A stretch of DNA of 64,000 nt from Bradyrhizobium xenonodulans (GTDB lineage: Bacteria > Pseudomonadota > Alphaproteobacteria > Rhizobiales > Xanthobacteraceae), in assembly GCF_027594865.1 (NCBI RefSeq), contig NZ_CP089391.1:7532501-7596500 (forward strand), given 5' to 3'. Shown one piece after another: positions 1 to 64,000 of the stretch. Below the pieces are notes generated by a model. That model saw nothing but the letters and a program-made list of their open reading frames with translations. It did no database searches and was not told the DNA's origin. Made by a program: the position numbers and the translations under genes. How positions within the stretch are numbered: the stretch's first letter is position 1; every line of letters starts with the position of its first letter.

Positions 1-686
1 TGTTCGCAGCCGAAGGCGCAAGCGTCGCCGTCACGGATTATGACGAGCAAGGCGCGCTATCCGTCGCAAAGGAGATCGCGGCGAGCGACGGTTCAGTGAA
101 GGCGTGGAAGCTCGACGTCGCCGACGGCGGCGAGATCAAGCGCGTCGTCGGCGATGTCGCCGCGCATTTCGGCGGCCTCGACATCATCGTCAACAATGCC
201 GGCATTTCCGTACGCGTCGCGATCGACGACGAGGCTTACGAAGATGCCTGGGCCAGAGGCATCGCGGTGATGCTGACGGCGCATCCGCGCATCATCCGGG
301 CCGCGCTGCCGCATTTGCGCAAATCGAAGAGCCCGCGCATCGTCAACATCGCCTCGACCGAGGCGCTCGGCGCCACCGCATTGCACAGCCCCTATTCGGC
401 GGCGAAGGGCGGCGTGGCGAGCCTCACGCGCTCGCTTGCCGTCGAGCTGGGCCGCGAAGGCATCACCGTCAACTGCATCTGCCCGGGGCCGATCCGCACC
501 GCCATCACCGACCGCATCTCCGAGGAGCACAAGACCATCTACGCCAAGCGCCGCACCGCACTCGGCCGCTACGGCGATCCCGAGGAGGTCGCGCATATGA
601 CGCTCAGCCTGTGCCTGCCGGCCGCGTCCTTTCTCACCGGCGCGGTGATCCCGGTCGACGGCGGCCTGATGGCGCGCAACGCCTAA
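1..686 (+). CDS. SDR family oxidoreductase, 5'-truncated by the window edge
   Basis: The reading frame is open from base 3 to the TAA at 684-686, giving 227 visible residues; the N-terminal glycine-rich nucleotide-binding motif lies before the window. The visible part has the SDR NNAG motif at about visible residue 64 and the catalytic Tyr-Lys pair in YSAAK at about residue 131, followed by the usual CPGPIRT loop and a C-terminal VDGG. The family performs NAD(P)-dependent oxidoreduction of alcohols or ketones in the cytoplasm. The substrate cannot be told from the sequence. A TfdA-like dioxygenase follows 97 bases downstream on the same strand, so the two may share a catabolic or detoxification role, which is inference. 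Confidence 0.9.
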   Translation, partial: FAAEGASVAVTDYDEQGALSVAKEIAASDGSVKAWKLDVADGGEIKRVVGDVAAHFGGLDIIVNNAGISVRVAIDDEAYEDAWARGIAVMLTAHPRIIRAALPHLRKSKSPRIVNIASTEALGATALHSPYSAAKGGVASLTRSLAVELGREGITVNCICPGPIRTAITDRISEEHKTIYAKRRTALGRYGDPEEVAHMTLSLCLPAASFLTGAVIPVDGGLMARNA

Positions 687-783
687 GAGGTATGCTGCCC
701 AAGCGTTGACATCGCAGGCGGCCGGAGTAGCTTTTTCGCCAACAGAGCGGGAGCAACCGCTCGCGGTTCGCGGGAGAAACGCC

Positions 784-1671
784 ATGACGATCGCCATCCG
801 GCAGCTTCAGACGCATTTTGTCGGCGAGGTTTCCGGCCTCGATCTGCGAAAGCCTCTCACCGAGGCCGAGGCGCGCGAGGTCGAGGCCGCCATGGACAAA
901 TACGCGGTGCTGGTCTTCCACGACCAGGACATCACCGACGAGCAGCAGATGGCCTTCGCGCTGAATTTCGGCCAGCGTGAGGACGCGCGCGGCGGCACCG
1001 TGACCAAGGAGAAGGACTACCGGCTCCAATCCGGACTGAACGACGTCTCCAATCTCGGCAAGGACGGCAAGCCGCTCGGGAAAGACAGCCGCGCACATCT
1101 GTTCAACCTCGGCAACTGCCTGTGGCATTCCGACAGCTCGTTCCGTCCCATCCCGGCAAAATTCTCGCTGCTGTCGGCGCGGGTGGTGAACCCGAAAGGC
1201 GGCAACACCGAATTCGCCGACATGCGCGCCGCCTATAACGCGCTCGACGAGGAGACCAAGGCGGAGATCGAGGATCTCGTCTGCGAACATTCGCTGATGT
1301 ATTCGCGGGGATCGCTCGGCTTCACCGAATACACCGACGACGAGAAGCAGATGTTCAAGCCGGTGCTGCAACGGCTGGTACGGACCCATCCGGTGCATCG
1401 GCGCAAGTCGCTCTATCTGTCATCGCATGCCGGCAAGATCGTCGGCATGAGCGTGCCGGAGGGCCGGCTGCTGCTGCGCGATCTGAATGAGCACGCGACG
1501 CAGGGCGAATTCGTCTACGTCCACAAATGGAAGCTGCATGACCTCGTGATGTGGGACAACCGCCAGACCATGCACCGCGTCCGCCGCTACGACCAGTCCC
1601 AGCCCCGCGACATGCGCCGCGCGACGGTGGCGGGGACCGAGCCGACGATGCAGCAGCAGGCGGCGGAGTAG
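784..1671 (+). CDS. TfdA/TauD-family Fe(II)/2-oxoglutarate-dependent dioxygenase
   Basis: A 295-residue protein of the TauD/TfdA family, which couples 2-oxoglutarate decarboxylation to substrate hydroxylation. The metal-binding facial triad is visible: His115-x-Asp117 in WHSDSS and a distal His at about 264 (QTMHR), with the 2-oxoglutarate-binding Arg a few residues on (MRRATV). Length matches TfdA. The sequence resembles what I recall of TfdA-alpha proteins from bradyrhizobia that act on phenoxyacetates such as 2,4-D, but natural substrates of that clade are uncertain. The ATG at 784 is preferred over an upstream in-frame ATG at 706 because the protein then begins as the family does and GGGAG lies just upstream. 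A perfect 16-base palindrome (1681-1696) follows the stop. Confidence 0.88.
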   Translation: MTIAIRQLQTHFVGEVSGLDLRKPLTEAEAREVEAAMDKYAVLVFHDQDITDEQQMAFALNFGQREDARGGTVTKEKDYRLQSGLNDVSNLGKDGKPLGKDSRAHLFNLGNCLWHSDSSFRPIPAKFSLLSARVVNPKGGNTEFADMRAAYNALDEETKAEIEDLVCEHSLMYSRGSLGFTEYTDDEKQMFKPVLQRLVRTHPVHRRKSLYLSSHAGKIVGMSVPEGRLLLRDLNEHATQGEFVYVHKWKLHDLVMWDNRQTMHRVRRYDQSQPRDMRRATVAGTEPTMQQQAAE

Positions 1672-1680
1672 ACGTCAGTC

Positions 1681-1696
1681 AGCGCTGTACAGCGCT
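1681..1696. repeat. Perfect 16-base palindrome after the dioxygenase gene
   Basis: AGCGCTGTACAGCGCT reads identically on both strands, 10 bases after the dioxygenase stop codon. No T-run follows, so it is not an obvious intrinsic terminator; it could be a binding site or part of the adjacent repeat element. Confidence 0.4.
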
Positions 1697-1709
1697 ACTC
1701 AGCACAGGT

Positions 1710-1810
1710 GTCATCGCCCGCTTGACCGGGCGATCCAGTACTCCGAGACGGTTGTGATAGAGCCGACGGGCTGCGGCGTACTGGATGCCCCGGTCGAGCC
1801 GGGGCATGAC
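1710..1810. repeat. Dispersed palindromic repeat, family A (about 100 bp)
   Basis: The element begins GTCATCGCCCG..TTGACCGGGCGATCCAGTA and ends with TACTGGATGCCCCGGTC..GGGCATGAC, so its two ends are imperfect inverted copies that would fold into a long hairpin. I recognise it as a short interspersed repeat common between genes in Bradyrhizobium and Rhodopseudomonas. It lies between the convergent dioxygenase and yqgE genes, a typical place for such repeats. Confidence 0.7.
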
Positions 1811-1823
1811 AGCGAGAATGACG

Positions 1824-2468
1824 CTACGCGTGCCCGGCCTCGTTCGAGAGCATGCCGGGATCGATGCCGATCTTGCGCAGCGCGCGGCCGTACTTCTCGT
1901 CGACGTCGTCGCCGAAGATCAAATCCGAATCGGCATCGCAATGCAGCCAGCCATTGCTCTGGATTTCGGTTTCGAGCTGGCCCGGCGCCCAGCCGGCATA
2001 GCCGAGCGCGAGGATGGCGTGCTTGGGGCCGGAGCCGTTGGCGATCGCCCGCAGGATGTCGACGGTCGCCGTGAGGCAGACGCCGTCGTCGATCCGGAGC
2101 GTCGCGTTCTCGATGTAGAAGTCGCTGGAGTGCAGCACGAAGCCGCGGCCGGTATCGACCGGGCCGCCGCGCAGCACTTTCATGCTTTCGGCGTTCTCCG
2201 GCAGCTTGATGTGCTCGCCCTTCTTGATGATGCCGAGTTGCTCCAGCAGTTCGGGGAAGTCGATGCTGCCGGCCGGGTGGTTGACGATGATGCCCATCGC
2301 CCCCTCCGCCGAATGGGCACAGAGATAGATCACGGAGCGTTCGAAGCGGGAATCGCCCATCACGGGCATCGCAATCAGGAGCCGGCCATCGAGATAGCCG
2401 GCCGAGTTGGGGAGCGCAGGGCCTGGCTTGCGGGTGCTTTCGCCCGTCCTTTTTCCTGTGGGAGCCAT
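1824..2468 (-). CDS. YqgE/AlgH family protein (UPF0301)
   Basis: A 214-residue protein. The core starts near residue 25 with [18 protein letters not shown] and continues with [15 protein letters not shown], the conserved signature of YqgE/AlgH proteins. The first 20 residues are a basic, probably disordered extension typical of the rhizobial version. The molecular function of the family is not settled; AlgH was named for an effect on alginate genes in Pseudomonas. It is monocistronic here, convergent with the dioxygenase gene and divergent from the DsbD-like gene. The 184-base gap to that gene holds four 14-base tandem repeats. Confidence 0.9.
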
Positions 2469-2525
2469 CGGTCAAGCACTCCGGTTTCAATTCCTATCCT
2501 GATGTCGGGCCGGGCCGCTGTCAAA

Positions 2526-2581
2526 TCAAGGCTCGTAGGTCAAGACTTGTAGATCAAGGCTTCCAGGTCAAGACTTGCAGA
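2526..2581. repeat. Four tandem 14-base repeats in a divergent promoter region
   Basis: Units start at 2526, 2540, 2554 and 2568 and fit TCAAGRCTYSYAGR; units 1/3 and 2/4 are the more similar pairs, so a 28-base double unit may have duplicated. They lie between yqgE and the divergent DsbD-like gene. Confidence 0.75.
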
Positions 2582-2652
2582 GACTTGATTCAAGTGCATC
2601 CATCACAAGCAATTCAATGGTTTGCCCAGAGGCCACCCTGTAAAGACGTGCC

Positions 2653-3495
2653 ATGCTGACAAGAGTTCCCATGCGTGCGGCGATTGGCGTCGCGACAACC
2701 CTGCTCGCGTCGTCGCTGGCGCTTGCAGCCCGCGCGGACGACGCATCGCCCTGGCAGCGCGACGGACATTCCGCGGTGCGGCTGCTCGCGGGATCGCGCA
2801 GCGGCGCGGTCCTGCTCGGTGGTATCGCCTTCCAGATCCAGCCCGGGTGGAAGACCTACTGGCGCATGCCCGGTGATTCCGGCGTTCCGCCGCGCTTCAA
2901 CTTCTCCAAGTCGGACAATGTCGAAGCTGTGACAGTGATGTGGCCGGCGCCGCTGAAGTTCGACGACGGCGCAGGCGGCCATTCGATCGGCTATCACGAC
3001 CAGGTCGTGCTGCCCCTGCGTATCGTCGCCAAGGCCGCCGACAAGCCGGTAACCTTGCGCGCCGAGATCAATTACGCGGTCTGCGAAAAGCTCTGCATTC
3101 CCGTCGAGGCCAATGTCGAGCTCGGCTTCAACAACGTCGCCTCGACCGAAGATGCCAATCTACGTGCCGCGCTGGACACGGTGCCGAAGCCTGCCAATAT
3201 CGGCGATCCCAATCCGCTCACGATCCGCGACGTCAAGCGTGACGGGCCTAAGAACGTGGTGGTCGATGTGGTCGCGCCTGCGGACGCGCGCGGTATCAAT
3301 CTGTTCGTGGAGGGGCCGACGCCGGATTGGGCGTTGCCGATTCCCGCGCCGGTCGAGCCCAGTCCGGCTGGCGTGAAACGGTTTACGTTCGAACTCGACG
3401 GACTGCCGCCGGGCGCCAAGCCCGACGGTGCGGCGCTGAAGTTCACGCTGGTCGGGGCGGAGAAGTCGTACGAATTCAATACGAATTTGGAGTGA
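2653..3495 (+). CDS. Periplasmic DsbD alpha-domain-like protein
   Basis: A 280-residue protein with a signal peptide (about residues 1-28, ending ARADD). The rest resembles the N-terminal alpha domain of the thiol:disulfide reductase DsbD, with an immunoglobulin-like fold and the cysteine pair in YAVCEKLCIPVEA at about residues 139-144, spaced C-x3-C. In DsbD this domain receives electrons from the membrane domain and passes them to periplasmic partners. Here the eight-helix membrane domain and thioredoxin domain are absent, so the protein would need partners encoded elsewhere. ATG 2653 is used; ATG 2671 is also possible. A stem-loop with a T-run just beyond the stop (3512-3534) probably ends transcription. 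Confidence 0.8.
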   Translation: MLTRVPMRAAIGVATTLLASSLALAARADDASPWQRDGHSAVRLLAGSRSGAVLLGGIAFQIQPGWKTYWRMPGDSGVPPRFNFSKSDNVEAVTVMWPAPLKFDDGAGGHSIGYHDQVVLPLRIVAKAADKPVTLRAEINYAVCEKLCIPVEANVELGFNNVASTEDANLRAALDTVPKPANIGDPNPLTIRDVKRDGPKNVVVDVVAPADARGINLFVEGPTPDWALPIPAPVEPSPAGVKRFTFELDGLPPGAKPDGAALKFTLVGAEKSYEFNTNLE

Positions 3496-3499
3496 GGCG

Positions 3500-3712
3500 T
3501 CAGGATGCAGGGCAGACCTTCGAGGTCTGCTTTTCCTGCAGTTTCTTGGTGCAATACAGGCTGCATCGCTGACCCCCGACCTTGGCGCAGTAGGCCAGGC
3601 ACTTGTCGTATGAGCATCCCCACGCGTCTGCTCGCACTGGCGCCACGGAATAGAGATCGATGCTGGCGATTGCAGCGAGAACAGTCAGACCCGTCAGAAA
3701 TCGACGCATCAT
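3500..3712 (-). CDS. Small secreted cysteine-rich protein (70 aa)
   Basis: The start ATG at 3710-3712 is set by a strong ribosome-binding site (AAGAGGAG) seven or so bases upstream; a longer open frame upstream lacks one. The product has an N-terminal hydrophobic signal sequence (about residues 5-26, cut near VRADA) and a mature part of about 43 residues with six cysteines (WGC, KC, YC, RC, YC, VC). The even number suggests three disulfides in the periplasm. I do not recognise the family. It is convergent with the DsbD-like gene, and the two genes are only four bases apart at their 3' ends. That makes a shared role in disulfide handling possible but unproven. Confidence 0.65.
   Translation of the reverse strand: MMRRFLTGLTVLAAIASIDLYSVAPVRADAWGCSYDKCLAYCAKVGGQRCSLYCTKKLQEKQTSKVCPAS
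3512..3534 (+). terminator. Stem-loop with T-run after the DsbD-like gene
   Basis: GCAGACC-TTCGA-GGTCTGC followed by TTTT. It lies inside the 3' coding end of the convergent small Cys-rich gene, so the two genes share these bases. Confidence 0.65.
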
Positions 3713-4035
3713 TCGCTCCTCTTGAAAGCCGGTGATCAACGCAGACATCTCGCCGAGAATTCGAGGCGGACAAGAGTTGGAGATGATCCTCGACCGGCCC
3801 GACACCGGGCCAAAATCCGTGCGTACGCGGTCGGCAGCGCAAATTCCAAATGAAACCAATATGCTTGTATCCTAGCAGCGCAGCTCCGCTCCGCAAGGAG
3901 GGAAGCGTGCTTCCGCGCACCGGCCGTCGCCAGGGCAACTGCGCGACGATCCAACCGAATCTTAACGAATGGTTGCTAAGCCCGAAGGCTGCCAGAACAA
4001 GCCTGATGCCCCGGGGACCCTTCGACGTGGCCGTG
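3713..4035. other. Divergent intergenic region, no gene seen
   Basis: This stretch separates the start of the small Cys-rich gene from the flippase gene. Apart from the Shine-Dalgarno sequence of the former I see no clear promoter, repeat or RNA structure. In-frame upstream starts for the flippase at 3850 and 4006 would use part of it. Confidence 0.5.
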
Positions 4036-5394
4036 ATGGATGCAGAACCCGCAACGACCGGACCTGCCGGCCTCATCGCACGGCTGCGCGGAAAATTGAC
4101 GGGCGGATCGAGCGAGGCGTCGCTGACGCGGCGGCTGGCCGGCACCATCTTCATCATCCGCGTCGTCAGTGCCGGGCTCGCCTATTTCTCGCAGGTGCTG
4201 CTCGCGCGCTGGATGGGCACGTCCGACTACGGCATCTATGTCTACGTCTGGACCTGGGTGCTGCTGCTCGGCAGCATGATGGATTTCGGCATCTCCGCCT
4301 CCGCGCAAAAGATCATCCCGGAATACCGCACCAGCGGCGAGCATGCGCTGCTGCGCGGCTTCCTCTCCGGCAGCCGTTGGCTGACCTTCGCCGTCTCGAC
4401 GCTGGTATCGCTCGGCCTTGCCGGCCTCGTAAAGCTGCTGTCGCCCTGGATCAATCCGGCCGAGGTGTTGCCGCTCTATATCGGCTGCATGACGCTGCCC
4501 GCCTTCGTCGTCGCCAACACCCAGGACGGCATCGCGCGCTCGCATGACTGGATGCAGCTCGGCCTGATGCCGCAATTCATCATTCGCCAGGCGCTGATCA
4601 TCGGCATCACGGCTATCGCCTTCCTGCTCGGCTATCATCTCGGCGCGGTCGCCGCGATGGTCGCAAGTGCCGGCGCGGTGTGGATCGCGATGACCGGGCA
4701 GATGGTGGTGCTGAACCGCAAGCTCGCCGATCACATCGAGCCAGGCCCCAAGGCCTATGACATCGGCGGCTGGCTCGCCGTGTCGCTGCCGATCCTGCTG
4801 GTCGAGAGCTTCTATCTGCTCTTGTCCTACACCGACGTGCTGGTGCTGCAGCAGTTTCGCCCCTCCGACGAGGTCGGCGTCTATTTCGCGGTGGTGAAGA
4901 CGCTGGCGCTCGTCTCCTTCATCCACTACGCGATGTCGGCAACGACGGCGCATCGTTTTGCCGAATACAACGCGATCGGCGACAAGGCGCGCCTGTCGGC
5001 CTATGTCGCGCATGCCATCAACTGGACGTTCTGGCCGTCGCTGGCCGCGACCATCGTGCTGCTTGCGCTCGGCAAACCGTTGCTCTGGCTGTTCGGACCG
5101 CAATTCGTGGTCGGCTACGACATCATGTTCGTCGCCGCGATCGGGCTCGTGGTGCGCGCCGCGATCGGCCCGGTCGAACGCCTGCTCAACATGCTCGGCC
5201 AGCAGAAGATCTGCGCGCTGGCCTACGCGCTGGCCTTCGTCATGAACGTCGTGCTGTGCATCGTGCTGGTGCCGCGCTACGGCGGCCACGGCGCGGCCGC
5301 CGCGACCTCGATCTCGCTCACCTTCGAGACGGTGCTGCTGTTCTGGATCGTGCGCCAGCGGCTGGGCCTGCATGTGCTGGCGTTTGGCAAATAG
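4036..5394 (+). CDS. Polysaccharide flippase / oligosaccharide exporter (MATE-like MOP superfamily)
   Basis: About 452 residues with roughly 12-14 hydrophobic segments starting at residue 40. The family signature region is GTIFIIRVVSAGLAYFSQ, then LLARWMGTSDYGIY and later LGKPLLWLFGPQFVVGY. Members of the MOP superfamily (Wzx, RfbX, MurJ-like) flip lipid-linked sugars across the inner membrane. No glycosyltransferases are next to it, so the cargo is unknown. The start is uncertain: ATG 4036 and ATG 4006 are in frame and neither has a strong ribosome-binding site; I chose the shorter because the first hydrophobic segment is then preceded by a normal-length cytoplasmic tail. Confidence 0.85.
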   Translation: MDAEPATTGPAGLIARLRGKLTGGSSEASLTRRLAGTIFIIRVVSAGLAYFSQVLLARWMGTSDYGIYVYVWTWVLLLGSMMDFGISASAQKIIPEYRTSGEHALLRGFLSGSRWLTFAVSTLVSLGLAGLVKLLSPWINPAEVLPLYIGCMTLPAFVVANTQDGIARSHDWMQLGLMPQFIIRQALIIGITAIAFLLGYHLGAVAAMVASAGAVWIAMTGQMVVLNRKLADHIEPGPKAYDIGGWLAVSLPILLVESFYLLLSYTDVLVLQQFRPSDEVGVYFAVVKTLALVSFIHYAMSATTAHRFAEYNAIGDKARLSAYVAHAINWTFWPSLAATIVLLALGKPLLWLFGPQFVVGYDIMFVAAIGLVVRAAIGPVERLLNMLGQQKICALAYALAFVMNVVLCIVLVPRYGGHGAAAATSISLTFETVLLFWIVRQRLGLHVLAFGK

Positions 5395-5581
5395 GCGCTG
5401 CGCGTCCGCAGGCATCGGGGAACGACCGTTTCGCCGCATGCTTGCGAGGGAGGTGAAACTCCTACCCATTCACGACCGGCAGCATGATTTTTCTTATTCC
5501 TTCCAAGTAGTTGCACCCCAGGGAAAGTTTATTCTACGTCGTATTGCTCAACTGACGAGATAAACCTAAGATTCCCCGGAC

Positions 5582-6406
5582 ATGATTGATCCACTCTACG
5601 TCGCCTCCGGATTCGGCGTCGGCCTGCTCGTCGGGATGACCGGCGTGGGCGGCGGCTCGTTGATGACGCCGCTGCTGATCCTGCTGTTCGGCATTCATCC
5701 ATCGACCGCGGTCGGCACCGACCTGCTCTATGCCGCCGCCACCAAGACCGGCGGCAGCGTGGTGCATGGCTGGTCGCGCAGCGTGCATTGGCCGGCGGTG
5801 CTGCGGCTGGCCTGCGGCAGCCTTCCGGCGAGCGCGCTGACCCTGCTCGTGCTGTGGAAGCTCGACCTCAAGAGCGATTCCGAGCGCGGCCTGGTCAATC
5901 TGGTGTTGTGCTTCGCGCTGCTTCTGACCGCGACCTCGCTGATCTTCCGCAAGGCGATCATGGAGCGTTATCGCCGGCGCCTGGAGCAGGTCGACGACCG
6001 CACCACCGCGATCGCGACGGTCATCACCGGAATCGTGCTCGGTGTGCTGGTCTCGATTTCATCGGTCGGCGCCGGCGCGGTCGGCGTCACCGTTCTGCTG
6101 CTGCTCTATCCGCGGCTGCCGATGTCGAGCATCGTCGGCTCCGACATCGCCCATGCCGTGCCGCTGACGCTGGTCGCCGGCATCGGGCACTGGGCGCTCG
6201 GCGACGTGGACTGGGCGCTGATGGGCGTGCTGCTGATGGGCTCATTGCCCGGCATCATCGTCGGCAGCTATAGCGCGACGCGGGTGCCCGAGACGGTGCT
6301 GCGCCTGACGCTTGCCAGCGTGCTGTTCGTGGTCGCCGGCAAGATCATGTTCGCGGAGCTGAATTTGTCGTCGGCGTTCGTGACGGCGCTGGCCTGGGGG
6401 CATTAG
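5582..6406 (+). CDS. Sulfite exporter TauE/SafE family permease
   Basis: A 274-residue membrane protein with about eight helices in two repeated halves, each opening with the glycine-rich motif typical of TauE/SafE: GMTGVGGGSLMTPLL near residue 20 and SISSVGAGAVGVTVLLL near residue 160. The family exports sulfite, sulfoacetate or other small organic anions, and some members import sulfur compounds. Its position a few kilobases from the sulfate assimilation genes makes a sulfur substrate plausible, but the cysteine genes are separated by unrelated genes on the other strand. The 187-base region upstream holds no recognisable operator. Confidence 0.9.
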   Translation: MIDPLYVASGFGVGLLVGMTGVGGGSLMTPLLILLFGIHPSTAVGTDLLYAAATKTGGSVVHGWSRSVHWPAVLRLACGSLPASALTLLVLWKLDLKSDSERGLVNLVLCFALLLTATSLIFRKAIMERYRRRLEQVDDRTTAIATVITGIVLGVLVSISSVGAGAVGVTVLLLLYPRLPMSSIVGSDIAHAVPLTLVAGIGHWALGDVDWALMGVLLMGSLPGIIVGSYSATRVPETVLRLTLASVLFVVAGKIMFAELNLSSAFVTALAWGH

Positions 6407-6438
6407 GCAGAAAGCGGCAACCGCCTCGCCCTCGGTTT

Positions 6439-6530
6439 CGTAGGGTGGGCAAAGCGAAGCGTGCCCACGCTTTTCTTGAATTGGAGAGAAATGGTGGGCA
6501 CGGCACTGATGCGCCTTTGCCCACCCTACG
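6439..6530. repeat. Dispersed inverted repeat, family B
   Basis: CGTAGGGTGGGCAAAG at 6439-6454 is exactly inverted at 6515-6530, with an inner pair around GTGCCCAC/GTGGGCAC. This GTAGGGTGGGCAAAG element is a common intergenic repeat in bradyrhizobia. It lies between the convergent TauE-like and bdhA genes. Confidence 0.75.
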
Positions 6531-6549
6531 GCTCCTCGTTCCGGAACGC

Positions 6550-7338
6550 CTACTCCGCCGTCCAACCACCGTCGATCGACAGGTTCGTACCCGTGATCTG
6601 CGCGGCATCGTCGCCGCACAGGAACAGCGCGAGCGCTGCGACCTGCTCGGACGTCACGAACTCCTTGGTCGGCTGCGCATCGAGCAGCACGTCGTTGATG
6701 ACCTGCTCGCGCGTCAGGCTGCGGGCCTTCATCGTGTCGGGGATCTGCTTCTCCACCAGCGGCGTCCAAACATAGCCGGGGCTGATGCAGTTGCAGGTGA
6801 TCTTGTGGGTCGCAACCTCGAGCGCCACGGTCTTGGTGAGACCCGCGATGCCGTGCTTGGCCGACACATAGGCCGACTTGAAGGGCGAAGCGACCAGCGA
6901 GTGGGCCGACGCCGTGTTGATGATGCGGCCCCAGCCTTTCTTCTTCATGCCGGGGACGGCCGCGCGGATGGCGTGGAAGGCCGAGGACAGGTTGATCGCG
7001 ATGATCTGGTCCCACTTCTCGATCGGAAACTCCTCGATCGGCGAGACGAACTGGATGCCGGCATTGTTGACGAGGATATCGACCGAACCGAAGCTCTTCT
7101 CGCCGAGCGCGATCATCCCGGCGATTTCCGCCGGCTTGGTCATGTCGGCGGGCGAATAGACCGCCTTCACGCCGAAATCGGACTCGATCTTGGCGCGCTC
7201 CTTCTCGATGTCCTCCGGCGAGCCGAAGCCGTTGATGACGACATTGGCGCCCGCAGCGGCGAAGGCGCGCGCGTAGGCAAGCCCGATGCCGCTGGTCGAA
7301 CCTGTGACGACGGCATTCTTGCCTGACAGACTACCCAT
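6550..7338 (-). CDS. bdhA: 3-hydroxybutyrate dehydrogenase
   Basis: A 262-residue SDR enzyme that oxidises D-3-hydroxybutyrate to acetoacetate with NAD, the last step in using polyhydroxybutyrate. Visible features are the nucleotide-binding TGSTSGIG near residue 12, NNAG near 90, the catalytic Ser/Tyr/Lys in the region SAHSLVASPFKSAYVSAKHG around 140-160, and the family-typical DVLLDAQPTKEFVT near 210, which distinguishes BdhA from other SDRs. It starts one base after the stop of the patatin gene, so the two are co-transcribed and probably co-translated. The pairing points to storage-polymer or lipid turnover. Confidence 0.93.
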   Translation of the reverse strand: MGSLSGKNAVVTGSTSGIGLAYARAFAAAGANVVINGFGSPEDIEKERAKIESDFGVKAVYSPADMTKPAEIAGMIALGEKSFGSVDILVNNAGIQFVSPIEEFPIEKWDQIIAINLSSAFHAIRAAVPGMKKKGWGRIINTASAHSLVASPFKSAYVSAKHGIAGLTKTVALEVATHKITCNCISPGYVWTPLVEKQIPDTMKARSLTREQVINDVLLDAQPTKEFVTSEQVAALALFLCGDDAAQITGTNLSIDGGWTAE

Positions 7339-7339
7339 A

Positions 7340-8515
7340 TCATTCGCTCCTTTTTGGCGGGGGCGCAGTGACGTCCCCCGTGAGATCGTAGGTCACCATG
7401 GTCTCGCCGGACTGCGGCTTCTCGAGCCAGTCCTTGTGGCGCATCGACAGATGCACATCGCGCACGCCGGCTTCCCAATGCTCGACCATGGCGACATGCG
7501 AGAAGTCGTAATCCTTGGACGAGGATTCGTAGTTCTTGCTGCGGTAGATCAGGTGCACCACGGTGACGGTGCTTTCACGCGATACCTTGGCAAGGAATTC
7601 CACGGAAGGATCGTTCTTCAGATAATCGGGCAATTTCGAAATCAGGTCGCGCACGGCCCTGCGGGCGTTGTGCACCTGCTTGTTCTTGTCGGTGTTCATC
7701 CGCGTGCGGCTGGAGAAACGGATGTCCTTCTCGCGCTCGGTGGCCTCGAGCAGCGAATTCGGCAAATCGCCGCGGGCGGAAAACAGATCGACCTGGAAGA
7801 TCAGCATGTCGCGATCGACCTCGGCATCGAGCACGTAGTCGAGCGGCGTGTTGGAGGCGATGCCGCCGTCCCAGTAATGCTCACCGTCGATCACGACGGA
7901 CGGAAAACCCGGCGGCAGTGCGCCGGAGGCCATGATGTGCTCCGGGCCGATCTTCTTGCCGAGCTTCTTGAACTCGTAATTGTCGAAATATTTGAAGTTG
8001 CCCGAGGTGACGCCGACGGCGCCGACCGACAGGCGGGTCTTCAGATCGTTGATGCGGTCGAAATCGACCAGGCGCTCCAGCGTCCTCTTCAGCGGTGCGG
8101 TGTCGTAATAGCTTTCGGCCTGCGGGCTGCCGGGCGGCCACAGCGGCGCGGGCGGGATGCGCGGCGTGAAGAAGCCGGGCACGCCGAAGGTCGCGATCAG
8201 CGCGGCGCTGGTCGAATTGAACAGCTCGCGGCTATGGTCGCTCTTGCCGATCGGCTTCCACGGCACCGGCGCCGAAACCATCTCCCAGAATTCCTTGAGC
8301 CGCTCGACACGGGTGCGGCCCTCGTTGCCGGCGATGATGGCGGCGTTGACCGCGCCGATCGAGATGCCGGCGACCCAATCCGGCTCGAAGTCGAAATGGC
8401 ACAGCGACTGATAGGCGCCGGCCTGATAGGAGCCGAGCGCGCCGCCGCCCTGGAGCACCAGGACGCGTTGCGCCTTCGCGGGGACTGTTGCGACTTCCGG
8501 GCTGTGATCGGTCAT
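7340..8515 (-). CDS. Patatin-like phospholipase family protein
   Basis: A 391-residue hydrolase with a Ser-Asp dyad. The oxyanion motif GGGALGSYQAGAY is near residue 25, the nucleophile is in GISIG near residue 52, and the catalytic aspartate is in YWDGGIASN near residue 213. The C-terminal 130 residues form an extra domain of the DUF3734 type found in rhizobial patatins. The ATG at 8515 is chosen over an upstream TTG because the protein then starts close to the catalytic core. It is the first gene of a two-gene operon with bdhA, so it may act on polyhydroxybutyrate granules or membrane lipids; this is inference from the pairing. Confidence 0.9.
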   Translation of the reverse strand: MTDHSPEVATVPAKAQRVLVLQGGGALGSYQAGAYQSLCHFDFEPDWVAGISIGAVNAAIIAGNEGRTRVERLKEFWEMVSAPVPWKPIGKSDHSRELFNSTSAALIATFGVPGFFTPRIPPAPLWPPGSPQAESYYDTAPLKRTLERLVDFDRINDLKTRLSVGAVGVTSGNFKYFDNYEFKKLGKKIGPEHIMASGALPPGFPSVVIDGEHYWDGGIASNTPLDYVLDAEVDRDMLIFQVDLFSARGDLPNSLLEATEREKDIRFSSRTRMNTDKNKQVHNARRAVRDLISKLPDYLKNDPSVEFLAKVSRESTVTVVHLIYRSKNYESSSKDYDFSHVAMVEHWEAGVRDVHLSMRHKDWLEKPQSGETMVTYDLTGDVTAPPPKRSE

Positions 8516-8594
8516 GCGGGGGACATTAACAAAAGGCGAGCCACCGTGGCGACAGTTCGCCACGGCGTCAATGCATCCCGGGATCAAGTCTGGC

Positions 8595-9095
8595 TTATCG
8601 CTCCGTCGAGGCCAGGATCATGGTCCAGAACACCTTGTATTTGGTGCCTGGAGCATAGCCCGCCGCGATGCCCAGTTTTGTGACACCGCTCTTGAGCATG
8701 TTGGCGCGGTGCGGAGGCGAGTCGCGCCAACCGGAAAACGCTTCCGCCAGCGTATGATAGCCGGCCGAGACGTTCTCGACCGCCACCGTCGCCGGATAGC
8801 CGCCGCCGGCAAGGCGCTTGGCCAGCGGCGCGCGGACGTCGTGGTCCATCTTGTTGGCCGCCGCCATGGCCTGGGACTGGGATTCGGCAAGCCGCATCAG
8901 ATCGGGGTCGATCACGACGGTGCCGAGCCCGTTGTTCTGGCGGTATTGCGAGATCATGATCGCGGCCGCCTGCGCATCGAGCTTTGAGCCCGGAACGGAC
9001 ATATCGGCATACATCGACGGCTGCTGGACCGGCGCTTCGTTGCCGGCGCAGCCGGCGAGAAGCAAAAGAATGAGAATCGCGGCCGCAGCGCGCAT
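8595..9095 (-). CDS. CAP-domain (SCP/PR1-like) lipoprotein
   Basis: About 166 residues. The N-terminus is a lipoprotein signal with the lipobox LLAGC (Cys16 from the chosen ATG). The rest is a bacterial CAP domain: an early helix with LMRLAESQSQAMA and HDV, then AVENVSAGY, and the signature SGWRDSPPHRANML near residue 130, where the His and Glu residues of the CAP cavity sit. Bacterial CAP proteins are secreted or membrane-anchored and of poorly known function. The gene lies 80 bases after cysA on the same strand, but its own regulation is likely. An alternative TTG start five codons upstream is possible. Confidence 0.88.
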   Translation of the reverse strand: MRAAAAILILLLLAGCAGNEAPVQQPSMYADMSVPGSKLDAQAAAIMISQYRQNNGLGTVVIDPDLMRLAESQSQAMAAANKMDHDVRAPLAKRLAGGGYPATVAVENVSAGYHTLAEAFSGWRDSPPHRANMLKSGVTKLGIAAGYAPGTKYKVFWTMILASTER

Positions 9096-9175
9096 GAATC
9101 GGGCCCCCAAAGGAAGGGCCGTTGTTGCATACCAACCGTGGCTGAAAGGTGAATTTTGAGGAAAATTCGACCCGC

Positions 9176-10213
9176 TCAGGCGCCCGCAAAGATCCGGTAG
9201 CGGCGAGGCTCGAGGCCGATCGTGTCGCCGGCGCGCAGTTCCCTGTCGCGGGGCGCATCGATCTCGATGGTCTCGCCGCCCGACAGCGCGACCTCGGCCC
9301 GCTGTACGGGACCGAAATTGCGGACGTGCTGCACGGCGCCCTCGAAGGCGCCGCTGCCGGGCGGGCCAACCAGCATGTCATGTCGCCGCACGAATAGTTT
9401 TGACGCGCCAGGCACCAGGCCGTCTGCTGCAAGATTGAGCAAGCGGTCGCCGAGCCTGATCACGCCGCCCTCGACCTGGACCGGCAGCTCGATGGACTCG
9501 CCGATGAAGCCGTGGACGAAGGCGGTCGCCGGGCTTTCATAGACGTCGTCGGGCGAGCCGATCTGCTCGATCTTCCCCTTGTCCATCACCACAACGCGGT
9601 TGGCGACTTCGAGCGCCTCCTCCTGGTCGTGGGTGACGAAGATCGAGGTGACGTTGATCTCATGGTGCAGCGAGCGCAGCCATTTGCGCAGCTCCTTGCG
9701 CACTTTGGCGTCGAGCGCGCCGAAGGGCTCGTCGAGCAGCAGGATGCGCGGCTCGATCGCGAGCGCGCGGGCGAGCGCGATGCGCTGGCGCTGGCCGCCG
9801 GAAAGCTGGCTCGGATAGCGGTCGGCGAGCCAGTCGAGCTGCACGAGGTCGAGCAGCTCCTTGACCCGCGCACGGATGGTCGCTTCGTCCTTGCGGACCG
9901 TGCGGGGCTGCACGCGCAGGCCGAAGGCGACGTTCTCGAACACCGTCATGTGGCGGAACAGCGCGTAGTGCTGGAACACGAAGCCGACGTGGCGCTCGCG
10001 CGCGCCCTGCGCCAGCGCGTCCTCGCCGTTGAAGGAGACGTCGCCCGTATCAGGCCAATCGAGGCCGGCGATGATCCGCAGCAGCGTGGTCTTGCCGGAG
10101 CCCGACGGGCCGAGCAGCGCCAGCAGCTCGCCGTCATTGACCTTGAGGTCGACGCCGTCGAGGGCGGCAAAACTGCCGAACTTCTTGACGAGATTTTTGA
10201 CTTCAATGGTCAC
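9176..10213 (-). CDS. cysA: Sulfate/thiosulfate ABC transporter ATP-binding protein
   Basis: A 345-residue ATPase. Walker [10 protein letters not shown] is near residue 37, the ABC signature LSGGQRQR near 137, Walker [13 protein letters not shown] near 155 and the switch histidine in VTHDQEEAL near 190. A C-terminal domain of about 100 residues fits the TOBE-type regulatory fold seen in CysA. It energises sulfate import with CysT, CysW and the binding protein. Its first 11 bases overlap the end of cysW, so the two are translationally coupled, and it is the last gene of the sbp-cysT-cysW-cysA operon. Confidence 0.96.
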
Positions 10214-11114
10214 TTGCGTCGTCTCCTTCGTCGAGGTGACGTTCGAGAATGGTCTTGGCGATGAGCGTGATCAGCGCCAGCATCGCGAGCAGCGAGGCGA
10301 TCGCGAAGGCGGCGACGAACTGGTACTCGTTGTAGAGAATCTCGACCAAGAGCGGCATGGTGTTGGTCTCGCCGCGGATGTGGCCGGAGACGACCGAGAC
10401 CGCACCGAACTCGCCCATCGCGCGGGCGTTGCAGAGCAGGACGCCGTACAGCACGCCCCATTTGATGTTCGGCAGCGTGACGCGGAAGAAGGTTTGCAGG
10501 CCCGAGGCGCCGAGCGAGATCGCGGCCTCCTCCTCCTGCGTGCCCTGCTCCTGCATCAGCGGGATCAGCGCGCGCGCCACGAAGGGGAAGGTCACGAAGG
10601 TCGTCGCGAGCGCGATGCCGGGCACCGCGAACAGGATCTGGATGTCGTGATCCCGCAGCCAGTTGCCGAAATAGCCCTGCGCGCCGAACAGCAGCACGAA
10701 GACGAGGCCCGAGATCACCGGGCTCACCGAGAACGGCAGGTCGATCAGCGTGATCAGGAAGGTCTTGCCCGGGAATTCGAATTTGGCGATCGCCCAGGCC
10801 GCGACGAGACCAAACACGAGATTGAGGCCGACCGAGATCCCCGCGACGATCAACGTCAGCTTGATCGCCGCCAGCGCCTCCGGCTCGGCGAGCGCGGCGA
10901 GATAGGCGAGAATCCCCCTCGAGAACGCTTGCGCGAACACCAGGACAAGCGGCAACACGACGAAGACGGTGAGGAAGGTCACCGCCAGCGCGATGATGAC
11001 GACGCGCACGGCGCGCGGTTCGGTGCGGAGGCTGTCGCGTGCCGCGGCGGCGTGGGCACGCGCTTTCGCATCTAGCGACGAGAGCGAAACCGAATCTGCG
11101 ATCTGCATCGTCAT
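10203..11114 (-). CDS. cysW: Sulfate ABC transporter permease CysW
   Basis: A 303-residue inner-membrane permease with about six helices. The family's inner-membrane (EAA) loop is visible as [23 protein letters not shown] sequence at about residues 195-215, which docks on CysA. Order and neighbours (cysT nine bases before, cysA overlapping after) identify it as CysW rather than CysT. The N-terminal 45 residues are a cytoplasmic extension rich in Ala and Arg, common in rhizobial CysW. It forms the translocation channel with CysT for sulfate or thiosulfate. Confidence 0.95.
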
Positions 11115-11123
11115 GATCCGCCC

Positions 11124-11960
11124 TCAGCGCGCCGGGATCCGGCTCTGCGCCCAGCGCTGGAGCCGGTTCACGGCGAAGATGATGACGAAGGACACGACGA
11201 GCATGACCACCGCGATCGCGGTCGCGTCGGCGTAGCGGAATTCGGACAGCCGGATCACGATCAACAGCGGCGCGATCTCGGACACGTTCGGCAGATTGCC
11301 GGCAATGAAGATCACCGAGCCGTATTCGCCGACCGCGCGGGCAAAGGCGAGTGCGAGCCCGGTCAGCAGTGCCGGCCCGAGCGAGGGCAGGATCACGCGA
11401 ATGATGGTCTGCCAGCGGCTGGCGCCGAGACTGCCCGCGGCCTCCTCGATCTCGGGGTCGAGATCCTGGAGCACCGGCTGCACGGTGCGCACCACGAAGG
11501 GAATACCGATGAAGATCATGGCGACGAAGATGCCGACCGGCGTGAACGCCACCTTGATGCCGGCCGCGGCGAGCGGCGCGCCCAGCCAGCCCTTTTCGGC
11601 GAACAGCGCGGTCAGTGCGACGCCGGCGACCGCCGTCGGCAGCGCAAAGGGCACGTCGACGATCGCATCGAACAGGCGGCGGCCGGGGAAGCGATAGCGC
11701 ACCAACGCCCAGACGATGATGCTTCCCATGACGAGATTGACGCAGGCCGCGGCGAAGGCGAGGCCGAAGGAGACGCGAAGCGCATTCAAGGTGCGCCGGC
11801 TGGAGAGGATGTTCCAGAATTGCTCGGGGCTCAGTTCGAGCGATTTCAGGAACAGCCCGGCGAGCGGAATCAGAATGATGATGGATAGCCAGGACAGCGT
11901 CAGTCCCATCGTGAGACCGAAGCCCGGCAATGTCCGTCGTCGTGCTGCAACTGCGCTCAC
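11124..11960 (-). CDS. cysT: Sulfate ABC transporter permease CysT
   Basis: A 278-residue permease with six predicted helices. It starts with a short basic leader (RRRTLPGFGLTMGLTLSW), contains the CysT-typical FWNILSSRRTLNALRVSFG near residue 50, and has the EAA loop EEAAGSLGASRWQTI near residue 175. It is also called CysU. It pairs with CysW to make the membrane channel for sulfate. It lies 37 bases downstream of the binding-protein gene and nine bases upstream of cysW in one operon. Confidence 0.95.
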   Translation of the reverse strand: MSAVAARRRTLPGFGLTMGLTLSWLSIIILIPLAGLFLKSLELSPEQFWNILSSRRTLNALRVSFGLAFAAACVNLVMGSIIVWALVRYRFPGRRLFDAIVDVPFALPTAVAGVALTALFAEKGWLGAPLAAAGIKVAFTPVGIFVAMIFIGIPFVVRTVQPVLQDLDPEIEEAAGSLGASRWQTIIRVILPSLGPALLTGLALAFARAVGEYGSVIFIAGNLPNVSEIAPLLIVIRLSEFRYADATAIAVVMLVVSFVIIFAVNRLQRWAQSRIPAR

Positions 11961-11997
11961 CGGGCCCCCTGCTAAAGCCTCTTAAGACGGCGCCAGA

Positions 11998-12999
11998 TCA
12001 GTTCTTATAGATCTGGTCAAAGATGCCGCCGTCGGCAAAATGGTCCTTCTGCGCCCTGGTCCAACCACCAAAAACGTCGTCGATCGTGAATAGTTCGACC
12101 TTGGCGAAGGAATTTTCGTACTTCTTGGCGATCTCGGCATCGCGCGGGCGGTAGAAATTGCGCGCGGCGATCTCCTGCCCCTCCTTGGTGTACCAGTACT
12201 GAAGATAGGCATCGGCGGCGTTGCGAGTGCCCTTCTTATCGGCAACCTTGTCGACGATCGCGACCGGCGGCTCGGCGAGGATCGATAGCGGCGGCGCCAC
12301 GATCTCGAACTTCTGCGCACCAAATTCCTTTAGGGCGAGATAGGCCTCGTTCTCCCAGGCCAGCAGCACGTCGCCGACACCGCGCTCGACGAAGGTGACG
12401 GTGGCGCCGCGCGCGCCGGTGTCGAGCACGGGCACCTGCTGGTAGAGCTTTCCAATGAAGTCCTTGGCCTTGTCGGCGGAGCCGTATTTCTTCTGCGCAA
12501 AGCTCCAGGCCGCCAGGTAATTCCAGCGCGCGCCGCCCGACGTCTTCGGGTTCGGCGTGATGACGGCGACGCCCGGCTTGAGCAGGTCGTCCCAGTCCTT
12601 GATGCCCTTCGGATTGCCCTTGCGCACCAGGAACACGATGGTCGAGGTGTAGGGCGATGAATTCTGCGGCAGGCGCTTCTGCCAGTCGGCCGTGGTCAGG
12701 CCCTTGGCGGCGATCGCGTCGATGTCATAGGCGAGCGCGAGCGTCACCACATCGGCCTGCAAACCGTCAATCACCGCACGCGCCTGCGAACCGCTGCCGC
12801 CGTGCGACTGCTTGATCTCGACGCTCTTGCCGGTTTCCTTTTGATAGGCGGTTGCGAATGCCTTGTTGAACTCGGCATAGAGCTCGCGCGTCGGATCGTA
12901 CGACACGTTCAGCAAATTGATGTCGGCGGCAAGAGCGGAGCTTGCCAAGAAAACCGTCACGAGAAGTCCTGCAGCGAGCGGAACGATACGACGCATCAT
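11998..12999 (-). CDS. Periplasmic sulfate-binding protein
   Basis: A 333-residue solute-binding protein with a cleavable signal peptide (residues 1-23, ending SALAAD). The mature start [15 protein letters not shown] and later [16 protein letters not shown] are the sulfate-binding signatures of the Sbp/CysP family, and [14 protein letters not shown] near residue 155 is another. It captures sulfate (or thiosulfate) and delivers it to CysTWA. The ATG at 12999 is chosen because GGAG lies about nine bases upstream; two more ATGs start four to five codons earlier. It heads the transporter operon and follows a candidate promoter. Confidence 0.94.
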
Positions 13000-13050
13000 A
13001 TCCATCTCCATTCACTTCGATGACGTCAGTGTCAGCGAAGGCGTGCAGGC

Positions 13051-13080
13051 ATAACTCGGATCGAAACGCGCTTAAGTCAA
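13051..13080 (-). promoter_or_regulatory. Candidate sigma-70-type promoter of the sulfate transporter operon
   Basis: Read on the minus strand, TTGACT (13075-13080) is followed after 18 bases by AGTTAT (13051-13056), about 50 bases before the binding-protein start. The match to -35/-10 consensus is fair only; no CysB-type operator was recognised. Confidence 0.35.
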
Positions 13081-13123
13081 CGGAACCGGATTTTCTTGTT
13101 TGTAGCCGGGCAGCGTGACTGTG

Positions 13124-13849
13124 CTACGAAGTCTTCATCGTGTGAATGCCGCATTCCGTCTTGGCCCGGCCGCGCCAGCGACCCGCGCGCTCATCCTCGC
13201 CCTCGGCCGTTCTGCTCGTGCAAGGCATACACCCAACGGACAGAAAACCCGACGACGCAAGTGGATGACGCGGCAATTTGGCGCGGACGAAAATCGCCTC
13301 GAGTTCCTCGCGCGAGACGTTGGCGAACGGATTGAACTTCAACCGCGCGCCGTCGTCCTCGACCACCGGAATGTCGGCGCGGGCATTGCCCTGGAAGCGC
13401 TTGCGGCCATTGAGCCAGGCCGAAAACGGCTTCAGCGCACGCGCCAGCGGCTCCACTTTGCGGATGCGGCAGCAGGCGTCGGGATCGGAGAACCAGAGGT
13501 CCCGCTCGGGATCCTCCCGCGTCAGCGTCTCCTCGGCCGGCTTGATCGAGCGGACGTCCTTGAGGCCCAGCGTCGCGATCAGCGTATCGCGATAGGCCAG
13601 CGTCTCCTCGAACAACCAGCCGGTGTCGAGGAAGATCACGGGGATCGCCGGATCGACGTCCGCCATCACCTTGAGCAGCGTCGCCGATTCCGTGCCGAAC
13701 GACGACACCAGCGCGAGTTTTTCGCGCCCGACCGTCTTCAGCGCCGCGGCGATGACTTCCGCAGGCGATGCATCGCGTAAGCTCCGATCGAGCTCTTCCG
13801 CCGAAGGCAGCGCGGAGACAGATGAAACCTGGGGCGCGATCGCGTTCAC
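13124..13849 (-). CDS. cysH: Assimilatory adenylylsulfate (APS) reductase
   Basis: A 241-residue reductase that converts activated sulfate to sulfite using thioredoxin. The substrate loop SSFGTESATLL is near residue 50. Two cysteine pairs, CC in DACCRIRK near residue 125 and C-x2-C in GCMPCTSR near residue 208, are the [4Fe-4S] ligands found in the APS-using branch; the enterobacterial PAPS-using enzyme lacks them. The catalytic cysteine is in the C-terminal KTECGIH. Start and stop overlap by four bases with the DUF934 gene, so translation is coupled. It is the last gene of the cysG-DUF2849-cysI-DUF934-cysH run. Confidence 0.95.
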   Translation of the reverse strand: MNAIAPQVSSVSALPSAEELDRSLRDASPAEVIAAALKTVGREKLALVSSFGTESATLLKVMADVDPAIPVIFLDTGWLFEETLAYRDTLIATLGLKDVRSIKPAEETLTREDPERDLWFSDPDACCRIRKVEPLARALKPFSAWLNGRKRFQGNARADIPVVEDDGARLKFNPFANVSREELEAIFVRAKLPRHPLASSGFLSVGCMPCTSRTAEGEDERAGRWRGRAKTECGIHTMKTS

Positions 13850-14361
13850 GTGCCGACACCTTCCGAATGACGAAGCTGCATACGCCGGTGCAGCGCCGTG
13901 ATGCGGCCGTCGCCGGTCGGCTGGTAGAACACCGAATAGCGCTTGGCCGTCTGCATGAAGGCTTCGGCGTCGGCCTGCTTCTTGACCTCGAAGGAATCGA
14001 ATCCGGCACGCAGCATGAACACGAACTGATCGCGCAGGATCTGCCCGGTCGCACGCAACTCGCCGCGATAATTGTAGCGCTCGCGCAGCAGTCGCGCCTG
14101 GCTGTAGGCACGCCCGTCGCGGAAGGTCGGGAACACCAGCGCGACGACGGCGATCTTGCCGAGGTAGGGCACCAGTTCGCCGATGTCGCGATTGTTCGGC
14201 CAGATCACGCCGACCTTGCCGGTGCGCTTGAGCAGCGCATCCGCCTCACCGAGGAAACGCTCGGCCGGGACCAGGATGTCGCCGCCCTCGGGCAGCGGCG
14301 TATCGACGGCCAGCTTGGCAAAGCTGTCGTCGGCGATTTTTCCACCGTTAACGAGTGGCAT
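13846..14361 (-). CDS. DUF934 family protein associated with sulfite reductase
   Basis: A 171-residue protein of the DUF934 family, which in many proteobacteria is encoded between the sulfite reductase and CysH genes. It has no membrane segment or signal peptide. Conserved parts include GVIWPNNRDIGELVPYL near residue 50 and AYSQARLLRERYNYRGELRA near residue 92. No biochemical role is established; its strict placement and 14-base overlap with cysI, plus four-base overlap with cysH, argue for a role in the reduction complex, for example electron transfer or assembly, but that is inference. Confidence 0.92.
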   Translation of the reverse strand: MPLVNGGKIADDSFAKLAVDTPLPEGGDILVPAERFLGEADALLKRTGKVGVIWPNNRDIGELVPYLGKIAVVALVFPTFRDGRAYSQARLLRERYNYRGELRATGQILRDQFVFMLRAGFDSFEVKKQADAEAFMQTAKRYSVFYQPTGDGRITALHRRMQLRHSEGVGT

Positions 14362-16003
14362 AGACGCGCTCCTTGAAGGGTTCGACGCCGAGGCGCTTCA
14401 CCGTGTCGATGAACAGCTCGTCGGGCCGCTCGCGCAGCGCAAGATAGGCTTCCACGACGTCCTCGATGACGTCGGCGACTTCGTCGAACTTGACGCCGGG
14501 GCCGATCAGATTGCCGAGCGCCGCGCCCTCGTCAGCACGGCCGCCGATGGTGATCTGGTAGACCTCCTCGCCGTTCTTCTCGACGCCGAGAATGCCGATA
14601 TGGCCGACATGGTGATGGCCGCAGGCGTTGATGCAGCCGGAGATGTTGATGTGGAGACGGCCGATCAGATTGGCGAGCTCGTGGTTGGCGAAGCGCCGTG
14701 TCAGCTCCTGCGCGATCGGGATCGAGCGCGCGTTCGCCAGCGAGCAATAGTCCAGACCCGGGCAGGCGATGATGTCGGTGATCAAATTGACGTTCGGCGT
14801 GGCGAGGCCAAGCTTGTCGAGCGCCTTCCACAACGCCGGCAGGTCGCGCTTGGCGACGTGGGGCAGCGCCAGGTTCTGCTCGTGACCGACGCGGATCTCA
14901 CCGAAGGAATATTTGTCGGCGAGATCGGCCAACGCGTCCATCTGCTCGGCCGTGGCATCGCCCGGAGGCGCGCCGATCGGCTTCAGCGAAATGGTGACGA
15001 TCGAATAGCCCTGCACCTTGTGCGGGGCGACCGAGTTCTTGCGCCACGCCTCGAAGTCCGCGTCCGCCGCAGCCTGACGCAGCTCGTCCGGCATGTGCGG
15101 CAGCTTCTCGTAGGACGGATAGGTAAAGCGCGAGCGGATATCCTCGATCACCTCGTCGTCGATCTGGAGCGAGGAGTTGCGGATGTGCTGCCACTCCTCC
15201 TCGACCTCGCGCGAGAACTTCTCGATGCCGAGCTCGTGCACCAGGATCTTGATGCGCGCCTTGTAGATGTTGTCGCGGCGGCCGTACTGGTTGTAGACGC
15301 GAAGGATCGCCTCGATGTAGCTGAGGATATCGCGGCCGTGGACAAAGTGCTTGATGGTCTTGCCGATGAACGGTGTGCGGCCGAGACCGCCGCCGACCAG
15401 AACCTCGAAGCCGGTCTCGCCCTTCTCGTTCTTGATCAGCTTCAGCCCGATGTCGTGGATCTTGATCGCGGCGCGGTCATGGTCCGACGCGGTGATCGCG
15501 ATCTTGAACTTGCGCGGCAGGAACGAGAATTCCGGATGCAGCGTGGTGTGCTGGCGGATCAGCTCCGACCAGATGCGGGGATCCTCGATCTCGCCCGGTG
15601 CGACGCCGGCCCACTGGTCCGAGGTGACGTTGCGCATGTTGTTGCCGGAGGTCTGCATCGCGTGGATGCCGACTTCGGCGAGATCAGCCAGCGCATCCGG
15701 CAGCTCGGCGAGCTTGATCCAGTTGAACTGGATGTTCTGCCGGGTGGTGAAGTGGCCGTAGCCGCGGTCATATTTGCGGGCGACATGGGCAAGCGCCCGC
15801 AGCTGGTTCGTCGCCAGCGTCCCATAGGGGATCGCGACGCGGAACATGTAGGCGTGCAGCTGGAGATAGACGCCGTTCTGGAGCCGCAGGATCTTGAACT
15901 CGTCCTCGGTAAGCTCGCCGGAGAGGCGGCGCTTAACCTGGTCGCGGAACTCCGAGACGCGCTCGTTGACGAGCGTGCGGTCGATTTCGTCGTAAGCGTA
16001 CAT
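14348..16003 (-). CDS. cysI: Assimilatory sulfite reductase hemoprotein
   Basis: A 551-residue nitrite/sulfite reductase that makes sulfide from sulfite by six-electron reduction. It carries siroheme and a [4Fe-4S] cluster; the four ligand cysteines are in CPGLDYC near residue 412 and GCINACGHH near residue 453. Substrate and siroheme contacts are in the FTTRQNIQFNW region near residue 88 and QTSGNNMRNV near 120. The neighbours (cysH, cysG, DUF934) show the substrate is sulfite. No flavoprotein CysJ gene is present, so electrons probably come from ferredoxin, as in other alphaproteobacteria. The gene ends 14 bases inside the DUF934 gene. Confidence 0.95.
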   Translation of the reverse strand: MYAYDEIDRTLVNERVSEFRDQVKRRLSGELTEDEFKILRLQNGVYLQLHAYMFRVAIPYGTLATNQLRALAHVARKYDRGYGHFTTRQNIQFNWIKLAELPDALADLAEVGIHAMQTSGNNMRNVTSDQWAGVAPGEIEDPRIWSELIRQHTTLHPEFSFLPRKFKIAITASDHDRAAIKIHDIGLKLIKNEKGETGFEVLVGGGLGRTPFIGKTIKHFVHGRDILSYIEAILRVYNQYGRRDNIYKARIKILVHELGIEKFSREVEEEWQHIRNSSLQIDDEVIEDIRSRFTYPSYEKLPHMPDELRQAAADADFEAWRKNSVAPHKVQGYSIVTISLKPIGAPPGDATAEQMDALADLADKYSFGEIRVGHEQNLALPHVAKRDLPALWKALDKLGLATPNVNLITDIIACPGLDYCSLANARSIPIAQELTRRFANHELANLIGRLHINISGCINACGHHHVGHIGILGVEKNGEEVYQITIGGRADEGAALGNLIGPGVKFDEVADVIEDVVEAYLALRERPDELFIDTVKRLGVEPFKERVYATR

Positions 16004-16014
16004 AAGCGAATGCC

Positions 16015-16332
16015 TTAAGCCTGGGCCGGCTGTCCGATGGTCACACCGGTGCGGCGGATCTGTTCGCGCAGATTGCCGGGTTCGATCTTGCCGTCCTCGC
16101 CGACCTGCACCGGGGCGATATAGGGGCCGATCGCGCCGACGTCATCGGCGACGGACTCCGAAAGCAGCGCTTTGGCCTCGTCGGAGTTGCGCACGATTGC
16201 GGCTTCCGACAGGTCCGCGGACCAGCTCTTGGCGGCGGTGCGGTAGACCACGATGCCATCCCAGGTGCGGTTGGCGGTCACGACCGAGGGGCCGGCGATC
16301 TTGATCTTCTTCTGTTCAAGCGGGGAGGTCAT
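16015..16332 (-). CDS. DUF2849 domain protein in the cysteine operon
   Basis: A 105-residue protein of the DUF2849 family, found in alphaproteobacteria directly upstream of the sulfite reductase gene. The N-terminal GPSVVTANRTWDGIVVYRT strand pattern and an acidic middle are typical. It has no cysteines, signal peptide or membrane helix. The start overlaps the stop of cysG by four bases (ATGA type), so it is translated with that gene, and cysI begins 12 bases later. Function is unknown; a structural or regulatory role in sulfite reduction is inferred only from position. Confidence 0.88.
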   Translation of the reverse strand: MTSPLEQKKIKIAGPSVVTANRTWDGIVVYRTAAKSWSADLSEAAIVRNSDEAKALLSESVADDVGAIGPYIAPVQVGEDGKIEPGNLREQIRRTGVTIGQPAQA

Positions 16333-17753
16333 TCGGCTGCATCCAATAGGTCAGAGATGATTTGGTTGGGTGTTTGGCGGCGAAGCGATCCGGCATGCCG
16401 GACCACGTCGCCGATGATGAGGATGGCGGGACCGCCATGGGTCCGCCGCACGAGTTCGGGCAGGTCGCGCAGCGTGCCGATCACACCTTGCGCATCGGGA
16501 CGCGTGACGCGGGCGAACACGCCGACCGGCGTCTCCGGCGAACGGCCGGCGGCGAACAGGCCGGCGCGGATCGCGGGTGCGGCCGTCATGCCCATGTAGA
16601 CCACGACGGTCATTTTGGTGTCGGTCAGCGTCGACCAGTCCACGACTTCCGCATCGCGCGCCTTGTGCGCGGTGAGGAAGGTGATGCGGGTCGCCTCATG
16701 ACGATAGGTGAGCGGCACCTCGAAATCGGCGGCGCCGCCGAGCCCCGCGGTGATGCCGGGAATGATCGAATAGGCGATTCCGGCCGCGCGCAGCGCTTCG
16801 ACCTCCTCGCCGCCGCGGCCGAACACGAAGGGATCGCCGCCCTTGAGACGCACGACGCGCTGGCCAGCCTGCGCGGCCTCGATCATGCGCTTGTTGATGG
16901 CATCCTGGCCGATGCCGGGCTTGCCGACGCGGCGGCCGACCGGAACGCGCGTCGTGTCGCGGCGGATGCGGTCGAGAATTTCGCCCGAGACCAGCTCGTC
17001 GTGAAAGACGATGTCGGCATCCTGGAGCGCGCGTAGCGCCTTGATGGTGAGCAGATCAGGGTCGCCCGGACCCGCGCCGACCAGCGCGACCGAGCCTTCT
17101 GGCTTGTCGGCACGCGCGAATTCCGAGGGATCGGCAATCGCCTTGAGCGCCGCATCTGCCTCGCCTTTGCGGCCGGCGAGCACGGACGCGCCGATCGGCC
17201 CGTCGATCACGCGCTCCCAGAAGCGGCGGCGCAGCGGGAACTCGGCAATGCGCTCGTTGATGGATTTGCGGAAGCCGCCGATGAACTCGGCCAGCTCGCC
17301 GATGCGCGCCGGCAGCAGCGCCTCGATCTTCTCGCGCACGCGACGTGCCACCACCGGCGAGGTGCCGCCGGTGCCGACCGCGACCACGACGTCGCCGCGA
17401 TCGACGATCGCCGGGAAGATGAAGCTGGAGTGCTCGAGATCGTCCATGACGTTGACCGGCAGGCCCAGCGCCTTGGCGCGGACCGACATGGCAACGCCGA
17501 CATCGCTGGCGCCCGCGCAAACGATCGCGATGACGCCTGCGAGATCGGCGGTCAGCGGATCTCCAGTCGCGATCTCGATACGTGCGGCGTCCTCGGGGCT
17601 GAGGCCCAGATCCTGATTGCCGTCGATCGCATGCACGCGGATGCGTGCGCCCGCGGCCGCGAGCACGCGCAATTTGGCGCGCAGAAGCTCGCCCGCGCCG
17701 ATGAGAACCACCGGACCGGCCTTGAGATCGAGGAACACCGGCAAGAACCGCAT
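16329..17753 (-). CDS. cysG: Siroheme synthase, multifunctional
   Basis: A 474-residue fusion that makes siroheme, the cofactor of CysI. The N-terminal 200 residues are the precorrin-2 dehydrogenase/ferrochelatase part, with VVLIGAGELLRAKL at residues 14-27 and VVAVGTGGTSPVVARRVREK near 125. The C-terminal part is uroporphyrinogen-III methyltransferase, with VALVGAGPGDPDLLTIKAL near residue 220, VFGRGGEE near 313 and PGITAG near 330. ATG 17753 is chosen because it begins the dehydrogenase fold; an upstream frame extension to 17858 enters the divergent cysD promoter region. It is the first gene of the reduction operon. Confidence 0.94.
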   Translation of the reverse strand: MRFLPVFLDLKAGPVVLIGAGELLRAKLRVLAAAGARIRVHAIDGNQDLGLSPEDAARIEIATGDPLTADLAGVIAIVCAGASDVGVAMSVRAKALGLPVNVMDDLEHSSFIFPAIVDRGDVVVAVGTGGTSPVVARRVREKIEALLPARIGELAEFIGGFRKSINERIAEFPLRRRFWERVIDGPIGASVLAGRKGEADAALKAIADPSEFARADKPEGSVALVGAGPGDPDLLTIKALRALQDADIVFHDELVSGEILDRIRRDTTRVPVGRRVGKPGIGQDAINKRMIEAAQAGQRVVRLKGGDPFVFGRGGEEVEALRAAGIAYSIIPGITAGLGGAADFEVPLTYRHEATRITFLTAHKARDAEVVDWSTLTDTKMTVVVYMGMTAAPAIRAGLFAAGRSPETPVGVFARVTRPDAQGVIGTLRDLPELVRRTHGGPAILIIGDVVRHAGSLRRQTPNQIISDLLDAAE

Positions 17754-17780
17754 ACGATACTCGCTTCCCCCAATTCGGGG

Positions 17781-17808
17781 TTGACTGGAATTATTTTCTA
17801 TATATGTG
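17781..17808 (+). promoter_or_regulatory. Candidate cysD-cysNC promoter in an AT-rich island
   Basis: TTGACT (17781-17786) and TATGTG (17803-17808) are spaced by 16 bases and point towards cysD, about 85 bases from its start. The surrounding bases are markedly AT-rich compared with the rest of the window. The match is moderate. Confidence 0.35.
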
Positions 17809-17825
17809 TCGTTTCGAGTGCGCAA

Positions 17826-17841
17826 AGAGAAAATTTTTTCT
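17826..17841. promoter_or_regulatory. AT-rich palindrome between cysG and cysD, possible operator
   Basis: AGAGAAAATTTTTTCT is symmetric at 7 of 8 base pairs around AAAA|TTTT. It lies in the divergent cysG/cysD region, just downstream of the candidate cysD promoter, where a repressor or activator of the sulfur genes could act. No regulator is identified. Confidence 0.35.
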
Positions 17842-17895
17842 TCTCCTCTGCACTGCAACTATAGAATTTTCGCCTCCAAACGCAAAGTGGCAGAG

Positions 17896-18792
17896 ATGCA
17901 TCTTCTCAAGGACGATTCCGCAACTGGCGGACTGAGCAGCCCAGCCCTCGCCGAGCGCGTGCGCGCGCAAGAATTTTCTGCTGACCTTGCCCCGAGCATG
18001 GACCATCTCGACCAGCTCGAGGCGCAGAGCATCTACATCTTCCGCGAGGCCTTTGGCCGTTTGAAGAAGATCGCCCTGCTGTGGTCGCTCGGCAAGGACT
18101 CCAACGTCATGATCTGGCTGGCGCGCAAGGCCTTCTTCGGCCGCCTGCCGTTCCCGGCCCTCCATGTCGACACGGGCAAGAAGTTTCCGGAGATGTATCG
18201 CTTCCGCGATCATTACGGCAAGGAATGGGATCTCGATCTGCGCGTCGAGCCCTGCCCGCCCATCGATGCCGTCGACCCAACGCTGCCGCCGGCTGCCCGT
18301 TCCGCCGCGCGCAAGACGGAGGGCCTCAAGATGGCGCTCGGCAAATACGGCTTTGACGGTCTGATCGCCGGCATCCGCCGCGACGAGGAAGCCACCCGCG
18401 CCAAGGAGCGCGTGTTCTCGCCACGCGGTCTCGAAGGCAATTGGGACGTGCGCGACCAGCCGCCGGAGTTCTGGGATCATTTCAACGCCTCGCCGCCGCA
18501 AGGCGCGCATTTGCGCATCCACCCGATCCTGCATTGGACCGAGGCCGACATCTGGGCCTACACCAAGCGCGAGAACATTCCGATCATCCCGCTCTACCTC
18601 TCGCAAAACGGCAAGCGCTATCGCTCGCTGGGCGATCAGGACATCACCAACCCCGTGAACTCGACCGCGTCGAGCATCGACGAGATCCTGGCCGAGCTCG
18701 AGCAGACCAAGGTGCCGGAGCGCGCGGGCCGTGCGCTCGACCACGAGACCGAAGACGCCTTCGAGCGCCTTCGCGTCGCCGGCTATCTCTGA
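17896..18792 (+). CDS. cysD: Sulfate adenylyltransferase subunit 2
   Basis: A 298-residue ATP-sulfurylase catalytic subunit that forms APS from sulfate and ATP, driven by the GTPase CysN. The PP-loop ALLWSLGKDSNVMIWLARKAF is near residue 58 (S-L-G-K-D-S), and the C-terminal RFRSLGDQDITNP-type motif appears as KRYRSLGDQDITNPV near residue 238. The core starts at MDHLDQLEAQSIYIF; the chosen ATG adds 34 residues, usual for rhizobial CysD, whereas extending to 17806 would run into the promoter region. cysNC follows 20 bases later. Confidence 0.95.
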   Translation: MHLLKDDSATGGLSSPALAERVRAQEFSADLAPSMDHLDQLEAQSIYIFREAFGRLKKIALLWSLGKDSNVMIWLARKAFFGRLPFPALHVDTGKKFPEMYRFRDHYGKEWDLDLRVEPCPPIDAVDPTLPPAARSAARKTEGLKMALGKYGFDGLIAGIRRDEEATRAKERVFSPRGLEGNWDVRDQPPEFWDHFNASPPQGAHLRIHPILHWTEADIWAYTKRENIPIIPLYLSQNGKRYRSLGDQDITNPVNSTASSIDEILAELEQTKVPERAGRALDHETEDAFERLRVAGYL

Positions 18793-18812
18793 TTCAAGGA
18801 CGCTCCGCGGCT

Positions 18813-20729
18813 ATGAACATGATCGTTACCCCCGCCTCGCCCGCCACGCCGAACGGCACCACGCGCCCGCAAGTGCGCATCGTCATCGTCGGCCATGTCG
18901 ACCATGGCAAGTCGACGCTGGTCGGCCGCCTCTTGCACGAGACCGGCAGCCTACCCGACGGCAAGCTCGAGATGCTGAAGGCCGTCAGCGCACGGCGCGG
19001 CATGCCGTTCGAATGGTCGTTCCTGCTCGACGCGCTCCAGACCGAGCGCGACCAGGGCATCACCATCGACACCACGCAGATCCGCTTCCGCACCAATTCG
19101 CGCGACATCGTGCTGATCGACGCACCCGGCCATGCCGAATTTTTGCGCAACATGATCACCGGGGCGTCGCAGGCCGACGGCGCGGTGCTGATCATCGACG
19201 CGCTCGAAGGCGTACGCGACCAGACCAGGCGGCACGGCTATCTGCTGCATCTGCTCGGCGTGAAGCAGGTCGCGATCGTCGTCAACAAGATGGACCGCGT
19301 CGATTTCAGCGCCGATCGCTTCAAGGAAATCAGCGACGAGATCTCCGCGCATCTCAACGGCCTCGGCGTGACGCCGACGGCCGTGATCCCGATCTCTGCG
19401 CGTGACGGCGACGGTGTCGCCGAGCGCACCGACCGCATCTCCTGGTACAAGGGCCCGACCGTGGTCGAGGCTCTGGACCAACTCGAGCCGGCGCGGCCGC
19501 TGGAAGCCCTCGCACTGCGCCTGCCGGTGCAGGCGATCTACAAGTTCGACGACCGCCGCATCGTGGCGGGGCGCATCGAATCCGGCAGCCTCATTGCCGG
19601 CGACGAGATCGTGATCATGCCGGCCGGCAAGATCGCGAAGATCAAGACGGTCGAGAGCTGGCCGGTAACGCCGGTCGCCGGCCGTCAGGGCGCAGGCCGT
19701 TCGGTCGGCATCACGCTCGACCGCGAATTGTTCGTCGAGCGCGGCGACATCATCGCACACGCAAACGCTGCCCCGCGCGAGACGCGCCGTCTGCGTGCGC
19801 GCATTTTCTGGCTGCACGACAAGCCGCTGGCCAAGGGCGACCAGCTGCTGGTGCGCTGCGGGCCGAAGGAAAGCCGCGCCACCGTCGTCGCCATCGAGAA
19901 GGCGGTCGATCCCGGCGAGCTCTCCAGCACCGAGAACAAGGCGATCGGCCGCAACCACGTCGGCGAGATCGACATTTCTCTTTCGAATCCGATTGCCACC
20001 GATCCCTACACCGAGAATCCGCGCACCGGACGTCTCGTGATCGAGGTCTCCGGGCGCATCGCCGGCGGCGGTCTCGTGCTGTCGGTCGATGCCGGCCAGC
20101 GTGCCGTGCCTGTCGACATCGTGCCGGTTGAATCCGCCCTGCGGCCCGACGAGCGCTCCGCGCGCTATCAGCACAACGGCGCCGTGGTCTGGCTCACCGG
20201 CCTTCCCGCCTCCGGCAAGTCGACCCTGGCCAAGGCGCTGGAGCGGCGGCTGTTCACCAATGGCGGCTCGCCGATCCTGCTCGACGGCGACACGCTACGC
20301 GCCGGGCTCAACAGCGATCTCGGCTTCTCCGCCGCCGACCGCAGCGAGAACATTCGCCGCCTCGCCGAGGTCGCGACGCATCTCGCCCGCAACGGCCATA
20401 TCGCCATCGTCGCCGCCGTCTCGCCCGCCCGCGAAGACCGCGCCACCGCGCGCCGCATCGCCGACAGCGCGTTCCGCGAGATCCATGTCGCGACGCCGGC
20501 CGGCGTGTGCGAGGAGCGCGACCCCAAGGGCCACTACAAGAAGGCCAGAGCCGGCGCGCTCGCTTCGTTCACCGGCATCGGCAATGACTACGAGACGCCG
20601 CAGGCCGCGGAGCTGGTGATCGACACCTCGACGCGGACGGTCGCCGAGGCGGCGGATGAGATCGAACAGATGCTGAAGACGACCGGCGTGCTGTTCGACG
20701 AAGTCGTGGATCTCGCCGCGAATATTTGA
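18813..20729 (+). CDS. cysNC: Bifunctional sulfate adenylyltransferase subunit 1 / APS kinase
   Basis: A 638-residue fusion. Residues 25-440 are the CysN GTPase: G1 GHVDHGKST near residue 28, G3 DAPGH near 105, G4 NKMD near 160, then EF-Tu-like beta-barrels. Residues 450-638 are an adenylylsulfate kinase with its own P-loop GLPASGKST near 463, LDGDTLRAGLNSDLGFS near 488 and RDPKGHYKKAR near 570. CysN powers APS formation with CysD; the kinase makes PAPS. Rhizobial NodQ has the same architecture. Start ATG 18813 is used; ATG 18819 is also possible. No clear terminator follows; a dispersed repeat begins 57 bases after the stop. Confidence 0.95.
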   Translation: MNMIVTPASPATPNGTTRPQVRIVIVGHVDHGKSTLVGRLLHETGSLPDGKLEMLKAVSARRGMPFEWSFLLDALQTERDQGITIDTTQIRFRTNSRDIVLIDAPGHAEFLRNMITGASQADGAVLIIDALEGVRDQTRRHGYLLHLLGVKQVAIVVNKMDRVDFSADRFKEISDEISAHLNGLGVTPTAVIPISARDGDGVAERTDRISWYKGPTVVEALDQLEPARPLEALALRLPVQAIYKFDDRRIVAGRIESGSLIAGDEIVIMPAGKIAKIKTVESWPVTPVAGRQGAGRSVGITLDRELFVERGDIIAHANAAPRETRRLRARIFWLHDKPLAKGDQLLVRCGPKESRATVVAIEKAVDPGELSSTENKAIGRNHVGEIDISLSNPIATDPYTENPRTGRLVIEVSGRIAGGGLVLSVDAGQRAVPVDIVPVESALRPDERSARYQHNGAVVWLTGLPASGKSTLAKALERRLFTNGGSPILLDGDTLRAGLNSDLGFSAADRSENIRRLAEVATHLARNGHIAIVAAVSPAREDRATARRIADSAFREIHVATPAGVCEERDPKGHYKKARAGALASFTGIGNDYETPQAAELVIDTSTRTVAEAADEIEQMLKTTGVLFDEVVDLAANI

Positions 20730-21135
20730 GGCCCGACTGCTGCACCGATCTCTGGCGTCGTCCTGGCCAGGACATCGCCAGTAATTCCGTCATCCTGCGG
20801 TGCGAGCCCTGTGGTGCGAATGCATCGCAGAGCGCCTCGAAGGATGGGCGGCCCCGATGCAGCCGGGCCGCCGCCCTTCGAGGGCCGCTGAAGAAGCGGC
20901 CACTTCCGGGTCACGGTGATAGATTGGGGATCGCGGCAACATACGCGCTCCAGTTTTCGCGCGGTAGACCGCGCTTGCCCCACCTCGCCTTGACATTTTG
21001 ACAACTGTCGGGGGCCTTCTCACGGCCTCCTTTTTGGGGCTAATAGGGCCCCGAAAGCCGCCCTTTATGGGCGCATTTTGCTGCTGTCGGGTCAAAAGCA
21101 GCCAAAAACAGCCATTTCCAACAAGAAAGCCCATC
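20730..21135. other. 406-base intergenic region: dispersed repeat plus glcB leader
   Basis: The first part holds the family C repeat (20787-20916). The second part, from about 20990, is less GC-rich, with two TTGACA-like hexamers (20994-21003 area), a weak GGCC hairpin with a T-run near 21020-21036, and no ribosome-binding site of note before glcB. No small gene is apparent. Confidence 0.5.
20787..20916. repeat. Dispersed palindromic repeat, family C
   Basis: The element opens with CCGTCATCCTGCGGTGCGAG and closes near GGGTCACGG. Its core is a strong hairpin: CCTCGAAGGATGGGCGGCC at 20835 onward pairs with GGCCGCCGCCCTTCGAGG ending at 20883. This matches a widespread intergenic repeat type of bradyrhizobia. 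It lies between cysNC and glcB. Confidence 0.7.
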
Positions 21136-23301
21136 ATGAACCGCGTCGATGCCCACGGATTGAAGATCGCTCCCGTCCTGTTTGACTTCATCGCCAAGGA
21201 AGCGGCCCCGAAAACCGGGATCGCGCCGGATGCGTTCTGGGCCGGGGTTGCAGGCATCATCAAGGATCTGGGGCCGAAGAACCGCGCATTGCTGGCGGTG
21301 CGCGACACGCTGCAGGCCAAGATCGACGATTGGCACCGCGCCAACAAGGGCAAGGCGTTCGACCTCGATGCCTACACCGCTTTCCTGAAGGAGATCGGCT
21401 ATCTCGTCCCGGAGCCGGCGACGCAGAAGGTCGAGACGGCCAATGTCGACGAGGAGATCGGCAAGATCTGCGGCCCGCAGCTCGTCGTGCCTCTCACCAA
21501 TGCCCGCTACGCGCTGAACGCGGCGAATGCGCGCTGGGGCTCGCTCTACGACGCCTTCTATGGCACCGACGCGATCCCGCACGATCCGTCCGAAAGCGGC
21601 AAGGGCTATAACAAGGCGCGCGGCGACAAGGTGATCGCCAAGGCCAAGGCGTTCCTCGACGCCGCCGTGCCGCTGGCGACCGGCAGCCACACCGACGTCA
21701 CCGCCTATAGCATCGTTGCGGGCCAGCTCGCGGTGAAGCTGAAGAGCGGCAATGCCACCGCGCTGAAGAACGCCGCGCAATTCGCGGGCTTCCAGGGCGA
21801 TACTGCCGCGCCTTCCGCGGTGCTGCTCGCGAACAACGGCCTGCATGTCGAGGTCAAGATCGACCGCAACAGCGCGATCGGCAAGGACGATCCGGCCGGC
21901 GTCGCCGACATGATCATGGAATCAGCGGTCTCCACCATTCTCGACATGGAGGACTCGGTCGCCGCGGTCGATGCCGAGGACAAGGTGCTGGTCTATCGCA
22001 ACACGCTGGGCCTGATGAACGGCACGCTGTCGGCCGATTTCGAGAAGGGCGGCAAGACGCTGACGCGCGCGCTCAACGCCGACCGCAGCTACAAGACGCC
22101 GGACGGCAAGGGCGAGGTCAAGCTGCACGGCCGCAGCCTGCTGTTGATGCGCAATTGCGGTCATCACATGTTCACCGACGCGGTGCTGGACGAGAAGGGC
22201 GAGGAGATTCCGGAAGGCCTGCTCGACGCCGCCGTCTCCGGCCTGCTCGCCATTCACGACCTCAAGGGCCATTCCAAGGTCAAGAACAGCCGCACGGGAT
22301 CTGCCTATATCGTCAAGCCGAAGATGCACGGCCCCGACGAGGTGTCGCTGACCTGCGAGATCTTCGATCGCGTCGAGAAGATGCTGGGCCTGCCCGAGAA
22401 CACGCTCAAGGTCGGTATCATGGACGAGGAGCGGCGCACCACCGTCAACCTCAAGGCCTGCATCCAGCGCGCCTCCAAGCGCATCATGTTCATCAACACC
22501 GGCTTCCTCGACCGCACCGGCGACGAGATCCACACCTCGATGGAAGCGGGTCCCATGATCCGCAAGAACGAGATGAAGGCGCAGGCCTGGATCAAGTCCT
22601 ATGAGGACTGGAATGTCGACATGGGCCTGATCTGTGGCCTGCCCGGCCACGCCCAGATCGGCAAGGGCATGTGGGCGGCGCCCGACAAGATGGCCGACAT
22701 GCTGGCGCAGAAGCTTGGCCATCCGCAGGCCGGCGCCACCACCGCCTGGGTCCCCTCGCCGACCGCCGCGACCCTGCACGCGCTGCACTATCACCAGGTC
22801 AACGTGACCGCGCGCCAGCAGGAGCTGACCAAGGGCGGCCCGCGCGCCAAGCTGTCGGACATCCTCACCATTCCGGTGTCGAAGTCGAATTGGGCGCCCG
22901 ACGACGTCAAGCAGGAGATCGACAACAACTGCCAGGGCATTCTGGGCTATGTCGTGCGCTGGATCGACCAGGGCGTCGGCTGCTCCAAGGTGCCCGACAT
23001 CCACGACGTCGGCCTGATGGAAGACCGCGCCACCTTGCGCATCTCCAGCCAGCATCTCGCCAACTGGCTGCACCAGGGCGTCATCACCGAAGCGCAGGTG
23101 ATGGAATCGCTCAAGCGCATGGCCGTGGTCGTCGACAAGCAGAACGCGGGCGACGCCATCTACAAGCCGATGGCGCCCGCCTTCGACGGTACAGCCTTCA
23201 AGGCCGCCTGCGACCTCATCTTCAAGGGCCGCGAGCAGCCGAACGGCTACACCGAATACATCCTCACCGCCCGCCGCCGCGAGGCCAAGGCGCTTGGATA
23301 G
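21136..23301 (+). CDS. glcB: Malate synthase G
   Basis: A 721-residue enzyme that condenses glyoxylate and acetyl-CoA into malate in the glyoxylate shunt. Length and the single-chain G-type layout fit GlcB. Recognisable parts are [20 protein letters not shown] near residue 272, the region KMHGPDEV near 395, [17 protein letters not shown] near 432 with the catalytic arginine, and [20 protein letters not shown] near 470. The ATG at 21136 starts [15 protein letters not shown], as in homologues; an in-frame extension upstream is not protein-like. A clear terminator follows at 23340-23365. Confidence 0.97.
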
Positions 23302-23339
23302 CAAGGCGGCCGGCTAAGCCTGGTCACATCAACGTCAAA

Positions 23340-23365
23340 AGCCCTGGCGCAAGCCGGGGCTTTTT
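23340..23365 (+). terminator. Intrinsic terminator after glcB
   Basis: AGCCCTGGC-GCAA-GCCGGGGCT followed by TTTTT; a GC-rich stem with a GNRA-like loop and a T-run. Confidence 0.9.
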
Positions 23366-23392
23366 GTTGGGCGAAACGCCGCGGCGCGCATC

Positions 23393-23417
23393 GGAACGGC
23401 CCCGCGCTGCTTGCGTT
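23393..23417 (+). promoter_or_regulatory. EcfG-type general-stress promoter of csbD
   Basis: GGAAC at 23393-23397 and CGTT at 23414-23417 are separated by exactly 16 bases, matching the established alphaproteobacterial EcfG consensus GGAAC-N16/17-CGTT. The -10 element ends 29 bases before the csbD start, leaving room for a short leader. Confidence 0.8.
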
Positions 23418-23446
23418 GTACGGCCATCAACCAACGGGAGATGGTC

Positions 23447-23647
23447 ATGGACTGGAATCGGATCGAAGGAAACTGGAAGCAGTTCAAGGGATCGGCCAAG
23501 GAGAAGTGGGGCAAGCTCACCGACGACGACCTCAGCCTGATCGAGGGTCGCCGCGAGCAGCTCGAGGGCCGGCTCCAGGAACGCTACGGCAAGGCCAAGG
23601 ACCAGGTTCGTCAGGACGTCGACGACTGGCTCAAGTCGCTACATTGA
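23447..23647 (+). CDS. CsbD family stress-response protein
   Basis: A 66-residue hydrophilic protein with the CsbD signature: MDWNRIEGNWKQFKGSAKEKWGKL at the N-terminus and a second helix with LEGRLQERYGKAKDQ. The ATG at 23447 is chosen because GGGAG ends six bases before it; the ATG at 23441 directly abuts that site. CsbD-like proteins are small, helical, and typically induced by general stress; their molecular action is unknown. Here an EcfG-type promoter lies just upstream and a strong terminator just downstream, making a single-gene stress unit. Confidence 0.93.
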   Translation: MDWNRIEGNWKQFKGSAKEKWGKLTDDDLSLIEGRREQLEGRLQERYGKAKDQVRQDVDDWLKSLH

Positions 23648-23661
23648 GGCAGACACGAACG

Positions 23662-23688
23662 AAGCCCCGGCTCACGCCGGGGCTTTTT
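23662..23688 (+). terminator. Intrinsic terminator after csbD
   Basis: AAGCCCCGGC-TCAC-GCCGGGGCTT followed by TTT; perfect 10-bp stem. It may also serve the convergent membrane-protein gene. Confidence 0.92.
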
Positions 23689-23717
23689 GTTCGAAGGTGG
23701 GTAGCCCGACGGTCCCG

Positions 23718-23873
23718 CTAGAACACCGTCAGATATTTCAGCAGCGACACGACGCCGATGATGATCACGATCACGCGCGCGATCTGCTTGGCGCGGCCGT
23801 CCATCGGCAGCATGTTGATGAGATAGAGCACGAGAATGACGACGAGAAAGGTGACGAGTACGCCGACCAGCAT
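23718..23873 (-). CDS. Small hydrophobic membrane protein (51 aa), Thivi_2564-like
   Basis: A 51-residue product starting MLVGVLVTFLVVILVLYL and ending LLKYLTVF. It has two hydrophobic helices (about residues 2-19 and 32-47) joined by a short loop with MLPMDGRAKQIAR, the pattern of the small Thivi_2564-type membrane protein family. AAGGGGG lies eight bases before the ATG as a ribosome-binding site. An EcfG-type promoter (23912-23936) faces it on the minus strand. It is convergent with csbD. The predicted location is the inner membrane; function unknown. Confidence 0.82.
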   Translation of the reverse strand: MLVGVLVTFLVVILVLYLINMLPMDGRAKQIARVIVIIIGVVSLLKYLTVF

Positions 23874-23911
23874 CGCGAAGCCCCCTTCAGGCAAATTGCT
23901 AACGGTGTTCT

Positions 23912-23936
23912 AACGCCGATCTCCCGCGCTGGTTCC
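23912..23936 (-). promoter_or_regulatory. EcfG-type general-stress promoter of the 51-aa membrane protein
   Basis: On the minus strand GGAAC (23932-23936) and CGTT (23912-23915) are separated by 16 bases, matching the EcfG consensus. The -10 element lies 38 bases upstream of the ATG. Confidence 0.8.
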
Positions 23937-24001
23937 ATTCAGGCAACCTGTTGCAACTTCTGGTATTTCCGTAGTTCTACAGATGGGCTGACCGCTTAAA
24001 A

Positions 24002-24013
24002 TTTTACCCTTTT
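24002..24013 (+). promoter_or_regulatory. Motif shared upstream of both chemoreceptor genes, copy 1
   Basis: TTTTACCCTTTT, preceded by CTTAAAA, 148 bases before the first chemoreceptor start. The same 12 bases recur at 26352 before the second gene at nearly the same distance. The preceding TAAAATTT resembles the -35 half of flagellar sigma-28 promoters, but the -10 half does not match well. Confidence 0.45.
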
Positions 24014-24149
24014 CATTTCAGATGCAGAAACCGTTTGGGTCATGCGCCGCAAACGGCATGCGATTGCCGATCCGCGTGCCCCTCCGTTCTCGATGTTGCC
24101 CGGGGCGTCTTGACGAACTTTGCAATGGGAATTTTTGGGGGGGACTTCG

Positions 24150-26243
24150 ATGCTCAATCGTCTGACCGTGTCCGCGCTGCTGAAGGCGGTGATCGCGATC
24201 ACGTCGGCCTGCGTGGTGATTGCGCTCTCGCTCACCGCCTACGAATCCTGGGACCGCCTCAAGACCGCCAACCGCATCTCGCAGATCGCCGGCGCGTCCG
24301 CCGATTTGTTCAAGACGATGCACAATTTGCGCACCGACCGCTCGACCACCAACCGGCTTCTCAACTCGACCGAGCCGATGGATGCCGAGATCGAGAAATA
24401 TCTGCGCGCGATCCGCGACGCCGAGATGCCCGCGATGGCACGCGCGCTGGAGCTGCTGCCCGCCATGGACTTCCCGCAATCGGGCACGCTGGTGCCGGAG
24501 CTCGCGCGTCTGCACAAATCACTGACCGAACAGCAGAAGCAGTTCTGGGAAGACGTGGCCAAGCCGAAGGACCAGCGCCGCGCCGGACTGCCGAAGGAAT
24601 ACATGGAGACGACGGGAAGCCTGCTCGAGACGCTCGACAAGCTCTCCAACATTCTGGCCGCCAGCGTCAATCACCAGGACGCGGCCATCGACCAGCTGTT
24701 GTCGATCAAGCAGAACGCCTGGCTGCTCCGCAACACCGCGGGCGAAGCCTCGCTGATCATCTCGACCGGCCTCAATGCCGGCCGTATCACGCCGGAGGCC
24801 CGTCTCGCCTACACCCAATTTGCCGGCGGCACGTCGGCAATGTGGAAGGCGCTGGAACTGTCGGCATCAGGCATGCAGTTGCCGCCCGCGCTGTCGTCCG
24901 CGATGGCTGCGGTCAAGACCGCCTATTTCGATCCGCAATATCTGGCCCTTCGCGATCGCCTGGCCAACACGCTCGCCAGCGGCGAAAAAGCCGAAATGAC
25001 CGCGAACCAGTGGACCCCTGTCACGGTGGGCCGCCTTTCCAGCGCGGTGGCCGTGGCCGAAGCCGCCCTCGACGCCGCCAAGGACCACACACTGGAGCAA
25101 CGCGGCGCCGCGCAGCGCGCGCTGATCGTGCAGCTTGCACTGCTGGCGCTCGCCATCGGCCTCGCCGTCGGCGCGGTCATGCTGGTCAATCGCCGCGTCA
25201 TCCATCCCCTCAACACCATCCGCGACGCCATGCTGAAGGTCGCCGGCGGCGATCTTGCGGTCGACAGCGGCTATCTCGACCGCCAGGACGAGATCGGCGC
25301 GCTGGCCGGCGCGCTGGAAACCTTCAAGCAGCAGGCGACCGAGAAGCTCAAGATCGAGGCGCAGGAGCGCGAACGCAATGTCGGCGCCTCGGCGCGCCAG
25401 CGCGCGGTCGAGGCCTATGTCGGCGAGTTCGAGGGCGCGGTGCGCAAGACGCTCGGCGAGTTGAGCGAGGCCTCCGGCGAGATGCGCAAGACCTCGGGCG
25501 ATCTGTCCAACGTGTCGCGCCAGACCAACGACCGCGTCCAGGTCGCCGGCAAGGCCTCCAATGACGCCTCCATGAGCGTCGACAGCGTGGCTGCGGCCGC
25601 CGAGGAGCTCTCGGCCTCGATCAACGACATCAGCCAGCAGGCCGCGCATGCCGCCGGCATCGCCAGCCGCGCCGTCAACCAGGCCCGCGAGACCGACGGC
25701 ACCGTGCAGGGACTGGCACAGTCCGCGGGACGCATCGGCGAGGTCGTCGGATTGATCAACACCATCGCGGCGCAGACCAATCTGCTCGCGCTCAACGCCA
25801 CGATCGAGGCCGCGCGCGCCGGCGAGGCCGGCCGCGGCTTTGCCGTGGTCGCCTCCGAGGTGAAGTCGCTGGCGAGCCAGACCGCGAAGGCCACCGAGGA
25901 AATCTCCGGCCAGATTGCCGACATCCAGCGGGTCGCAACCGACGCCATCAACGCGATCCAGACCATCGGCGGCATCATCGGCGAGGTCAACGAGGTCGCC
26001 ACCGCGATTGCCGCCGCCGTGCAGGAACAGGGCGCGGCAACCCAGGAGATCACCCGCAGCACGCAATTTGCGGCACAGGGCACCAAGAACGTCTCGGACA
26101 ACATTACCGGCGTCAAGGCCGACGCGGACGCCGCCGCAGCCGCCGCCGACAATGTGAAGCACGCCTCCGAGATGCTGGAGAGCCAGAGCCGCCAGCTCGG
26201 CCATGAGGTCAGCGACTTCCTCGGCAAGATCCGCGCAGCGTAA
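24150..26243 (+). CDS. Methyl-accepting chemotaxis protein, first of a tandem pair
   Basis: A 697-residue chemoreceptor. Helix TM1 is at about residues 8-30, a periplasmic all-helical sensor spans 31-324, TM2 is about 325-347, a HAMP domain follows ([17 protein letters not shown] near 352), and the cytoplasmic signalling domain occupies about 430-690. The hairpin tip [20 protein letters not shown] is canonical and contacts CheA/CheW. The C-terminus lacks the NWETF-type pentapeptide for CheR. The ligand is unknown. The ATG at 24150 has a G-run ribosome-binding site. The next gene encodes a close paralogue of identical length, with the signalling domains almost the same and the sensors more diverged. 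Confidence 0.95.
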
Positions 26244-26257
26244 GACATACTGGCGCG

Positions 26258-26280
26258 CGTCCCTGCAAAAAGCAGGGACG
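26258..26280 (+). terminator. Stem-loop after the first chemoreceptor gene
   Basis: CGTCCCTGC-AAAAA-GCAGGGACG, a perfect 9-bp stem 15 bases after the stop. No T-run follows; it matches the end sequence of the family D repeat and may be a remnant of that element rather than a true terminator. Confidence 0.45.
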
Positions 26281-26351
26281 ACAGCGGAGATTGAGGCGCC
26301 GGTCGTCCGATTCCCGGCCCCGTAATTTTACGGCAGGAACACTGTCTAAGT

Positions 26352-26363
26352 TTTTACCCTTTT
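26352..26363 (+). promoter_or_regulatory. Motif shared upstream of both chemoreceptor genes, copy 2
   Basis: TTTTACCCTTTT again, 143 bases before the second chemoreceptor start, preceded by GTCTAAGT. Flanking sequence is otherwise different from copy 1, which makes retention of the 12 bases notable. Confidence 0.45.
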
Positions 26364-26430
26364 CGGGCCAAATGCGTTTCAGGCGCCTGCCTTAGGGCAT
26401 GCGCATCTGCTGCGTGCATCCCTTTGGTCG

Positions 26431-26475
26431 TTCGAAGTTCGTGGGGGCTTGCCGTTCGGGGCCACGAACTTCGAA
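26431..26475 (+). other. Perfect 14-bp inverted repeat in the second chemoreceptor leader
   Basis: TTCGAAGTTCGTGG at 26431-26444 is exactly inverted at 26462-26475, with a 17-base loop. It ends 19 bases before the start codon, so in the transcript it would form a strong hairpin near the ribosome-binding region, or in DNA serve as an operator. Confidence 0.7.
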
Positions 26476-26494
26476 ACGCATACCGGGGTGTTCG

Positions 26495-28588
26495 ATGCTC
26501 AATCGCCTGACCGTATCCACGCTGCTGAAGTCGGTGATCCTTTCAACCGCGCTCGTCGTCGTCATCGGCTTCTCGATCAGCGCATGGAGCTCCTGGACCC
26601 GGCTGCAAGCCGCCAACCGGATCGTCGCGGTCTCTGCCGCCTCGGCCGAAGTGTTCAAGGGGATGGCGAATATCCGGGCCGACCGCTCGACCAGCAACCG
26701 TCAGCTCACCTCGGACGTCGCGATGGACAAGGACATCGAGAAATACATTCGCGAGGTCCGTGACGCCCTGATGCCCGCCCTCGCCCGCACGCTCGAGATC
26801 CTGCCCACGACCGATCTGGCCCAGCGCGACACCCTACTGGCCGATCTCGGCGGGATGAACAAGACGTTGCTGGAAAAACAGGCGGAGTTCTGGACCGAGG
26901 TCGTCAAGCCCCGGGCCGAGCGCCGCGCGGGCCTCGCCAAGGAATATGTCGCGACCGAGGACGCGCTGATGGCGCTGCTCGACAGGCTCTCCGGCGCGCT
27001 CGCAGCGAGCGTCAACCACCAGGACGCGACCATCGACCAACTCCTGACCATCAAGCAGATGGCCTGGCTGCTCCGCAACACCGCCGGCGAATCCTCGCAG
27101 ATCGTCGGCAATGCGCTCAACGCCGGCAAGATCGCGCCCGAGGTGCAGCTTGCCTACACCAAATTGGTCGGCGGTACCGACACCGCCTGGACCGCGATCG
27201 AGCTTGCCGCCTCGGGCATGCAATTGCCGCCGGCGCTCGGCGCCGCGATCACCGAGACCAAGTCGACCTATTTCGATCCGCAATATACCGCGACGCGCGA
27301 CGGCGTCATCGCGACGGTCGCCAAGGGCGAGAAGCCCTCGATGACCGCCAATCAGTGGAGCCCCTATTCGGTGCCGCGTATGATGAGTGCGGTGAAGCTC
27401 GCGGACGCGGCGCTGCAAGCGGCCAAGGATCACTCCGCAGCTCAGCGCGCGACGGCGGTGCAATCGCTGATCTTGCAGATGGCGCTGCTCATCACCGCGA
27501 TCGTCCTGACCGGCGCCGCGATGCTGGCGGTCAGCCGCCGCGTGATCACGCCGCTGCATAGAATTCGGGACGCGATGCTCGAGGTCGCCGGCGGCGATCT
27601 CGGCGTCGACAGCGGCTATCTCGACCGCAAGGACGAGATCGGCTCGCTCGCCGGTGCGCTCGAAACCTTCAAGCAGCAGGCGATCGACAAGCTCAAGATC
27701 GAGGCGCAGGAGCGCGAACGCAACGCCGGGGCTGCCGCGCGCCAGCGCGCGATGGAGGCCTATGTCGGCGAATTCGAGGGCGTGGTGCGCAAATCGCTGG
27801 GGGAATTGAGCGAGGCCTCCGGCGAGATGCGCAAGACCTCGGGCGACCTCTCGGCCGTGTCGCGCCAGACCAATGAACGCGTCGAGATCGCCGGCAAGGC
27901 CTCGAACGATGCCTCCACCAGCGTCGAGAGCGTCGCCGCTGCCGCCGAGGAGCTGTCTGCCTCGATCAACGACATCAGCCAGCAGGCCGCGCATGCCGCA
28001 GGCATCGCCAGCCGCGCGGTCAATCAGGCCCGCGAGACCGACAGCACCGTTCAGGGGCTGGCGCAATCGGCAGGACGCATCGGCGAGGTCGTCGGCCTGA
28101 TCAACACCATCGCGGCGCAGACCAATCTGCTTGCCCTCAACGCCACGATCGAAGCCGCGCGCGCCGGCGAAGCCGGACGCGGCTTTGCCGTGGTCGCCTC
28201 CGAGGTGAAATCGCTGGCGAGCCAGACCGCCAAGGCGACCGAGGAAATCTCCGAGCAGATCGCCGACATCCAGAAGGTCGCCGGCGATGCCATCAACGCG
28301 ATCCAGGCGATCGGCGGCATCATCGGCGAGGTCAACGAGGTCGCAACCGCCATCGCCGCCGCCGTGCAGGAACAGGGCGCGGCCACGCAGGAGATCACCC
28401 GCAGCACGCAATATGCGGCGCAGGGCACCAAGAACGTCTCGGACAACATTACCGGCGTGAAGACCGACGCCGACACCGCGGCCGGTGCGGCAGACAACGT
28501 CAAGCAGGCCTCGGAAACGCTGGAGACGCAGAGCCGCCAGCTTGGCCAGCAGGTCAGCGACTTCCTGGGGAAGATTAGGGCGGCGTAA
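26495..28588 (+). CDS. Methyl-accepting chemotaxis protein, second of a tandem pair
   Basis: A 697-residue chemoreceptor with the same layout as its upstream neighbour: TM1 at residues 8-30, periplasmic sensor to about 324, TM2, HAMP, and the signalling domain from about 430. It starts with the same MLNRLTVS leader. The HAMP and signalling parts differ from the first copy by scattered substitutions only, while the sensor region differs far more, so the pair most likely arose by tandem duplication with the ligand-binding parts drifting apart or the signalling parts kept alike by gene conversion. No clear Shine-Dalgarno is seen; a strong hairpin lies in the leader. Confidence 0.95.
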
Positions 28589-28626
28589 GCTACGGTTAGA
28601 TCAAGAGCTGTAGCTACACCTTCGGT

Positions 28627-28757
28627 GTCGTCCCTGCGAAAGCAGGGACCCATAACCACAGGGATTGGTTTGGCGCGAGCTGGTCACTCCGGGCCTTCGC
28701 CAAACTTGATCCTGTGGTTATGGGTCCCGGATCCGCGCTTCGCTTGTCCGGGACGAC
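28627..28757. repeat. Dispersed palindromic repeat, family D (about 130 bp)
   Basis: It opens GTCGTCCCTGCGAAAGCAGGGACCC and closes with GGGTCCCGGATCCGCGCTTCGC then GTCCGGGACGAC. The arm CCCATAACCACAGG (after 28648) is inverted as CCTGTGGTTATGGG. This is another bradyrhizobial intergenic repeat type, here between the convergent chemoreceptor and DUF2865 genes. Confidence 0.75.
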
Positions 28758-28797
28758 AGCGATAATGAGGCGATAGCTCGCGCTCCACGCGAAGCCC

Positions 28798-29448
28798 CTA
28801 CTCCTTCGCCACCACCGGCACCTGGCGGAAACGCGCACGCACCGACTCGGGCAGCGGGGAGAAGTTCATCGCGACGCCGCGGCGGTCGTTGGCGTTGCGG
28901 CTGGCGACGACGAGGCCATCGCTGCCGGCAACGATATCGCCCTTGCGCAGGGTGGGATCGTCCTCGACCTTGACCTGGGCGAGCCCGACCGGATCCTTGC
29001 CGTTGCAGGTGCAGCCGGCAACGATCTCGTTGCGATAGCGGAAGGCGTTCGGCAGGTCGGAATAGGATTTTCCATTGTCGGTCGTGGCGTCGTCGATATT
29101 GCTGCCATAGACCAGCGAGGTTTCCGACGTCGGGCAGAAGCTCTTGCAGGACTGCGCCTTGCTTTCGGCGTCGTTTCCTTGCGCCGGGAAGTAACGGCCA
29201 TCGCATCCGCGAACGCAATAGGCGCTGCCGCCGCCATAAGAGGCTCGCTGGCGCGGCACGTCGTAGCGCGGCATGTCGTCGTTGGGGAACGGCATCCGGA
29301 TTTGCGGAGGCCGCGCTCCGAACGCGCCGAACAGTGCCGAGAAGAAATCTTCCGCATGCGCCGCCGGCGTCAGCGCGAGGCCGAGCGAGGCGACGGTGAA
29401 CAAGGCTGCCGCGACGCCAGCCAGCTTGCCGATCGAGCGTTGACTCAT
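28798..29448 (-). CDS. DUF2865 domain-containing exported protein
   Basis: A 216-residue protein with a signal peptide (cut near AAHAEDFF, about residue 34). The mature part has the DUF2865 pattern: GGGSAYCVRGCDGRYFPA near residue 75, a conserved Cys region CKSFCP near 100, then FRYRNEIVAGCTCNGKDPVGLA near 140. Six cysteines suggest disulfides. The family is confined to Rhizobiales and its role is unknown. The start ATG follows GAGG. It begins 15 bases after the L,D-transpeptidase stop on the same strand, so both are probably one transcript, which suggests an envelope role. Confidence 0.88.
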   Translation of the reverse strand: MSQRSIGKLAGVAAALFTVASLGLALTPAAHAEDFFSALFGAFGARPPQIRMPFPNDDMPRYDVPRQRASYGGGSAYCVRGCDGRYFPAQGNDAESKAQSCKSFCPTSETSLVYGSNIDDATTDNGKSYSDLPNAFRYRNEIVAGCTCNGKDPVGLAQVKVEDDPTLRKGDIVAGSDGLVVASRNANDRRGVAMNFSPLPESVRARFRQVPVVAKE

Positions 29449-29463
29449 GACCTCACTCAACTC

Positions 29464-30249
29464 CTAGTTCACGGCCGACGTCGAGATGTTCAGCGCCTGC
29501 CGGCCGGAAGGCAGCGCCGTCACCGCCGGCCGCTTGCGTACGGGATCGCTTCCTTTGTCGCCTCCCTTGGCCATCAGCGGCGCGTTCTTCGGCAGCACCA
29601 CGACCTTGGCGCCGATATTGACGCGGCTGAACAGGTCCGTGACGTCCTCATTGGTCATCCGGATGCAGCCCGACGAGACGAATTTGCCGATCGTGGTCGG
29701 ATCGTTGGTGCCGTGGATGCGATATTCGCTGGAGCCGAGATACATTGCGCGCGCGCCGAGCGGATTGCCGGGACCGCCGGCGACGAAGCGCGGCAGATAG
29801 GGCTGCCGTGCGATCATCTCGGCCGGCGGATGCCAGTCCGGCCATTCCGCCTTGCGGCTGACGCTCTGCACGCCCGCCCAGGTGAAACCTTCGCGGCCGA
29901 CGCCGACGCCGTAGCGGATCGCGCGGCCGTTGCCGAGTACGTAATAAAGGTAGGTGTTGCCGGTATCGATGACGATGGTGCCGGCCGGCTCGCTCCTGTC
30001 GAAGCTGACGATCTGCTTGCGCAGGCGGTCGGGCAACGCCGCATCCTCGTCGGCGGCCTGCGGCTGTTCAGCCGCGTAGCCCTGCGGGTAGGTGGTCTGG
30101 TCTTGCAGATAGATCTGCGGCTGCATCGGCGCGTAGCCGAGCGTCTGGGCCTGCGCCGCGAACGGCACGGTCAGCAATGCTGTCGCGAAGGCAAAAGCGG
30201 TGGCGGCGCGCGGCGAGAAGCGGCGACGGACTGAAGACAACTTTGTCAT
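29464..30249 (-). CDS. L,D-transpeptidase (YkuD domain)
   Basis: A 261-residue exported protein (signal peptide to about residue 34, AAQAQ). The YkuD catalytic domain covers about residues 85-220, with IVIDTGNTYLYYVLGNG at its start, the histidine motif HGTNDP near 178 and the nucleophile in SSGCIRM near 195. The enzyme forms 3-3 peptidoglycan crosslinks or anchors proteins to the wall. Many paralogues exist in Bradyrhizobium. An EcfG-type promoter on the same strand (30297-30322) ends 48 bases upstream, so stress induction is likely, and DUF2865 is co-transcribed downstream. Confidence 0.92.
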   Translation of the reverse strand: MTKLSSVRRRFSPRAATAFAFATALLTVPFAAQAQTLGYAPMQPQIYLQDQTTYPQGYAAEQPQAADEDAALPDRLRKQIVSFDRSEPAGTIVIDTGNTYLYYVLGNGRAIRYGVGVGREGFTWAGVQSVSRKAEWPDWHPPAEMIARQPYLPRFVAGGPGNPLGARAMYLGSSEYRIHGTNDPTTIGKFVSSGCIRMTNEDVTDLFSRVNIGAKVVVLPKNAPLMAKGGDKGSDPVRKRPAVTALPSGRQALNISTSAVN

Positions 30250-30296
30250 GTGCTGCCCCGTGAGATGTGTGCATCAGGTGATGCGGCTGTCCAACA

Positions 30297-30322
30297 AACG
30301 CAGCCAAGCCGACTCAAGTTCC
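30297..30322 (-). promoter_or_regulatory. EcfG-type general-stress promoter of the L,D-transpeptidase operon
   Basis: On the minus strand GGAAC (30318-30322) and CGTT (30297-30300) are separated by 17 bases, within the 16/17 spacing of the EcfG consensus. The site is divergent from a second EcfG-type site 60 bases away. Confidence 0.75.
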
Positions 30323-30381
30323 GCCGCTGGCTGCGGCGGCGACGTCACAGTCAAGCGAGCGCCAATTCACGAAGCCGCGAT

Positions 30382-30406
30382 GGAACCCAGGCGCCCTCCG
30401 GACGTT
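30382..30406 (+). promoter_or_regulatory. EcfG-type general-stress promoter of the AI-2E-type permease
   Basis: GGAAC (30382-30386) and CGTT (30403-30406) are separated by 16 bases. The -10 element ends 49 bases before the proposed GTG start at 30456. Confidence 0.78.
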
Positions 30407-30455
30407 GGTCGTTCATCAATGGGCGCGCGGAGGCTTCCGTGCGGGAGAAAATGTT

Positions 30456-31568
30456 GTGCGCGTCCTTCCGAGTGAACGTCTGATTCCCGGCAACAGCGAA
30501 GGCGCCCCGCTTCCCGACAGCCATGTCGAACTGCCACCGGTGATCCGCCGTACCGAGTTCGTCGCCTTTGCACTCGCCGGTCTGCTCCTCATCGCCGTGG
30601 TCGCGGTGCTGTATGTCGCCCGGGCGTTCTTCCTCCCGGTCGTGATGGCGATCGTCGCCGGCACGATGCTGTCGCCGGCGGCCTCCTTTCTGGAGCGGCG
30701 GCACGTGCCGCGCGCGGTCGGTGCAGTCCTGATCGTGGCCGCGGTGACCATGGTCGTCGCCTTCGTCGTCGCGCTGATCGCTGCGCCTGCAATGGAATGG
30801 AGCTCGCGCCTGCCGGAGCTGGGCGCGCAGTTGAAGGACAAGCTGCACGTGTTCGACCGGCCGCTCGCCCTATGGGCGGAGCTGCAAGCCATGGTCGGCG
30901 GCTCCGAGGGGCTGCCGAGCTTCCAGCTCCCGAAATTCGAATGGGTGCAGCCGACGCTGGAATTCCTCTCGCCAACCTTCGCCGAATTCCTGCTGTTCTT
31001 TGCCACCCTGATCCTGTTCATCGCAAGCTGGCGCGATCTGCGGCGGGCGTTGATCATGACGTTCAATGACCGTGATGCGCGGCTGCGCACCTTACGAATT
31101 CTCAACGAGATCGAGATCCATCTCGGCAACTATCTTTTGACGGTGACCATCATCAATATCGGCGTGGGCGTCGCGACCGGCATCGTGTGCGCGGCCACCG
31201 GCATGCCCAATCCGGCCGGGCTGGGTGCGCTCGCGGCCGCGCTCAACTTCATCCCGATCATCGGACCGGTCGCGATGTTCGTCATCCTGATCGTGGTTGG
31301 ACTCGTCGCCTTCCCGACCCTCAGCGGCGGACTGATGGCGGGGCTGGCCTTCGGCGGCATCACCTTCCTGGAAGGGCACTTCGTGACGCCGACCATCATC
31401 GGCCGCAGGCTGGCGCTGAATGCGCTCGCCGTCTTCGTCGCCCTGGCGTTCTGGACCTGGTTGTGGGGACCGATGGGTGCGTTCCTGTCGTCGCCGCTGC
31501 TGATCGTGGGGCTGATCCTGAAGGAGCATCTGCTGCCGGAGAATTCGCCGCAGCTCCCCGAGGAATGA
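30456..31568 (+). CDS. AI-2E family transporter (PF01594-type permease)
   Basis: About 370 residues with eight predicted helices. The pattern fits the AI-2E/YdgG-like family: VLYVARAFFLPVVMAIVAGTMLSP near residue 50, a large soluble segment (about 100-160), then SLLLFFATLILFI-type and LNFIPIIGP near 270, and EGHFVTPTIIGRRLALNALAVF near 315. Members transport small signalling or osmotic solutes, and the AI-2 label is not proof of substrate. The start is uncertain: GTG 30456, with GGGAG 11 bases upstream and just downstream of the EcfG-type promoter, is preferred to an earlier GTG near 30405 that would overlap the promoter. Confidence 0.85.
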   Translation: MRVLPSERLIPGNSEGAPLPDSHVELPPVIRRTEFVAFALAGLLLIAVVAVLYVARAFFLPVVMAIVAGTMLSPAASFLERRHVPRAVGAVLIVAAVTMVVAFVVALIAAPAMEWSSRLPELGAQLKDKLHVFDRPLALWAELQAMVGGSEGLPSFQLPKFEWVQPTLEFLSPTFAEFLLFFATLILFIASWRDLRRALIMTFNDRDARLRTLRILNEIEIHLGNYLLTVTIINIGVGVATGIVCAATGMPNPAGLGALAAALNFIPIIGPVAMFVILIVVGLVAFPTLSGGLMAGLAFGGITFLEGHFVTPTIIGRRLALNALAVFVALAFWTWLWGPMGAFLSSPLLIVGLILKEHLLPENSPQLPEE

Positions 31569-31583
31569 CCGGTTTCCCCGAAC

Positions 31584-31608
31584 GGAACTTACCCGACGAC
31601 GAAACGTT
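31584..31608 (+). promoter_or_regulatory. EcfG-type general-stress promoter before the DUF883 gene
   Basis: GGAAC (31584-31588) and CGTT (31605-31608) are separated by 16 bases and lie between the AI-2E-type gene and the DUF883 gene, 38 bases before its ATG. It would give a second transcript within the cluster. Confidence 0.78.
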
Positions 31609-31646
31609 TTCCGGCTATCTCAGCCGCCAACAATTCGGAGCCCAAG

Positions 31647-32018
31647 ATGTCATCGAGTAATGCCGAAGCCGGGATGAGAGACTGGACCGACAAAGCCACA
31701 AGAGAACGCCTCGAGAAGGATGTAGCAGCCGTGAAAAGCGATATCGCCGCCCTCACCGATCAGATCACCGACGCGCTCAACACCTTTGCCAATTCCACCA
31801 GCAAGCAGGCCCGCCGCGGCTATCGCCAGGCGCGCGAGAACGTGGATTCCGCGATCGACGACATGTCGGAACGCGGCGGCGCGATGATGGGTGCTGCACA
31901 AGACGCCTACGGCTCGATCGAGGAAACGCTGGAAGACGCGATCACGCAGCGGCCACTCGCGACCGTCGGTATCGCGCTCGGCATCGGTTTCCTGATCGGC
32001 GCCGCCTGGCGCCGATAA
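31647..32018 (+). CDS. DUF883 family membrane-anchored protein (ElaB/YqjD-like)
   Basis: A 123-residue protein with a long amphipathic helical region (residues 12-95, many Ala, Gln, Lys, Glu) and one C-terminal hydrophobic helix (residues 103-119, LATVGIALGIGFLIGAAW) ending in WRR. This is the DUF883 (ElaB/YqjD) layout: tail-anchored inner-membrane proteins, which in Escherichia coli bind ribosomes and are stress-induced. GGAG precedes the ATG at good spacing. It has its own EcfG-type promoter and is followed by a related membrane-protein gene. Confidence 0.88.
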   Translation: MSSSNAEAGMRDWTDKATRERLEKDVAAVKSDIAALTDQITDALNTFANSTSKQARRGYRQARENVDSAIDDMSERGGAMMGAAQDAYGSIEETLEDAITQRPLATVGIALGIGFLIGAAWRR

Positions 32019-32126
32019 AGCGCGCGGCAACATATTACGGCGGCGCTGCCACGCCGCCGACATTGGCTCGTGAGACGAGTTGGCTCGTGAGGCGATACGG
32101 CTTGTGGGGGATTGAGGAGCAAGTCC

Positions 32127-32582
32127 ATGTTTCAACGCATCATCGATGGCATCAGCGCATCGACCGGCACGACCGTCCGGCTGACGTCGCTCGCCGCAGG
32201 CACGGCCTTCGCGTTGTTCATCACGACCTGCTTCCTCTGTGCCGCCGCCTTCATCTCGGTCCTGGAGAAATACGGTCCGGTGCAAGCCTGTCTCGCAGGT
32301 GCCGGCATCTTCTTCCTGCTGACGCTCGCCGCGGCCGGCAGTTATTGGGGCTACAAGCGGGAGACGGAGAAGCGCGCGCGCATCGCGGCCGAGCGCGCCG
32401 CGAAGTCGGCGGCCTCGAGCATGCTCGCCGATCCCATGCTGCTCGCGACGGGGCTCCAGATCGTGCGCGCCATCGGAATCAAGCGGCTGCTGCCGATCCT
32501 GGCGATCGGCGGTGTCGCGCTCGGAATCATGGCGAGCCGCGCCGGCGTCCCCGACGACGCGTCGGCTGAACCGGCCGAATAG
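32127..32582 (+). CDS. Small membrane protein downstream of DUF883, holin-like
   Basis: A 151-residue protein with two long hydrophobic helices (about residues 22-50 and 52-76), a charged Ala-rich amphipathic segment (80-105) and a C-terminal helix (about 110-135). GAGGAG lies upstream of the ATG at 32127. The placement after DUF883, with a 108-base gap containing a direct repeat of TTGGCTCGTGAG, resembles the YqjD-YqjE arrangement of enterobacteria, in which a DUF883 protein is followed by a phage-holin-superfamily protein. I infer a YqjE-like role but the sequence alone is not diagnostic. Confidence 0.7.
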   Translation: MFQRIIDGISASTGTTVRLTSLAAGTAFALFITTCFLCAAAFISVLEKYGPVQACLAGAGIFFLLTLAAAGSYWGYKRETEKRARIAAERAAKSAASSMLADPMLLATGLQIVRAIGIKRLLPILAIGGVALGIMASRAGVPDDASAEPAE

Positions 32583-32770
32583 CGACGGCAGCGGGTTAGA
32601 AAATTTCGTTGTAAGTCCGACGAACGCATCGATCGGTATCCAGCACGGCCAGCCCCGCGCAATTTTGCGCCATCCCGGCGAAATCCGGTCCCGGTCACGC
32701 AAACGCTACTCGGATAGGCGGGCGGCTGCCGCTAAAAGCATCATCCTGATTCCCTAAGCTATTTTGCTCA

Positions 32771-33913
32771 ATGAAACCGTCCGTCAAGGCGAACCTCGCC
32801 GCATTCCAGCACGACGCCAGGCTGTATTTGACGCTCGGCATTGCCAACTGGTCGGTGTTCATCGACCACATCCCGAACAACGTCGTCAATTTGCTGACGT
32901 TGCGCAATTTCGGCTTCAGCGGCGCGGCCGACCTGTTCGTGTTCGTGGTGGGCTATGGCGTTGCCATCATCCACGGCAGGATGGCGCTGGAGCGCGGCTA
33001 TGTCGTCGCGGCGACGCGCATCTTCCGCCGCGTCTGGCGGCTCTACGCCGCCTATGTCGTGCTGTTCGTGATCTATATCGACGCCATCGCCTACGTCGCC
33101 TCGCAATCGATGGCGCCGGAGATCATCCACGAATACAACATCTCCGGCATCCTCGATCACCCGCTGCGCATCCTGGTCCGCGGGCTCGTGCTCCAGGAGG
33201 AGCCGCTGAACCTCGACCTGCTGCAACTGATGATCCCGCTGATGGCGTTCTTTCCGTTCGCGCTGTGGGGGCTGCTGCGGCGGCCGAACGTGACGCTTGC
33301 GGCATCGGTCGCGCTGTATGTCGCAGCGCGCTGGTTCGACTGGAATTTCCGGGTCTATCCCGACCAGGAGTGGACCTTCAATCCGCTGTGCTGGCAAATG
33401 CTCATGGTGCTGGGCGGATGGTTCGCCGTGACGGGCGCCTCCGGCCGCGCGCTGCACGGCCTATCCTGGCTGCGGATCCTCGCGGGTGCCTATCTCGTGT
33501 TCGCAATGGCCGTCACCTTGATGCGGCATTCGCCGGCGCTGTCCGTCCATTTGCCGGACTTCGTCCTCAACGGCATCGCGCCGACCGACAAGGAAAACCT
33601 CGCCCCCTATCGCGTGGTCCATTTCCTCGCGCTCGCCTTCCTCGCGACACATCTCATACCGGCCGATCACCCCGGCTTGAAATTGCGGCCGCTCCAGGCG
33701 GTGATCACATGCGGCGAGGAATGGCTCGCCGTGTTCTGCGTCGGCGTGTTCCTGTCCTTTGCCGGCCATCTCATCCTGATCACCGGGCCGAACCTGGTGG
33801 TGATGCAGATCGCCGTGAGCGCCGTCGGCTTCGTGGCGATGACGGCAGTGGCCTATTACATCTCCTGGTCGAAGCGGCAGGACCTGCCGGCCGCCTTGCG
33901 GCAGCAGGCCTGA
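32771..33913 (+). CDS. OpgC family membrane acyltransferase-like protein
   Basis: A 380-residue protein with about ten hydrophobic segments. The N-terminal LGIANWSVFIDHIPNNVVNLLTLRNF-like region and GFSGAADLFVFVVGYGVA are the marks of OpgC, which in Proteobacteria adds succinyl groups to osmoregulated periplasmic glucans; in Bradyrhizobium OpgC can also add other groups. The conserved histidine (DHIPNN near residue 35) may be catalytic. Cyclic glucan modification suits osmotic adaptation. The start ATG at 32771 has no clear Shine-Dalgarno site. A same-strand out-of-frame ORF covers the same bases but is not real. Confidence 0.88.
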   Translation: MKPSVKANLAAFQHDARLYLTLGIANWSVFIDHIPNNVVNLLTLRNFGFSGAADLFVFVVGYGVAIIHGRMALERGYVVAATRIFRRVWRLYAAYVVLFVIYIDAIAYVASQSMAPEIIHEYNISGILDHPLRILVRGLVLQEEPLNLDLLQLMIPLMAFFPFALWGLLRRPNVTLAASVALYVAARWFDWNFRVYPDQEWTFNPLCWQMLMVLGGWFAVTGASGRALHGLSWLRILAGAYLVFAMAVTLMRHSPALSVHLPDFVLNGIAPTDKENLAPYRVVHFLALAFLATHLIPADHPGLKLRPLQAVITCGEEWLAVFCVGVFLSFAGHLILITGPNLVVMQIAVSAVGFVAMTAVAYYISWSKRQDLPAALRQQA

Positions 33914-33991
33914 CCACACGATAATCGTGCGATTCTGCTAGGCCGAAAGCTGTGGCTGCGCTATTCGGGGACTCTGCGTGAGGAGACCGGC

Positions 33992-34606
33992 GTGGCGATG
34001 GCTAAGAGCGGAGGTGACGAGGCTGACAGCGCGCCGAGGCGCGGCCGGCCGCGGTCGATCGAGACCAGCAACGCCATCCTCGAAAGTGCCTATGCGCTGA
34101 TGGCCGCCACCGGCCTTGCCGCCACCACCATCGACGCCGTCGCGCGCCACTCCAGCGTCTCCAAGATGACGATCTACAAATGGTGGCCGTCGCGCGAGGC
34201 GCTGCTGATCGACGCCTTCCTTCATCACGCCGCGCAGATGCTGCCGCTGCCGCCCGCGAGTTCCGGCACCCCCGCGGCGCGCGCGCGCGGTCATGCCACG
34301 GCCTATGCCGAGGCGCTCCAGGGCGAATTCGGCAAGGTGCAACTCGCCGTGATCTCCGAATGCATCTCCAAGACCGGCTCGGCGGAGCTGTTCTACGCGC
34401 GCTACCTGCAATTCCGCCGCGACGCACTGGTCGAGATGATCGCCGCGGGCCAGACCGACGGCAGCATCCAGGCCGAGGGGCTGGCCGAGGACCTCTACGA
34501 CGCGATCTATGGCGGCCTGTTCTACCGCTACGTCTTCGGCATCGCACCGATCACGCCGGCCTACGCGCGCAACCTGGTCGATCTCGTTTTGCGCCCCAAA
34601 GGCTAG
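33992..34606 (+). CDS. TetR/AcrR family transcriptional regulator
   Basis: A 204-residue repressor. The N-terminal helix-turn-helix is complete: RPRSIETSNAILESAY at about residues 18-33, then GLAATTIDAVARHSSVSKMTIYKWWPSREAL at 41-72. The C-terminal domain (about 90-195) is the ligand and dimer part; no ligand can be inferred. GTG 33992 is chosen because GAGGAG lies six bases upstream of it; an in-frame ATG follows two codons later. The gene follows opgC after 78 bases and ends six bases before the convergent kinase gene. Confidence 0.92.
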   Translation: MAMAKSGGDEADSAPRRGRPRSIETSNAILESAYALMAATGLAATTIDAVARHSSVSKMTIYKWWPSREALLIDAFLHHAAQMLPLPPASSGTPAARARGHATAYAEALQGEFGKVQLAVISECISKTGSAELFYARYLQFRRDALVEMIAAGQTDGSIQAEGLAEDLYDAIYGGLFYRYVFGIAPITPAYARNLVDLVLRPKG

Positions 34607-34612
34607 CGCGAC

Positions 34613-36271
34613 TTACTTGGCCGGCCGCACCGGCGCCGAGATCCTGTCCGTGCGGTCGCGCTCGGTCATGTCGACCACCGTCTCCATCGGCGCGGTCAGC
34701 TCATAGACGTAGGAGACGTCGGTGAAGTAGCGCTTGGCGGTGCCGCCCAGTGCTTCGGGCGCGACGCGGTCGAGCAGGATCAGGCCGAAATCGGAATCCG
34801 GGCGCCGCGTCGCCTCGCTGGTGTTGAACTCCTCCCAGCGGAAATTGAAAATCTCGCTGGACTCCTCGCCCGTCACCGTCCAGTTCGCGGTGATGTGCGG
34901 ATGCTTTCCGACCAGCGACAGACCTTCGTCGGAGTGCGAGGCGAGTTCGAAGAACAGCAGCGACAGGCTCTGCGCCGCGCGCGCGCTGACCGCGATGTCG
35001 GGGCCGGTGACGGCGATGCGGTCGGCATGCGGGATGGCGCGCGCCTCGAACAGGCCCTTCAGCTTGACGCCCTGCCACTGGCTCTCGCTGAGCAGCGAGA
35101 CCACGTTGGACATGGCATGGATGCGGCCGATCAGCAGTTCGCGCGCGGCGTCGATGTCGGAGCCGTGGCGCAGCGTGCGCGTCACGATCGACTGGATCAC
35201 CGCCAGGATGTTCTTGACCCGGTGGTTGAGCTCGTCGATCACGGCGGTCAACCGGCGCTCGAAGCCGATCCGCACCTGGATTTCGCGGCTGAGCCGCAGA
35301 TTGTTGTAGGCGACATAGCCGAACAGGCCGCACACCATCGCGGTGATGGCAAAGCCGATCGCGGCCACGATGATCGCGGTCTGCTCGGCGCGCCGCGCCG
35401 AATTGGTCTTGGCGTAATAGCCGAGTTGCCAGTCGCGGCCGCCAAAGCTCATCGTGCGCGTCGCCGACGGCGTCGGCCCCTCCGCCGTCGTCATGCGCGA
35501 GGAGACCACGCCCTGGTCGTTGGCAACGAGCTCGCCACCTTCCTTCCGCGGATCCTTCAGCGCGACCGCAAACAACGACATGTCGTCATTGGTCAGCATC
35601 AGCGAGGCGAGCTCGTAGGAAAATGTGATGAAGCCCGCCGGCTCGGTTGCGCCCTCGGGAATGACGGGCGCGGCCACGATGATGCCGACCGGGCCGCCGC
35701 CGCGCAGGAGCGGAATCGGGTCCGAGGCGACCGACCTCTTCTCGACCCGCGCACGCGTCAGCATCGCGCTGCGCACCGGATCCTGCTCGTAGCTGCGGCC
35801 GGGCAGCGCCTTGGTCTCGTTGCTGCGGGGTTCGAGATCCATCAGCACGTCGATCGGCTGGGTGACCCCAGCAAGGTCGATCGGCTTGTCGTCATAGGTG
35901 CGGATTTTCGGGTTGGGGAAGCCGGCGCTCGCGATCGCGGCCTGCGCCGGCACCAGCTCATTCGGCTTCAGCCGGGCGACCCACCCGGCCACCACGAAAT
36001 CGGTCTTGAAGGCGTAGATGGCCGAGCGCAGTGGCTCCAGCATGTTCGGCTTGATCACCGATGGCGTGCGGAACAGGCCTGAGGCGACACGCGCGAGCAG
36101 CTCGCGCTCGGTCAACCGGTCCTGGACCAGGCTTGCGTGAACGTCGATCGCGCGCGCCAGCGCGATCCGGTCCAGCGCCAGCTCCTGGTCGTGGACACGA
36201 TAGGCCGCGAGCCCGGAGAGCAGGGCCCCGAGCAGAGCGATGAAGCCGATGATGAAACCCAGCCGGACCAC
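34613..36271 (-). CDS. CHASE-HWE histidine-kinase-like membrane protein, degenerate ATP site
   Basis: A 552-residue sensor. TM1 is at residues 5-24; a periplasmic CHASE domain spans about 60-290; TM2 is at about 305-327; then a helix and the HWE H-box DELNHRVKNILAVIQ, with the phospho-acceptor His near 349. The WE motif RWEEF is present near 479. However, the N-box that binds Mg-ATP is FELASHSDEGLSL instead of the usual HELATNAxKYGALS, so the invariant Asn is missing, and the G-box RRGFG is reduced to DSDFG. Such a protein may phosphorylate poorly or act as a scaffold. It starts with GTG without a clear Shine-Dalgarno site. It is convergent with the TetR gene. Confidence 0.88.
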   Translation of the reverse strand: MVRLGFIIGFIALLGALLSGLAAYRVHDQELALDRIALARAIDVHASLVQDRLTERELLARVASGLFRTPSVIKPNMLEPLRSAIYAFKTDFVVAGWVARLKPNELVPAQAAIASAGFPNPKIRTYDDKPIDLAGVTQPIDVLMDLEPRSNETKALPGRSYEQDPVRSAMLTRARVEKRSVASDPIPLLRGGGPVGIIVAAPVIPEGATEPAGFITFSYELASLMLTNDDMSLFAVALKDPRKEGGELVANDQGVVSSRMTTAEGPTPSATRTMSFGGRDWQLGYYAKTNSARRAEQTAIIVAAIGFAITAMVCGLFGYVAYNNLRLSREIQVRIGFERRLTAVIDELNHRVKNILAVIQSIVTRTLRHGSDIDAARELLIGRIHAMSNVVSLLSESQWQGVKLKGLFEARAIPHADRIAVTGPDIAVSARAAQSLSLLFFELASHSDEGLSLVGKHPHITANWTVTGEESSEIFNFRWEEFNTSEATRRPDSDFGLILLDRVAPEALGGTAKRYFTDVSYVYELTAPMETVVDMTERDRTDRISAPVRPAK

Positions 36272-36570
36272 TTCGACTACTCAGGCGAAAGCAGCAGGTC
36301 GGCAATAAACACGGAGCATATGAACGCCGCTCGAACGGCCATGTGCCGAAACAGAGTGGACCCCAGTGACGGAGATAATGAAGGAGGAGGCATCAGTACG
36401 CAACTTCGGTCGCCTGAAAAGCTTAATCCGCCCGGCCGATGGTCTGGCCATGAAGGCTTTGCTCCGGGCACCGGAGGTAGTTAATCGCCGTGTCCGAAAT
36501 TTGTTCCGCAGATGCGGCTTTTGCCCCAGGCGTTAACGGCCGGAAATGCCTGCGCCATGTCGTCGCGCCG

Positions 36571-37194
36571 TCAGCTGGCCCGTTTCAGGCCACCTTTGGC
36601 CTCGATGAAGCCGACGATACGGTCGAGCCCCTCGCTCTTCTTCAGGTTGGTCATGACGAAGGGCCGGGTGCCACGCATGCGTCTGGCGTCGGTGTCCATC
36701 TTCTCCAGGGACGCCCCGACATGGGGCGCCAGGTCGATCTTGTTGATGACCAGGAGGTCGGACCGGGTGATGCCGGGGCCCCCCTTGGACGGGATCTTGT
36801 CGCCGGCAGCGACGTCGATGACGTAGATGGTGAGGTCGGCGAGCTCCGGGGAAAAAGTGGCAGCGAGATTGTCGCCGCCCGATTCGATCAGCACGAGGTC
36901 GAGCCCGGGAAACTTGGCGCGCATATCCGCAACCGCGGCCAGGTTCATCGAAGCGTCCTCGCGGATCGCGGTGTGCGGGCAGCCGCCGGTCTCGACGCCG
37001 GCGATGCGATCCGGGGTCAGCGAGCCCGAGCGTACTAGGAATTCCGCATCCCATTTGGTGTAGATGTCGTTGGTGATCGCGGCGATATCGTAGCGCTCGC
37101 GCATGGTCTTGCAGAGCAGGTCCATCAGCGCGGTCTTGCCCGATCCGACCGGGCCGCCGACGCCGACACGCAGGGGACCGTGAGATTTCGACAT
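36571..37194 (-). CDS. ureG: Urease accessory GTPase UreG
   Basis: A 207-residue SIMIBI GTPase that loads nickel into urease with UreD, UreF and UreE. The P-loop [15 protein letters not shown] is near residue 10, followed by [14 protein letters not shown], the Cys-Pro-His nickel-binding motif [15 protein letters not shown] near 70, [15 protein letters not shown] near 105 and the NKID guanine motif near 150. ATG 37194 is preferred to an ATG 12 codons upstream that lies in the spacer after ureF. It is the last gene of the cluster and is followed by 299 bases that separate it from the kinase gene start. Confidence 0.97.
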
Positions 37195-37233
37195 GTAACC
37201 CACTCTCTCTTGATCAGTTGAAGGCCGCATCGC

Positions 37234-37962
37234 TCACGAGCGAAACAGCCGCGTATATTGCGTCTCGTGCCGCAGGCTGGCGAGATCGGCGCGGAAGGTC
37301 GCGCTGCCGAGATCGTCCAGCGTCGCGTGCAGCGCACGATTGGCGGTCGTGGCAACGGCAGCTTCCAGTCTCACCAGCACGCGCTGGCTATCGGTCTGGC
37401 CGAGCGGAACGAGGCGGCTCGCCGCAGAAATCCAGTTCGAGACCAATGCATGCAGGAAGGCGTGCAGCGTCGGCGCCAGCGGCACGCCGTGCATCGCGGC
37501 GACGACACCGACGGCAACCGGATAAACCAGTGGCGTGCGGCATGCCGCGACCATGGCATCCAGCCCGTCGGCATCCCACGCGGCGCGGGCGATCTCGACG
37601 AAGGCGCGCCCTTGCGAGGTCGTCTCGAGCTGCCGCTCGCGCGACGGCACGAAGGCGGCGGCGAGTTCCGCGATATCGTTCAAGGTCGCCTCATCGCCGG
37701 CCTCAGCCACGCGATAGGCGTGGACCAGGAACGTCGCATCGCAGAAGCCGGAGCCATCGCCAAGCATCGCGTCGAGCCAATCGGCGAGCGTTGCGGTGTC
37801 GGTGATGTCGCCGGCCTCGACTGCCCATTCGAGGCCACTGGAATAAGAGAAGCCGCCGACCGGAAAGGCCGGCGACAGCCAGGTCATCAGCCGGTACAGC
37901 GCCGCCGCCTCGCGCTCGGCGAGGTCACAGGCCGCGACCGGCTCATTTGTGGTCGTGAGCAT
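37234..37962 (-). CDS. ureF: Urease accessory protein UreF
   Basis: A 242-residue helical protein that bridges UreD and UreG in the urease maturation complex. The signature [23 protein letters not shown] is near residue 28, and [12 protein letters not shown] is near 120. The ATG at 37962 is chosen; an in-frame extension to 38160 is an artefact of the opposite-frame histidine-codon repeat in ureE. The first 20 bases of ureF overlap the end of ureE, so translation is coupled. The C-terminus ends [11 protein letters not shown], typical for rhizobial UreF. Confidence 0.95.
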
Positions 37963-38587
37963 GCTTGTGGCCGTGGTGATGGTCGGGGTGGTCGCAATGC
38001 TCGTCGTGGTGATGATGATCGTGGCTATGATCATGCGCGGCGTGGTCATGATGATGGTGGTCATGGCCGTGATGATCGTGGTGGTCCTGACCATGATCAT
38101 GGTGATGATGACCGTGATCGTGACGCGCATGATCATCGTGGTCGTGCGCGTGACCGGCATCGGCGTAGGCCCCGCCTTCGGGATCGAACGGTGCGTCGAT
38201 CTCGATCACGCGCGCACCGAGCCCCTTCACCATCGCCTCGATGACGTGGTCGCGGCGGATGCGCAAGGACTTGGCCATGATCTGGGTCGGCAGATGGCGG
38301 TTGCCGAGGTGCCAGCCGACGCGGATGAGGTGGTGCGGATCGCGGCCGCGGATCTCGAGCAACGGCTCGGGCGCCGCCACCACCTCGACCAGCCGGCCGT
38401 CCTCCAGCACCAGCGCGTCACCGCCACGCAGCGCGACGGCGTTCTCCAGGTCGAGCAGGAATTCGAGCCCCCGCGTCCCCGTCATGGCCATGCGGCGGCG
38501 GTGCCGATCGTCGAAATCGAGCACGACCGTATCCGCTGCGGCTTCCGTGAAGCGGTGTTGTCCCCTGACCTGCGTCGCCCGGATCAT
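37943..38587 (-). CDS. ureE: Urease nickel metallochaperone UreE with long His-rich tail
   Basis: A 214-residue protein. Residues 1-142 are the UreE fold: a peptide-binding N-domain with RGQHRF, and a nickel-binding C-domain with [27 protein letters not shown] near residue 80. The C-terminal ~70 residues form a tail with 37 histidines mixed with Asp and Gly, a nickel-binding and storage segment; it also contains one Cys (EHCDHPD). Such tails occur in some rhizobia and Klebsiella, but this one is long. UreE delivers nickel to UreG/UreF/UreD. The ureF start codon lies inside the tail's coding sequence. Confidence 0.95.
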
Positions 38588-38600
38588 GCGCTTTATCCTG

Positions 38601-38900
38601 TTACCGTGTCTCGACCTTCTCGGGCGTGATCACCTCGATCTTCGGCGGCGCCGTGAAACACTTCACCGCGACGCGGCCGAACGTCTTCATGTGCTCCATG
38701 CCTCGATGCGGCACCAGCGCCTCGGCGTTCTCCCACTGCTCGACGAACACCATCTTGCTGGGATCGGTCACGCTCTCATGCAGATCATAGGCGATATTGC
38801 CGGGCTCCTTCCGCGTCTCCTTGATGCAGGCGGTGGCCGCTGCAATGAATTCGGCGCGCGTCTCGGGCTTGATGGTCAAGGTGGCAACGACGTAGATCAC
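38601..38900 (-). CDS. Putative quinol monooxygenase (ABM-fold)
   Basis: A 99-residue protein of the antibiotic biosynthesis monooxygenase (ABM) family, similar to YgiN: a beta-alpha-beta fold with [17 protein letters not shown] at the N-terminus and [16 protein letters not shown] in the middle. The family includes small cofactor-less monooxygenases and quinol oxidases. It sits between ureC and ureE on the same strand, 13 bases before ureE and 139 bases after ureC, so it is transcribed within the urease cluster though it has no known part in urea hydrolysis. Its role here is unknown. Confidence 0.82.
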
Positions 38901-39039
38901 GAGAAATCCTCCCGGCTTTTCTTCTGGTTCAAGATACCGGGCGGGACATTAGACCAGGCGGGATCGAACGCAACACCGTAAATCCGCTCCCCCGGAGGCG
39001 CACTCGGGATTCTTTTGGGACCTGCGTCGAGGCGCTATT

Positions 39040-40751
<1,712 letters not shown>

Positions 40752-40755
<4 letters not shown>

Positions 40756-41291
40756 AGTGAACTCCTTGCAAGCTTGACGGTGTCGTCAAACATCTGGTCG
40801 AGCGTTGCGTTGCCGCCACGACAACCTGCGACAACTTTCTCGGCCCATTCGACGTAATCGATGAGGTCTTCGCGCTCTTCACCGCTTGGATCGGAATGAA
40901 TGCGCGCGCGGGTGTTACTGATCTTGTCGGCAATCTTGATCAGCTTGGCGCCCGGCGATTTGTGCGGAGCGCCCTCGATCTGTTTCTGCCGCCGCTTGGT
41001 TTTCGGCCGATTCATGTCGTCGGTGCATTCGGCGACGAGCGAAGCGACACGCTCGGAGAATGTTTGCGCGAGCTCCTCGCGCGTCGTCTCAGTGTCTTCG
41101 ACCGTATCGTGCAGCCAGCCGGCCGCAACCAGCTCGGCGTCGGCACCATCGGTCACGATCGCAAGCAGGTTCGCGACCTCGGCGAGATGATTGATATAGG
41201 GCTCCCTGCCGCGGCCCTTGCGCGCCATTCCGCTATGGCGGCGCGCAGCGAGCTCGGCGGCCTCGGAGACAAGGCGGATCGGTGAGAGCAT
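40752..41291 (-). CDS. MESH1-like HD-domain hydrolase inside the urease operon
   Basis: A 179-residue protein with a RelA/SpoT-type HD domain. The metal-binding His is in [12 protein letters not shown] near residue 36, the HD pair in [14 protein letters not shown] near 60, and the later Asp in KIADKISNT near 123. There is no synthetase or regulatory domain, so it resembles the small alarmone hydrolases (MESH1-like), which cleave (p)ppGpp. Activity has not been shown for this protein. It lies between ureB (57 bases) and ureC (four-base overlap) in the operon, an insertion seen in some rhizobia. It could link urea nitrogen supply to the stringent response; this is inference. Confidence 0.85.
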
Positions 41292-41348
41292 GGCGGTATC
41301 CTCCGTTTCGCTCTCAACCGTGCCGTGCCATGCTCGTTCCTGTGCGGC

Positions 41349-41654
41349 TCACAGCTTCCCCATCACGTCGCCACGAAAACCGTAGATGGTCTTCTTCCCG
41401 GCCATGGCGACGAGCTGGACGTCGCGGGTCTGGCCCGGCTCGAAACGCACGGCAGTGCCGGCGGCGATGTCGAGACGCATGCCGCGGGACTTCCGGCGGT
41501 CGAACTTCAGCGCGGGATTGGTCTCGAAGAAATGGTAGTGCGAGCCGACCTGGATCGGGCGGTCGCCGGTGTTGGCCACCGTCAGCGTCACGGTCTTGCG
41601 GCCGGCATTGAGCTCGATCTCGCCGTCCTGGATGAAGAGTTCGCCGGGGATCAT
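41349..41654 (-). CDS. ureB: Urease subunit beta
   Basis: A 101-residue structural subunit. It starts [18 protein letters not shown], the standard UreB N-terminus, and contains [21 protein letters not shown] near residue 30 and [25 protein letters not shown] near 60. It forms the (alpha-beta-gamma)3 urease. Nine bases separate it from ureA upstream; the HD-domain gene follows 57 bases later. In most bacteria ureC follows ureB directly, so the insertion here is unusual. Confidence 0.97.
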
Positions 41655-41663
41655 ATTGCGCTC

Positions 41664-41966
41664 CTACCTGATCGGCTCATGCACGGTGACGAGCTTGGTG
41701 CCATCCGGGAACGTCGCCTCGACCTGGATGTCGTGGATCATCTCGGGGATACCAGGCATCACCTGCTCGCGGGTGAGGACCTGCGCGCCGGATTGCATCA
41801 GCTCGGCGACCGTGCGGCCGTCGCGCGCGCCTTCGAGAATGAAATCGGAAATGATCGCGATCGCCTCGGGATGGTTGAGCTTGACGCCGCGATCCAGCCG
41901 GCGGCGGGCCACGATGGCCGCCATCGAGATCAGAAGCTTGTCCTTTTCGCGGGGAGACAGGTTCAT
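41664..41966 (-). CDS. ureA: Urease subunit gamma
   Basis: A 100-residue structural subunit of standard length, beginning [23 protein letters not shown] and containing [24 protein letters not shown] and [22 protein letters not shown], all hallmarks of UreA. It makes up the urease core with UreB and UreC. It follows ureD after 37 bases and precedes ureB by nine. No separate promoter is seen before it. Confidence 0.97.
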
Positions 41967-42003
41967 GAAGAATCTCTTCCGTTCAACACATCAATTCAGC
42001 CGG

Positions 42004-42834
42004 TCAATTCAGCCAGAGTCGCGGCAGCGCGGCCCCGGTGCGCGCCAGCACGGCCATCATGTCGGCACGCAAACGTGCCGCATCTTGGGCACAGAACCGC
42101 GCCATTGCAAAGCCATTCCAGGCCGAGATTCCGACCTCGCCTGAGAATGAGTCCGACGCCTCGCGGAGGCGCTCGACCAGGGCCTCGTCGCCGGGCACGA
42201 TCAGCGCCGTGCCGATCGCGGCGCCATCCTTGGCAACGGCAGGTCGCCCAAGCTTGGCGCCGACATGGCCGTCGAGCCTGACGGTCTCGGCGAACACCAG
42301 CCGGCCACCGCGACGCAGCCGCCAGCGATCGACGAACTCGCCCTGCTCCATCCGCTCGCCCATGGCGGTGCGGCCGAACACGACGATCTCGCAAAGCAGG
42401 AGCGAGGCAGCGCCATCGAGTTCGATGTCGAAACGGCGATGGACCCGGGCGCGATCAAACAGGATCGTCTCCTGGGGCAGCCAGGACAGATGCGCACCCG
42501 CGGCAACCCTCAGCGAGATATTGAGCTGCGCTGCCGCGCCCGGCGCGCGATAGACCTTTTCGGCCGCCGCCGTCGTCAGCGTGAGGCGCGCGCCCTCGCC
42601 CGCCGCGATGTCGATATCGAAATTGTCCCCACCGGCAACGCCGCCGGCCGTGTTGACGAAGACGCCGGAGAGCCCCTCACCTTCCGGCGAGGGAAAACGT
42701 ACGCGCAGGGAGCCGGACTCATGCAAGACGCCGCGCCGCGTTACGCCGTCACGCGCATGGACGTCGAAGCGCACCGCGCCACGGGCGCGGTTGGCTTCGA
42801 AAACCTCTGATGTAACTGAAACGTCGCTGCGCAT
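42004..42834 (-). CDS. ureD: Urease accessory protein UreD
   Basis: A 276-residue scaffold (UreH in some naming) that binds apo-urease and recruits UreF and UreG. The motif FVNTAGGVAGGDNFDIDI near residue 60, TTAAAEKVYRAPG near 88 and AHLSWLPQETILFDRARVHR near 115 are conserved. It starts 35 bases after the urtE stop on the same strand and precedes ureA, forming the bridge between the urea transporter and urease parts of the supercluster. Confidence 0.94.
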   Translation of the reverse strand: MRSDVSVTSEVFEANRARGAVRFDVHARDGVTRRGVLHESGSLRVRFPSPEGEGLSGVFVNTAGGVAGGDNFDIDIAAGEGARLTLTTAAAEKVYRAPGAAAQLNISLRVAAGAHLSWLPQETILFDRARVHRRFDIELDGAASLLLCEIVVFGRTAMGERMEQGEFVDRWRLRRGGRLVFAETVRLDGHVGAKLGRPAVAKDGAAIGTALIVPGDEALVERLREASDSFSGEVGISAWNGFAMARFCAQDAARLRADMMAVLARTGAALPRLWLN

Positions 42835-42869
42835 CCGCCTCCCCAGCCGGCCGCGGCAGAAATTCGGGA

Positions 42870-43565
42870 CTACAGCGCCATCTGGCGGCTGATTTCGGCC
42901 GGGTCGAGATTGGAGCGGTCGCAGGTGAACTTCACCGCGCCGCGATCCATCACCGCAAAACTGTCGCCGAGTTCGCAGGCAAAGTCGAGATATTGTTCGA
43001 CCAGCACGATGGCGATGTTGCCGAGATTGCGCAGATACGAGATGGCGCGGCCGATGTCCTTGATGATCGAGGGCTGAATGCCCTCGGTCGGCTCGTCGAG
43101 CAGGAGGAGCTTCGGCCGCATCACCAGCGCGCGGCCGATCGCGAGCTGCTGCTGCTGGCCGCCGGAGAGGTCGCCGCCGCGCCGGCCGAGCATGGATTGC
43201 AGCACCGGGAAGAGCGAGAACACGTCGTCCGGAATATGCTTGTCCTCGCGCTTGAGCGGGCCGAATCCGGTCTTGAGATTCTCCTCCACCGTCAGCAGCG
43301 GAAAAATCTCGCGGCCCTGCGGCACGAAGCCGATGCCCTTGCGCGCCCGCTCATAGGGCTTCAGGCCCGTGATGTCGCTGCCGTCGAGCACGATCGCGCC
43401 TGAGGAGATCGGATATTGTCCGACCATGGCGCGGAGCAGCGAGGTCTTGCCGACGCCGTTGCGCCCGAGCACGCATGTGACCTTGCCGGGTTCGGCCGCG
43501 ATCGAGACGCCTCGCAGCGCCTGCGCGGCGCCGTAGAACAGGTTGATGTCCTTGACTTCAAGCAT
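42870..43565 (-). CDS. urtE: Urea ABC transporter ATP-binding protein UrtE
   Basis: A 231-residue ATPase of the LivF type. Walker A GRNGVGKTSLLRA is near residue 35, the Q-loop near 83, signature LSGGQQQQLAIGRAL near 134 and Walker B LLLLDEPTEGIQPS near 155. The VEQYLDFA region near 192 is the switch histidine position with Gln-Tyr, as in UrtE/LivF. It starts three bases after urtD. With UrtD it powers high-affinity urea import. The ends ISRQMAL is the usual UrtE C-terminus. Confidence 0.95.
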   Translation of the reverse strand: MLEVKDINLFYGAAQALRGVSIAAEPGKVTCVLGRNGVGKTSLLRAMVGQYPISSGAIVLDGSDITGLKPYERARKGIGFVPQGREIFPLLTVEENLKTGFGPLKREDKHIPDDVFSLFPVLQSMLGRRGGDLSGGQQQQLAIGRALVMRPKLLLLDEPTEGIQPSIIKDIGRAISYLRNLGNIAIVLVEQYLDFACELGDSFAVMDRGAVKFTCDRSNLDPAEISRQMAL

Positions 43566-43568
43566 TGC

Positions 43569-44330
43569 TCAGCGTCCCAGATACACTTCGATGACCCGCT
43601 CGTTGGACGAGACCTGGTCGATGGTCCCTTCCGCGAGCACCGTGCCTTCATGCAGGCAGGTGACCTTGACGCCGAGCTCGCGCACGAACGTCATGTCGTG
43701 CTCGACCACCATCACGGTATGGGTCTTGTTGATCTCTTTCAGCAGCTCGGCGGTCAGATGCGTCTCGACGTCGGTCATTCCTGCGACGGGCTCGTCGACC
43801 AGCAGGAGTTTGGGATCCTGCGCGAGCAGCATGCCGATCTCGAGCCATTGCTTCTGGCCGTGGCTGAGGCTGCCGGCGAGACGGTTGCGCGCGTCGGTGA
43901 GGCGGATCGTCTCCAGTACCTTGTCGATGCGCTCGGACTCCGCCCTGCTGCCGCGCCAGAACAGCGTGCCGCGGACCGAGTGATCGACATTGAGCGCGAG
44001 CAGGAGATTGTCCTGCACGGTCTGGCTCTCGAACACGGTCGGCTTCTGGAATTTGCGGCCGATGCCGAGCTCGGCGATGCGGGTCTCGTCAAGGCGCGTC
44101 AGGTCGGTGACGCCGTCGAACAGCACGGTGCCCTCGTCGGGCTTGGTCTTGCCGGTGATGATGTCCATCATCGTGGTCTTGCCGGCGCCGTTCGGGCCGA
44201 TGATGGCGCGCATCTCGCCGGGCTCGAGCGTCAGCGACAGATTGTTGATGGCGTGGAAACCATCGAACGAGACGTGCACGCCGTCGAGATAGAGCATGGC
44301 GGAGGTCGCGCGGGTATCCATGACGTTCAT
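43569..44330 (-). CDS. urtD: Urea ABC transporter ATP-binding protein UrtD
   Basis: A 253-residue LivG-type ATPase. Walker A is in IIGPNGAGKTTMMDII near residue 41, the Q-loop region FQKPTVFESQTVQDNLLLAL near 90, signature LSHGQKQWLEIGMLL near 145 and Walker B LLLVDEPVAGMTD near 168. The signature form S-H-G-Q-K-Q-W is characteristic of UrtD. ATG 44330 is preferred because an upstream extension runs into urtC. Five bases separate it from urtC. It partners UrtE at the cytoplasmic face. Confidence 0.95.
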   Translation of the reverse strand: MNVMDTRATSAMLYLDGVHVSFDGFHAINNLSLTLEPGEMRAIIGPNGAGKTTMMDIITGKTKPDEGTVLFDGVTDLTRLDETRIAELGIGRKFQKPTVFESQTVQDNLLLALNVDHSVRGTLFWRGSRAESERIDKVLETIRLTDARNRLAGSLSHGQKQWLEIGMLLAQDPKLLLVDEPVAGMTDVETHLTAELLKEINKTHTVMVVEHDMTFVRELGVKVTCLHEGTVLAEGTIDQVSSNERVIEVYLGR

Positions 44331-44335
44331 CGCGC

Positions 44336-45505
44336 TTACTCCGCCATCTTGGGTTCGCTGACGCCGTCTTCGGCCGCAGCGCTCGCGGTGGCCGCGGCGG
44401 TGCGCTTCTCCTTCGACTGGTCCCACCAGGCGTTGAAGGTGCCGACGATGCCCTTGGGCAGCAGCAGCGTCACCAGGATGAACAGCGCGCCCAGCATGAA
44501 CAGCCAGTACGGCGCCAGCATGCCTGAGGTGAAGAAGGTTTTTGCATAATTGACCACGACGGCGCCGAGCGCTGCGCCCACCAGCGTGCCGCGGCCGCCG
44601 ACGGCAACCCAGATCACCGCCTCGATCGAATTGCCGGGGGCGAACTCACTGGGATTGATGATGCCGACCTGCGGCACATAGAGCGCGCCGGCGACGCCGG
44701 CCATGCAGGCCGACAACGTGAACACGAACAGCTTGTAGGATTCGACGCGGTAACCGAGGAAGCGGCTGCGCGATTCCGCATCGCGGATTGCGATCAGGAC
44801 CTTGCCGAGCTTGGAGGACACCACAGAGCGGCAGATCAGGAAGCTCGCGATCAGCGCCAGGCAGCTCAGCGCAAACAGCGCGGCGCGCGTGCCCTCGGCC
44901 TGCACGTTGAAGCCGAGAATGTCCTTGAAGTCGGTCAGGCCGTTGTTGCCGCCGAAGCCGAAATCGTTGCGGAAGAAGGCGAGCAGCAGCGCATAGGTCA
45001 TCGCCTGCGTGATGATCGACAGGTACACACCGGTGACGCGGGAGCGGAAGGCGAGCCAGCCGAAGCAGAAAGCGAGCAGGCCCGGCACGACCAGCACCAT
45101 CAGCGCCGCGAACCAGAACATGTCGAAGCCATACCAGTACCAGGGCAGCTTCGAATAGTTCAGGAAGACCATGAAGTCGGGCAGGATCGGGTTGCCATAG
45201 ACGCCGCGGGTGCCGATCTGCCGCATCAGATACATGCCCATCGCGTAGCCGCCGAGCGCGAAGAAGGCGCCGTGGCCGAGCGAGAGGATGCCGCAATAGC
45301 CCCAGATCAAATCGATCGAGAGCGCGAGGATGGCGTAGCAGACATATTTGCCCCAGAGCGCGACCAGATAGGTCGGCACCTGGAGAAACGAGCCCGCAGG
45401 CAGCAGCAGGTTGGAGAGCGGGATGAGGATGCCGCAGGCCGCGACGACGGCAAGGAAGATCGTCGCGCCGCGGTCCAGCGATCGCGTCAGCATGTGGGGG
45501 GTCAT
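44336..45505 (-). CDS. urtC: Urea ABC transporter permease UrtC
   Basis: A 389-residue LivM-type permease with about ten helices. The motifs LIWGYCGILSLGHGAFFALGGYAMGMYL near residue 65 and the EAA-type loop GKVLIAIRDAESRSRFLGYRVESYKLF near 240 are typical. The C-terminal tail is Ala-rich (ATASAAAEDGVSEPK). ATG 45505 overlaps the urtB stop by four bases, so the two are translationally coupled. It forms the membrane channel with UrtB. Confidence 0.95.
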   Translation of the reverse strand: MTPHMLTRSLDRGATIFLAVVAACGILIPLSNLLLPAGSFLQVPTYLVALWGKYVCYAILALSIDLIWGYCGILSLGHGAFFALGGYAMGMYLMRQIGTRGVYGNPILPDFMVFLNYSKLPWYWYGFDMFWFAALMVLVVPGLLAFCFGWLAFRSRVTGVYLSIITQAMTYALLLAFFRNDFGFGGNNGLTDFKDILGFNVQAEGTRAALFALSCLALIASFLICRSVVSSKLGKVLIAIRDAESRSRFLGYRVESYKLFVFTLSACMAGVAGALYVPQVGIINPSEFAPGNSIEAVIWVAVGGRGTLVGAALGAVVVNYAKTFFTSGMLAPYWLFMLGALFILVTLLLPKGIVGTFNAWWDQSKEKRTAAATASAAAEDGVSEPKMAE

Positions 45506-47109
45506 GCTTCCACCGCACGGCCCTTGAGCGCGAACAGGCCGCGCGGGCGTTTTTGAATGAACAGGATGATGAGAACGAGGATCGCGATCTTGCCGAGCAC
45601 GGCGCCGGCGACCGGCTCCAGGAACTTGTTGGCGATGCCGAGCGTGAAGGCGCCCACGAGGGTCCCCCATAGATTACCCACACCGCCGAACACCACGACC
45701 ATGAAACTGTCGATGATGTAGCTCTGGCCGAGATTGGGGCTGACATTGTCGATCTGCGACAGCGCCACGCCGGCGATGCCGGCAATGCCGGAGCCGAGGC
45801 CGAAGGTGAGCGCATCGACGCGCGATGTGGCGATGCCCATCGAGGCCGCCATGCGGCGGTTCTGTGTCACCGCACGCATCTCGAGTCCGAGCGCCGTATA
45901 GCGCAGCATCGCCAGCAGGATCGCGAACACGGCGAGCGTGAAGCAGAGGATCCACAGCCGGTTATAGGTGATGGTGATCTGGCCGAGCTCGAATGCGCCG
46001 CTCATCCAGGAGGGATTGCCGACTTCGCGGTTGGTCGGGCCGAACATGGTGCGCACCGCCTGCTGGAGCACCAAGGACAGGCCCCAGGTCGCGAGCAGCG
46101 TCTCCAGCGGACGGCCGTAGAGGAAGCGGATGATGCTGCGCTCGATCAAGACGCCGATGGCGCCGGCGACGAGGAAGGCGAGCGGCACGGCGATCAGCAG
46201 CGAATAATCGAACAGGCCGGGATAGCGGGTGCGGATCACCTCCTGCACCACGAAGGTGGTGTAGGCCCCGATCATCACCATCTCGCCATGCGCCATGTTG
46301 ATGACGCCCATCACGCCGAAGGTGATGGCGAGCCCGATCGCGGCGAGCAGCAGCACCGAGCCGAGCGAGAGGCCGTACCAGGCATTCTGCACCGTGGACC
46401 AGATCGCGAGCGAAGACTGGATCGAGCCGATCGCGCTCGCGGCCGCCTTGGTCACCGAGGCCGGCTGGTCGCCCATGCCGGTGAGCAGCGCCATCGCCTC
46501 CTGGTCGCCGCGCGCCTTGAGGGTCGCGACCGCCTCGAGCTTCTCGACCTCGCTGGCGTCCGATTTGAACAGCAGGATCGCCGCGCGGGCGTCGCCGAGC
46601 GCGGCCTTGACCGACCTGCTGGTTTCCTTGGCAAGCGCGGCATCGACCGCCTCGAGCGCGGTTTCCTCGTGCGACTTGAAGACGGATTGCGCGGCTTGCA
46701 AGCGCGTTCCGACATCCGGCGACTGCAGCGTCAGGCTGCCGATCGCAGCATCGACGCTGCGGCGCAGGCGATTGTTGAGACGCACCGCGCTCGCACTGTC
46801 GGGAACGCTGGCGACGGGCTCGCCGGTCGCCGCATCGATCGACTTGCCGTCGACGCCGGTGACGTAAACCTTCTTGCTGTCAGGGTCGGCCATGAGGCGG
46901 CCGTCCTGGAGCGCGCTGATGATGGGGAAAGCCAGCTTGTTGCCGCTGCTCGCGACAGCGCCGATCGCCTCATCGGTGTCGGAAAAATCGTCATTGGCGA
47001 ATTTGGCGATCGCATCCTCGAACGGACCGGCGAAGGCCGGCAGTGCGAACGCGATCAGGAACAACGAGAGGACAAAGGTACAGAAACGGGCGGACAAATT
47101 GGTTGGCAC
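45502..47109 (-). CDS. urtB: Urea ABC transporter permease UrtB
   Basis: A 535-residue protein. It has an N-terminal signal sequence (about residues 1-27) and an extra periplasmic helical domain of about 200 residues (30-235), which is usual in UrtB but absent from amino-acid LivH. The permease part follows, with about eight helices: TFGVMGVINMAHGEMVMIGAYT near 270, ERSIIRFLYGRPLETLLATWG near 328 and GLEMRAVTQNRRMAASMGI near 415. Eighty-two bases separate it from urtA. It transports urea through the inner membrane with UrtC. Confidence 0.95.
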   Translation of the reverse strand: MPTNLSARFCTFVLSLFLIAFALPAFAGPFEDAIAKFANDDFSDTDEAIGAVASSGNKLAFPIISALQDGRLMADPDSKKVYVTGVDGKSIDAATGEPVASVPDSASAVRLNNRLRRSVDAAIGSLTLQSPDVGTRLQAAQSVFKSHEETALEAVDAALAKETSRSVKAALGDARAAILLFKSDASEVEKLEAVATLKARGDQEAMALLTGMGDQPASVTKAAASAIGSIQSSLAIWSTVQNAWYGLSLGSVLLLAAIGLAITFGVMGVINMAHGEMVMIGAYTTFVVQEVIRTRYPGLFDYSLLIAVPLAFLVAGAIGVLIERSIIRFLYGRPLETLLATWGLSLVLQQAVRTMFGPTNREVGNPSWMSGAFELGQITITYNRLWILCFTLAVFAILLAMLRYTALGLEMRAVTQNRRMAASMGIATSRVDALTFGLGSGIAGIAGVALSQIDNVSPNLGQSYIIDSFMVVVFGGVGNLWGTLVGAFTLGIANKFLEPVAGAVLGKIAILVLIILFIQKRPRGLFALKGRAVEA

Positions 47110-47191
47110 AGTGAATCACCCCGGCAGAAGTGGGGAGAAGGCGGCGGAATAGCCGCCTCCTCCCATCGTGCAGTCAAGCGTCAGATCCGGA

Positions 47192-48514
47192 TCAGGAGCC
47201 GGAGCCGAGGCACTTGTTGGTCTTGGTGTTGAAGTTGCCGCACTTCTTGCCGACCCAGTCGCCGATCAGATCCTTGGAGCCGTCGAGCTCCTTCGACCAG
47301 GCGTCGCCCGCGACAAGACCGGGGGTCTTCCACACCACGTCGAACTGGCCGTTGGCTTTGATTTCGCCAATGAACACCGGCTTGGTGATGTGATGGTTCG
47401 GAAGCATCTTGGAGGTGCCGCCGGTCAGGTTCTTGGCTTCGATGCCGGGCAGCGCGTCGATCACCTTGTCCGGATCGGTCGACTTCACCTTCTCGACTGC
47501 CTTGACCCACATGTCGAAACCGATCACGTGCGCTTCCATCGGATCGTTGGTCACGCGCTTCGGATTCTTGGTGTAGGTCTGCCAGGCCTTGATGAACTTC
47601 TCGTTCTCGGGCGACTTGATCGACTGGAAGTAGTTCCAGGCGGCGAGATGGCCGAGCAGCGGCTTGGTGTCGATGCCGGCGAGTTCTTCCTCACCCACCG
47701 AGAACGCGACCACCGGGATGTCCTTCGCCTTGATGCCCTGGTTGCCGAGCTCCTTGTAGAAGGGAACGTTGGCGTCGCCGTTGATGGTCGAGACCACCGC
47801 GGTCTTCTTGCCGGCCGAGCCGAACTTCTTGATGTCGGCCACGATCGTCTGCCAGTCGGAATGACCGAACGGCGTGTAGTTGATCATGATGTCTTCCTGG
47901 GCGACACCCTTCGACTTCAGATAGGCTTCCAGGATCTTGTTGGTGGTGCGCGGATAGACGTAGTCGGTGCCCGCGAGCACCCAGCGCTTCACCTTCTCGT
48001 CCTTCATCAGATAGTCGACGGCGGGGATCGCCTGCTGGTTCGGCGCAGCACCGGTGTAGAACACGTTGCGCTCCGACTCCTCGCCCTCGTACTGCACGGG
48101 GTAGAACAGGATGTTGTTCAGCTCCTTGAACACCGGCAGCACCGACTTGCGCGACACCGAGGTCCAGCAGCCGAACACGACCGAGACCTTGTCCTTGGTG
48201 ATCAGCTCGCGGGCCTTTTCGGCGAACAGCGGCCAGTTCGAGGCGGGATCGACGACGACGGCTTCGAGCTTCTTGCCGAGCACGCCGCCCTTCTTGTTCT
48301 GCTCGTCGATCAGGAAGAGGATGGTGTCCTTCAGCGTGGTTTCGCTGATGGCCATGGTGCCGGAGAGAGAGTGAAGCACGCCGACCTTGATGGTGTCGTC
48401 AGCGGCCTTCGCGCCAGAAATGGAAGCCAGACCGAGCACCAGTCCGGCGGTCGCGGCGAGCACGCCGCGGCGACTAAATGACGCCGCTATATCGTGAACG
48501 GATTTGTTAAGCAT
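47192..48514 (-). CDS. urtA: Urea ABC transporter substrate-binding protein UrtA
   Basis: A 440-residue periplasmic binding protein (type I fold). The signal peptide carries a twin-arginine motif, FSRRGVLAA near residue 13, cut near AKAADD at 37, so export by Tat is likely. The mature start TIKVGVLHSLSGTMAISETTLKD is the UrtA/AmiC signature. GGSTSKMLPNHHITKPVFIGEI-type sequence occurs near 380. The start ATG has AGGGAG about 13 bases upstream. It heads the cluster, below a sigma-54-type promoter, so its product should be abundant under nitrogen limitation. Confidence 0.95.
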   Translation of the reverse strand: MLNKSVHDIAASFSRRGVLAATAGLVLGLASISGAKAADDTIKVGVLHSLSGTMAISETTLKDTILFLIDEQNKKGGVLGKKLEAVVVDPASNWPLFAEKARELITKDKVSVVFGCWTSVSRKSVLPVFKELNNILFYPVQYEGEESERNVFYTGAAPNQQAIPAVDYLMKDEKVKRWVLAGTDYVYPRTTNKILEAYLKSKGVAQEDIMINYTPFGHSDWQTIVADIKKFGSAGKKTAVVSTINGDANVPFYKELGNQGIKAKDIPVVAFSVGEEELAGIDTKPLLGHLAAWNYFQSIKSPENEKFIKAWQTYTKNPKRVTNDPMEAHVIGFDMWVKAVEKVKSTDPDKVIDALPGIEAKNLTGGTSKMLPNHHITKPVFIGEIKANGQFDVVWKTPGLVAGDAWSKELDGSKDLIGDWVGKKCGNFNTKTNKCLGSGS

Positions 48515-49019
48515 GAGTGTATCATCTCCCTGACGCAGACGTGAAAAAGACGCTGCGAAACGGCCCCACGGCCGCCTGCGATTAACGGAATCGCAAGAAC
48601 CATGCCATGGGCTGGGCACATGCCAACCTATTGGTCAGATTAGATAATTTTGCCGCAATCCAACTTTTGGCGCAGTCTGATTGCTCAAAACTTGGGCGAG
48701 TAAAATGTATGCTAATGCGGCAGACAGGCCATTTATTGAGCAAAATGACGCCTCTGTCTAAATTTCCGGCATAACTATTTCTGCACCGCAACCGCCGTTT
48801 GAGGCTGCCTTGCCTTGAAAGCGCCCCCTGAATGTTCCATATGAACGTCCGAGACCTCTTGCGAATCAAGGGGTCGTAGCGAGCCGCGTGTTCTTAAGCC
48901 CTTACGGGCCTCTGGCTTGCCCCATCCCATCAAGCCATCCGACACCCCAAACACGCAGGTGTCTTCACGACACCCTCTTGCGTGCGCCGCGCCGAATGCG
49001 CCGGGCGACCGCTTTTGAC
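48515..49019. other. 505-base divergent intergenic region with sigma-54 site and helicase leader
   Basis: The urtA-proximal part holds the sigma-54-type promoter at 48593-48607. The middle (48640-48780) is unusually AT-rich for this genome. The helicase-proximal part (48790-49019) is a long untranslated leader, with CCTTACGGGCC and CTCTGGCTTG segments able to pair with AAGCCC. No small gene is evident. Confidence 0.55.
48593..48607 (-). promoter_or_regulatory. Sigma-54 (RpoN) type promoter of urtA
   Basis: On the minus strand the bases read TGGCATGGTTCTTGC. The invariant GG and GC are ten bases apart, matching TGGCAC-N5-TTGC at all but one listed position. The implied start lies about 65 bases before the urtA ATG. 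No clear NtrC site was found further upstream. Confidence 0.65.
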
Positions 49020-50594
<1,575 letters not shown>

Positions 50595-50618
50595 CCGTTT
50601 ACGACTGGAGACAATTAC

Positions 50619-50906
50619 ATGGCCAAGGAAGAGCTGATCCAGTTCGAAGGACTGGTCACCGAAATCCTCCCCGACGCCCGCTACCGCGTGCAACTCGATG
50701 CCGGACACGAGATCGTCGCCTACACCGCCGGCAAGATGAAGAAGAACCGCATCAAGACGCTGGCGGGAGACCGCGTGACGGTGGAGATGTCGCCCTATGA
50801 CCTCGAGAAGGGCCGGCTGATTTTCCGCCACAAGGACGAACGTCCCAGCGGGATGGGCGGACCTCCGCGCCCCGGACAGCGCGGTGGCCAGTTCCGCCGG
50901 CGCTAG
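50619..50906 (+). CDS. infA: Translation initiation factor IF-1 paralogue with C-terminal extension
   Basis: A 95-residue protein whose first 72 residues are the IF-1 S1/OB fold: [26 protein letters not shown], then [18 protein letters not shown] and [21 protein letters not shown]. The extra 20 residues are rich in Gly, Pro, Arg and Gln ([17 protein letters not shown]), longer than the usual 72-residue IF-1. The gene follows the helicase after 24 bases with GGAG before the ATG. Rhizobia carry more than one IF-1-like gene, so this copy may be the stress or cold version; that is inferred from its neighbours. Confidence 0.9.
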
Positions 50907-50954
50907 GCGCGCGAGCGGCTGCGCACGCGGAATTAAAATTCTGACCTGTATTCT

Positions 50955-50981
50955 GATCCGCCGTGGACGCCACGGCGGATC
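50955..50981 (+). other. Perfect 12-bp hairpin between infA and cspA
   Basis: GATCCGCCGTGG (50955-50966) and CCACGGCGGATC (50970-50981) with a 3-base loop, followed by AAAAAA rather than a T-run. It may act as a leader structure of the cold-shock transcript or as a termination signal that does not depend on a U-run; the sequence does not decide between them. Confidence 0.7.
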
Positions 50982-51173
50982 AAAAAATCGTGCGCGTCAG
51001 GATTGTTTTGGGGCCTTATTTCCAATAAAATCAGCTTATCGATTTTCGGCCGGACGACTTTAGCATCCACCGGTACAGCCGGTTCAGACACGCTGACGAC
51101 CCTTCCAGAAACTCGATCTAACCGCCTGCGAAAGTGGGCTTCGACACTACTTATCTGAGAAGGAACTACCCCC

Positions 51174-51386
51174 GTGAGCATGGGAACCGTGAAGTGGTTT
51201 AACGCGACCAAGGGCTTCGGCTTCATCCAGCCCGACGATGGCGGCCAGGACGTCTTCGTACACATCAGCGCCGTCGAGCGCGCCGGCCTCGGCACGCTGC
51301 GCGAAGGCCAGAAGATCTCCTACGAGATCGTCGCCGACCGCCGTTCCGGCAAGTCGGCAGCGGACAACCTCCGCTCCGCCGGTTGA
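51174..51386 (+). CDS. cspA: Cold-shock protein (CspA family)
   Basis: A 70-residue single-stranded nucleic-acid-binding protein. RNP1 is [12 protein letters not shown] near residue 13, RNP2 is DVFVHISAV near 25, and the strand order fits CspA. The start is GTG 51174, nine bases after AAGGA, giving MSMGTVKWF; an ATG two codons later is also possible. The leader, more than 100 bases and containing a strong hairpin, is typical for cold-shock mRNAs with temperature-dependent structure. A strong terminator (51422-51449) follows. It makes a cold or stress cluster with the helicase and IF-1. Confidence 0.95.
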
Positions 51387-51421
51387 GCTGTCGGGCCTTC
51401 GGCCCAGACAAGACCAAAGGA

Positions 51422-51449
51422 AAAGGCCGCGCAATGCGCGGCCTTTTTT
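51422..51449 (+). terminator. Intrinsic terminator after cspA
   Basis: AAAGGCCGCGC-AAT-GCGCGGCCTTT followed by TTT; perfect 11-bp stem. Confidence 0.93.
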
Positions 51450-51617
51450 ATGTCCAGGTGTGAGCGCGCTCAGTAGGTCGTGCAGGTCGTATCCAGGCTG
51501 TAATAGACGCGGAGAAAAGAACGTCTCTCGCGCGCACACGAGCGGGGCCGGGCAGACGATTCTGCCGAACCCAATCCGCCGATCGGTCCCGTTAGCTGGA
51601 CGTGCTAGTTGGACTTG

Positions 51618-52112
51618 CTAGTTCGACTTGGCTGCCGCGCCGCTGCCGCTGGCTGTGCCGCTCAGCGAACCGGCCTGGCTCATCGTGTTGTTGAAATAGG
51701 CGTCGCTGTCGCCGAGCGTCACGCGACGCTGGCAAAGCGGCATGCAGCTGTAGGACTCGCGCTCGATCCCACGGTAGACGGTGACGAGCCGATCGCTCGG
51801 ACCTTCGACCTGGATCTGGCGATCGACCAGGATCTCGCCGCCCCGGTCCAGCGCGATGAAATTGGTGGCACCGTAGCCCTTCCCGGTCACGATGATCATG
51901 CCGCCGGGCTGCAGCGTGACGTCGGCAATCAGGGGATTGCCGACCACGATGGTCGCCACCTTGTTGGGCAGCCGGACCAGCTTGGCCTGGTCGACATTGA
52001 CCGCGATGGTGTCGGCGGTGGGCTCGGCAAGGCCGACAGCCGGCAAGGCCAGCGCCGCAGCCGCAACCAGAAGACAGACGCGCGCATGACGGCGCAGGAA
52101 CTCTTTACGCAT
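51618..52112 (-). CDS. Pilus assembly N-terminal domain protein (secretin N-like)
   Basis: A 164-residue exported protein (signal peptide to about residue 29, VGLAEP). The mature part holds one copy of the pilus-assembly N-domain (T2SS-T3SS pil_N type): KLVRLPNKVATIVVGNPLIADVTL and GGMIIVTGKGYGATNFIALDRGG, the same motif found in the N-terminal part of CpaC nearby (GVGKSIVIDLPRDIKDVLVADP). Two cysteines follow (CMPLC). The tail is Gly/Ser-rich. It lacks the secretin channel domain, so it may be an accessory or pilotin-like part of the Tad machine. It is on the opposite strand, about 1.3 kb before flp. Confidence 0.82.
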   Translation of the reverse strand: MRKEFLRRHARVCLLVAAAALALPAVGLAEPTADTIAVNVDQAKLVRLPNKVATIVVGNPLIADVTLQPGGMIIVTGKGYGATNFIALDRGGEILVDRQIQVEGPSDRLVTVYRGIERESYSCMPLCQRRVTLGDSDAYFNNTMSQAGSLSGTASGSGAAAKSN

Positions 52113-52271
52113 ACTCTTACCCCGGGACGTCACAAACCGGCAGAATCGTTCAGGAAGCGGAGCCGGCGCCCGACCCGGTTAACCTGCCTGTAATTCGTGA
52201 ACGTTCCGCAAATTCGGCAAGTATTGTTTGAACGGACCGGCGTTTTGTCGCCCACCGCGCCGGAGGCAGTC

Positions 52272-53099
52272 CTAGCGGCGGAACGGATAGGCGAGCTGGC
52301 CGACGATCTCGTTCGGCATGGTCGCTTCGTCCTTGCCGTAATCCTGCGGCAGCTCGCCCTTCGGCATGCGGAAGGTCCCGAACAGCACGTCCCAGATCGG
52401 GAACGTCCCGGCGAAATTGGTGTCGCCGCCCTCTTCGAGCGCGGTGTGGTGCCAGCGGTGGAACACCGGCGTCGCCAGCACATATCTGAACGGCCCGAAG
52501 GTCCAGTTCAGGTTGGCGTGCACGAAGGCCGAATGGAAGGTCGTGAACGGGCCGACCCAGATCATCACGTTCGGCGAAATGCCGGCCATCAGCAGCACGA
52601 CGTCGACGCCGATGGTGCCGAGCATCAGATTGACCGGATGGAAGCGGGCCGCCGAGATCCAGCTGATCTCCTCGGAGGAGTGATGGATCGCATGGTATTT
52701 CCAGAACCCGCCGTCGTGGAAGAGCCGGTGCAGCCAGTACAGCATGAAGTCGGCCAGGACCAGGAACAGCACGCCCTGCACCCAGAGTGGCAGCTGCGAC
52801 AGCGGCCCGTGGCCGTTGTCGTAAAACGCGATCAGCTCGTCGGCGTCGTGGATGTTGAAGACGACGCCGGCGGTGAAGATCAGGAGGCCGATCCGCATGG
52901 TGCGGGCGAACACCGGGACGAAGAACCAGTAGCAGATGTCGGTCACGATCTCGCGCTTGCGCCACCACGACGGACCTGGATTGCAGGCCCAGAAGTGCTC
53001 GAGCACGGTGAAGACCACCGCGAGCATGAGAGTGACGGGGATCACCTTTTCGATGGTCTCGCCGAGCATCAGGGCGATTTGCATGGGTAGGCTCGACAT
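52272..53099 (-). CDS. Sterol desaturase / fatty acid hydroxylase family protein
   Basis: A 275-residue membrane di-iron enzyme. Four to five hydrophobic segments are seen, and the histidine boxes are HRLFH near residue 128, HAIHH near 142 and HRWHH near 220. The family oxidises or hydroxylates lipids, for example in carotenoid, sterol or hopanoid and fatty acid modification; the bacterial substrate is unknown here. GAGG lies five bases before the ATG at 53099. It sits between the pilus N-domain gene (downstream on the same strand, 160-base gap) and the divergent flp gene. Confidence 0.9.
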   Translation of the reverse strand: MSSLPMQIALMLGETIEKVIPVTLMLAVVFTVLEHFWACNPGPSWWRKREIVTDICYWFFVPVFARTMRIGLLIFTAGVVFNIHDADELIAFYDNGHGPLSQLPLWVQGVLFLVLADFMLYWLHRLFHDGGFWKYHAIHHSSEEISWISAARFHPVNLMLGTIGVDVVLLMAGISPNVMIWVGPFTTFHSAFVHANLNWTFGPFRYVLATPVFHRWHHTALEEGGDTNFAGTFPIWDVLFGTFRMPKGELPQDYGKDEATMPNEIVGQLAYPFRR

Positions 53100-53217
53100 C
53101 GTCGCCTCGCTTGCGAACTTCTGATCTCTCCTACGCCTACTCCGCGAAATTTAAGGGACGGTGAAGCATGGGGCGAGCCTGCAATGCATTTGGAACTGAA
53201 AGAATTGCAACCGCGCC

Positions 53218-53232
53218 TTAAGGCGAAATTCA
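53218..53232 (+). promoter_or_regulatory. Weak CtrA-like site upstream of flp
   Basis: TTAA-N7-TTCA at 53218-53232, near the CtrA consensus TTAA-N7-TTAA. In Caulobacter the pilin gene is under CtrA control; here the second half-site is imperfect and the site is about 135 bases from the flp start. Confidence 0.25.
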
Positions 53233-53366
53233 CTCTGGGCAAAAGCACAGCGCAGGAAGCGGGTTTGCCCGATCGAATTAACTCTACCGAAAGAGCTCGG
53301 CTCTCATGGTCATCGCGTCAAGCACAGCGCCGAACGAGGCGATCACACCCAGACGGAGTTTAGTTC

Positions 53367-53531
53367 ATGAAGAACCTGATTGCGCGTTTCGCCAAGGATG
53401 AATCCGGCGCCACTGCCATCGAATACGGCCTGATCGCCGCCGGCATCGCGCTCGCCATCATCACCGTCGTCAACAACCTCGGCACTTCGCTGAACACCAA
53501 GTTCGGTTCGATCAGCTCCTCGCTGAAGTAA
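53367..53531 (+). CDS. flp: Flp/Fap type IVb pilin
   Basis: A 54-residue pilin. The leader KNLIARFAKDESG ends at Gly14, where the prepilin peptidase should cut; the following ATAIEYGLIAAGIALAII has the Flp features Glu at +5, Tyr at +6 and a hydrophobic helix. Mature length is about 40 residues. It is the structural subunit of the Tad pilus, used for tight adherence and biofilm. GGAG lies nine bases before the ATG. A strong terminator follows, which would let flp be made in large excess over the downstream machinery genes. Confidence 0.93.
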   Translation: MKNLIARFAKDESGATAIEYGLIAAGIALAIITVVNNLGTSLNTKFGSISSSLK

Positions 53532-53551
53532 GCGCCCGACGAGCGACGGCA

Positions 53552-53583
53552 AAAGCCCCGGACCTCCGGGGCCTTTGTTTTTC
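53552..53583 (+). terminator. Intrinsic terminator after flp
   Basis: GCCCCGG-ACCT-CCGGGGC stem followed by CTTTGTTTTT. Confidence 0.9.
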
Positions 53584-53601
53584 TGACTACGGCGAGTTCC
53601 A

Positions 53602-53748
53602 GTGGCGTTGCGCGAGTACAGAACCGATGCCGCGGTTGCGGCGAGCGAGGCGGAGGCAGCCGGGACCTCTTCGCCGGCCTATTGGGTTTGCCTTGCGCTG
53701 CTGCTCGCGATGGTCGTCCTCGCCGCGCGCATTGCCAGTATCTGGTGA
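53602..53748 (+). CDS. Possible small membrane protein between flp and cpaA (48 aa)
   Basis: A GTG-started frame of 48 residues with an acidic N-terminal half (AASEAEAAGTSSP) and a single hydrophobic helix (YWVCLALLLAMVVLAARIASIW). It lies in the 351-base gap between flp and cpaA, which otherwise holds only the flp terminator. The ribosome-binding site is weak. Placement and the clean single helix make it plausible as a minor pilus part, but it may be chance. I do not recognise a family. Confidence 0.35.
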   Translation: MALREYRTDAAVAASEAEAAGTSSPAYWVCLALLLAMVVLAARIASIW

Positions 53749-53882
53749 GCGCATCTCGGCGGGCTCCGGCCTCTCAGAGCCGCTACCGCCGTTGTCGGTT
53801 TGTTTAGCACTGCCGGCTAGCATGCGGCGACGCTCCGATCCCGTGACGAACCCAAATCAAGACCAAGATCAAGACGCCGCCC

Positions 53883-54407
53883 ATGACCCTCGACCTTGCG
53901 CGCCTTCTGCTCTTCCCGGCCTTGATGGCCTTCGCCGCCGCGAGCGATCTCTTCACGATGACCATCTCGAACCGCGTCTCGCTGGCGCTGGTCGCGGGCT
54001 TCTTCGTGCTCGCCTTTGCCGGTGGCATGGCACCTTACGAGATGCTGACCCATGTCGGCGCCGGCGCATTGCTCCTGGTCGTTGCCTTCACCTGCTTTGC
54101 AATGGGCTGGATGGGCGGCGGCGACGCCAAGGTCGCAGCTTCGGTCGCGCTCTGGTTCGGCTTCGCGCAGTTGATGGATTTCCTGCTCTACGCCTCGCTG
54201 TTCGGCGGGGCGCTGACGCTGCTCCTGCTCCAGTTCCGGCAATGGCCGTTGCCTTACGGACTGGCGGGCCAGGCCTGGCTGGCAAGGCTGCACGACAAGG
54301 AGAGCGGCATTCCTTACGGTATCGCGCTCACGCTTGGCGCGCTGATGGTCTATCCGGAGACCGAATGGGTGAGGGCGATCGACCTCGCTCACCTCGCACT
54401 GCGCTGA
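53883..54407 (+). CDS. cpaA: Prepilin peptidase CpaA
   Basis: A 174-residue membrane protease of the TadV/CpaA type. The aspartates of the GXGD-type active site are visible: AASDLFTMTI (Asp22) and GWMGGGDAKVAAS (near residue 82). Five to six helices are predicted. It cleaves the leader of Flp pilin and TadE/F-like pseudopilins. It starts about 350 bases after flp and precedes cpaB by about 127 bases. It lacks the methyltransferase domain of PilD-type peptidases, as usual in this family. Confidence 0.92.
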   Translation: MTLDLARLLLFPALMAFAAASDLFTMTISNRVSLALVAGFFVLAFAGGMAPYEMLTHVGAGALLLVVAFTCFAMGWMGGGDAKVAASVALWFGFAQLMDFLLYASLFGGALTLLLLQFRQWPLPYGLAGQAWLARLHDKESGIPYGIALTLGALMVYPETEWVRAIDLAHLALR

Positions 54408-54534
54408 GCACGCCGGGTAAACCAGGCGTTAAGGCGATTTAGATACGCCTCATTAACCATGCTTTGACGAATAGCTGGTCAACTGCCGATTAAGGCGGCG
54501 GCAGCGTCGCGGCGTTTTGTGGAAAGTGAAGCGT

Positions 54535-55326
54535 ATGAATAGGGCACGCATAGTCGTCCTGACGGTCGCCATCTGCGCCGGCGGCGTCGCCGCGTACCTG
54601 GCGAGCGGCTCGGACAATTCTGCGCCGCCACCGGCAGCTCCGGTCGCGCAGCTTCCAACCGTCGACGTCCTGGTGGCCAAGAACGACATCGGCCTCGGCC
54701 AGACCGTGAAGCCGGAAGACGTGCAATGGCAGACCTGGCCCGCTGCGACCGCCAGTGCCACCTTCATTCGCCGCAACGAGCGTCCCGAGGGCGCGACCCA
54801 GGTCGCCGGCTCGATCGCGCGCGCCCCCTTCATCCAGGGTGAGCCGATCCGCGACCAGAAGCTGGTCAAAGCCGAGGGGTCCGGCTTCATGGCCGCGATC
54901 CTGCCGACCGGCATGCGCGCGATCTCGACCGAGATCTCGCCGGAAACCGGTGCCGGCGGCTTCATCCTGCCCAACGACCGCGTCGACGTGCTGCTGACGC
55001 GCCGTCTCAAGAACCCGGACCAGGGCGGTCCGGACATCGTCACGTCCGAGATCATCCTGGCCAATATTCGGGTGCTGGCGATCGACCAGGCTCCGAAAGA
55101 GAAGGACGGCCAGAACACGGTGGTCGGCAAGACCGTCACCCTCGAGCTCAATCCGACGCAGACCGCGACGCTTTCCGCGGCCCGCCAGAGCGGCACGCTG
55201 TCGCTGGCACTGCGCAGCATCGCCGACGTCAAGATGAGCGAGATCACGATCGATGATTCCGCCAAGCGCGACGGTGTTTCGATCATTCGCTACGGCATTC
55301 CAAGCCAGACGGCGAAGGCACGATGA
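54535..55326 (+). CDS. cpaB: Flp pilus assembly protein CpaB
   Basis: A 263-residue periplasmic protein with an N-terminal signal/membrane helix (residues 4-27). An SAF-like domain follows, with TVDVLVAKNDIGLGQTVKPEDVQWQ near residue 42 and GSIARAPFIQGEPIRDQKLV near 92, then GMRAISTEISPETGAGGFILPNDRVDVLLT near 128. CpaB (RcpC) supports the secretin. The ATG at 54535 is chosen for its better ribosome-binding site (GGAAAG). The stop overlaps the cpaC start by four bases. Confidence 0.93.
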   Translation: MNRARIVVLTVAICAGGVAAYLASGSDNSAPPPAAPVAQLPTVDVLVAKNDIGLGQTVKPEDVQWQTWPAATASATFIRRNERPEGATQVAGSIARAPFIQGEPIRDQKLVKAEGSGFMAAILPTGMRAISTEISPETGAGGFILPNDRVDVLLTRRLKNPDQGGPDIVTSEIILANIRVLAIDQAPKEKDGQNTVVGKTVTLELNPTQTATLSAARQSGTLSLALRSIADVKMSEITIDDSAKRDGVSIIRYGIPSQTAKAR

Positions 55327-56813
55327 GGACCGTCGACATGAAATGCAGGGCAGATTTGGCGACGATGCGAACCTCGATGGTCCGCGCCCTGTCGTTTTCG
55401 GCCGCCTTCGCGCTGACACTCAACCCGGTGCTCACCCCCGCGGTCGCCGCCGACTACCGCCCCGTGGCGCAGGCCGCGGCCGACGGCCAGATGAACGCGC
55501 GCTTCCTCTCGCTCGGCGTCGGCAAGTCGATCGTGATCGACCTGCCGCGCGACATCAAGGACGTCCTGGTCGCCGATCCCAAGATCGCCAATGCGGTGGT
55601 GCGCTCGGCCCAGCGCGCCTACATCATCGGCGCCACGGTCGGCCAGACCAACATCGTGTTCTTCGATTCCGCCGGCCAGCAGATCGCGGCCTATGACATC
55701 GCGGTCAAGCGCGACCTCAACGGCCTGCGCGCCGCGCTGAAGCAGATCCTGCCCAATTCCGACATCCAGATCGACGGCCTCGGTGACGGCGTCGTCCTGA
55801 CCGGCTCGGCGGCGAACCCGTTGGAAGCGCAGCAGGCCAACGATCTCGCCGCGCGCCTCGCCGGAGGCGCCGACAAGGTGGTGAACTCGATCGTGGTCCG
55901 CGGCCGCGACCAGGTCATGCTGAAGGTGACGGTCGCCGAAGTCGCACGCACTATCATCAAGCAGCTCGGTATCGATCTCACCGCGAACCTGAACTACGGC
56001 ACGTCGGTGGTGAGCTTCACCAATTCCAACCCGTTCACGGCTCTTGGCAAGAATCTGGTGGACGGCAACGCGCTGACCACGAAATTCGGCGCGACGCCCT
56101 CGGTGCAGGCCACTCTGCGCGCGATGGAGACCGCGGGCGTGATCCGGACGCTGGCCGAGCCGAACCTGACCGCGATCTCCGGCGAATCCGCGACCTTCAT
56201 CGCCGGCGGCGAATTCCCTGTGCCCGCAGGCTATGCCTGCGATCCCACCACGCATGTCTGTACCACCCAGATCAGCTTCAAGAAGTTCGGCATCTCGCTC
56301 AACTTTACCCCCGTGGTGCTGAGCGAGGGCAAGATCAGCCTGCGCGTCATGACCGAGGTCTCGGAACTGTCGAACGAAAACTCGATCACCCTCTCGCAGG
56401 CCGTGACCTCGTCCTCGGTGAACTCGCTGACGGTGCCCTCGATCAAGACCCGCCGCGCGGAGACCTCGCTGGAAATTCCCTCCGGCGGCGCGATGGCGAT
56501 GGCCGGCCTGATCCAGCAGCAGACCAAGCAGGCCGTCAGCGGATTGCCGGGAATGATGCAGCTCCCGATCCTCGGCACGCTGTTCCGCAGCCGCGACTTC
56601 GTCAACAACTCGACCGAGCTGGTCGTGATCGTGACACCTTATGTCGTTCGCGCAGCGTCGCCAAAGGACTTGTCGCGGCCGGATGACGGCTTCGCCGCGC
56701 CTGCGGATCCGCAGGCCGAGCTGATCGGCAACATCAACCGCATCTACGGCGTGCCCGGCCGGACCGAACCGGCAAAGAACTATCGCGGCACCTACGGCTT
56801 CATCACCGACTGA
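55323..56813 (+). CDS. cpaC: Secretin CpaC (type II/IV secretion system outer-membrane channel)
   Basis: A 496-residue outer-membrane secretin. A signal sequence ends near residue 42 (AVAADYR), the pilus N-domain is at about 58-135, then BON-like and N-terminal repeats, and the secretin channel at about 250-440, with GVIRTLAEPNLTAISGESATFIAGGEFPVP near 280 and ETSLEIPSGGAMAMAGLIQQ near 380. The C-terminal part ends TELVVIVTPYVVRA. It forms the pore for the pilus. It overlaps cpaB by four bases; cpaD follows after 20 bases. Confidence 0.94.
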   Translation: MRTVDMKCRADLATMRTSMVRALSFSAAFALTLNPVLTPAVAADYRPVAQAAADGQMNARFLSLGVGKSIVIDLPRDIKDVLVADPKIANAVVRSAQRAYIIGATVGQTNIVFFDSAGQQIAAYDIAVKRDLNGLRAALKQILPNSDIQIDGLGDGVVLTGSAANPLEAQQANDLAARLAGGADKVVNSIVVRGRDQVMLKVTVAEVARTIIKQLGIDLTANLNYGTSVVSFTNSNPFTALGKNLVDGNALTTKFGATPSVQATLRAMETAGVIRTLAEPNLTAISGESATFIAGGEFPVPAGYACDPTTHVCTTQISFKKFGISLNFTPVVLSEGKISLRVMTEVSELSNENSITLSQAVTSSSVNSLTVPSIKTRRAETSLEIPSGGAMAMAGLIQQQTKQAVSGLPGMMQLPILGTLFRSRDFVNNSTELVVIVTPYVVRAASPKDLSRPDDGFAAPADPQAELIGNINRIYGVPGRTEPAKNYRGTYGFITD

Positions 56814-56833
56814 AGCGGAACGGGGACTTCACG

Positions 56834-57568
56834 ATGATCACTAGACCACCCCAGCTTCGCAAACGCGCCGCCCGCCTCGGCGGCGCGCTCGTCGGCATGG
56901 CGCTCGCCCTCGGCGGCTGCCAGCACGACGAAGCGGTCACCGCGTCGATTCCCGACGACTACAAGCAGCGCCATCCGATCGCGATCGAGGAACAGAACCG
57001 CTCGATCGTCGTCTTCGTCGGCCACGCCCGCGGCGGACTGACCGCCGCCCAGCGCGCCGACGTGATGGGCGTCGCGTCGGCCTGGCTGCACGAGGGTACC
57101 GGCGCGATCCGCATCGACGTACCGTCCGGCACGCCCAACGCGCGTCCGGTCGCGGACACGATGCGAGAAATCCAGGCGATGCTGGCAGGCGCAGGCGTTC
57201 CGCCGCGCGGCGTCAACGTTCGTCCCTACCAGCCGGAAGACAAGCGTTTCCTGCCGCCGATCCGGCTCACCTATTCCAAGATCGCCGCGGTCGCAGGCCC
57301 CTGCGGATTGTGGCCGGAGGACATCGGTCCTTCGCTGAAGAACAAGAGCTGGTTCGAGAACAAGGACTATTACAATTACGGCTGCGCCTATCAGCGCAAC
57401 ATGGCGGCCATGGTCGACAATCCGTCGGATCTCGAGCAGCCGCGGCCTGAAACGCCGTCCTATACGGCGCGCCGCGTCATGGGCTTCGAGAAATATCGCA
57501 AGGGAACGACGTCGGCGACCACCTATCCTGAGGCCGAAAAGGCCAAACTCAGCGACACCGGCAAATGA
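56834..57568 (+). CDS. cpaD: Pilus assembly lipoprotein CpaD
   Basis: A 244-residue lipoprotein with the lipobox LALGGC (Cys29). The CpaD family is recognised from YKQRHPIAIEEQNRSIVVFVG near residue 50 and GPCGLWPEDIGPSLKN near 155, plus FENKDYYNYGCAYQRNMAAMVDNPSDLEQPRPET near 175. It is thought to help the secretin at the outer membrane. It ends with four bases overlapping cpaE. The conserved YNYGCAYQ segment marks it as CpaD rather than a generic lipoprotein. Confidence 0.92.
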   Translation: MITRPPQLRKRAARLGGALVGMALALGGCQHDEAVTASIPDDYKQRHPIAIEEQNRSIVVFVGHARGGLTAAQRADVMGVASAWLHEGTGAIRIDVPSGTPNARPVADTMREIQAMLAGAGVPPRGVNVRPYQPEDKRFLPPIRLTYSKIAAVAGPCGLWPEDIGPSLKNKSWFENKDYYNYGCAYQRNMAAMVDNPSDLEQPRPETPSYTARRVMGFEKYRKGTTSATTYPEAEKAKLSDTGK

Positions 57569-58833
57569 TCAGCTACGCCCGCCAGACCCAAGACGAGCAG
57601 CCGGACGCGGCGACCCCGCCGGTCGACGAGCATATTGCACCCGCACCGCGCGTGTCGGTCCAGGCCTTCTGCGAGACCGTGGAGACCGCTGCCGCCGTGC
57701 AGTCGGCCGGCGAGGATCGCCGTCTCGGCAAGGCCCACCTGAAGATCCAGATGGGCGGCATGGCGGCCGCCATCGAGGCCTACCGCTCGGCCCCGACACC
57801 GAACGTGATCGTGCTCGAAAGCGACGGCCGCAACGACCTTCTGACCGGGCTCGACCATCTCGCCACGGTCTGCGACGCCGGCACCCGCGTGGTCGTGATC
57901 GGCCGCATCAACGACGTCATGCTATACCGCGAGCTGGTGCGGCGCGGCGTCAGCGACTACGTGCTGTCGCCGGTCGGGCCGATCGACGTCGTGCGCTCGA
58001 TCTGCAACCTGTTCTCGGCGCCGGAAGCCAAGGCGGTCGGCCGTATCATCGCCGTGGTCGGCGCCAAGGGCGGCGTCGGCGCCTCCACGATCTCCCACAA
58101 CGTCGCCTGGGCGATCGCGCGCGACCTCGCGATGGACGCGGTCGTCGCCGATCTCGACCTCGCCTTCGGCACTGCCGGGCTCGACTACAACCAGGACCCG
58201 CCGCAAGGTATTGCGGATGCCGTGTTCTCCCCGGATCGCGTCGATACCGCCTTCATCGACCGCCTGTTGTCGAAATGCACCGACCATCTCAGCCTGCTGG
58301 CGGCGCCGGCGACGCTCGACCGGGTCTATGATTTCGGCACCGACGCCTTCGATGCCGTGTTCGACACGCTGCGCTCCACCATGCCCTGCATCGTGCTCGA
58401 CATTCCGCATCAATGGTCGGGTTGGACCAAGCGCGCCCTGATCGGGGCGGACGACATCCTGATCGTGGCGGCGCCCGACCTCGCCAATCTGCGCAACACC
58501 AAGAACCTGTTCGACCTCTTGAAGGCTTCGCGGCCGAACGACCGGCCCCCGCTGTACTGCCTGAACCAGGTCGGCGTGCCGAAACGGCCCGAAATCGCCG
58601 CCGCCGAGTTCGCCAAGGCGATCGAGAGCCAGCCGGTCGTCTCGATCCCGTTCGAGCCGCAGATCTTCGGCTCGGCGGCCAACAACGGCCAGATGATCGC
58701 GGAGATCTCCGCCAACCACAAATCGATCGAGATGTTTCTTCAGATCGCCCAGCGCCTGACCGGCCGCAGCGAGACGAAGAAACAAAAGTCGTCCCTGCTT
58801 TCACCCCTGATTGAGAAGTTGCGGGGAAAATAA
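57565..58833 (+). CDS. cpaE: Pilus assembly ATPase-like protein CpaE (TadZ type)
   Basis: A 422-residue MinD/ParA-like protein. A receiver-like N-terminal domain occupies about residues 20-135, and the deviant Walker A GAKGGVGASTIS is near residue 168. VADLDLAFGTAGLDYNQDP near 195 is the switch region. CpaE localises the Tad system to the cell pole. It is coupled to cpaD (four-base overlap) and precedes cpaF by 21 bases. The receiver-like part lacks an obvious phospho-acceptor aspartate, as is usual in CpaE. Confidence 0.92.
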   Translation: MISYARQTQDEQPDAATPPVDEHIAPAPRVSVQAFCETVETAAAVQSAGEDRRLGKAHLKIQMGGMAAAIEAYRSAPTPNVIVLESDGRNDLLTGLDHLATVCDAGTRVVVIGRINDVMLYRELVRRGVSDYVLSPVGPIDVVRSICNLFSAPEAKAVGRIIAVVGAKGGVGASTISHNVAWAIARDLAMDAVVADLDLAFGTAGLDYNQDPPQGIADAVFSPDRVDTAFIDRLLSKCTDHLSLLAAPATLDRVYDFGTDAFDAVFDTLRSTMPCIVLDIPHQWSGWTKRALIGADDILIVAAPDLANLRNTKNLFDLLKASRPNDRPPLYCLNQVGVPKRPEIAAAEFAKAIESQPVVSIPFEPQIFGSAANNGQMIAEISANHKSIEMFLQIAQRLTGRSETKKQKSSLLSPLIEKLRGK

Positions 58834-58854
58834 GCCGCCGCATGGAGTCGTTAA

Positions 58855-60318
58855 GTGTTCGGTAAGCGTAGCGGAACAGACACCGATACTCGGGCTCCCA
58901 AGCCCGGCGCCGTGTCGCCAGAGCCTGCCCAGGCTCCGGCGCCCGCGGTGTCGCGCGCGCCGCCCCCGCCGGCCATCGCCTCGCCGCCGCTTGCCCCGGC
59001 AAGGCCAGCGCCGACCATGGAATCCCGCCGCTCGGACAATTACTACGAGGTCAAGGCGACGATCTTCGGCGCGCTGATCGAGGCCATCGACCTCGCCCAG
59101 CTCGCCAAGCTGGACTCCGAATCCGCGCGCGAGGAAATCCGCGACATCGTCAACGAGATCATCGCGATCAAGAACATCGTGATGTCGATCGCCGAGCAGG
59201 AAGAGCTGCTCGACGACATCTGCAACGACGTGCTCGGCTACGGCCCGCTGGAGCCACTGCTGTCGCGCGACGACATCGCCGACATCATGGTCAACGGCGC
59301 CAACACCGTCTTCATCGAAGTCAACGGCAAGATCCAGAAGACCGGCATCCGCTTCCGCGACAACCAGCAGCTCCTCAACATCTGCCAGCGCATCGTCAGC
59401 CAGGTCGGCCGGCGCGTCGACGAATCCTCGCCGATCTGCGACGCCCGTCTCGCCGACGGCTCCCGCGTCAATGCCATCGTGCCGCCGCTGTCGATCGACG
59501 GCCCTACGCTCACAATTCGTAAGTTCAAGAAGGACAAGCTGACGCTGGATCAGCTCGTCAAGTTCGGCGCGATCTCGCCGGAGGGTGCCGAAATCCTCCA
59601 GATCATCGGCCGCGTCCGCTGCAACGTTCTGATCTCCGGCGGTACCGGCTCGGGCAAGACCACGCTGCTCAACTGCCTGACCAACTACATCGAGCACGAC
59701 GAGCGCGTCATCACCTGCGAAGACGCCGCCGAGCTCCAGCTCCAGCAGCCGCACGTGGTCCGGCTGGAAACCCGTCCGCCCAACATCGAGGGCGAGGGCC
59801 AGGTCACCATGCGCGAGCTGGTCCGAAACTGCCTGCGTATGCGTCCCGAACGCATCATCGTCGGCGAGGTCCGCGGACCCGAGGCGTTCGACCTGCTCCA
59901 GGCCATGAACACCGGCCATGACGGCTCGATGGGCACGCTGCACGCCAACAATCCGCGCGAAGCCCTGTCGCGCTGCGAATCCATGATCACGATGGGCGGC
60001 TTTTCCCTCCCGTCGCGAACAATTCGCGAGATGATCTGCGCCTCGATCGACGTCATCGTCCAGGCCGCGCGCCTGCGCGACGGCTCGCGCCGCATCACCC
60101 ACATCACCGAGGTGATGGGCATGGAAGGCGACACCATCATCACCCAGGACATCTTCCTCTACGACATGGTCGGCGAGGACGCCAACGGCAAGATCATCGG
60201 CCGGCACCGCTCGACCGGCATCGGCCGCCCGAAGTTCTGGGAACGCGCGCGCTATTACGGTGACGAGAAGCGCCTTGCCGCTGCGCTCGATGCGGCGGAA
60301 GTCGCGCCGAAGACATGA
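58855..60318 (+). CDS. cpaF: Pilus secretion ATPase CpaF (TadA)
   Basis: A 487-residue hexameric ATPase of the type II/IV secretion family. Walker [15 protein letters not shown] is near residue 262, the Asp box and Walker B region [36 protein letters not shown] near 325-355, and [20 protein letters not shown] near 305. The first 60 residues are Pro/Ala-rich and probably disordered. It starts with GTG, with GGAG seven bases upstream. It powers assembly, and probably retraction, of the Flp pilus. Confidence 0.95.
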
Positions 60319-60334
60319 ACGGATCGGCGCAGCC

Positions 60335-61312
60335 ATGAACATGCAGGTCCTCGCCCTCGCCTTCCTCGCCACCGCCGCCGTCGGCGGCATCGCCTGGGTG
60401 TTCCTTTATCCACTCCTGTCCGGGGAGCGAAAGGCGGAAGGCCGCCGCGCCTCGATCGCACGCGCCGATGCGCCCACGGTCAAGCAGTCCGAGAAGAGCC
60501 AGCGTTCGCGCCGCGAACAGGTCGAGACCTCGCTCAAGGATCTCGAGGCGCGGCGCCAGCAGGAGAAGAGCGTACCGCTCAGCGTCCGCCTGTCGCAGGC
60601 AGGCCTTGACTGGACACCGCAGAAATTCTGGACCGTGTCCGCCGTCGTGGCGGGTGTGTTCTTCGCAGCCGCCCTGTTCGGCGGCGGCGGCATGCTTGGC
60701 GCCGCCGGCCTCGCCTTTGCCGGCGGTTTCGGCCTGCCGCGCTGGGCGCTGAGTTATCTGAAGAAGCGCCGCGAGAACAAGTTCCTGGCTGCACTGCCCG
60801 ACGCGGTCGACGTGATCGTTCGCGGCATCAAGGCCGGTCTGCCGCTGTTCGAATCGATCAAGGTCGTCGCCGCCGATTCGCCGGAGCCGCTGCGCAGCGA
60901 GTTCCTGGCCATCATCGAGACGCAGGCGATCGGCATGCCGCTCGGCGAAGCCTGCTCGCGACTCTATGACCGCATGCCGCTGCCGGAAGCCAATTTCTTC
61001 GGCATCGTCATCTCGATCCAGCAGAAATCCGGCGGCAACCTCTCCGAAGCCCTCGGCAATCTCTCCAAGGTGCTGCGCGACCGCAAGAAGATGAAGGAAA
61101 AGATCCAGGCGATGTCGATGGAAGCCAAGGCTTCGGCCGGCATCATCGGTTCGCTGCCGCCGATCGTGATGTTCCTCGTCTATCTCACGACGCCGCACTA
61201 CATCTCTATTCTGTGGACCCATCCGACCGGCCAGCTCATGCTGGTCGGTTGCGTCGTCTGGATGTCGATCGGCATCATGGTGATGAAGAAGATGATCAAC
61301 TTCGATTTCTGA
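60335..61312 (+). CDS. tadB: Tad pilus inner-membrane protein TadB
   Basis: A 325-residue type II secretion F-domain protein. It has hydrophobic helices near residues 3-25 and 105-150, then the conserved F-domain VDVIVRGIKAGLPLFESI near 167 and VISIQQKSGGNLSEALGNLSKVLRDRKKMKEKIQAMSMEAKASAGII near 225-275, ending with a C-terminal helix pair. ATG 60335 is preferred over an upstream ATG that would overlap cpaF. It is 16 bases after cpaF and ten before tadC. It forms the platform at the inner membrane with TadC. Confidence 0.94.
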   Translation: MNMQVLALAFLATAAVGGIAWVFLYPLLSGERKAEGRRASIARADAPTVKQSEKSQRSRREQVETSLKDLEARRQQEKSVPLSVRLSQAGLDWTPQKFWTVSAVVAGVFFAAALFGGGGMLGAAGLAFAGGFGLPRWALSYLKKRRENKFLAALPDAVDVIVRGIKAGLPLFESIKVVAADSPEPLRSEFLAIIETQAIGMPLGEACSRLYDRMPLPEANFFGIVISIQQKSGGNLSEALGNLSKVLRDRKKMKEKIQAMSMEAKASAGIIGSLPPIVMFLVYLTTPHYISILWTHPTGQLMLVGCVVWMSIGIMVMKKMINFDF

Positions 61313-61321
61313 CGGTGCCGT

Positions 61322-62296
61322 ATGGTCGAATTCCTCGTTTCGAAACTGCATGACGCCCGCTTCATGACGATGCTGCTGGCAGCGATCGCCGCCAGCGCCA
61401 CCGTCTACACGCTGGTGATGCCGCTGTTCGCCGGCGAGGGCCTTTCCAAGCGCATGAAGGCGGTGGCGAGCGAGCGCGAGCGCATCCGGCAGCGCGAGCG
61501 CGACCGCCTCAACAAAAGCGAGAAGGTCACGCTGCGCCAGACGCCGAAGCAGGTCGTCTCCCGGGTCGTCGAGGACTTCAACCTCACGAAATGGCTGGCG
61601 CAGGAAGCCGCGCGCGACAAGCTCATCATGGCGGGCTATCGCGGCCAGGCGCCCTACATCACCTTCCTGTTTGCCCGCATGGTGGCCCCGATCGTGCTGT
61701 TCGTCGGCTCGGTCATCTATGTGTTCCTGATCGCTCACATGGAGCAGTCGATGCCGATCAAGATCGGTATCTGCATCGGCGCTGCCTATCTCGGCCTTCA
61801 GGCGCCGATGCTGTTCCTCAAGAATGCGATCTCCAAGCGCCAGCTCTCGATCAAGCGCGCCTTTCCCGATGCGCTCGACCTGCTGCTGATCTGCATCGAA
61901 TCCGGCATGTCGGTCGAAATGGCGTTCCGAAAGGTCGCCATCGAAATCGTGGGCCAGTCGATCGCGCTGTCGGAGGAGTTCACCCTGACCACGGCCGAGC
62001 TGTCCTATTTACAGGACCGCAAGGTCGCCTATGAGAACCTGGCGCGGCGCACCGGGCTCGAGGGCGTCAAGTCGGTGTGTCTCGCGCTTCAGCAGGCGGA
62101 GCGCTACGGCACCCCGCTCGGCCATTCCTTGCGCGTGATGGCGCAGGAAAACCGCGACATGCGCATGAACGAGGCCGAGAAGAAGGCCGCAGCGCTGCCG
62201 CCGAAGCTGACGGTGCCGATGATCCTGTTCTTCCTGCCCGTGCTGTTCGTCGTCATTCTCGGACCGACCGGCATCAAGATCACCGAGCTGCACTGA
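61322..62296 (+). CDS. tadC: Tad pilus inner-membrane protein TadC
   Basis: A 324-residue F-domain protein paired with TadB. N-terminal helix at about residues 15-40, then a basic cytoplasmic segment, helices near 120-165, the F-domain FPDALDLLLICIESGMSVEMAFRKVA near 181, and GYGTPLGHSL-like RYGTPLGHSLRVMAQENRDMRMNEAEKKAAALP near 261-293 ahead of a C-terminal helix. It starts nine bases after tadB. It is the last gene of the run on this strand. Confidence 0.94.
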   Translation: MVEFLVSKLHDARFMTMLLAAIAASATVYTLVMPLFAGEGLSKRMKAVASERERIRQRERDRLNKSEKVTLRQTPKQVVSRVVEDFNLTKWLAQEAARDKLIMAGYRGQAPYITFLFARMVAPIVLFVGSVIYVFLIAHMEQSMPIKIGICIGAAYLGLQAPMLFLKNAISKRQLSIKRAFPDALDLLLICIESGMSVEMAFRKVAIEIVGQSIALSEEFTLTTAELSYLQDRKVAYENLARRTGLEGVKSVCLALQQAERYGTPLGHSLRVMAQENRDMRMNEAEKKAAALPPKLTVPMILFFLPVLFVVILGPTGIKITELH

Positions 62297-62356
62297 CGCA
62301 AGGCGCGGACCGCGGGCAGTCCGCGGGCCACCGCAAGCTTGCAAGATCGGATTTGA

Positions 62357-63169
62357 TCAGTCGGGCTGGCTGAGCGAGGCGACCGGCGTCCGCCTCGCTG
62401 CACCGCGCGGCGTGTCGCTGCGGCTCAGCATGTCCTTGAGATAGGCGACATTGGCGGCGGCCTGGTCGGGCGGCAGGTCTGCCTTCACGATGGTCTCGGC
62501 CTCGGCGAAGCGGCCCTGGAGACCGACGACCAGGCCGAGATTCTGCCGCACCCGGGTGCTGGCGCGCGGCGAAGCATAGGCCTGCCGCAGCGCCTCTTCG
62601 GCCTTCGGGAGGTCCTTCGACAGCATGTAGGACAGGCCGAGATTGGAGAGCACGCCGGGATCGCCCGGCGCGATCTTCAGTGCGCTCGCATAATAGGAGC
62701 GCGCCTCCTGGTGGCGGCCCATCTGGTCGAGCGCGGTGCCCTGCACCGAGAGCAGGCGCCAGTCCGGATTATCGGGCGAGTGAGCCTTCGACAGCACGTC
62801 GAAGGCCTGCTGGAAATTACCGTTATCGGCGAGTGCGCGACCATACTGGGCGAGCAGCGCCTTGTTGCCGGGATTGGCGATCGTCGCCTGCTCGAGCACA
62901 GCGGCGGCCTGCGCGCGCTGGCCGTTGGCCCGCAAGGCCTGGCCGTAGCCGAGCGCGGCTTCGGCATCCTTGGGATTGGCACGATAGCGCTCGCCATAGA
63001 CCTCGACGGCGCGCGCAGGATCGGCGGGGGCAGCTTCCGCCCGCGGCCCGACCGAGCCTGTGACGTCGGAGAGTTTCGACATGGCCGTGCAGCCGCCGAG
63101 GCCCATGGCCACCACCGCGACCAGCGACGAGGACGCGAGAAGCCGGGCAAGACTGAACCGTTGACGCAT
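62357..63169 (-). CDS. TPR-repeat lipoprotein (TadD-like)
   Basis: A 270-residue lipoprotein with lipobox MGLGGC (Cys27 from the chosen ATG). It carries several tetratricopeptide repeats at about residues 55-215, for example AEAALGYGQALRANGQRAQAAAVLEQA and KALLAQYGRALADNGNFQQAFDVLSKA. TadD proteins of this layout are needed for Tad pilus assembly at the outer membrane. It is convergent with tadC, which is unusual for a locus that is otherwise one direction, so it must be separately expressed. A GTG start five codons earlier is possible. Confidence 0.88.
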   Translation of the reverse strand: MRQRFSLARLLASSSLVAVVAMGLGGCTAMSKLSDVTGSVGPRAEAAPADPARAVEVYGERYRANPKDAEAALGYGQALRANGQRAQAAAVLEQATIANPGNKALLAQYGRALADNGNFQQAFDVLSKAHSPDNPDWRLLSVQGTALDQMGRHQEARSYYASALKIAPGDPGVLSNLGLSYMLSKDLPKAEEALRQAYASPRASTRVRQNLGLVVGLQGRFAEAETIVKADLPPDQAAANVAYLKDMLSRSDTPRGAARRTPVASLSQPD

Positions 63170-63255
63170 GACGCTTTGACTCACGAGCCGATTGATCGAG
63201 CCGAACGCGCCAGCAATAGACCGTTAACCCTAATGGCCGGTTAACGCCGCGGCCC

Positions 63256-64000
63256 TCATCGCGGCGCGTGCGGCAACACCTCGCCCCCGAGGCCCAGATC
63301 GAGGCCGAGCGCCTTCACCTGCTCGTTCAGGTCCCGCAGCAATTGCAGTCTCCGCAGCGCCTGCGCGGCAACGTCGACGTCCGCGCGCGGCATCCCGGGC
63401 CATTCGCGCCGAAGATCGTCGCGGCTGACCAGGCGCTTTCCGCGCAGCTCATCGAGCTGAACACGATCGATACCGAGCACCTCGGCGGCGTGCTCGATCA
63501 ACCGGCACAGCAGCCGGTTCACCGCGGTCATCGCCTCGGCCTCGTGCGTGCGCTCGGACCTCGCGAACTTGCCGTCGAGATCGGCCCAGGCGTGGGAGGT
63601 GACGAGATAGGCGTGGAGCGTGCCCGGCCAATCCACCGCGCCGCCGGCATAGAAGGCGCTACGTGTCAGCAGCCGGCGAGCCTGTGCCACAACCTGATCA
63701 CGCTTCAGTGTCGCACATGAGGCGATCTCGATGGCTGACTGGACGGCCGGGTCGCGGGAAAAATCCCGCCCTGCCGGCAGCCTGATGACGCCGTCCGGCA
63801 GGTTCGAATCGAGCAGCCTGAAGGCGCCGTCGTTGCGCGGCCGCGAATAGCGCGCGATCGCGAACCGATGCTCCGCCCGGCCAGCCTGAGACGACGGGCC
63901 GAAATGGATGATGTTGAAGCCGGCATCGTCGCCGCCCTGCCCCGTCGAGGATGGACAGGAGAGCACGTAGATCGTGCGCCAGAAGGCTTCGCCGCTCTCG
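63256..64000 (-). CDS. Hypothetical protein, truncated by the window end
   Basis: The reading frame on the minus strand is open from 64000 to the stop at 63256-63258, giving about 248 visible residues; the start lies beyond the window or at an internal GTG near 63966. The visible part has no signal peptide, a C-terminal half rich in charged helices (DLRREWPGMPRADVDVAAQALRRLQ split by loops), and SHAWADLDGKFARSERTHEAEAMTAVN in the middle. I do not recognise a domain. It follows tadD on the same strand after 87 bases. Confidence 0.55.
   Translation of the reverse strand, partial: ESGEAFWRTIYVLSCPSSTGQGGDDAGFNIIHFGPSSQAGRAEHRFAIARYSRPRNDGAFRLLDSNLPDGVIRLPAGRDFSRDPAVQSAIEIASCATLKRDQVVAQARRLLTRSAFYAGGAVDWPGTLHAYLVTSHAWADLDGKFARSERTHEAEAMTAVNRLLCRLIEHAAEVLGIDRVQLDELRGKRLVSRDDLRREWPGMPRADVDVAAQALRRLQLLRDLNEQVKALGLDLGLGGEVLPHAPR

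Follow-up and report, generated by a model that had tools for sequence, protein, structure and literature searches.

Why do five promoter sites of the EcfG type crowd into a few kilobases of one rhizobial genome, and what has held the genes behind them together? The window, by which we mean the whole stretch of DNA that was analysed, comprises 64,000 nt of Bradyrhizobium xenonodulans (GCF_027594865.1, NZ_CP089391.1, positions 7,532,501 to 7,596,500).

Five predicted promoter sites and the genes behind them

A pattern scan of the window recovered all five GGAAC-N16/17-CGTT sites of the original prediction, at the same coordinates and on the same strands, and each of them points at a start codon 29-49 nt away (5/5). 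The first site, at 23393..23417 (+; N16), ends 29 nt before the ATG of csbD (23447..23647, +; PF05532), which encodes a CsbD-like stress protein. The second, at 23912..23936 (-; N16, its -10 end 38 nt before the start), precedes a gene for a 51 aa membrane protein (23718..23873, -), described before only as small and now assigned to the Thivi_2564 family (NF041949, over the cut-off). The third, at 30297..30322 (-; N17, 47 nt from the -10 end), serves an L,D-transpeptidase with a YkuD domain and solved relatives (ldt; 29464..30249, -; PF03734). A DUF2865 gene (28798..29448, -; PF11064) lies 15 nt behind it, lacks a separate EcfG site in 32 of 33 rows and is presumably carried on the ldt transcript. 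The fourth site, at 30382..30406 (+; N16), stands 49 nt before the GTG start of an AI-2E family transporter (30456..31568, +; PF01594). The fifth, at 31584..31608 (+; N16, 38 nt from the -10 end), belongs to a DUF883 gene (31647..32018, +), and a gene for a YqjE-like small membrane protein (32127..32582, +) follows and is presumably co-transcribed with it.

Some of these family assignments are narrow. The DUF883 protein lies just over the cut-offs of PF05957 (30.4 bits against 25.4) and PF19029, and it resembles ElaB-type models only weakly (E = 1.5e-6 and 0.077, both under the cut-offs). The YqjE-like protein has no family match of its own, and the earlier label "holin-like" finds no match in the window protein itself, although PF07332 is matched by 19 of its 38 orthologs (E <= 0.01). 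Predicted structures were weak for the DUF2865 and YqjE-like proteins (mean pLDDT 60.3 and 60.4, respectively). For DUF2865, the sequence search gave no solved relative and Foldseek with the weak model gave no match at E <= 0.001.

Two chemoreceptor (MCP) genes, at 24150..26243 and 26495..28588 (both +; PF00015/HAMP), stand inside the block and have no EcfG site. No such site was found before any of 27 MCP genes, and between the Thivi_2564 and DUF2865 genes the number of MCP copies ranges from none to two across relatives. The description of the block as interrupted by chemoreceptors is thus literally right, and they are a variable insertion in it.

With spacers of N15-18 the window holds six matches, the sixth at 18279(-), against a shuffle mean of 1.79, and six were reached in 3 of 100 shuffles. 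Genome-wide, the bare pattern is not enriched (150 exact sites, 162 for the reversed control). What proved unusual is where the sites stand: a called start follows 42 of them at a distance of 21-60 nt, compared with seven in the flipped orientation, and the five sites in 8.2 kb form the densest cluster among the 150, followed by a group of four near 3.90 Mb that spans 7.1 kb. Under a uniform null on the 150 exact sites, a five-site cluster appeared in 0.25% of 20,000 runs. It never appeared in 20,000 runs on the 44 well-placed sites (21-60 nt before a start: the 42 called starts plus two window sites with corrected starts), and no other 8.3-kb stretch of the genome holds more than two of these. 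A Pfam check covered ten targets, chosen by eye among the 39 such sites that lie elsewhere in the genome. Within the window, as had been claimed, no other gene has such a site when the exact consensus is sought up to 130 nt from a called start. One-mismatch sites precede three other genes (34613-36271, 40752-41291 and 50619-50906), compared with four for the reversed control at equal tolerance. A scan for sigma-70 promoters and terminators gave no excess over shuffles.

Conservation of the sites

Across orthologs of the genus, the boxes are kept while the spacers drift: 17/17 for csbD, 31/31 for Thivi_2564, 35/35 for DUF883, 29/34 for Ldt and 23/34 for AI-2E. Each of the five sites is the best kept among 250 same-shaped patterns of its own upstream region. 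Four of them recur in other genera (DUF883 11/11, csbD 5/5, Ldt 12/17, Thivi_2564 11/16) and in the 80 named loci (csbD 29/30, DUF883 63/66, Ldt 67/77, Thivi_2564 56/74). Outside the genus, the AI-2E site is the weakest one; it is present in only 33 of the 80 named loci and is missing within 250 nt in 17/17 other-genus loci. Within the genus, 7 of its 23 matches stand 128-144 nt from an extrapolated start, and the row of locus L095, an edge artefact, was dropped (25/36 with it, 24/35 without). Three family genomes with a weaker AI-2E relative lack most of the block and were left out as module loci: L214 and L216 with a distant AI-2E protein only, and L215 with AI-2E plus 32-33% relatives of DUF883 and YqjE.

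The five sites are very likely sigma-EcfG promoters, as predicted from position, clustering and conservation, which strongly support a local EcfG-type regulon. Sites clustered and placed in this way are not as frequent elsewhere in the genome, nor are they missing from homologous clusters, and the proposal of a regulon withstood both comparisons; a genome-wide excess of the motif itself was not borne out.

The rival view that a nine-base pattern recurred here by chance, in DNA rich in G+C, finds some comfort in that last count, the pattern being no commoner than its reversed control. We give this explanation almost no credence and reject it, since the orientation bias (42 against 7), the unique cluster and the conservation of boxes across relatives with drifting spacers all contradict it. 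It is also very improbable, if somewhat less so, that a different ECF sigma factor recognising a similar box, rather than EcfG, mainly reads the promoters. Seventeen putative ECF sigma factors are reported for Bradyrhizobium japonicum in the abstract of PMC3420878; against this, the consensus given for EcfG in a section of PMC7083833 is GGAAC-N16-CGTT, and ecfG itself stands next to the block in most of the sister genomes examined.

The regulators and the slot beside the block

The genome carries phyR, nepR and ecfG. This core is not in the window but on the same contig at about 1.04 Mb (G000:C1). Relatives present a different picture. In nine sister genera, picked by a clear AI-2E ortholog (at least 57% identity; 41 other-genus genomes qualify, of which 39 were searched for phyR), phyR lies less than 20 kb from the block in 34 of 39 genomes and under 2 kb in 27; in the window's own genus it is within 20 kb in 16 of 41. 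An HWE sensor kinase directly follows ecfG in six of the seven linked loci whose gene order was examined, and in the linked genome G027 ecfG is followed by the window genes from 34613 to 49020 with their order kept. In the window, the place of phyR-nepR-ecfG is taken by opgC (32771..33913, +; PF10129) and a TetR-type regulator (tetR; 33998..34606, +; PF00440, PF16859). On the right of this slot stands a CHASE-HWE histidine kinase (34613..36271, -; PF07536, PF03924), whose HWE_HK domain is over the cut-off (E = 8e-24) and which would be the right-hand partner of the proposed ancestral locus.

phyR is present in 37 of the 80 named loci and opgC fills the slot in 12; no locus combines the two, and 31 have neither (some with short flanks). 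On a tree of 69 of 81 rows (the remainder were short or missing one of three proteins), the phyR label needs 15 changes and the opgC-slot label one, with a support of only 72. The history of the linkage is thus not a single clean event. We also looked for a simple transfer of the core into a site that was otherwise intact, and rejected it: in our genome the core is flanked by a nitroreductase gene and an Hsp90 gene, and in G027 these lie at 8.95 and 1.55 Mb, so that the core did not enter by a single clean insertion between these two genes. Nor do we claim that the kinase gene acquired an EcfG promoter as the core left. The pattern GGCAC-N16-CGTT (8 of 9 matches) lies 50-51 nt before the kinase start in 12 of 40 kinase upstream regions, namely the window, ten opgC-slot loci and L307 (B. 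neotropicale group), which still has phyR. The window and 11 of 12 close orthologs carry it; among 250 patterns of the same stretch, however, it ranks only 43rd, and the AAC triplet of the EcfG box is called almost invariant in a passage of PMC7083833.

The block is best read, from gene order and site conservation, as the target arm, now orphaned, of a general-stress locus in the ancestor. We hold with considerable confidence that it comprises five EcfG-driven units and formed an arm of that locus, from which the core departed, with opgC-tetR in the slot. The sites would serve sigma-EcfG in the general stress response (GSR) of alphaproteobacteria, and the transcription units would be csbD, Thivi_2564, ldt-DUF2865, the AI-2E permease and DUF883-yqjE-like. 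Under stress, HWE-type kinases would phosphorylate PhyR, which would then take up the anti-sigma factor NepR, and the EcfG so freed would transcribe the five units in trans. The ancestral order would have been targets, phyR / nepR-ecfG, HWE kinase; in the clade of the window the core would have left, while the targets, their promoters intact, and the kinase stayed. The patchy AI-2E site and the irregular history of the linkage weigh against this reading.

What held the block together, and what it may mean

The cohesion of the cluster is at least as likely to come from this origin as from a role in the envelope, given that phyR-nepR-ecfG stands beside it in most of the genomes examined from sister genera. 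The original prediction saw a dedicated envelope-protection module, an organisation around the cell envelope being an inference from annotation. One wall enzyme (YkuD) and three membrane proteins or families (Thivi_2564, AI-2E, YqjE-like) agree with it by family match. CsbD and DUF883, in contrast, are not wall proteins by annotation, and E. coli YqjD is described in part of PMC8778775 as a membrane anchor for ribosomes. Envelope protection is a plausible function of the block; as a dedicated module we consider it possible, while leaning against it. Somewhat closer to an even chance is that the neighbourhood is a neutral relic, the targets standing by their regulators only because the order is old. 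The flanking glcB (left) and urease-side genes (right) are likewise syntenic, glcB having no EcfG sites, and part of the genus lost the linkage yet kept the promoters. Against a relic stand the five target units next to the sigma factor that would read them, the densest such cluster of the genome, and an order unbroken by MCP or other insertions in most genomes examined. That selection kept the parts together over at least nine genera, until the core escaped to a distant site in the window's clade, we put forward only tentatively and think rather unlikely; such an escape would mean that dosage and control are no longer alike for the two arms.

The block can be set beside known systems. YqjD of E. 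coli is a DUF883 protein, and the E. coli gene order is yqjD-yqjE. The window likewise has a DUF883 gene, then a YqjE-like gene, under a predicted stress sigma factor, which differs from the RpoS of E. coli, and its ElaB-type similarity is weak. Expression of YqjD needs RpoS according to a passage of PMC8778775. The PhyR-NepR-sigma-EcfG regulon, as known from Sphingopyxis granuli TFA and B. diazoefficiens, shares the promoter consensus and the regulators carried by our genome; csbD needs EcfG and is a direct target in S. granuli TFA (in a section of PMC7083833), and the EcfG regulon of B. diazoefficiens counts over a hundred genes (in a passage of PMC8092242). The difference is that here five target units share one 8-kb block, which stands beside the regulators in sister genera. 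The kinase resembles HWE-family GSR kinases (PhyK, RsiC, Pak type) in its HWE_HK domain and its ecfG neighbourhood in linked loci, but it has a CHASE sensor domain, lies apart from phyR, and its action on PhyR is only putative. In our literature search, which did not extend to the published studies of the B. japonicum regulon and of the B. diazoefficiens GSR kinases, only PMC7083833 treated EcfG with CsbD or with several of the block's genes. No publication was found joining DUF883 to the GSR in alphaproteobacteria, or on phyR/ecfG synteny in Rhodopseudomonas.

Targets in EcfG regulons are mostly of unknown function. The list csbD, Thivi_2564, Ldt-DUF2865, AI-2E and DUF883-YqjE is conserved and tied to the regulators by promoter and position, so that these genes are first candidates for an ancestral core of the response in the family. 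The comparison also singles out the sensor kinase at 34613-36271, whose possible link to PhyR could not be guessed from the window by itself. Lineages with kept and with lost linkage offer a direct test of whether the placement of a regulator beside its targets matters. If selection did hold the block together, they would amount to a natural experiment on the reason for a sigma factor's place next to its targets.

Positions and genomic frequency of the EcfG-type sites

The scan of the window, which spans G000:C1:7532501-7596500, recovered five putative EcfG-type promoters (GGAAC-N16/17-CGTT) at 23393, 23912, 30297, 30382 and 31584, exactly where the original prediction had placed them, as well as a further match at 18279 on the minus strand. 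The end of the -10 box lies 29 nt before the start for csbD, 38 nt for Thivi_2564, 47 nt for the L,D-transpeptidase gene (ldt), 49 nt for the AI-2E gene, which has a GTG start, and 38 nt for DUF883. Pfam/NCBIfam back the identities of the window's CsbD, Thivi_2564, YkuD, DUF2865, AI-2E transport and DUF883 proteins. Concerning the holin-like protein predicted beside DUF883, the window protein itself gives the label no support, but PF07332 is matched by 19 of 38 members of its family. Since DUF2865 starts only 15 nt past the ldt stop, it is presumably transcribed from the ldt promoter. A one-mismatch site (GGAAC-N16-GGTT) is located 24 nt ahead of gene 40752-41291 in the urease region.

The genome (8,276,659 bases, single contig), which groups among Bradyrhizobium in the tree, holds the bare pattern 150 times versus 162 for the reversed control, so a single match alone says little. 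The DNA around all 150 sites was examined, and genes were predicted with a simple codon-usage caller, which assigned as coding 74% of the own-genome DNA analysed and 88% of the window and thus under-calls in short stretches. At 21-60 nt ahead of a called start, 42 sites had the right orientation against 7 flipped, compared with 9 against 5 at 61-100 nt and 11 against 11 at 101-150 nt. Correction of two window starts gave 44 well-placed sites genome-wide, and only the window, with five, has more than two of them per 8.3 kb; in 20,000 runs of a uniform null, at least three occurred in 3.8%, at least four in 0.07% and five in none. Pfam recognised nine of ten other targets chosen by eye; these include superoxide dismutase, a ferritin-like protein, DUF892, a PRC-barrel protein and a PF07332 protein. 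A PF07332 protein encoded elsewhere in the genome (L179, 2266-2865; G000:C1 6468205) has a well-placed site 40 nt from its start. A second, looser group, with five exact sites in 15.6 kb, was seen in loci L177 and L178 (G000:C1 6419427-6435021), preceding small secreted-looking and PRC-barrel genes.

Conservation within and beyond the genus

Same-genus orthologs were found by AI-2E searches, and regions from 35 relatives were used. Upstream boxes are present for csbD in 17/17, Thivi_2564 in 31/31, DUF883 in 35/35, Ldt in 29/34 and AI-2E in 23/34 orthologs; the spacers between them vary, and each box pair is the best kept among 250 same-shaped patterns of its own upstream region. In same-genus loci including the window, no site precedes glcB (0/32), the YqjE-like gene (0/36), opgC (0/12) or the chemoreceptors (0/27 for each query), and DUF2865 has its own in 1/33; the reversed-pattern control gave 1/32 at glcB and zero everywhere else. 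csbD was found in 18 of the 32 rows that also have glcB, and chemoreceptor copies number 0, 1 or 2 per locus. A near-identical TTTTACCCTTTTC stretch stands ahead of both chemoreceptor genes of the window (24000-24020 and 26350-26370) and is perhaps their own promoter element. Palindromic pieces in the intergenic stretches 26250-26290 and 28620-28760 (TCCCTGC...GCAGGGA and paired CCATAACCACAGG / CCTGTGGTTATGG) look similar to dispersed repeats.

Among 17 loci from nine other genera, with sites counted up to 250 nt upstream, a site was found for csbD in 5/5, DUF883 in 11/11, Ldt in 12/17, Thivi_2564 in 11/16 and AI-2E in 0/17. The 80 named loci, from Rhodopseudomonas, Tardiphaga, Afipia, Bradyrhizobium and others, gave csbD 29/30, DUF883 63/66, Ldt 67/77, Thivi_2564 56/74 and AI-2E 33/80, with 1/69 at glcB and none at DUF2865 (0/76), YqjE-like (0/66), chemoreceptor (0/44) or opgC (0/12) genes. 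Of the five promoter claims, the weakest is that the AI-2E gene is controlled by an exact site of its own. A trio of AI-2E, DUF883 and YqjE-like genes from a genus farther off within the family (L215, 4420-6174) carries a single EcfG site, 60 nt upstream of AI-2E, a hint of an older operon.

Linkage to phyR-nepR-ecfG and history of the locus

The own-genome NepR gene lies at 1.044 Mb between two ORFs which, by homology, we take to be EcfG and PhyR. All three core proteins adjoin the block in 12 of the 17 other-genus loci. The distance to phyR was surveyed in 80 genomes, chosen by AI-2E ortholog rather than by phyR. In 34 of 39 genomes from the nine other genera, phyR lies to the right of the block, convergent and no more than 20 kb away (under 2 kb in 27); the remaining five have it at 27 and 32 kb (two), 4.7 kb to the left (one) or on another contig (two). 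In the own genus, it is at most 14 kb from the block in 16 of 41 genomes, on the same contig but over 0.9 Mb away in nine, including the window genome, and on another contig in 15; the search had no match in one. A near-consensus site (GGAAC-N16-CGTA) precedes phyR in 27 of 33 named loci.

In the linked Bradyrhizobium G027, DUF883 and the YqjE-like gene are followed by two small genes, phyR and ecfG, beyond which come the orthologs of 34613, 36571, 37234 and further window genes as far as 49020. In the window, opgC and tetR occupy the slot between the YqjE-like gene and the CHASE-HWE histidine kinase gene (34613-36271). Of seven linked loci compared, six have this kinase gene directly behind ecfG; in the seventh (G003) it lies about 6.5 kb farther on. 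phyR is on the right in 37 of the 80 named loci (kinase also visible in the analysed DNA of 31 of these), opgC fills the slot in 12 (kinase 3.0-3.6 kb past AI-2E), both together in none, and neither is seen in 31, partly from flanks ending early. On the 69-row tree, the opgC slot requires one change and covers 12 rows with the window (support 72), and the smallest starred set holding the window comprises 11 rows, every one with opgC. The phyR label requires 15 changes, so core linkage was repeatedly lost or shifted beyond the 10-kb view. The own core is flanked by nitroreductase and Hsp90 genes, as in G005 and G002; these two genes are far apart in G027. At this new site, phyR is adjoined by two small genes (L217, 10962-12253), one for a SnoaL-like protein, the other for a product of 141 aa that has no Pfam match; their relatives sit between YqjE-like and phyR in G027, and by gene order the two seem to have travelled with the core.

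Putative regulation and function

According to PMC7083833 and PMC8092242, stress activates PhyR, which removes NepR, and EcfG fires GGAAC/CGTT promoters; the former also describes csbD of Sphingopyxis granuli as EcfG-dependent. In the window genome, EcfG would control the five units in trans. Escherichia coli YqjD, as described in PMC8778775, requires RpoS and tethers ribosomes at the membrane, so by analogy the role of DUF883-YqjE may be ribosome parking and not wall protection. The sole clear wall enzyme of the block is Ldt. For the block as a whole, whose function we infer, the envelope protection originally proposed is a plausible candidate. The local EcfG-type regulon is well supported by site position, clustering and conservation in relatives. 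Within the literature searched, what is new is the arrangement: a block sharing its locus with the general stress response regulators, and their split in the window's clade.
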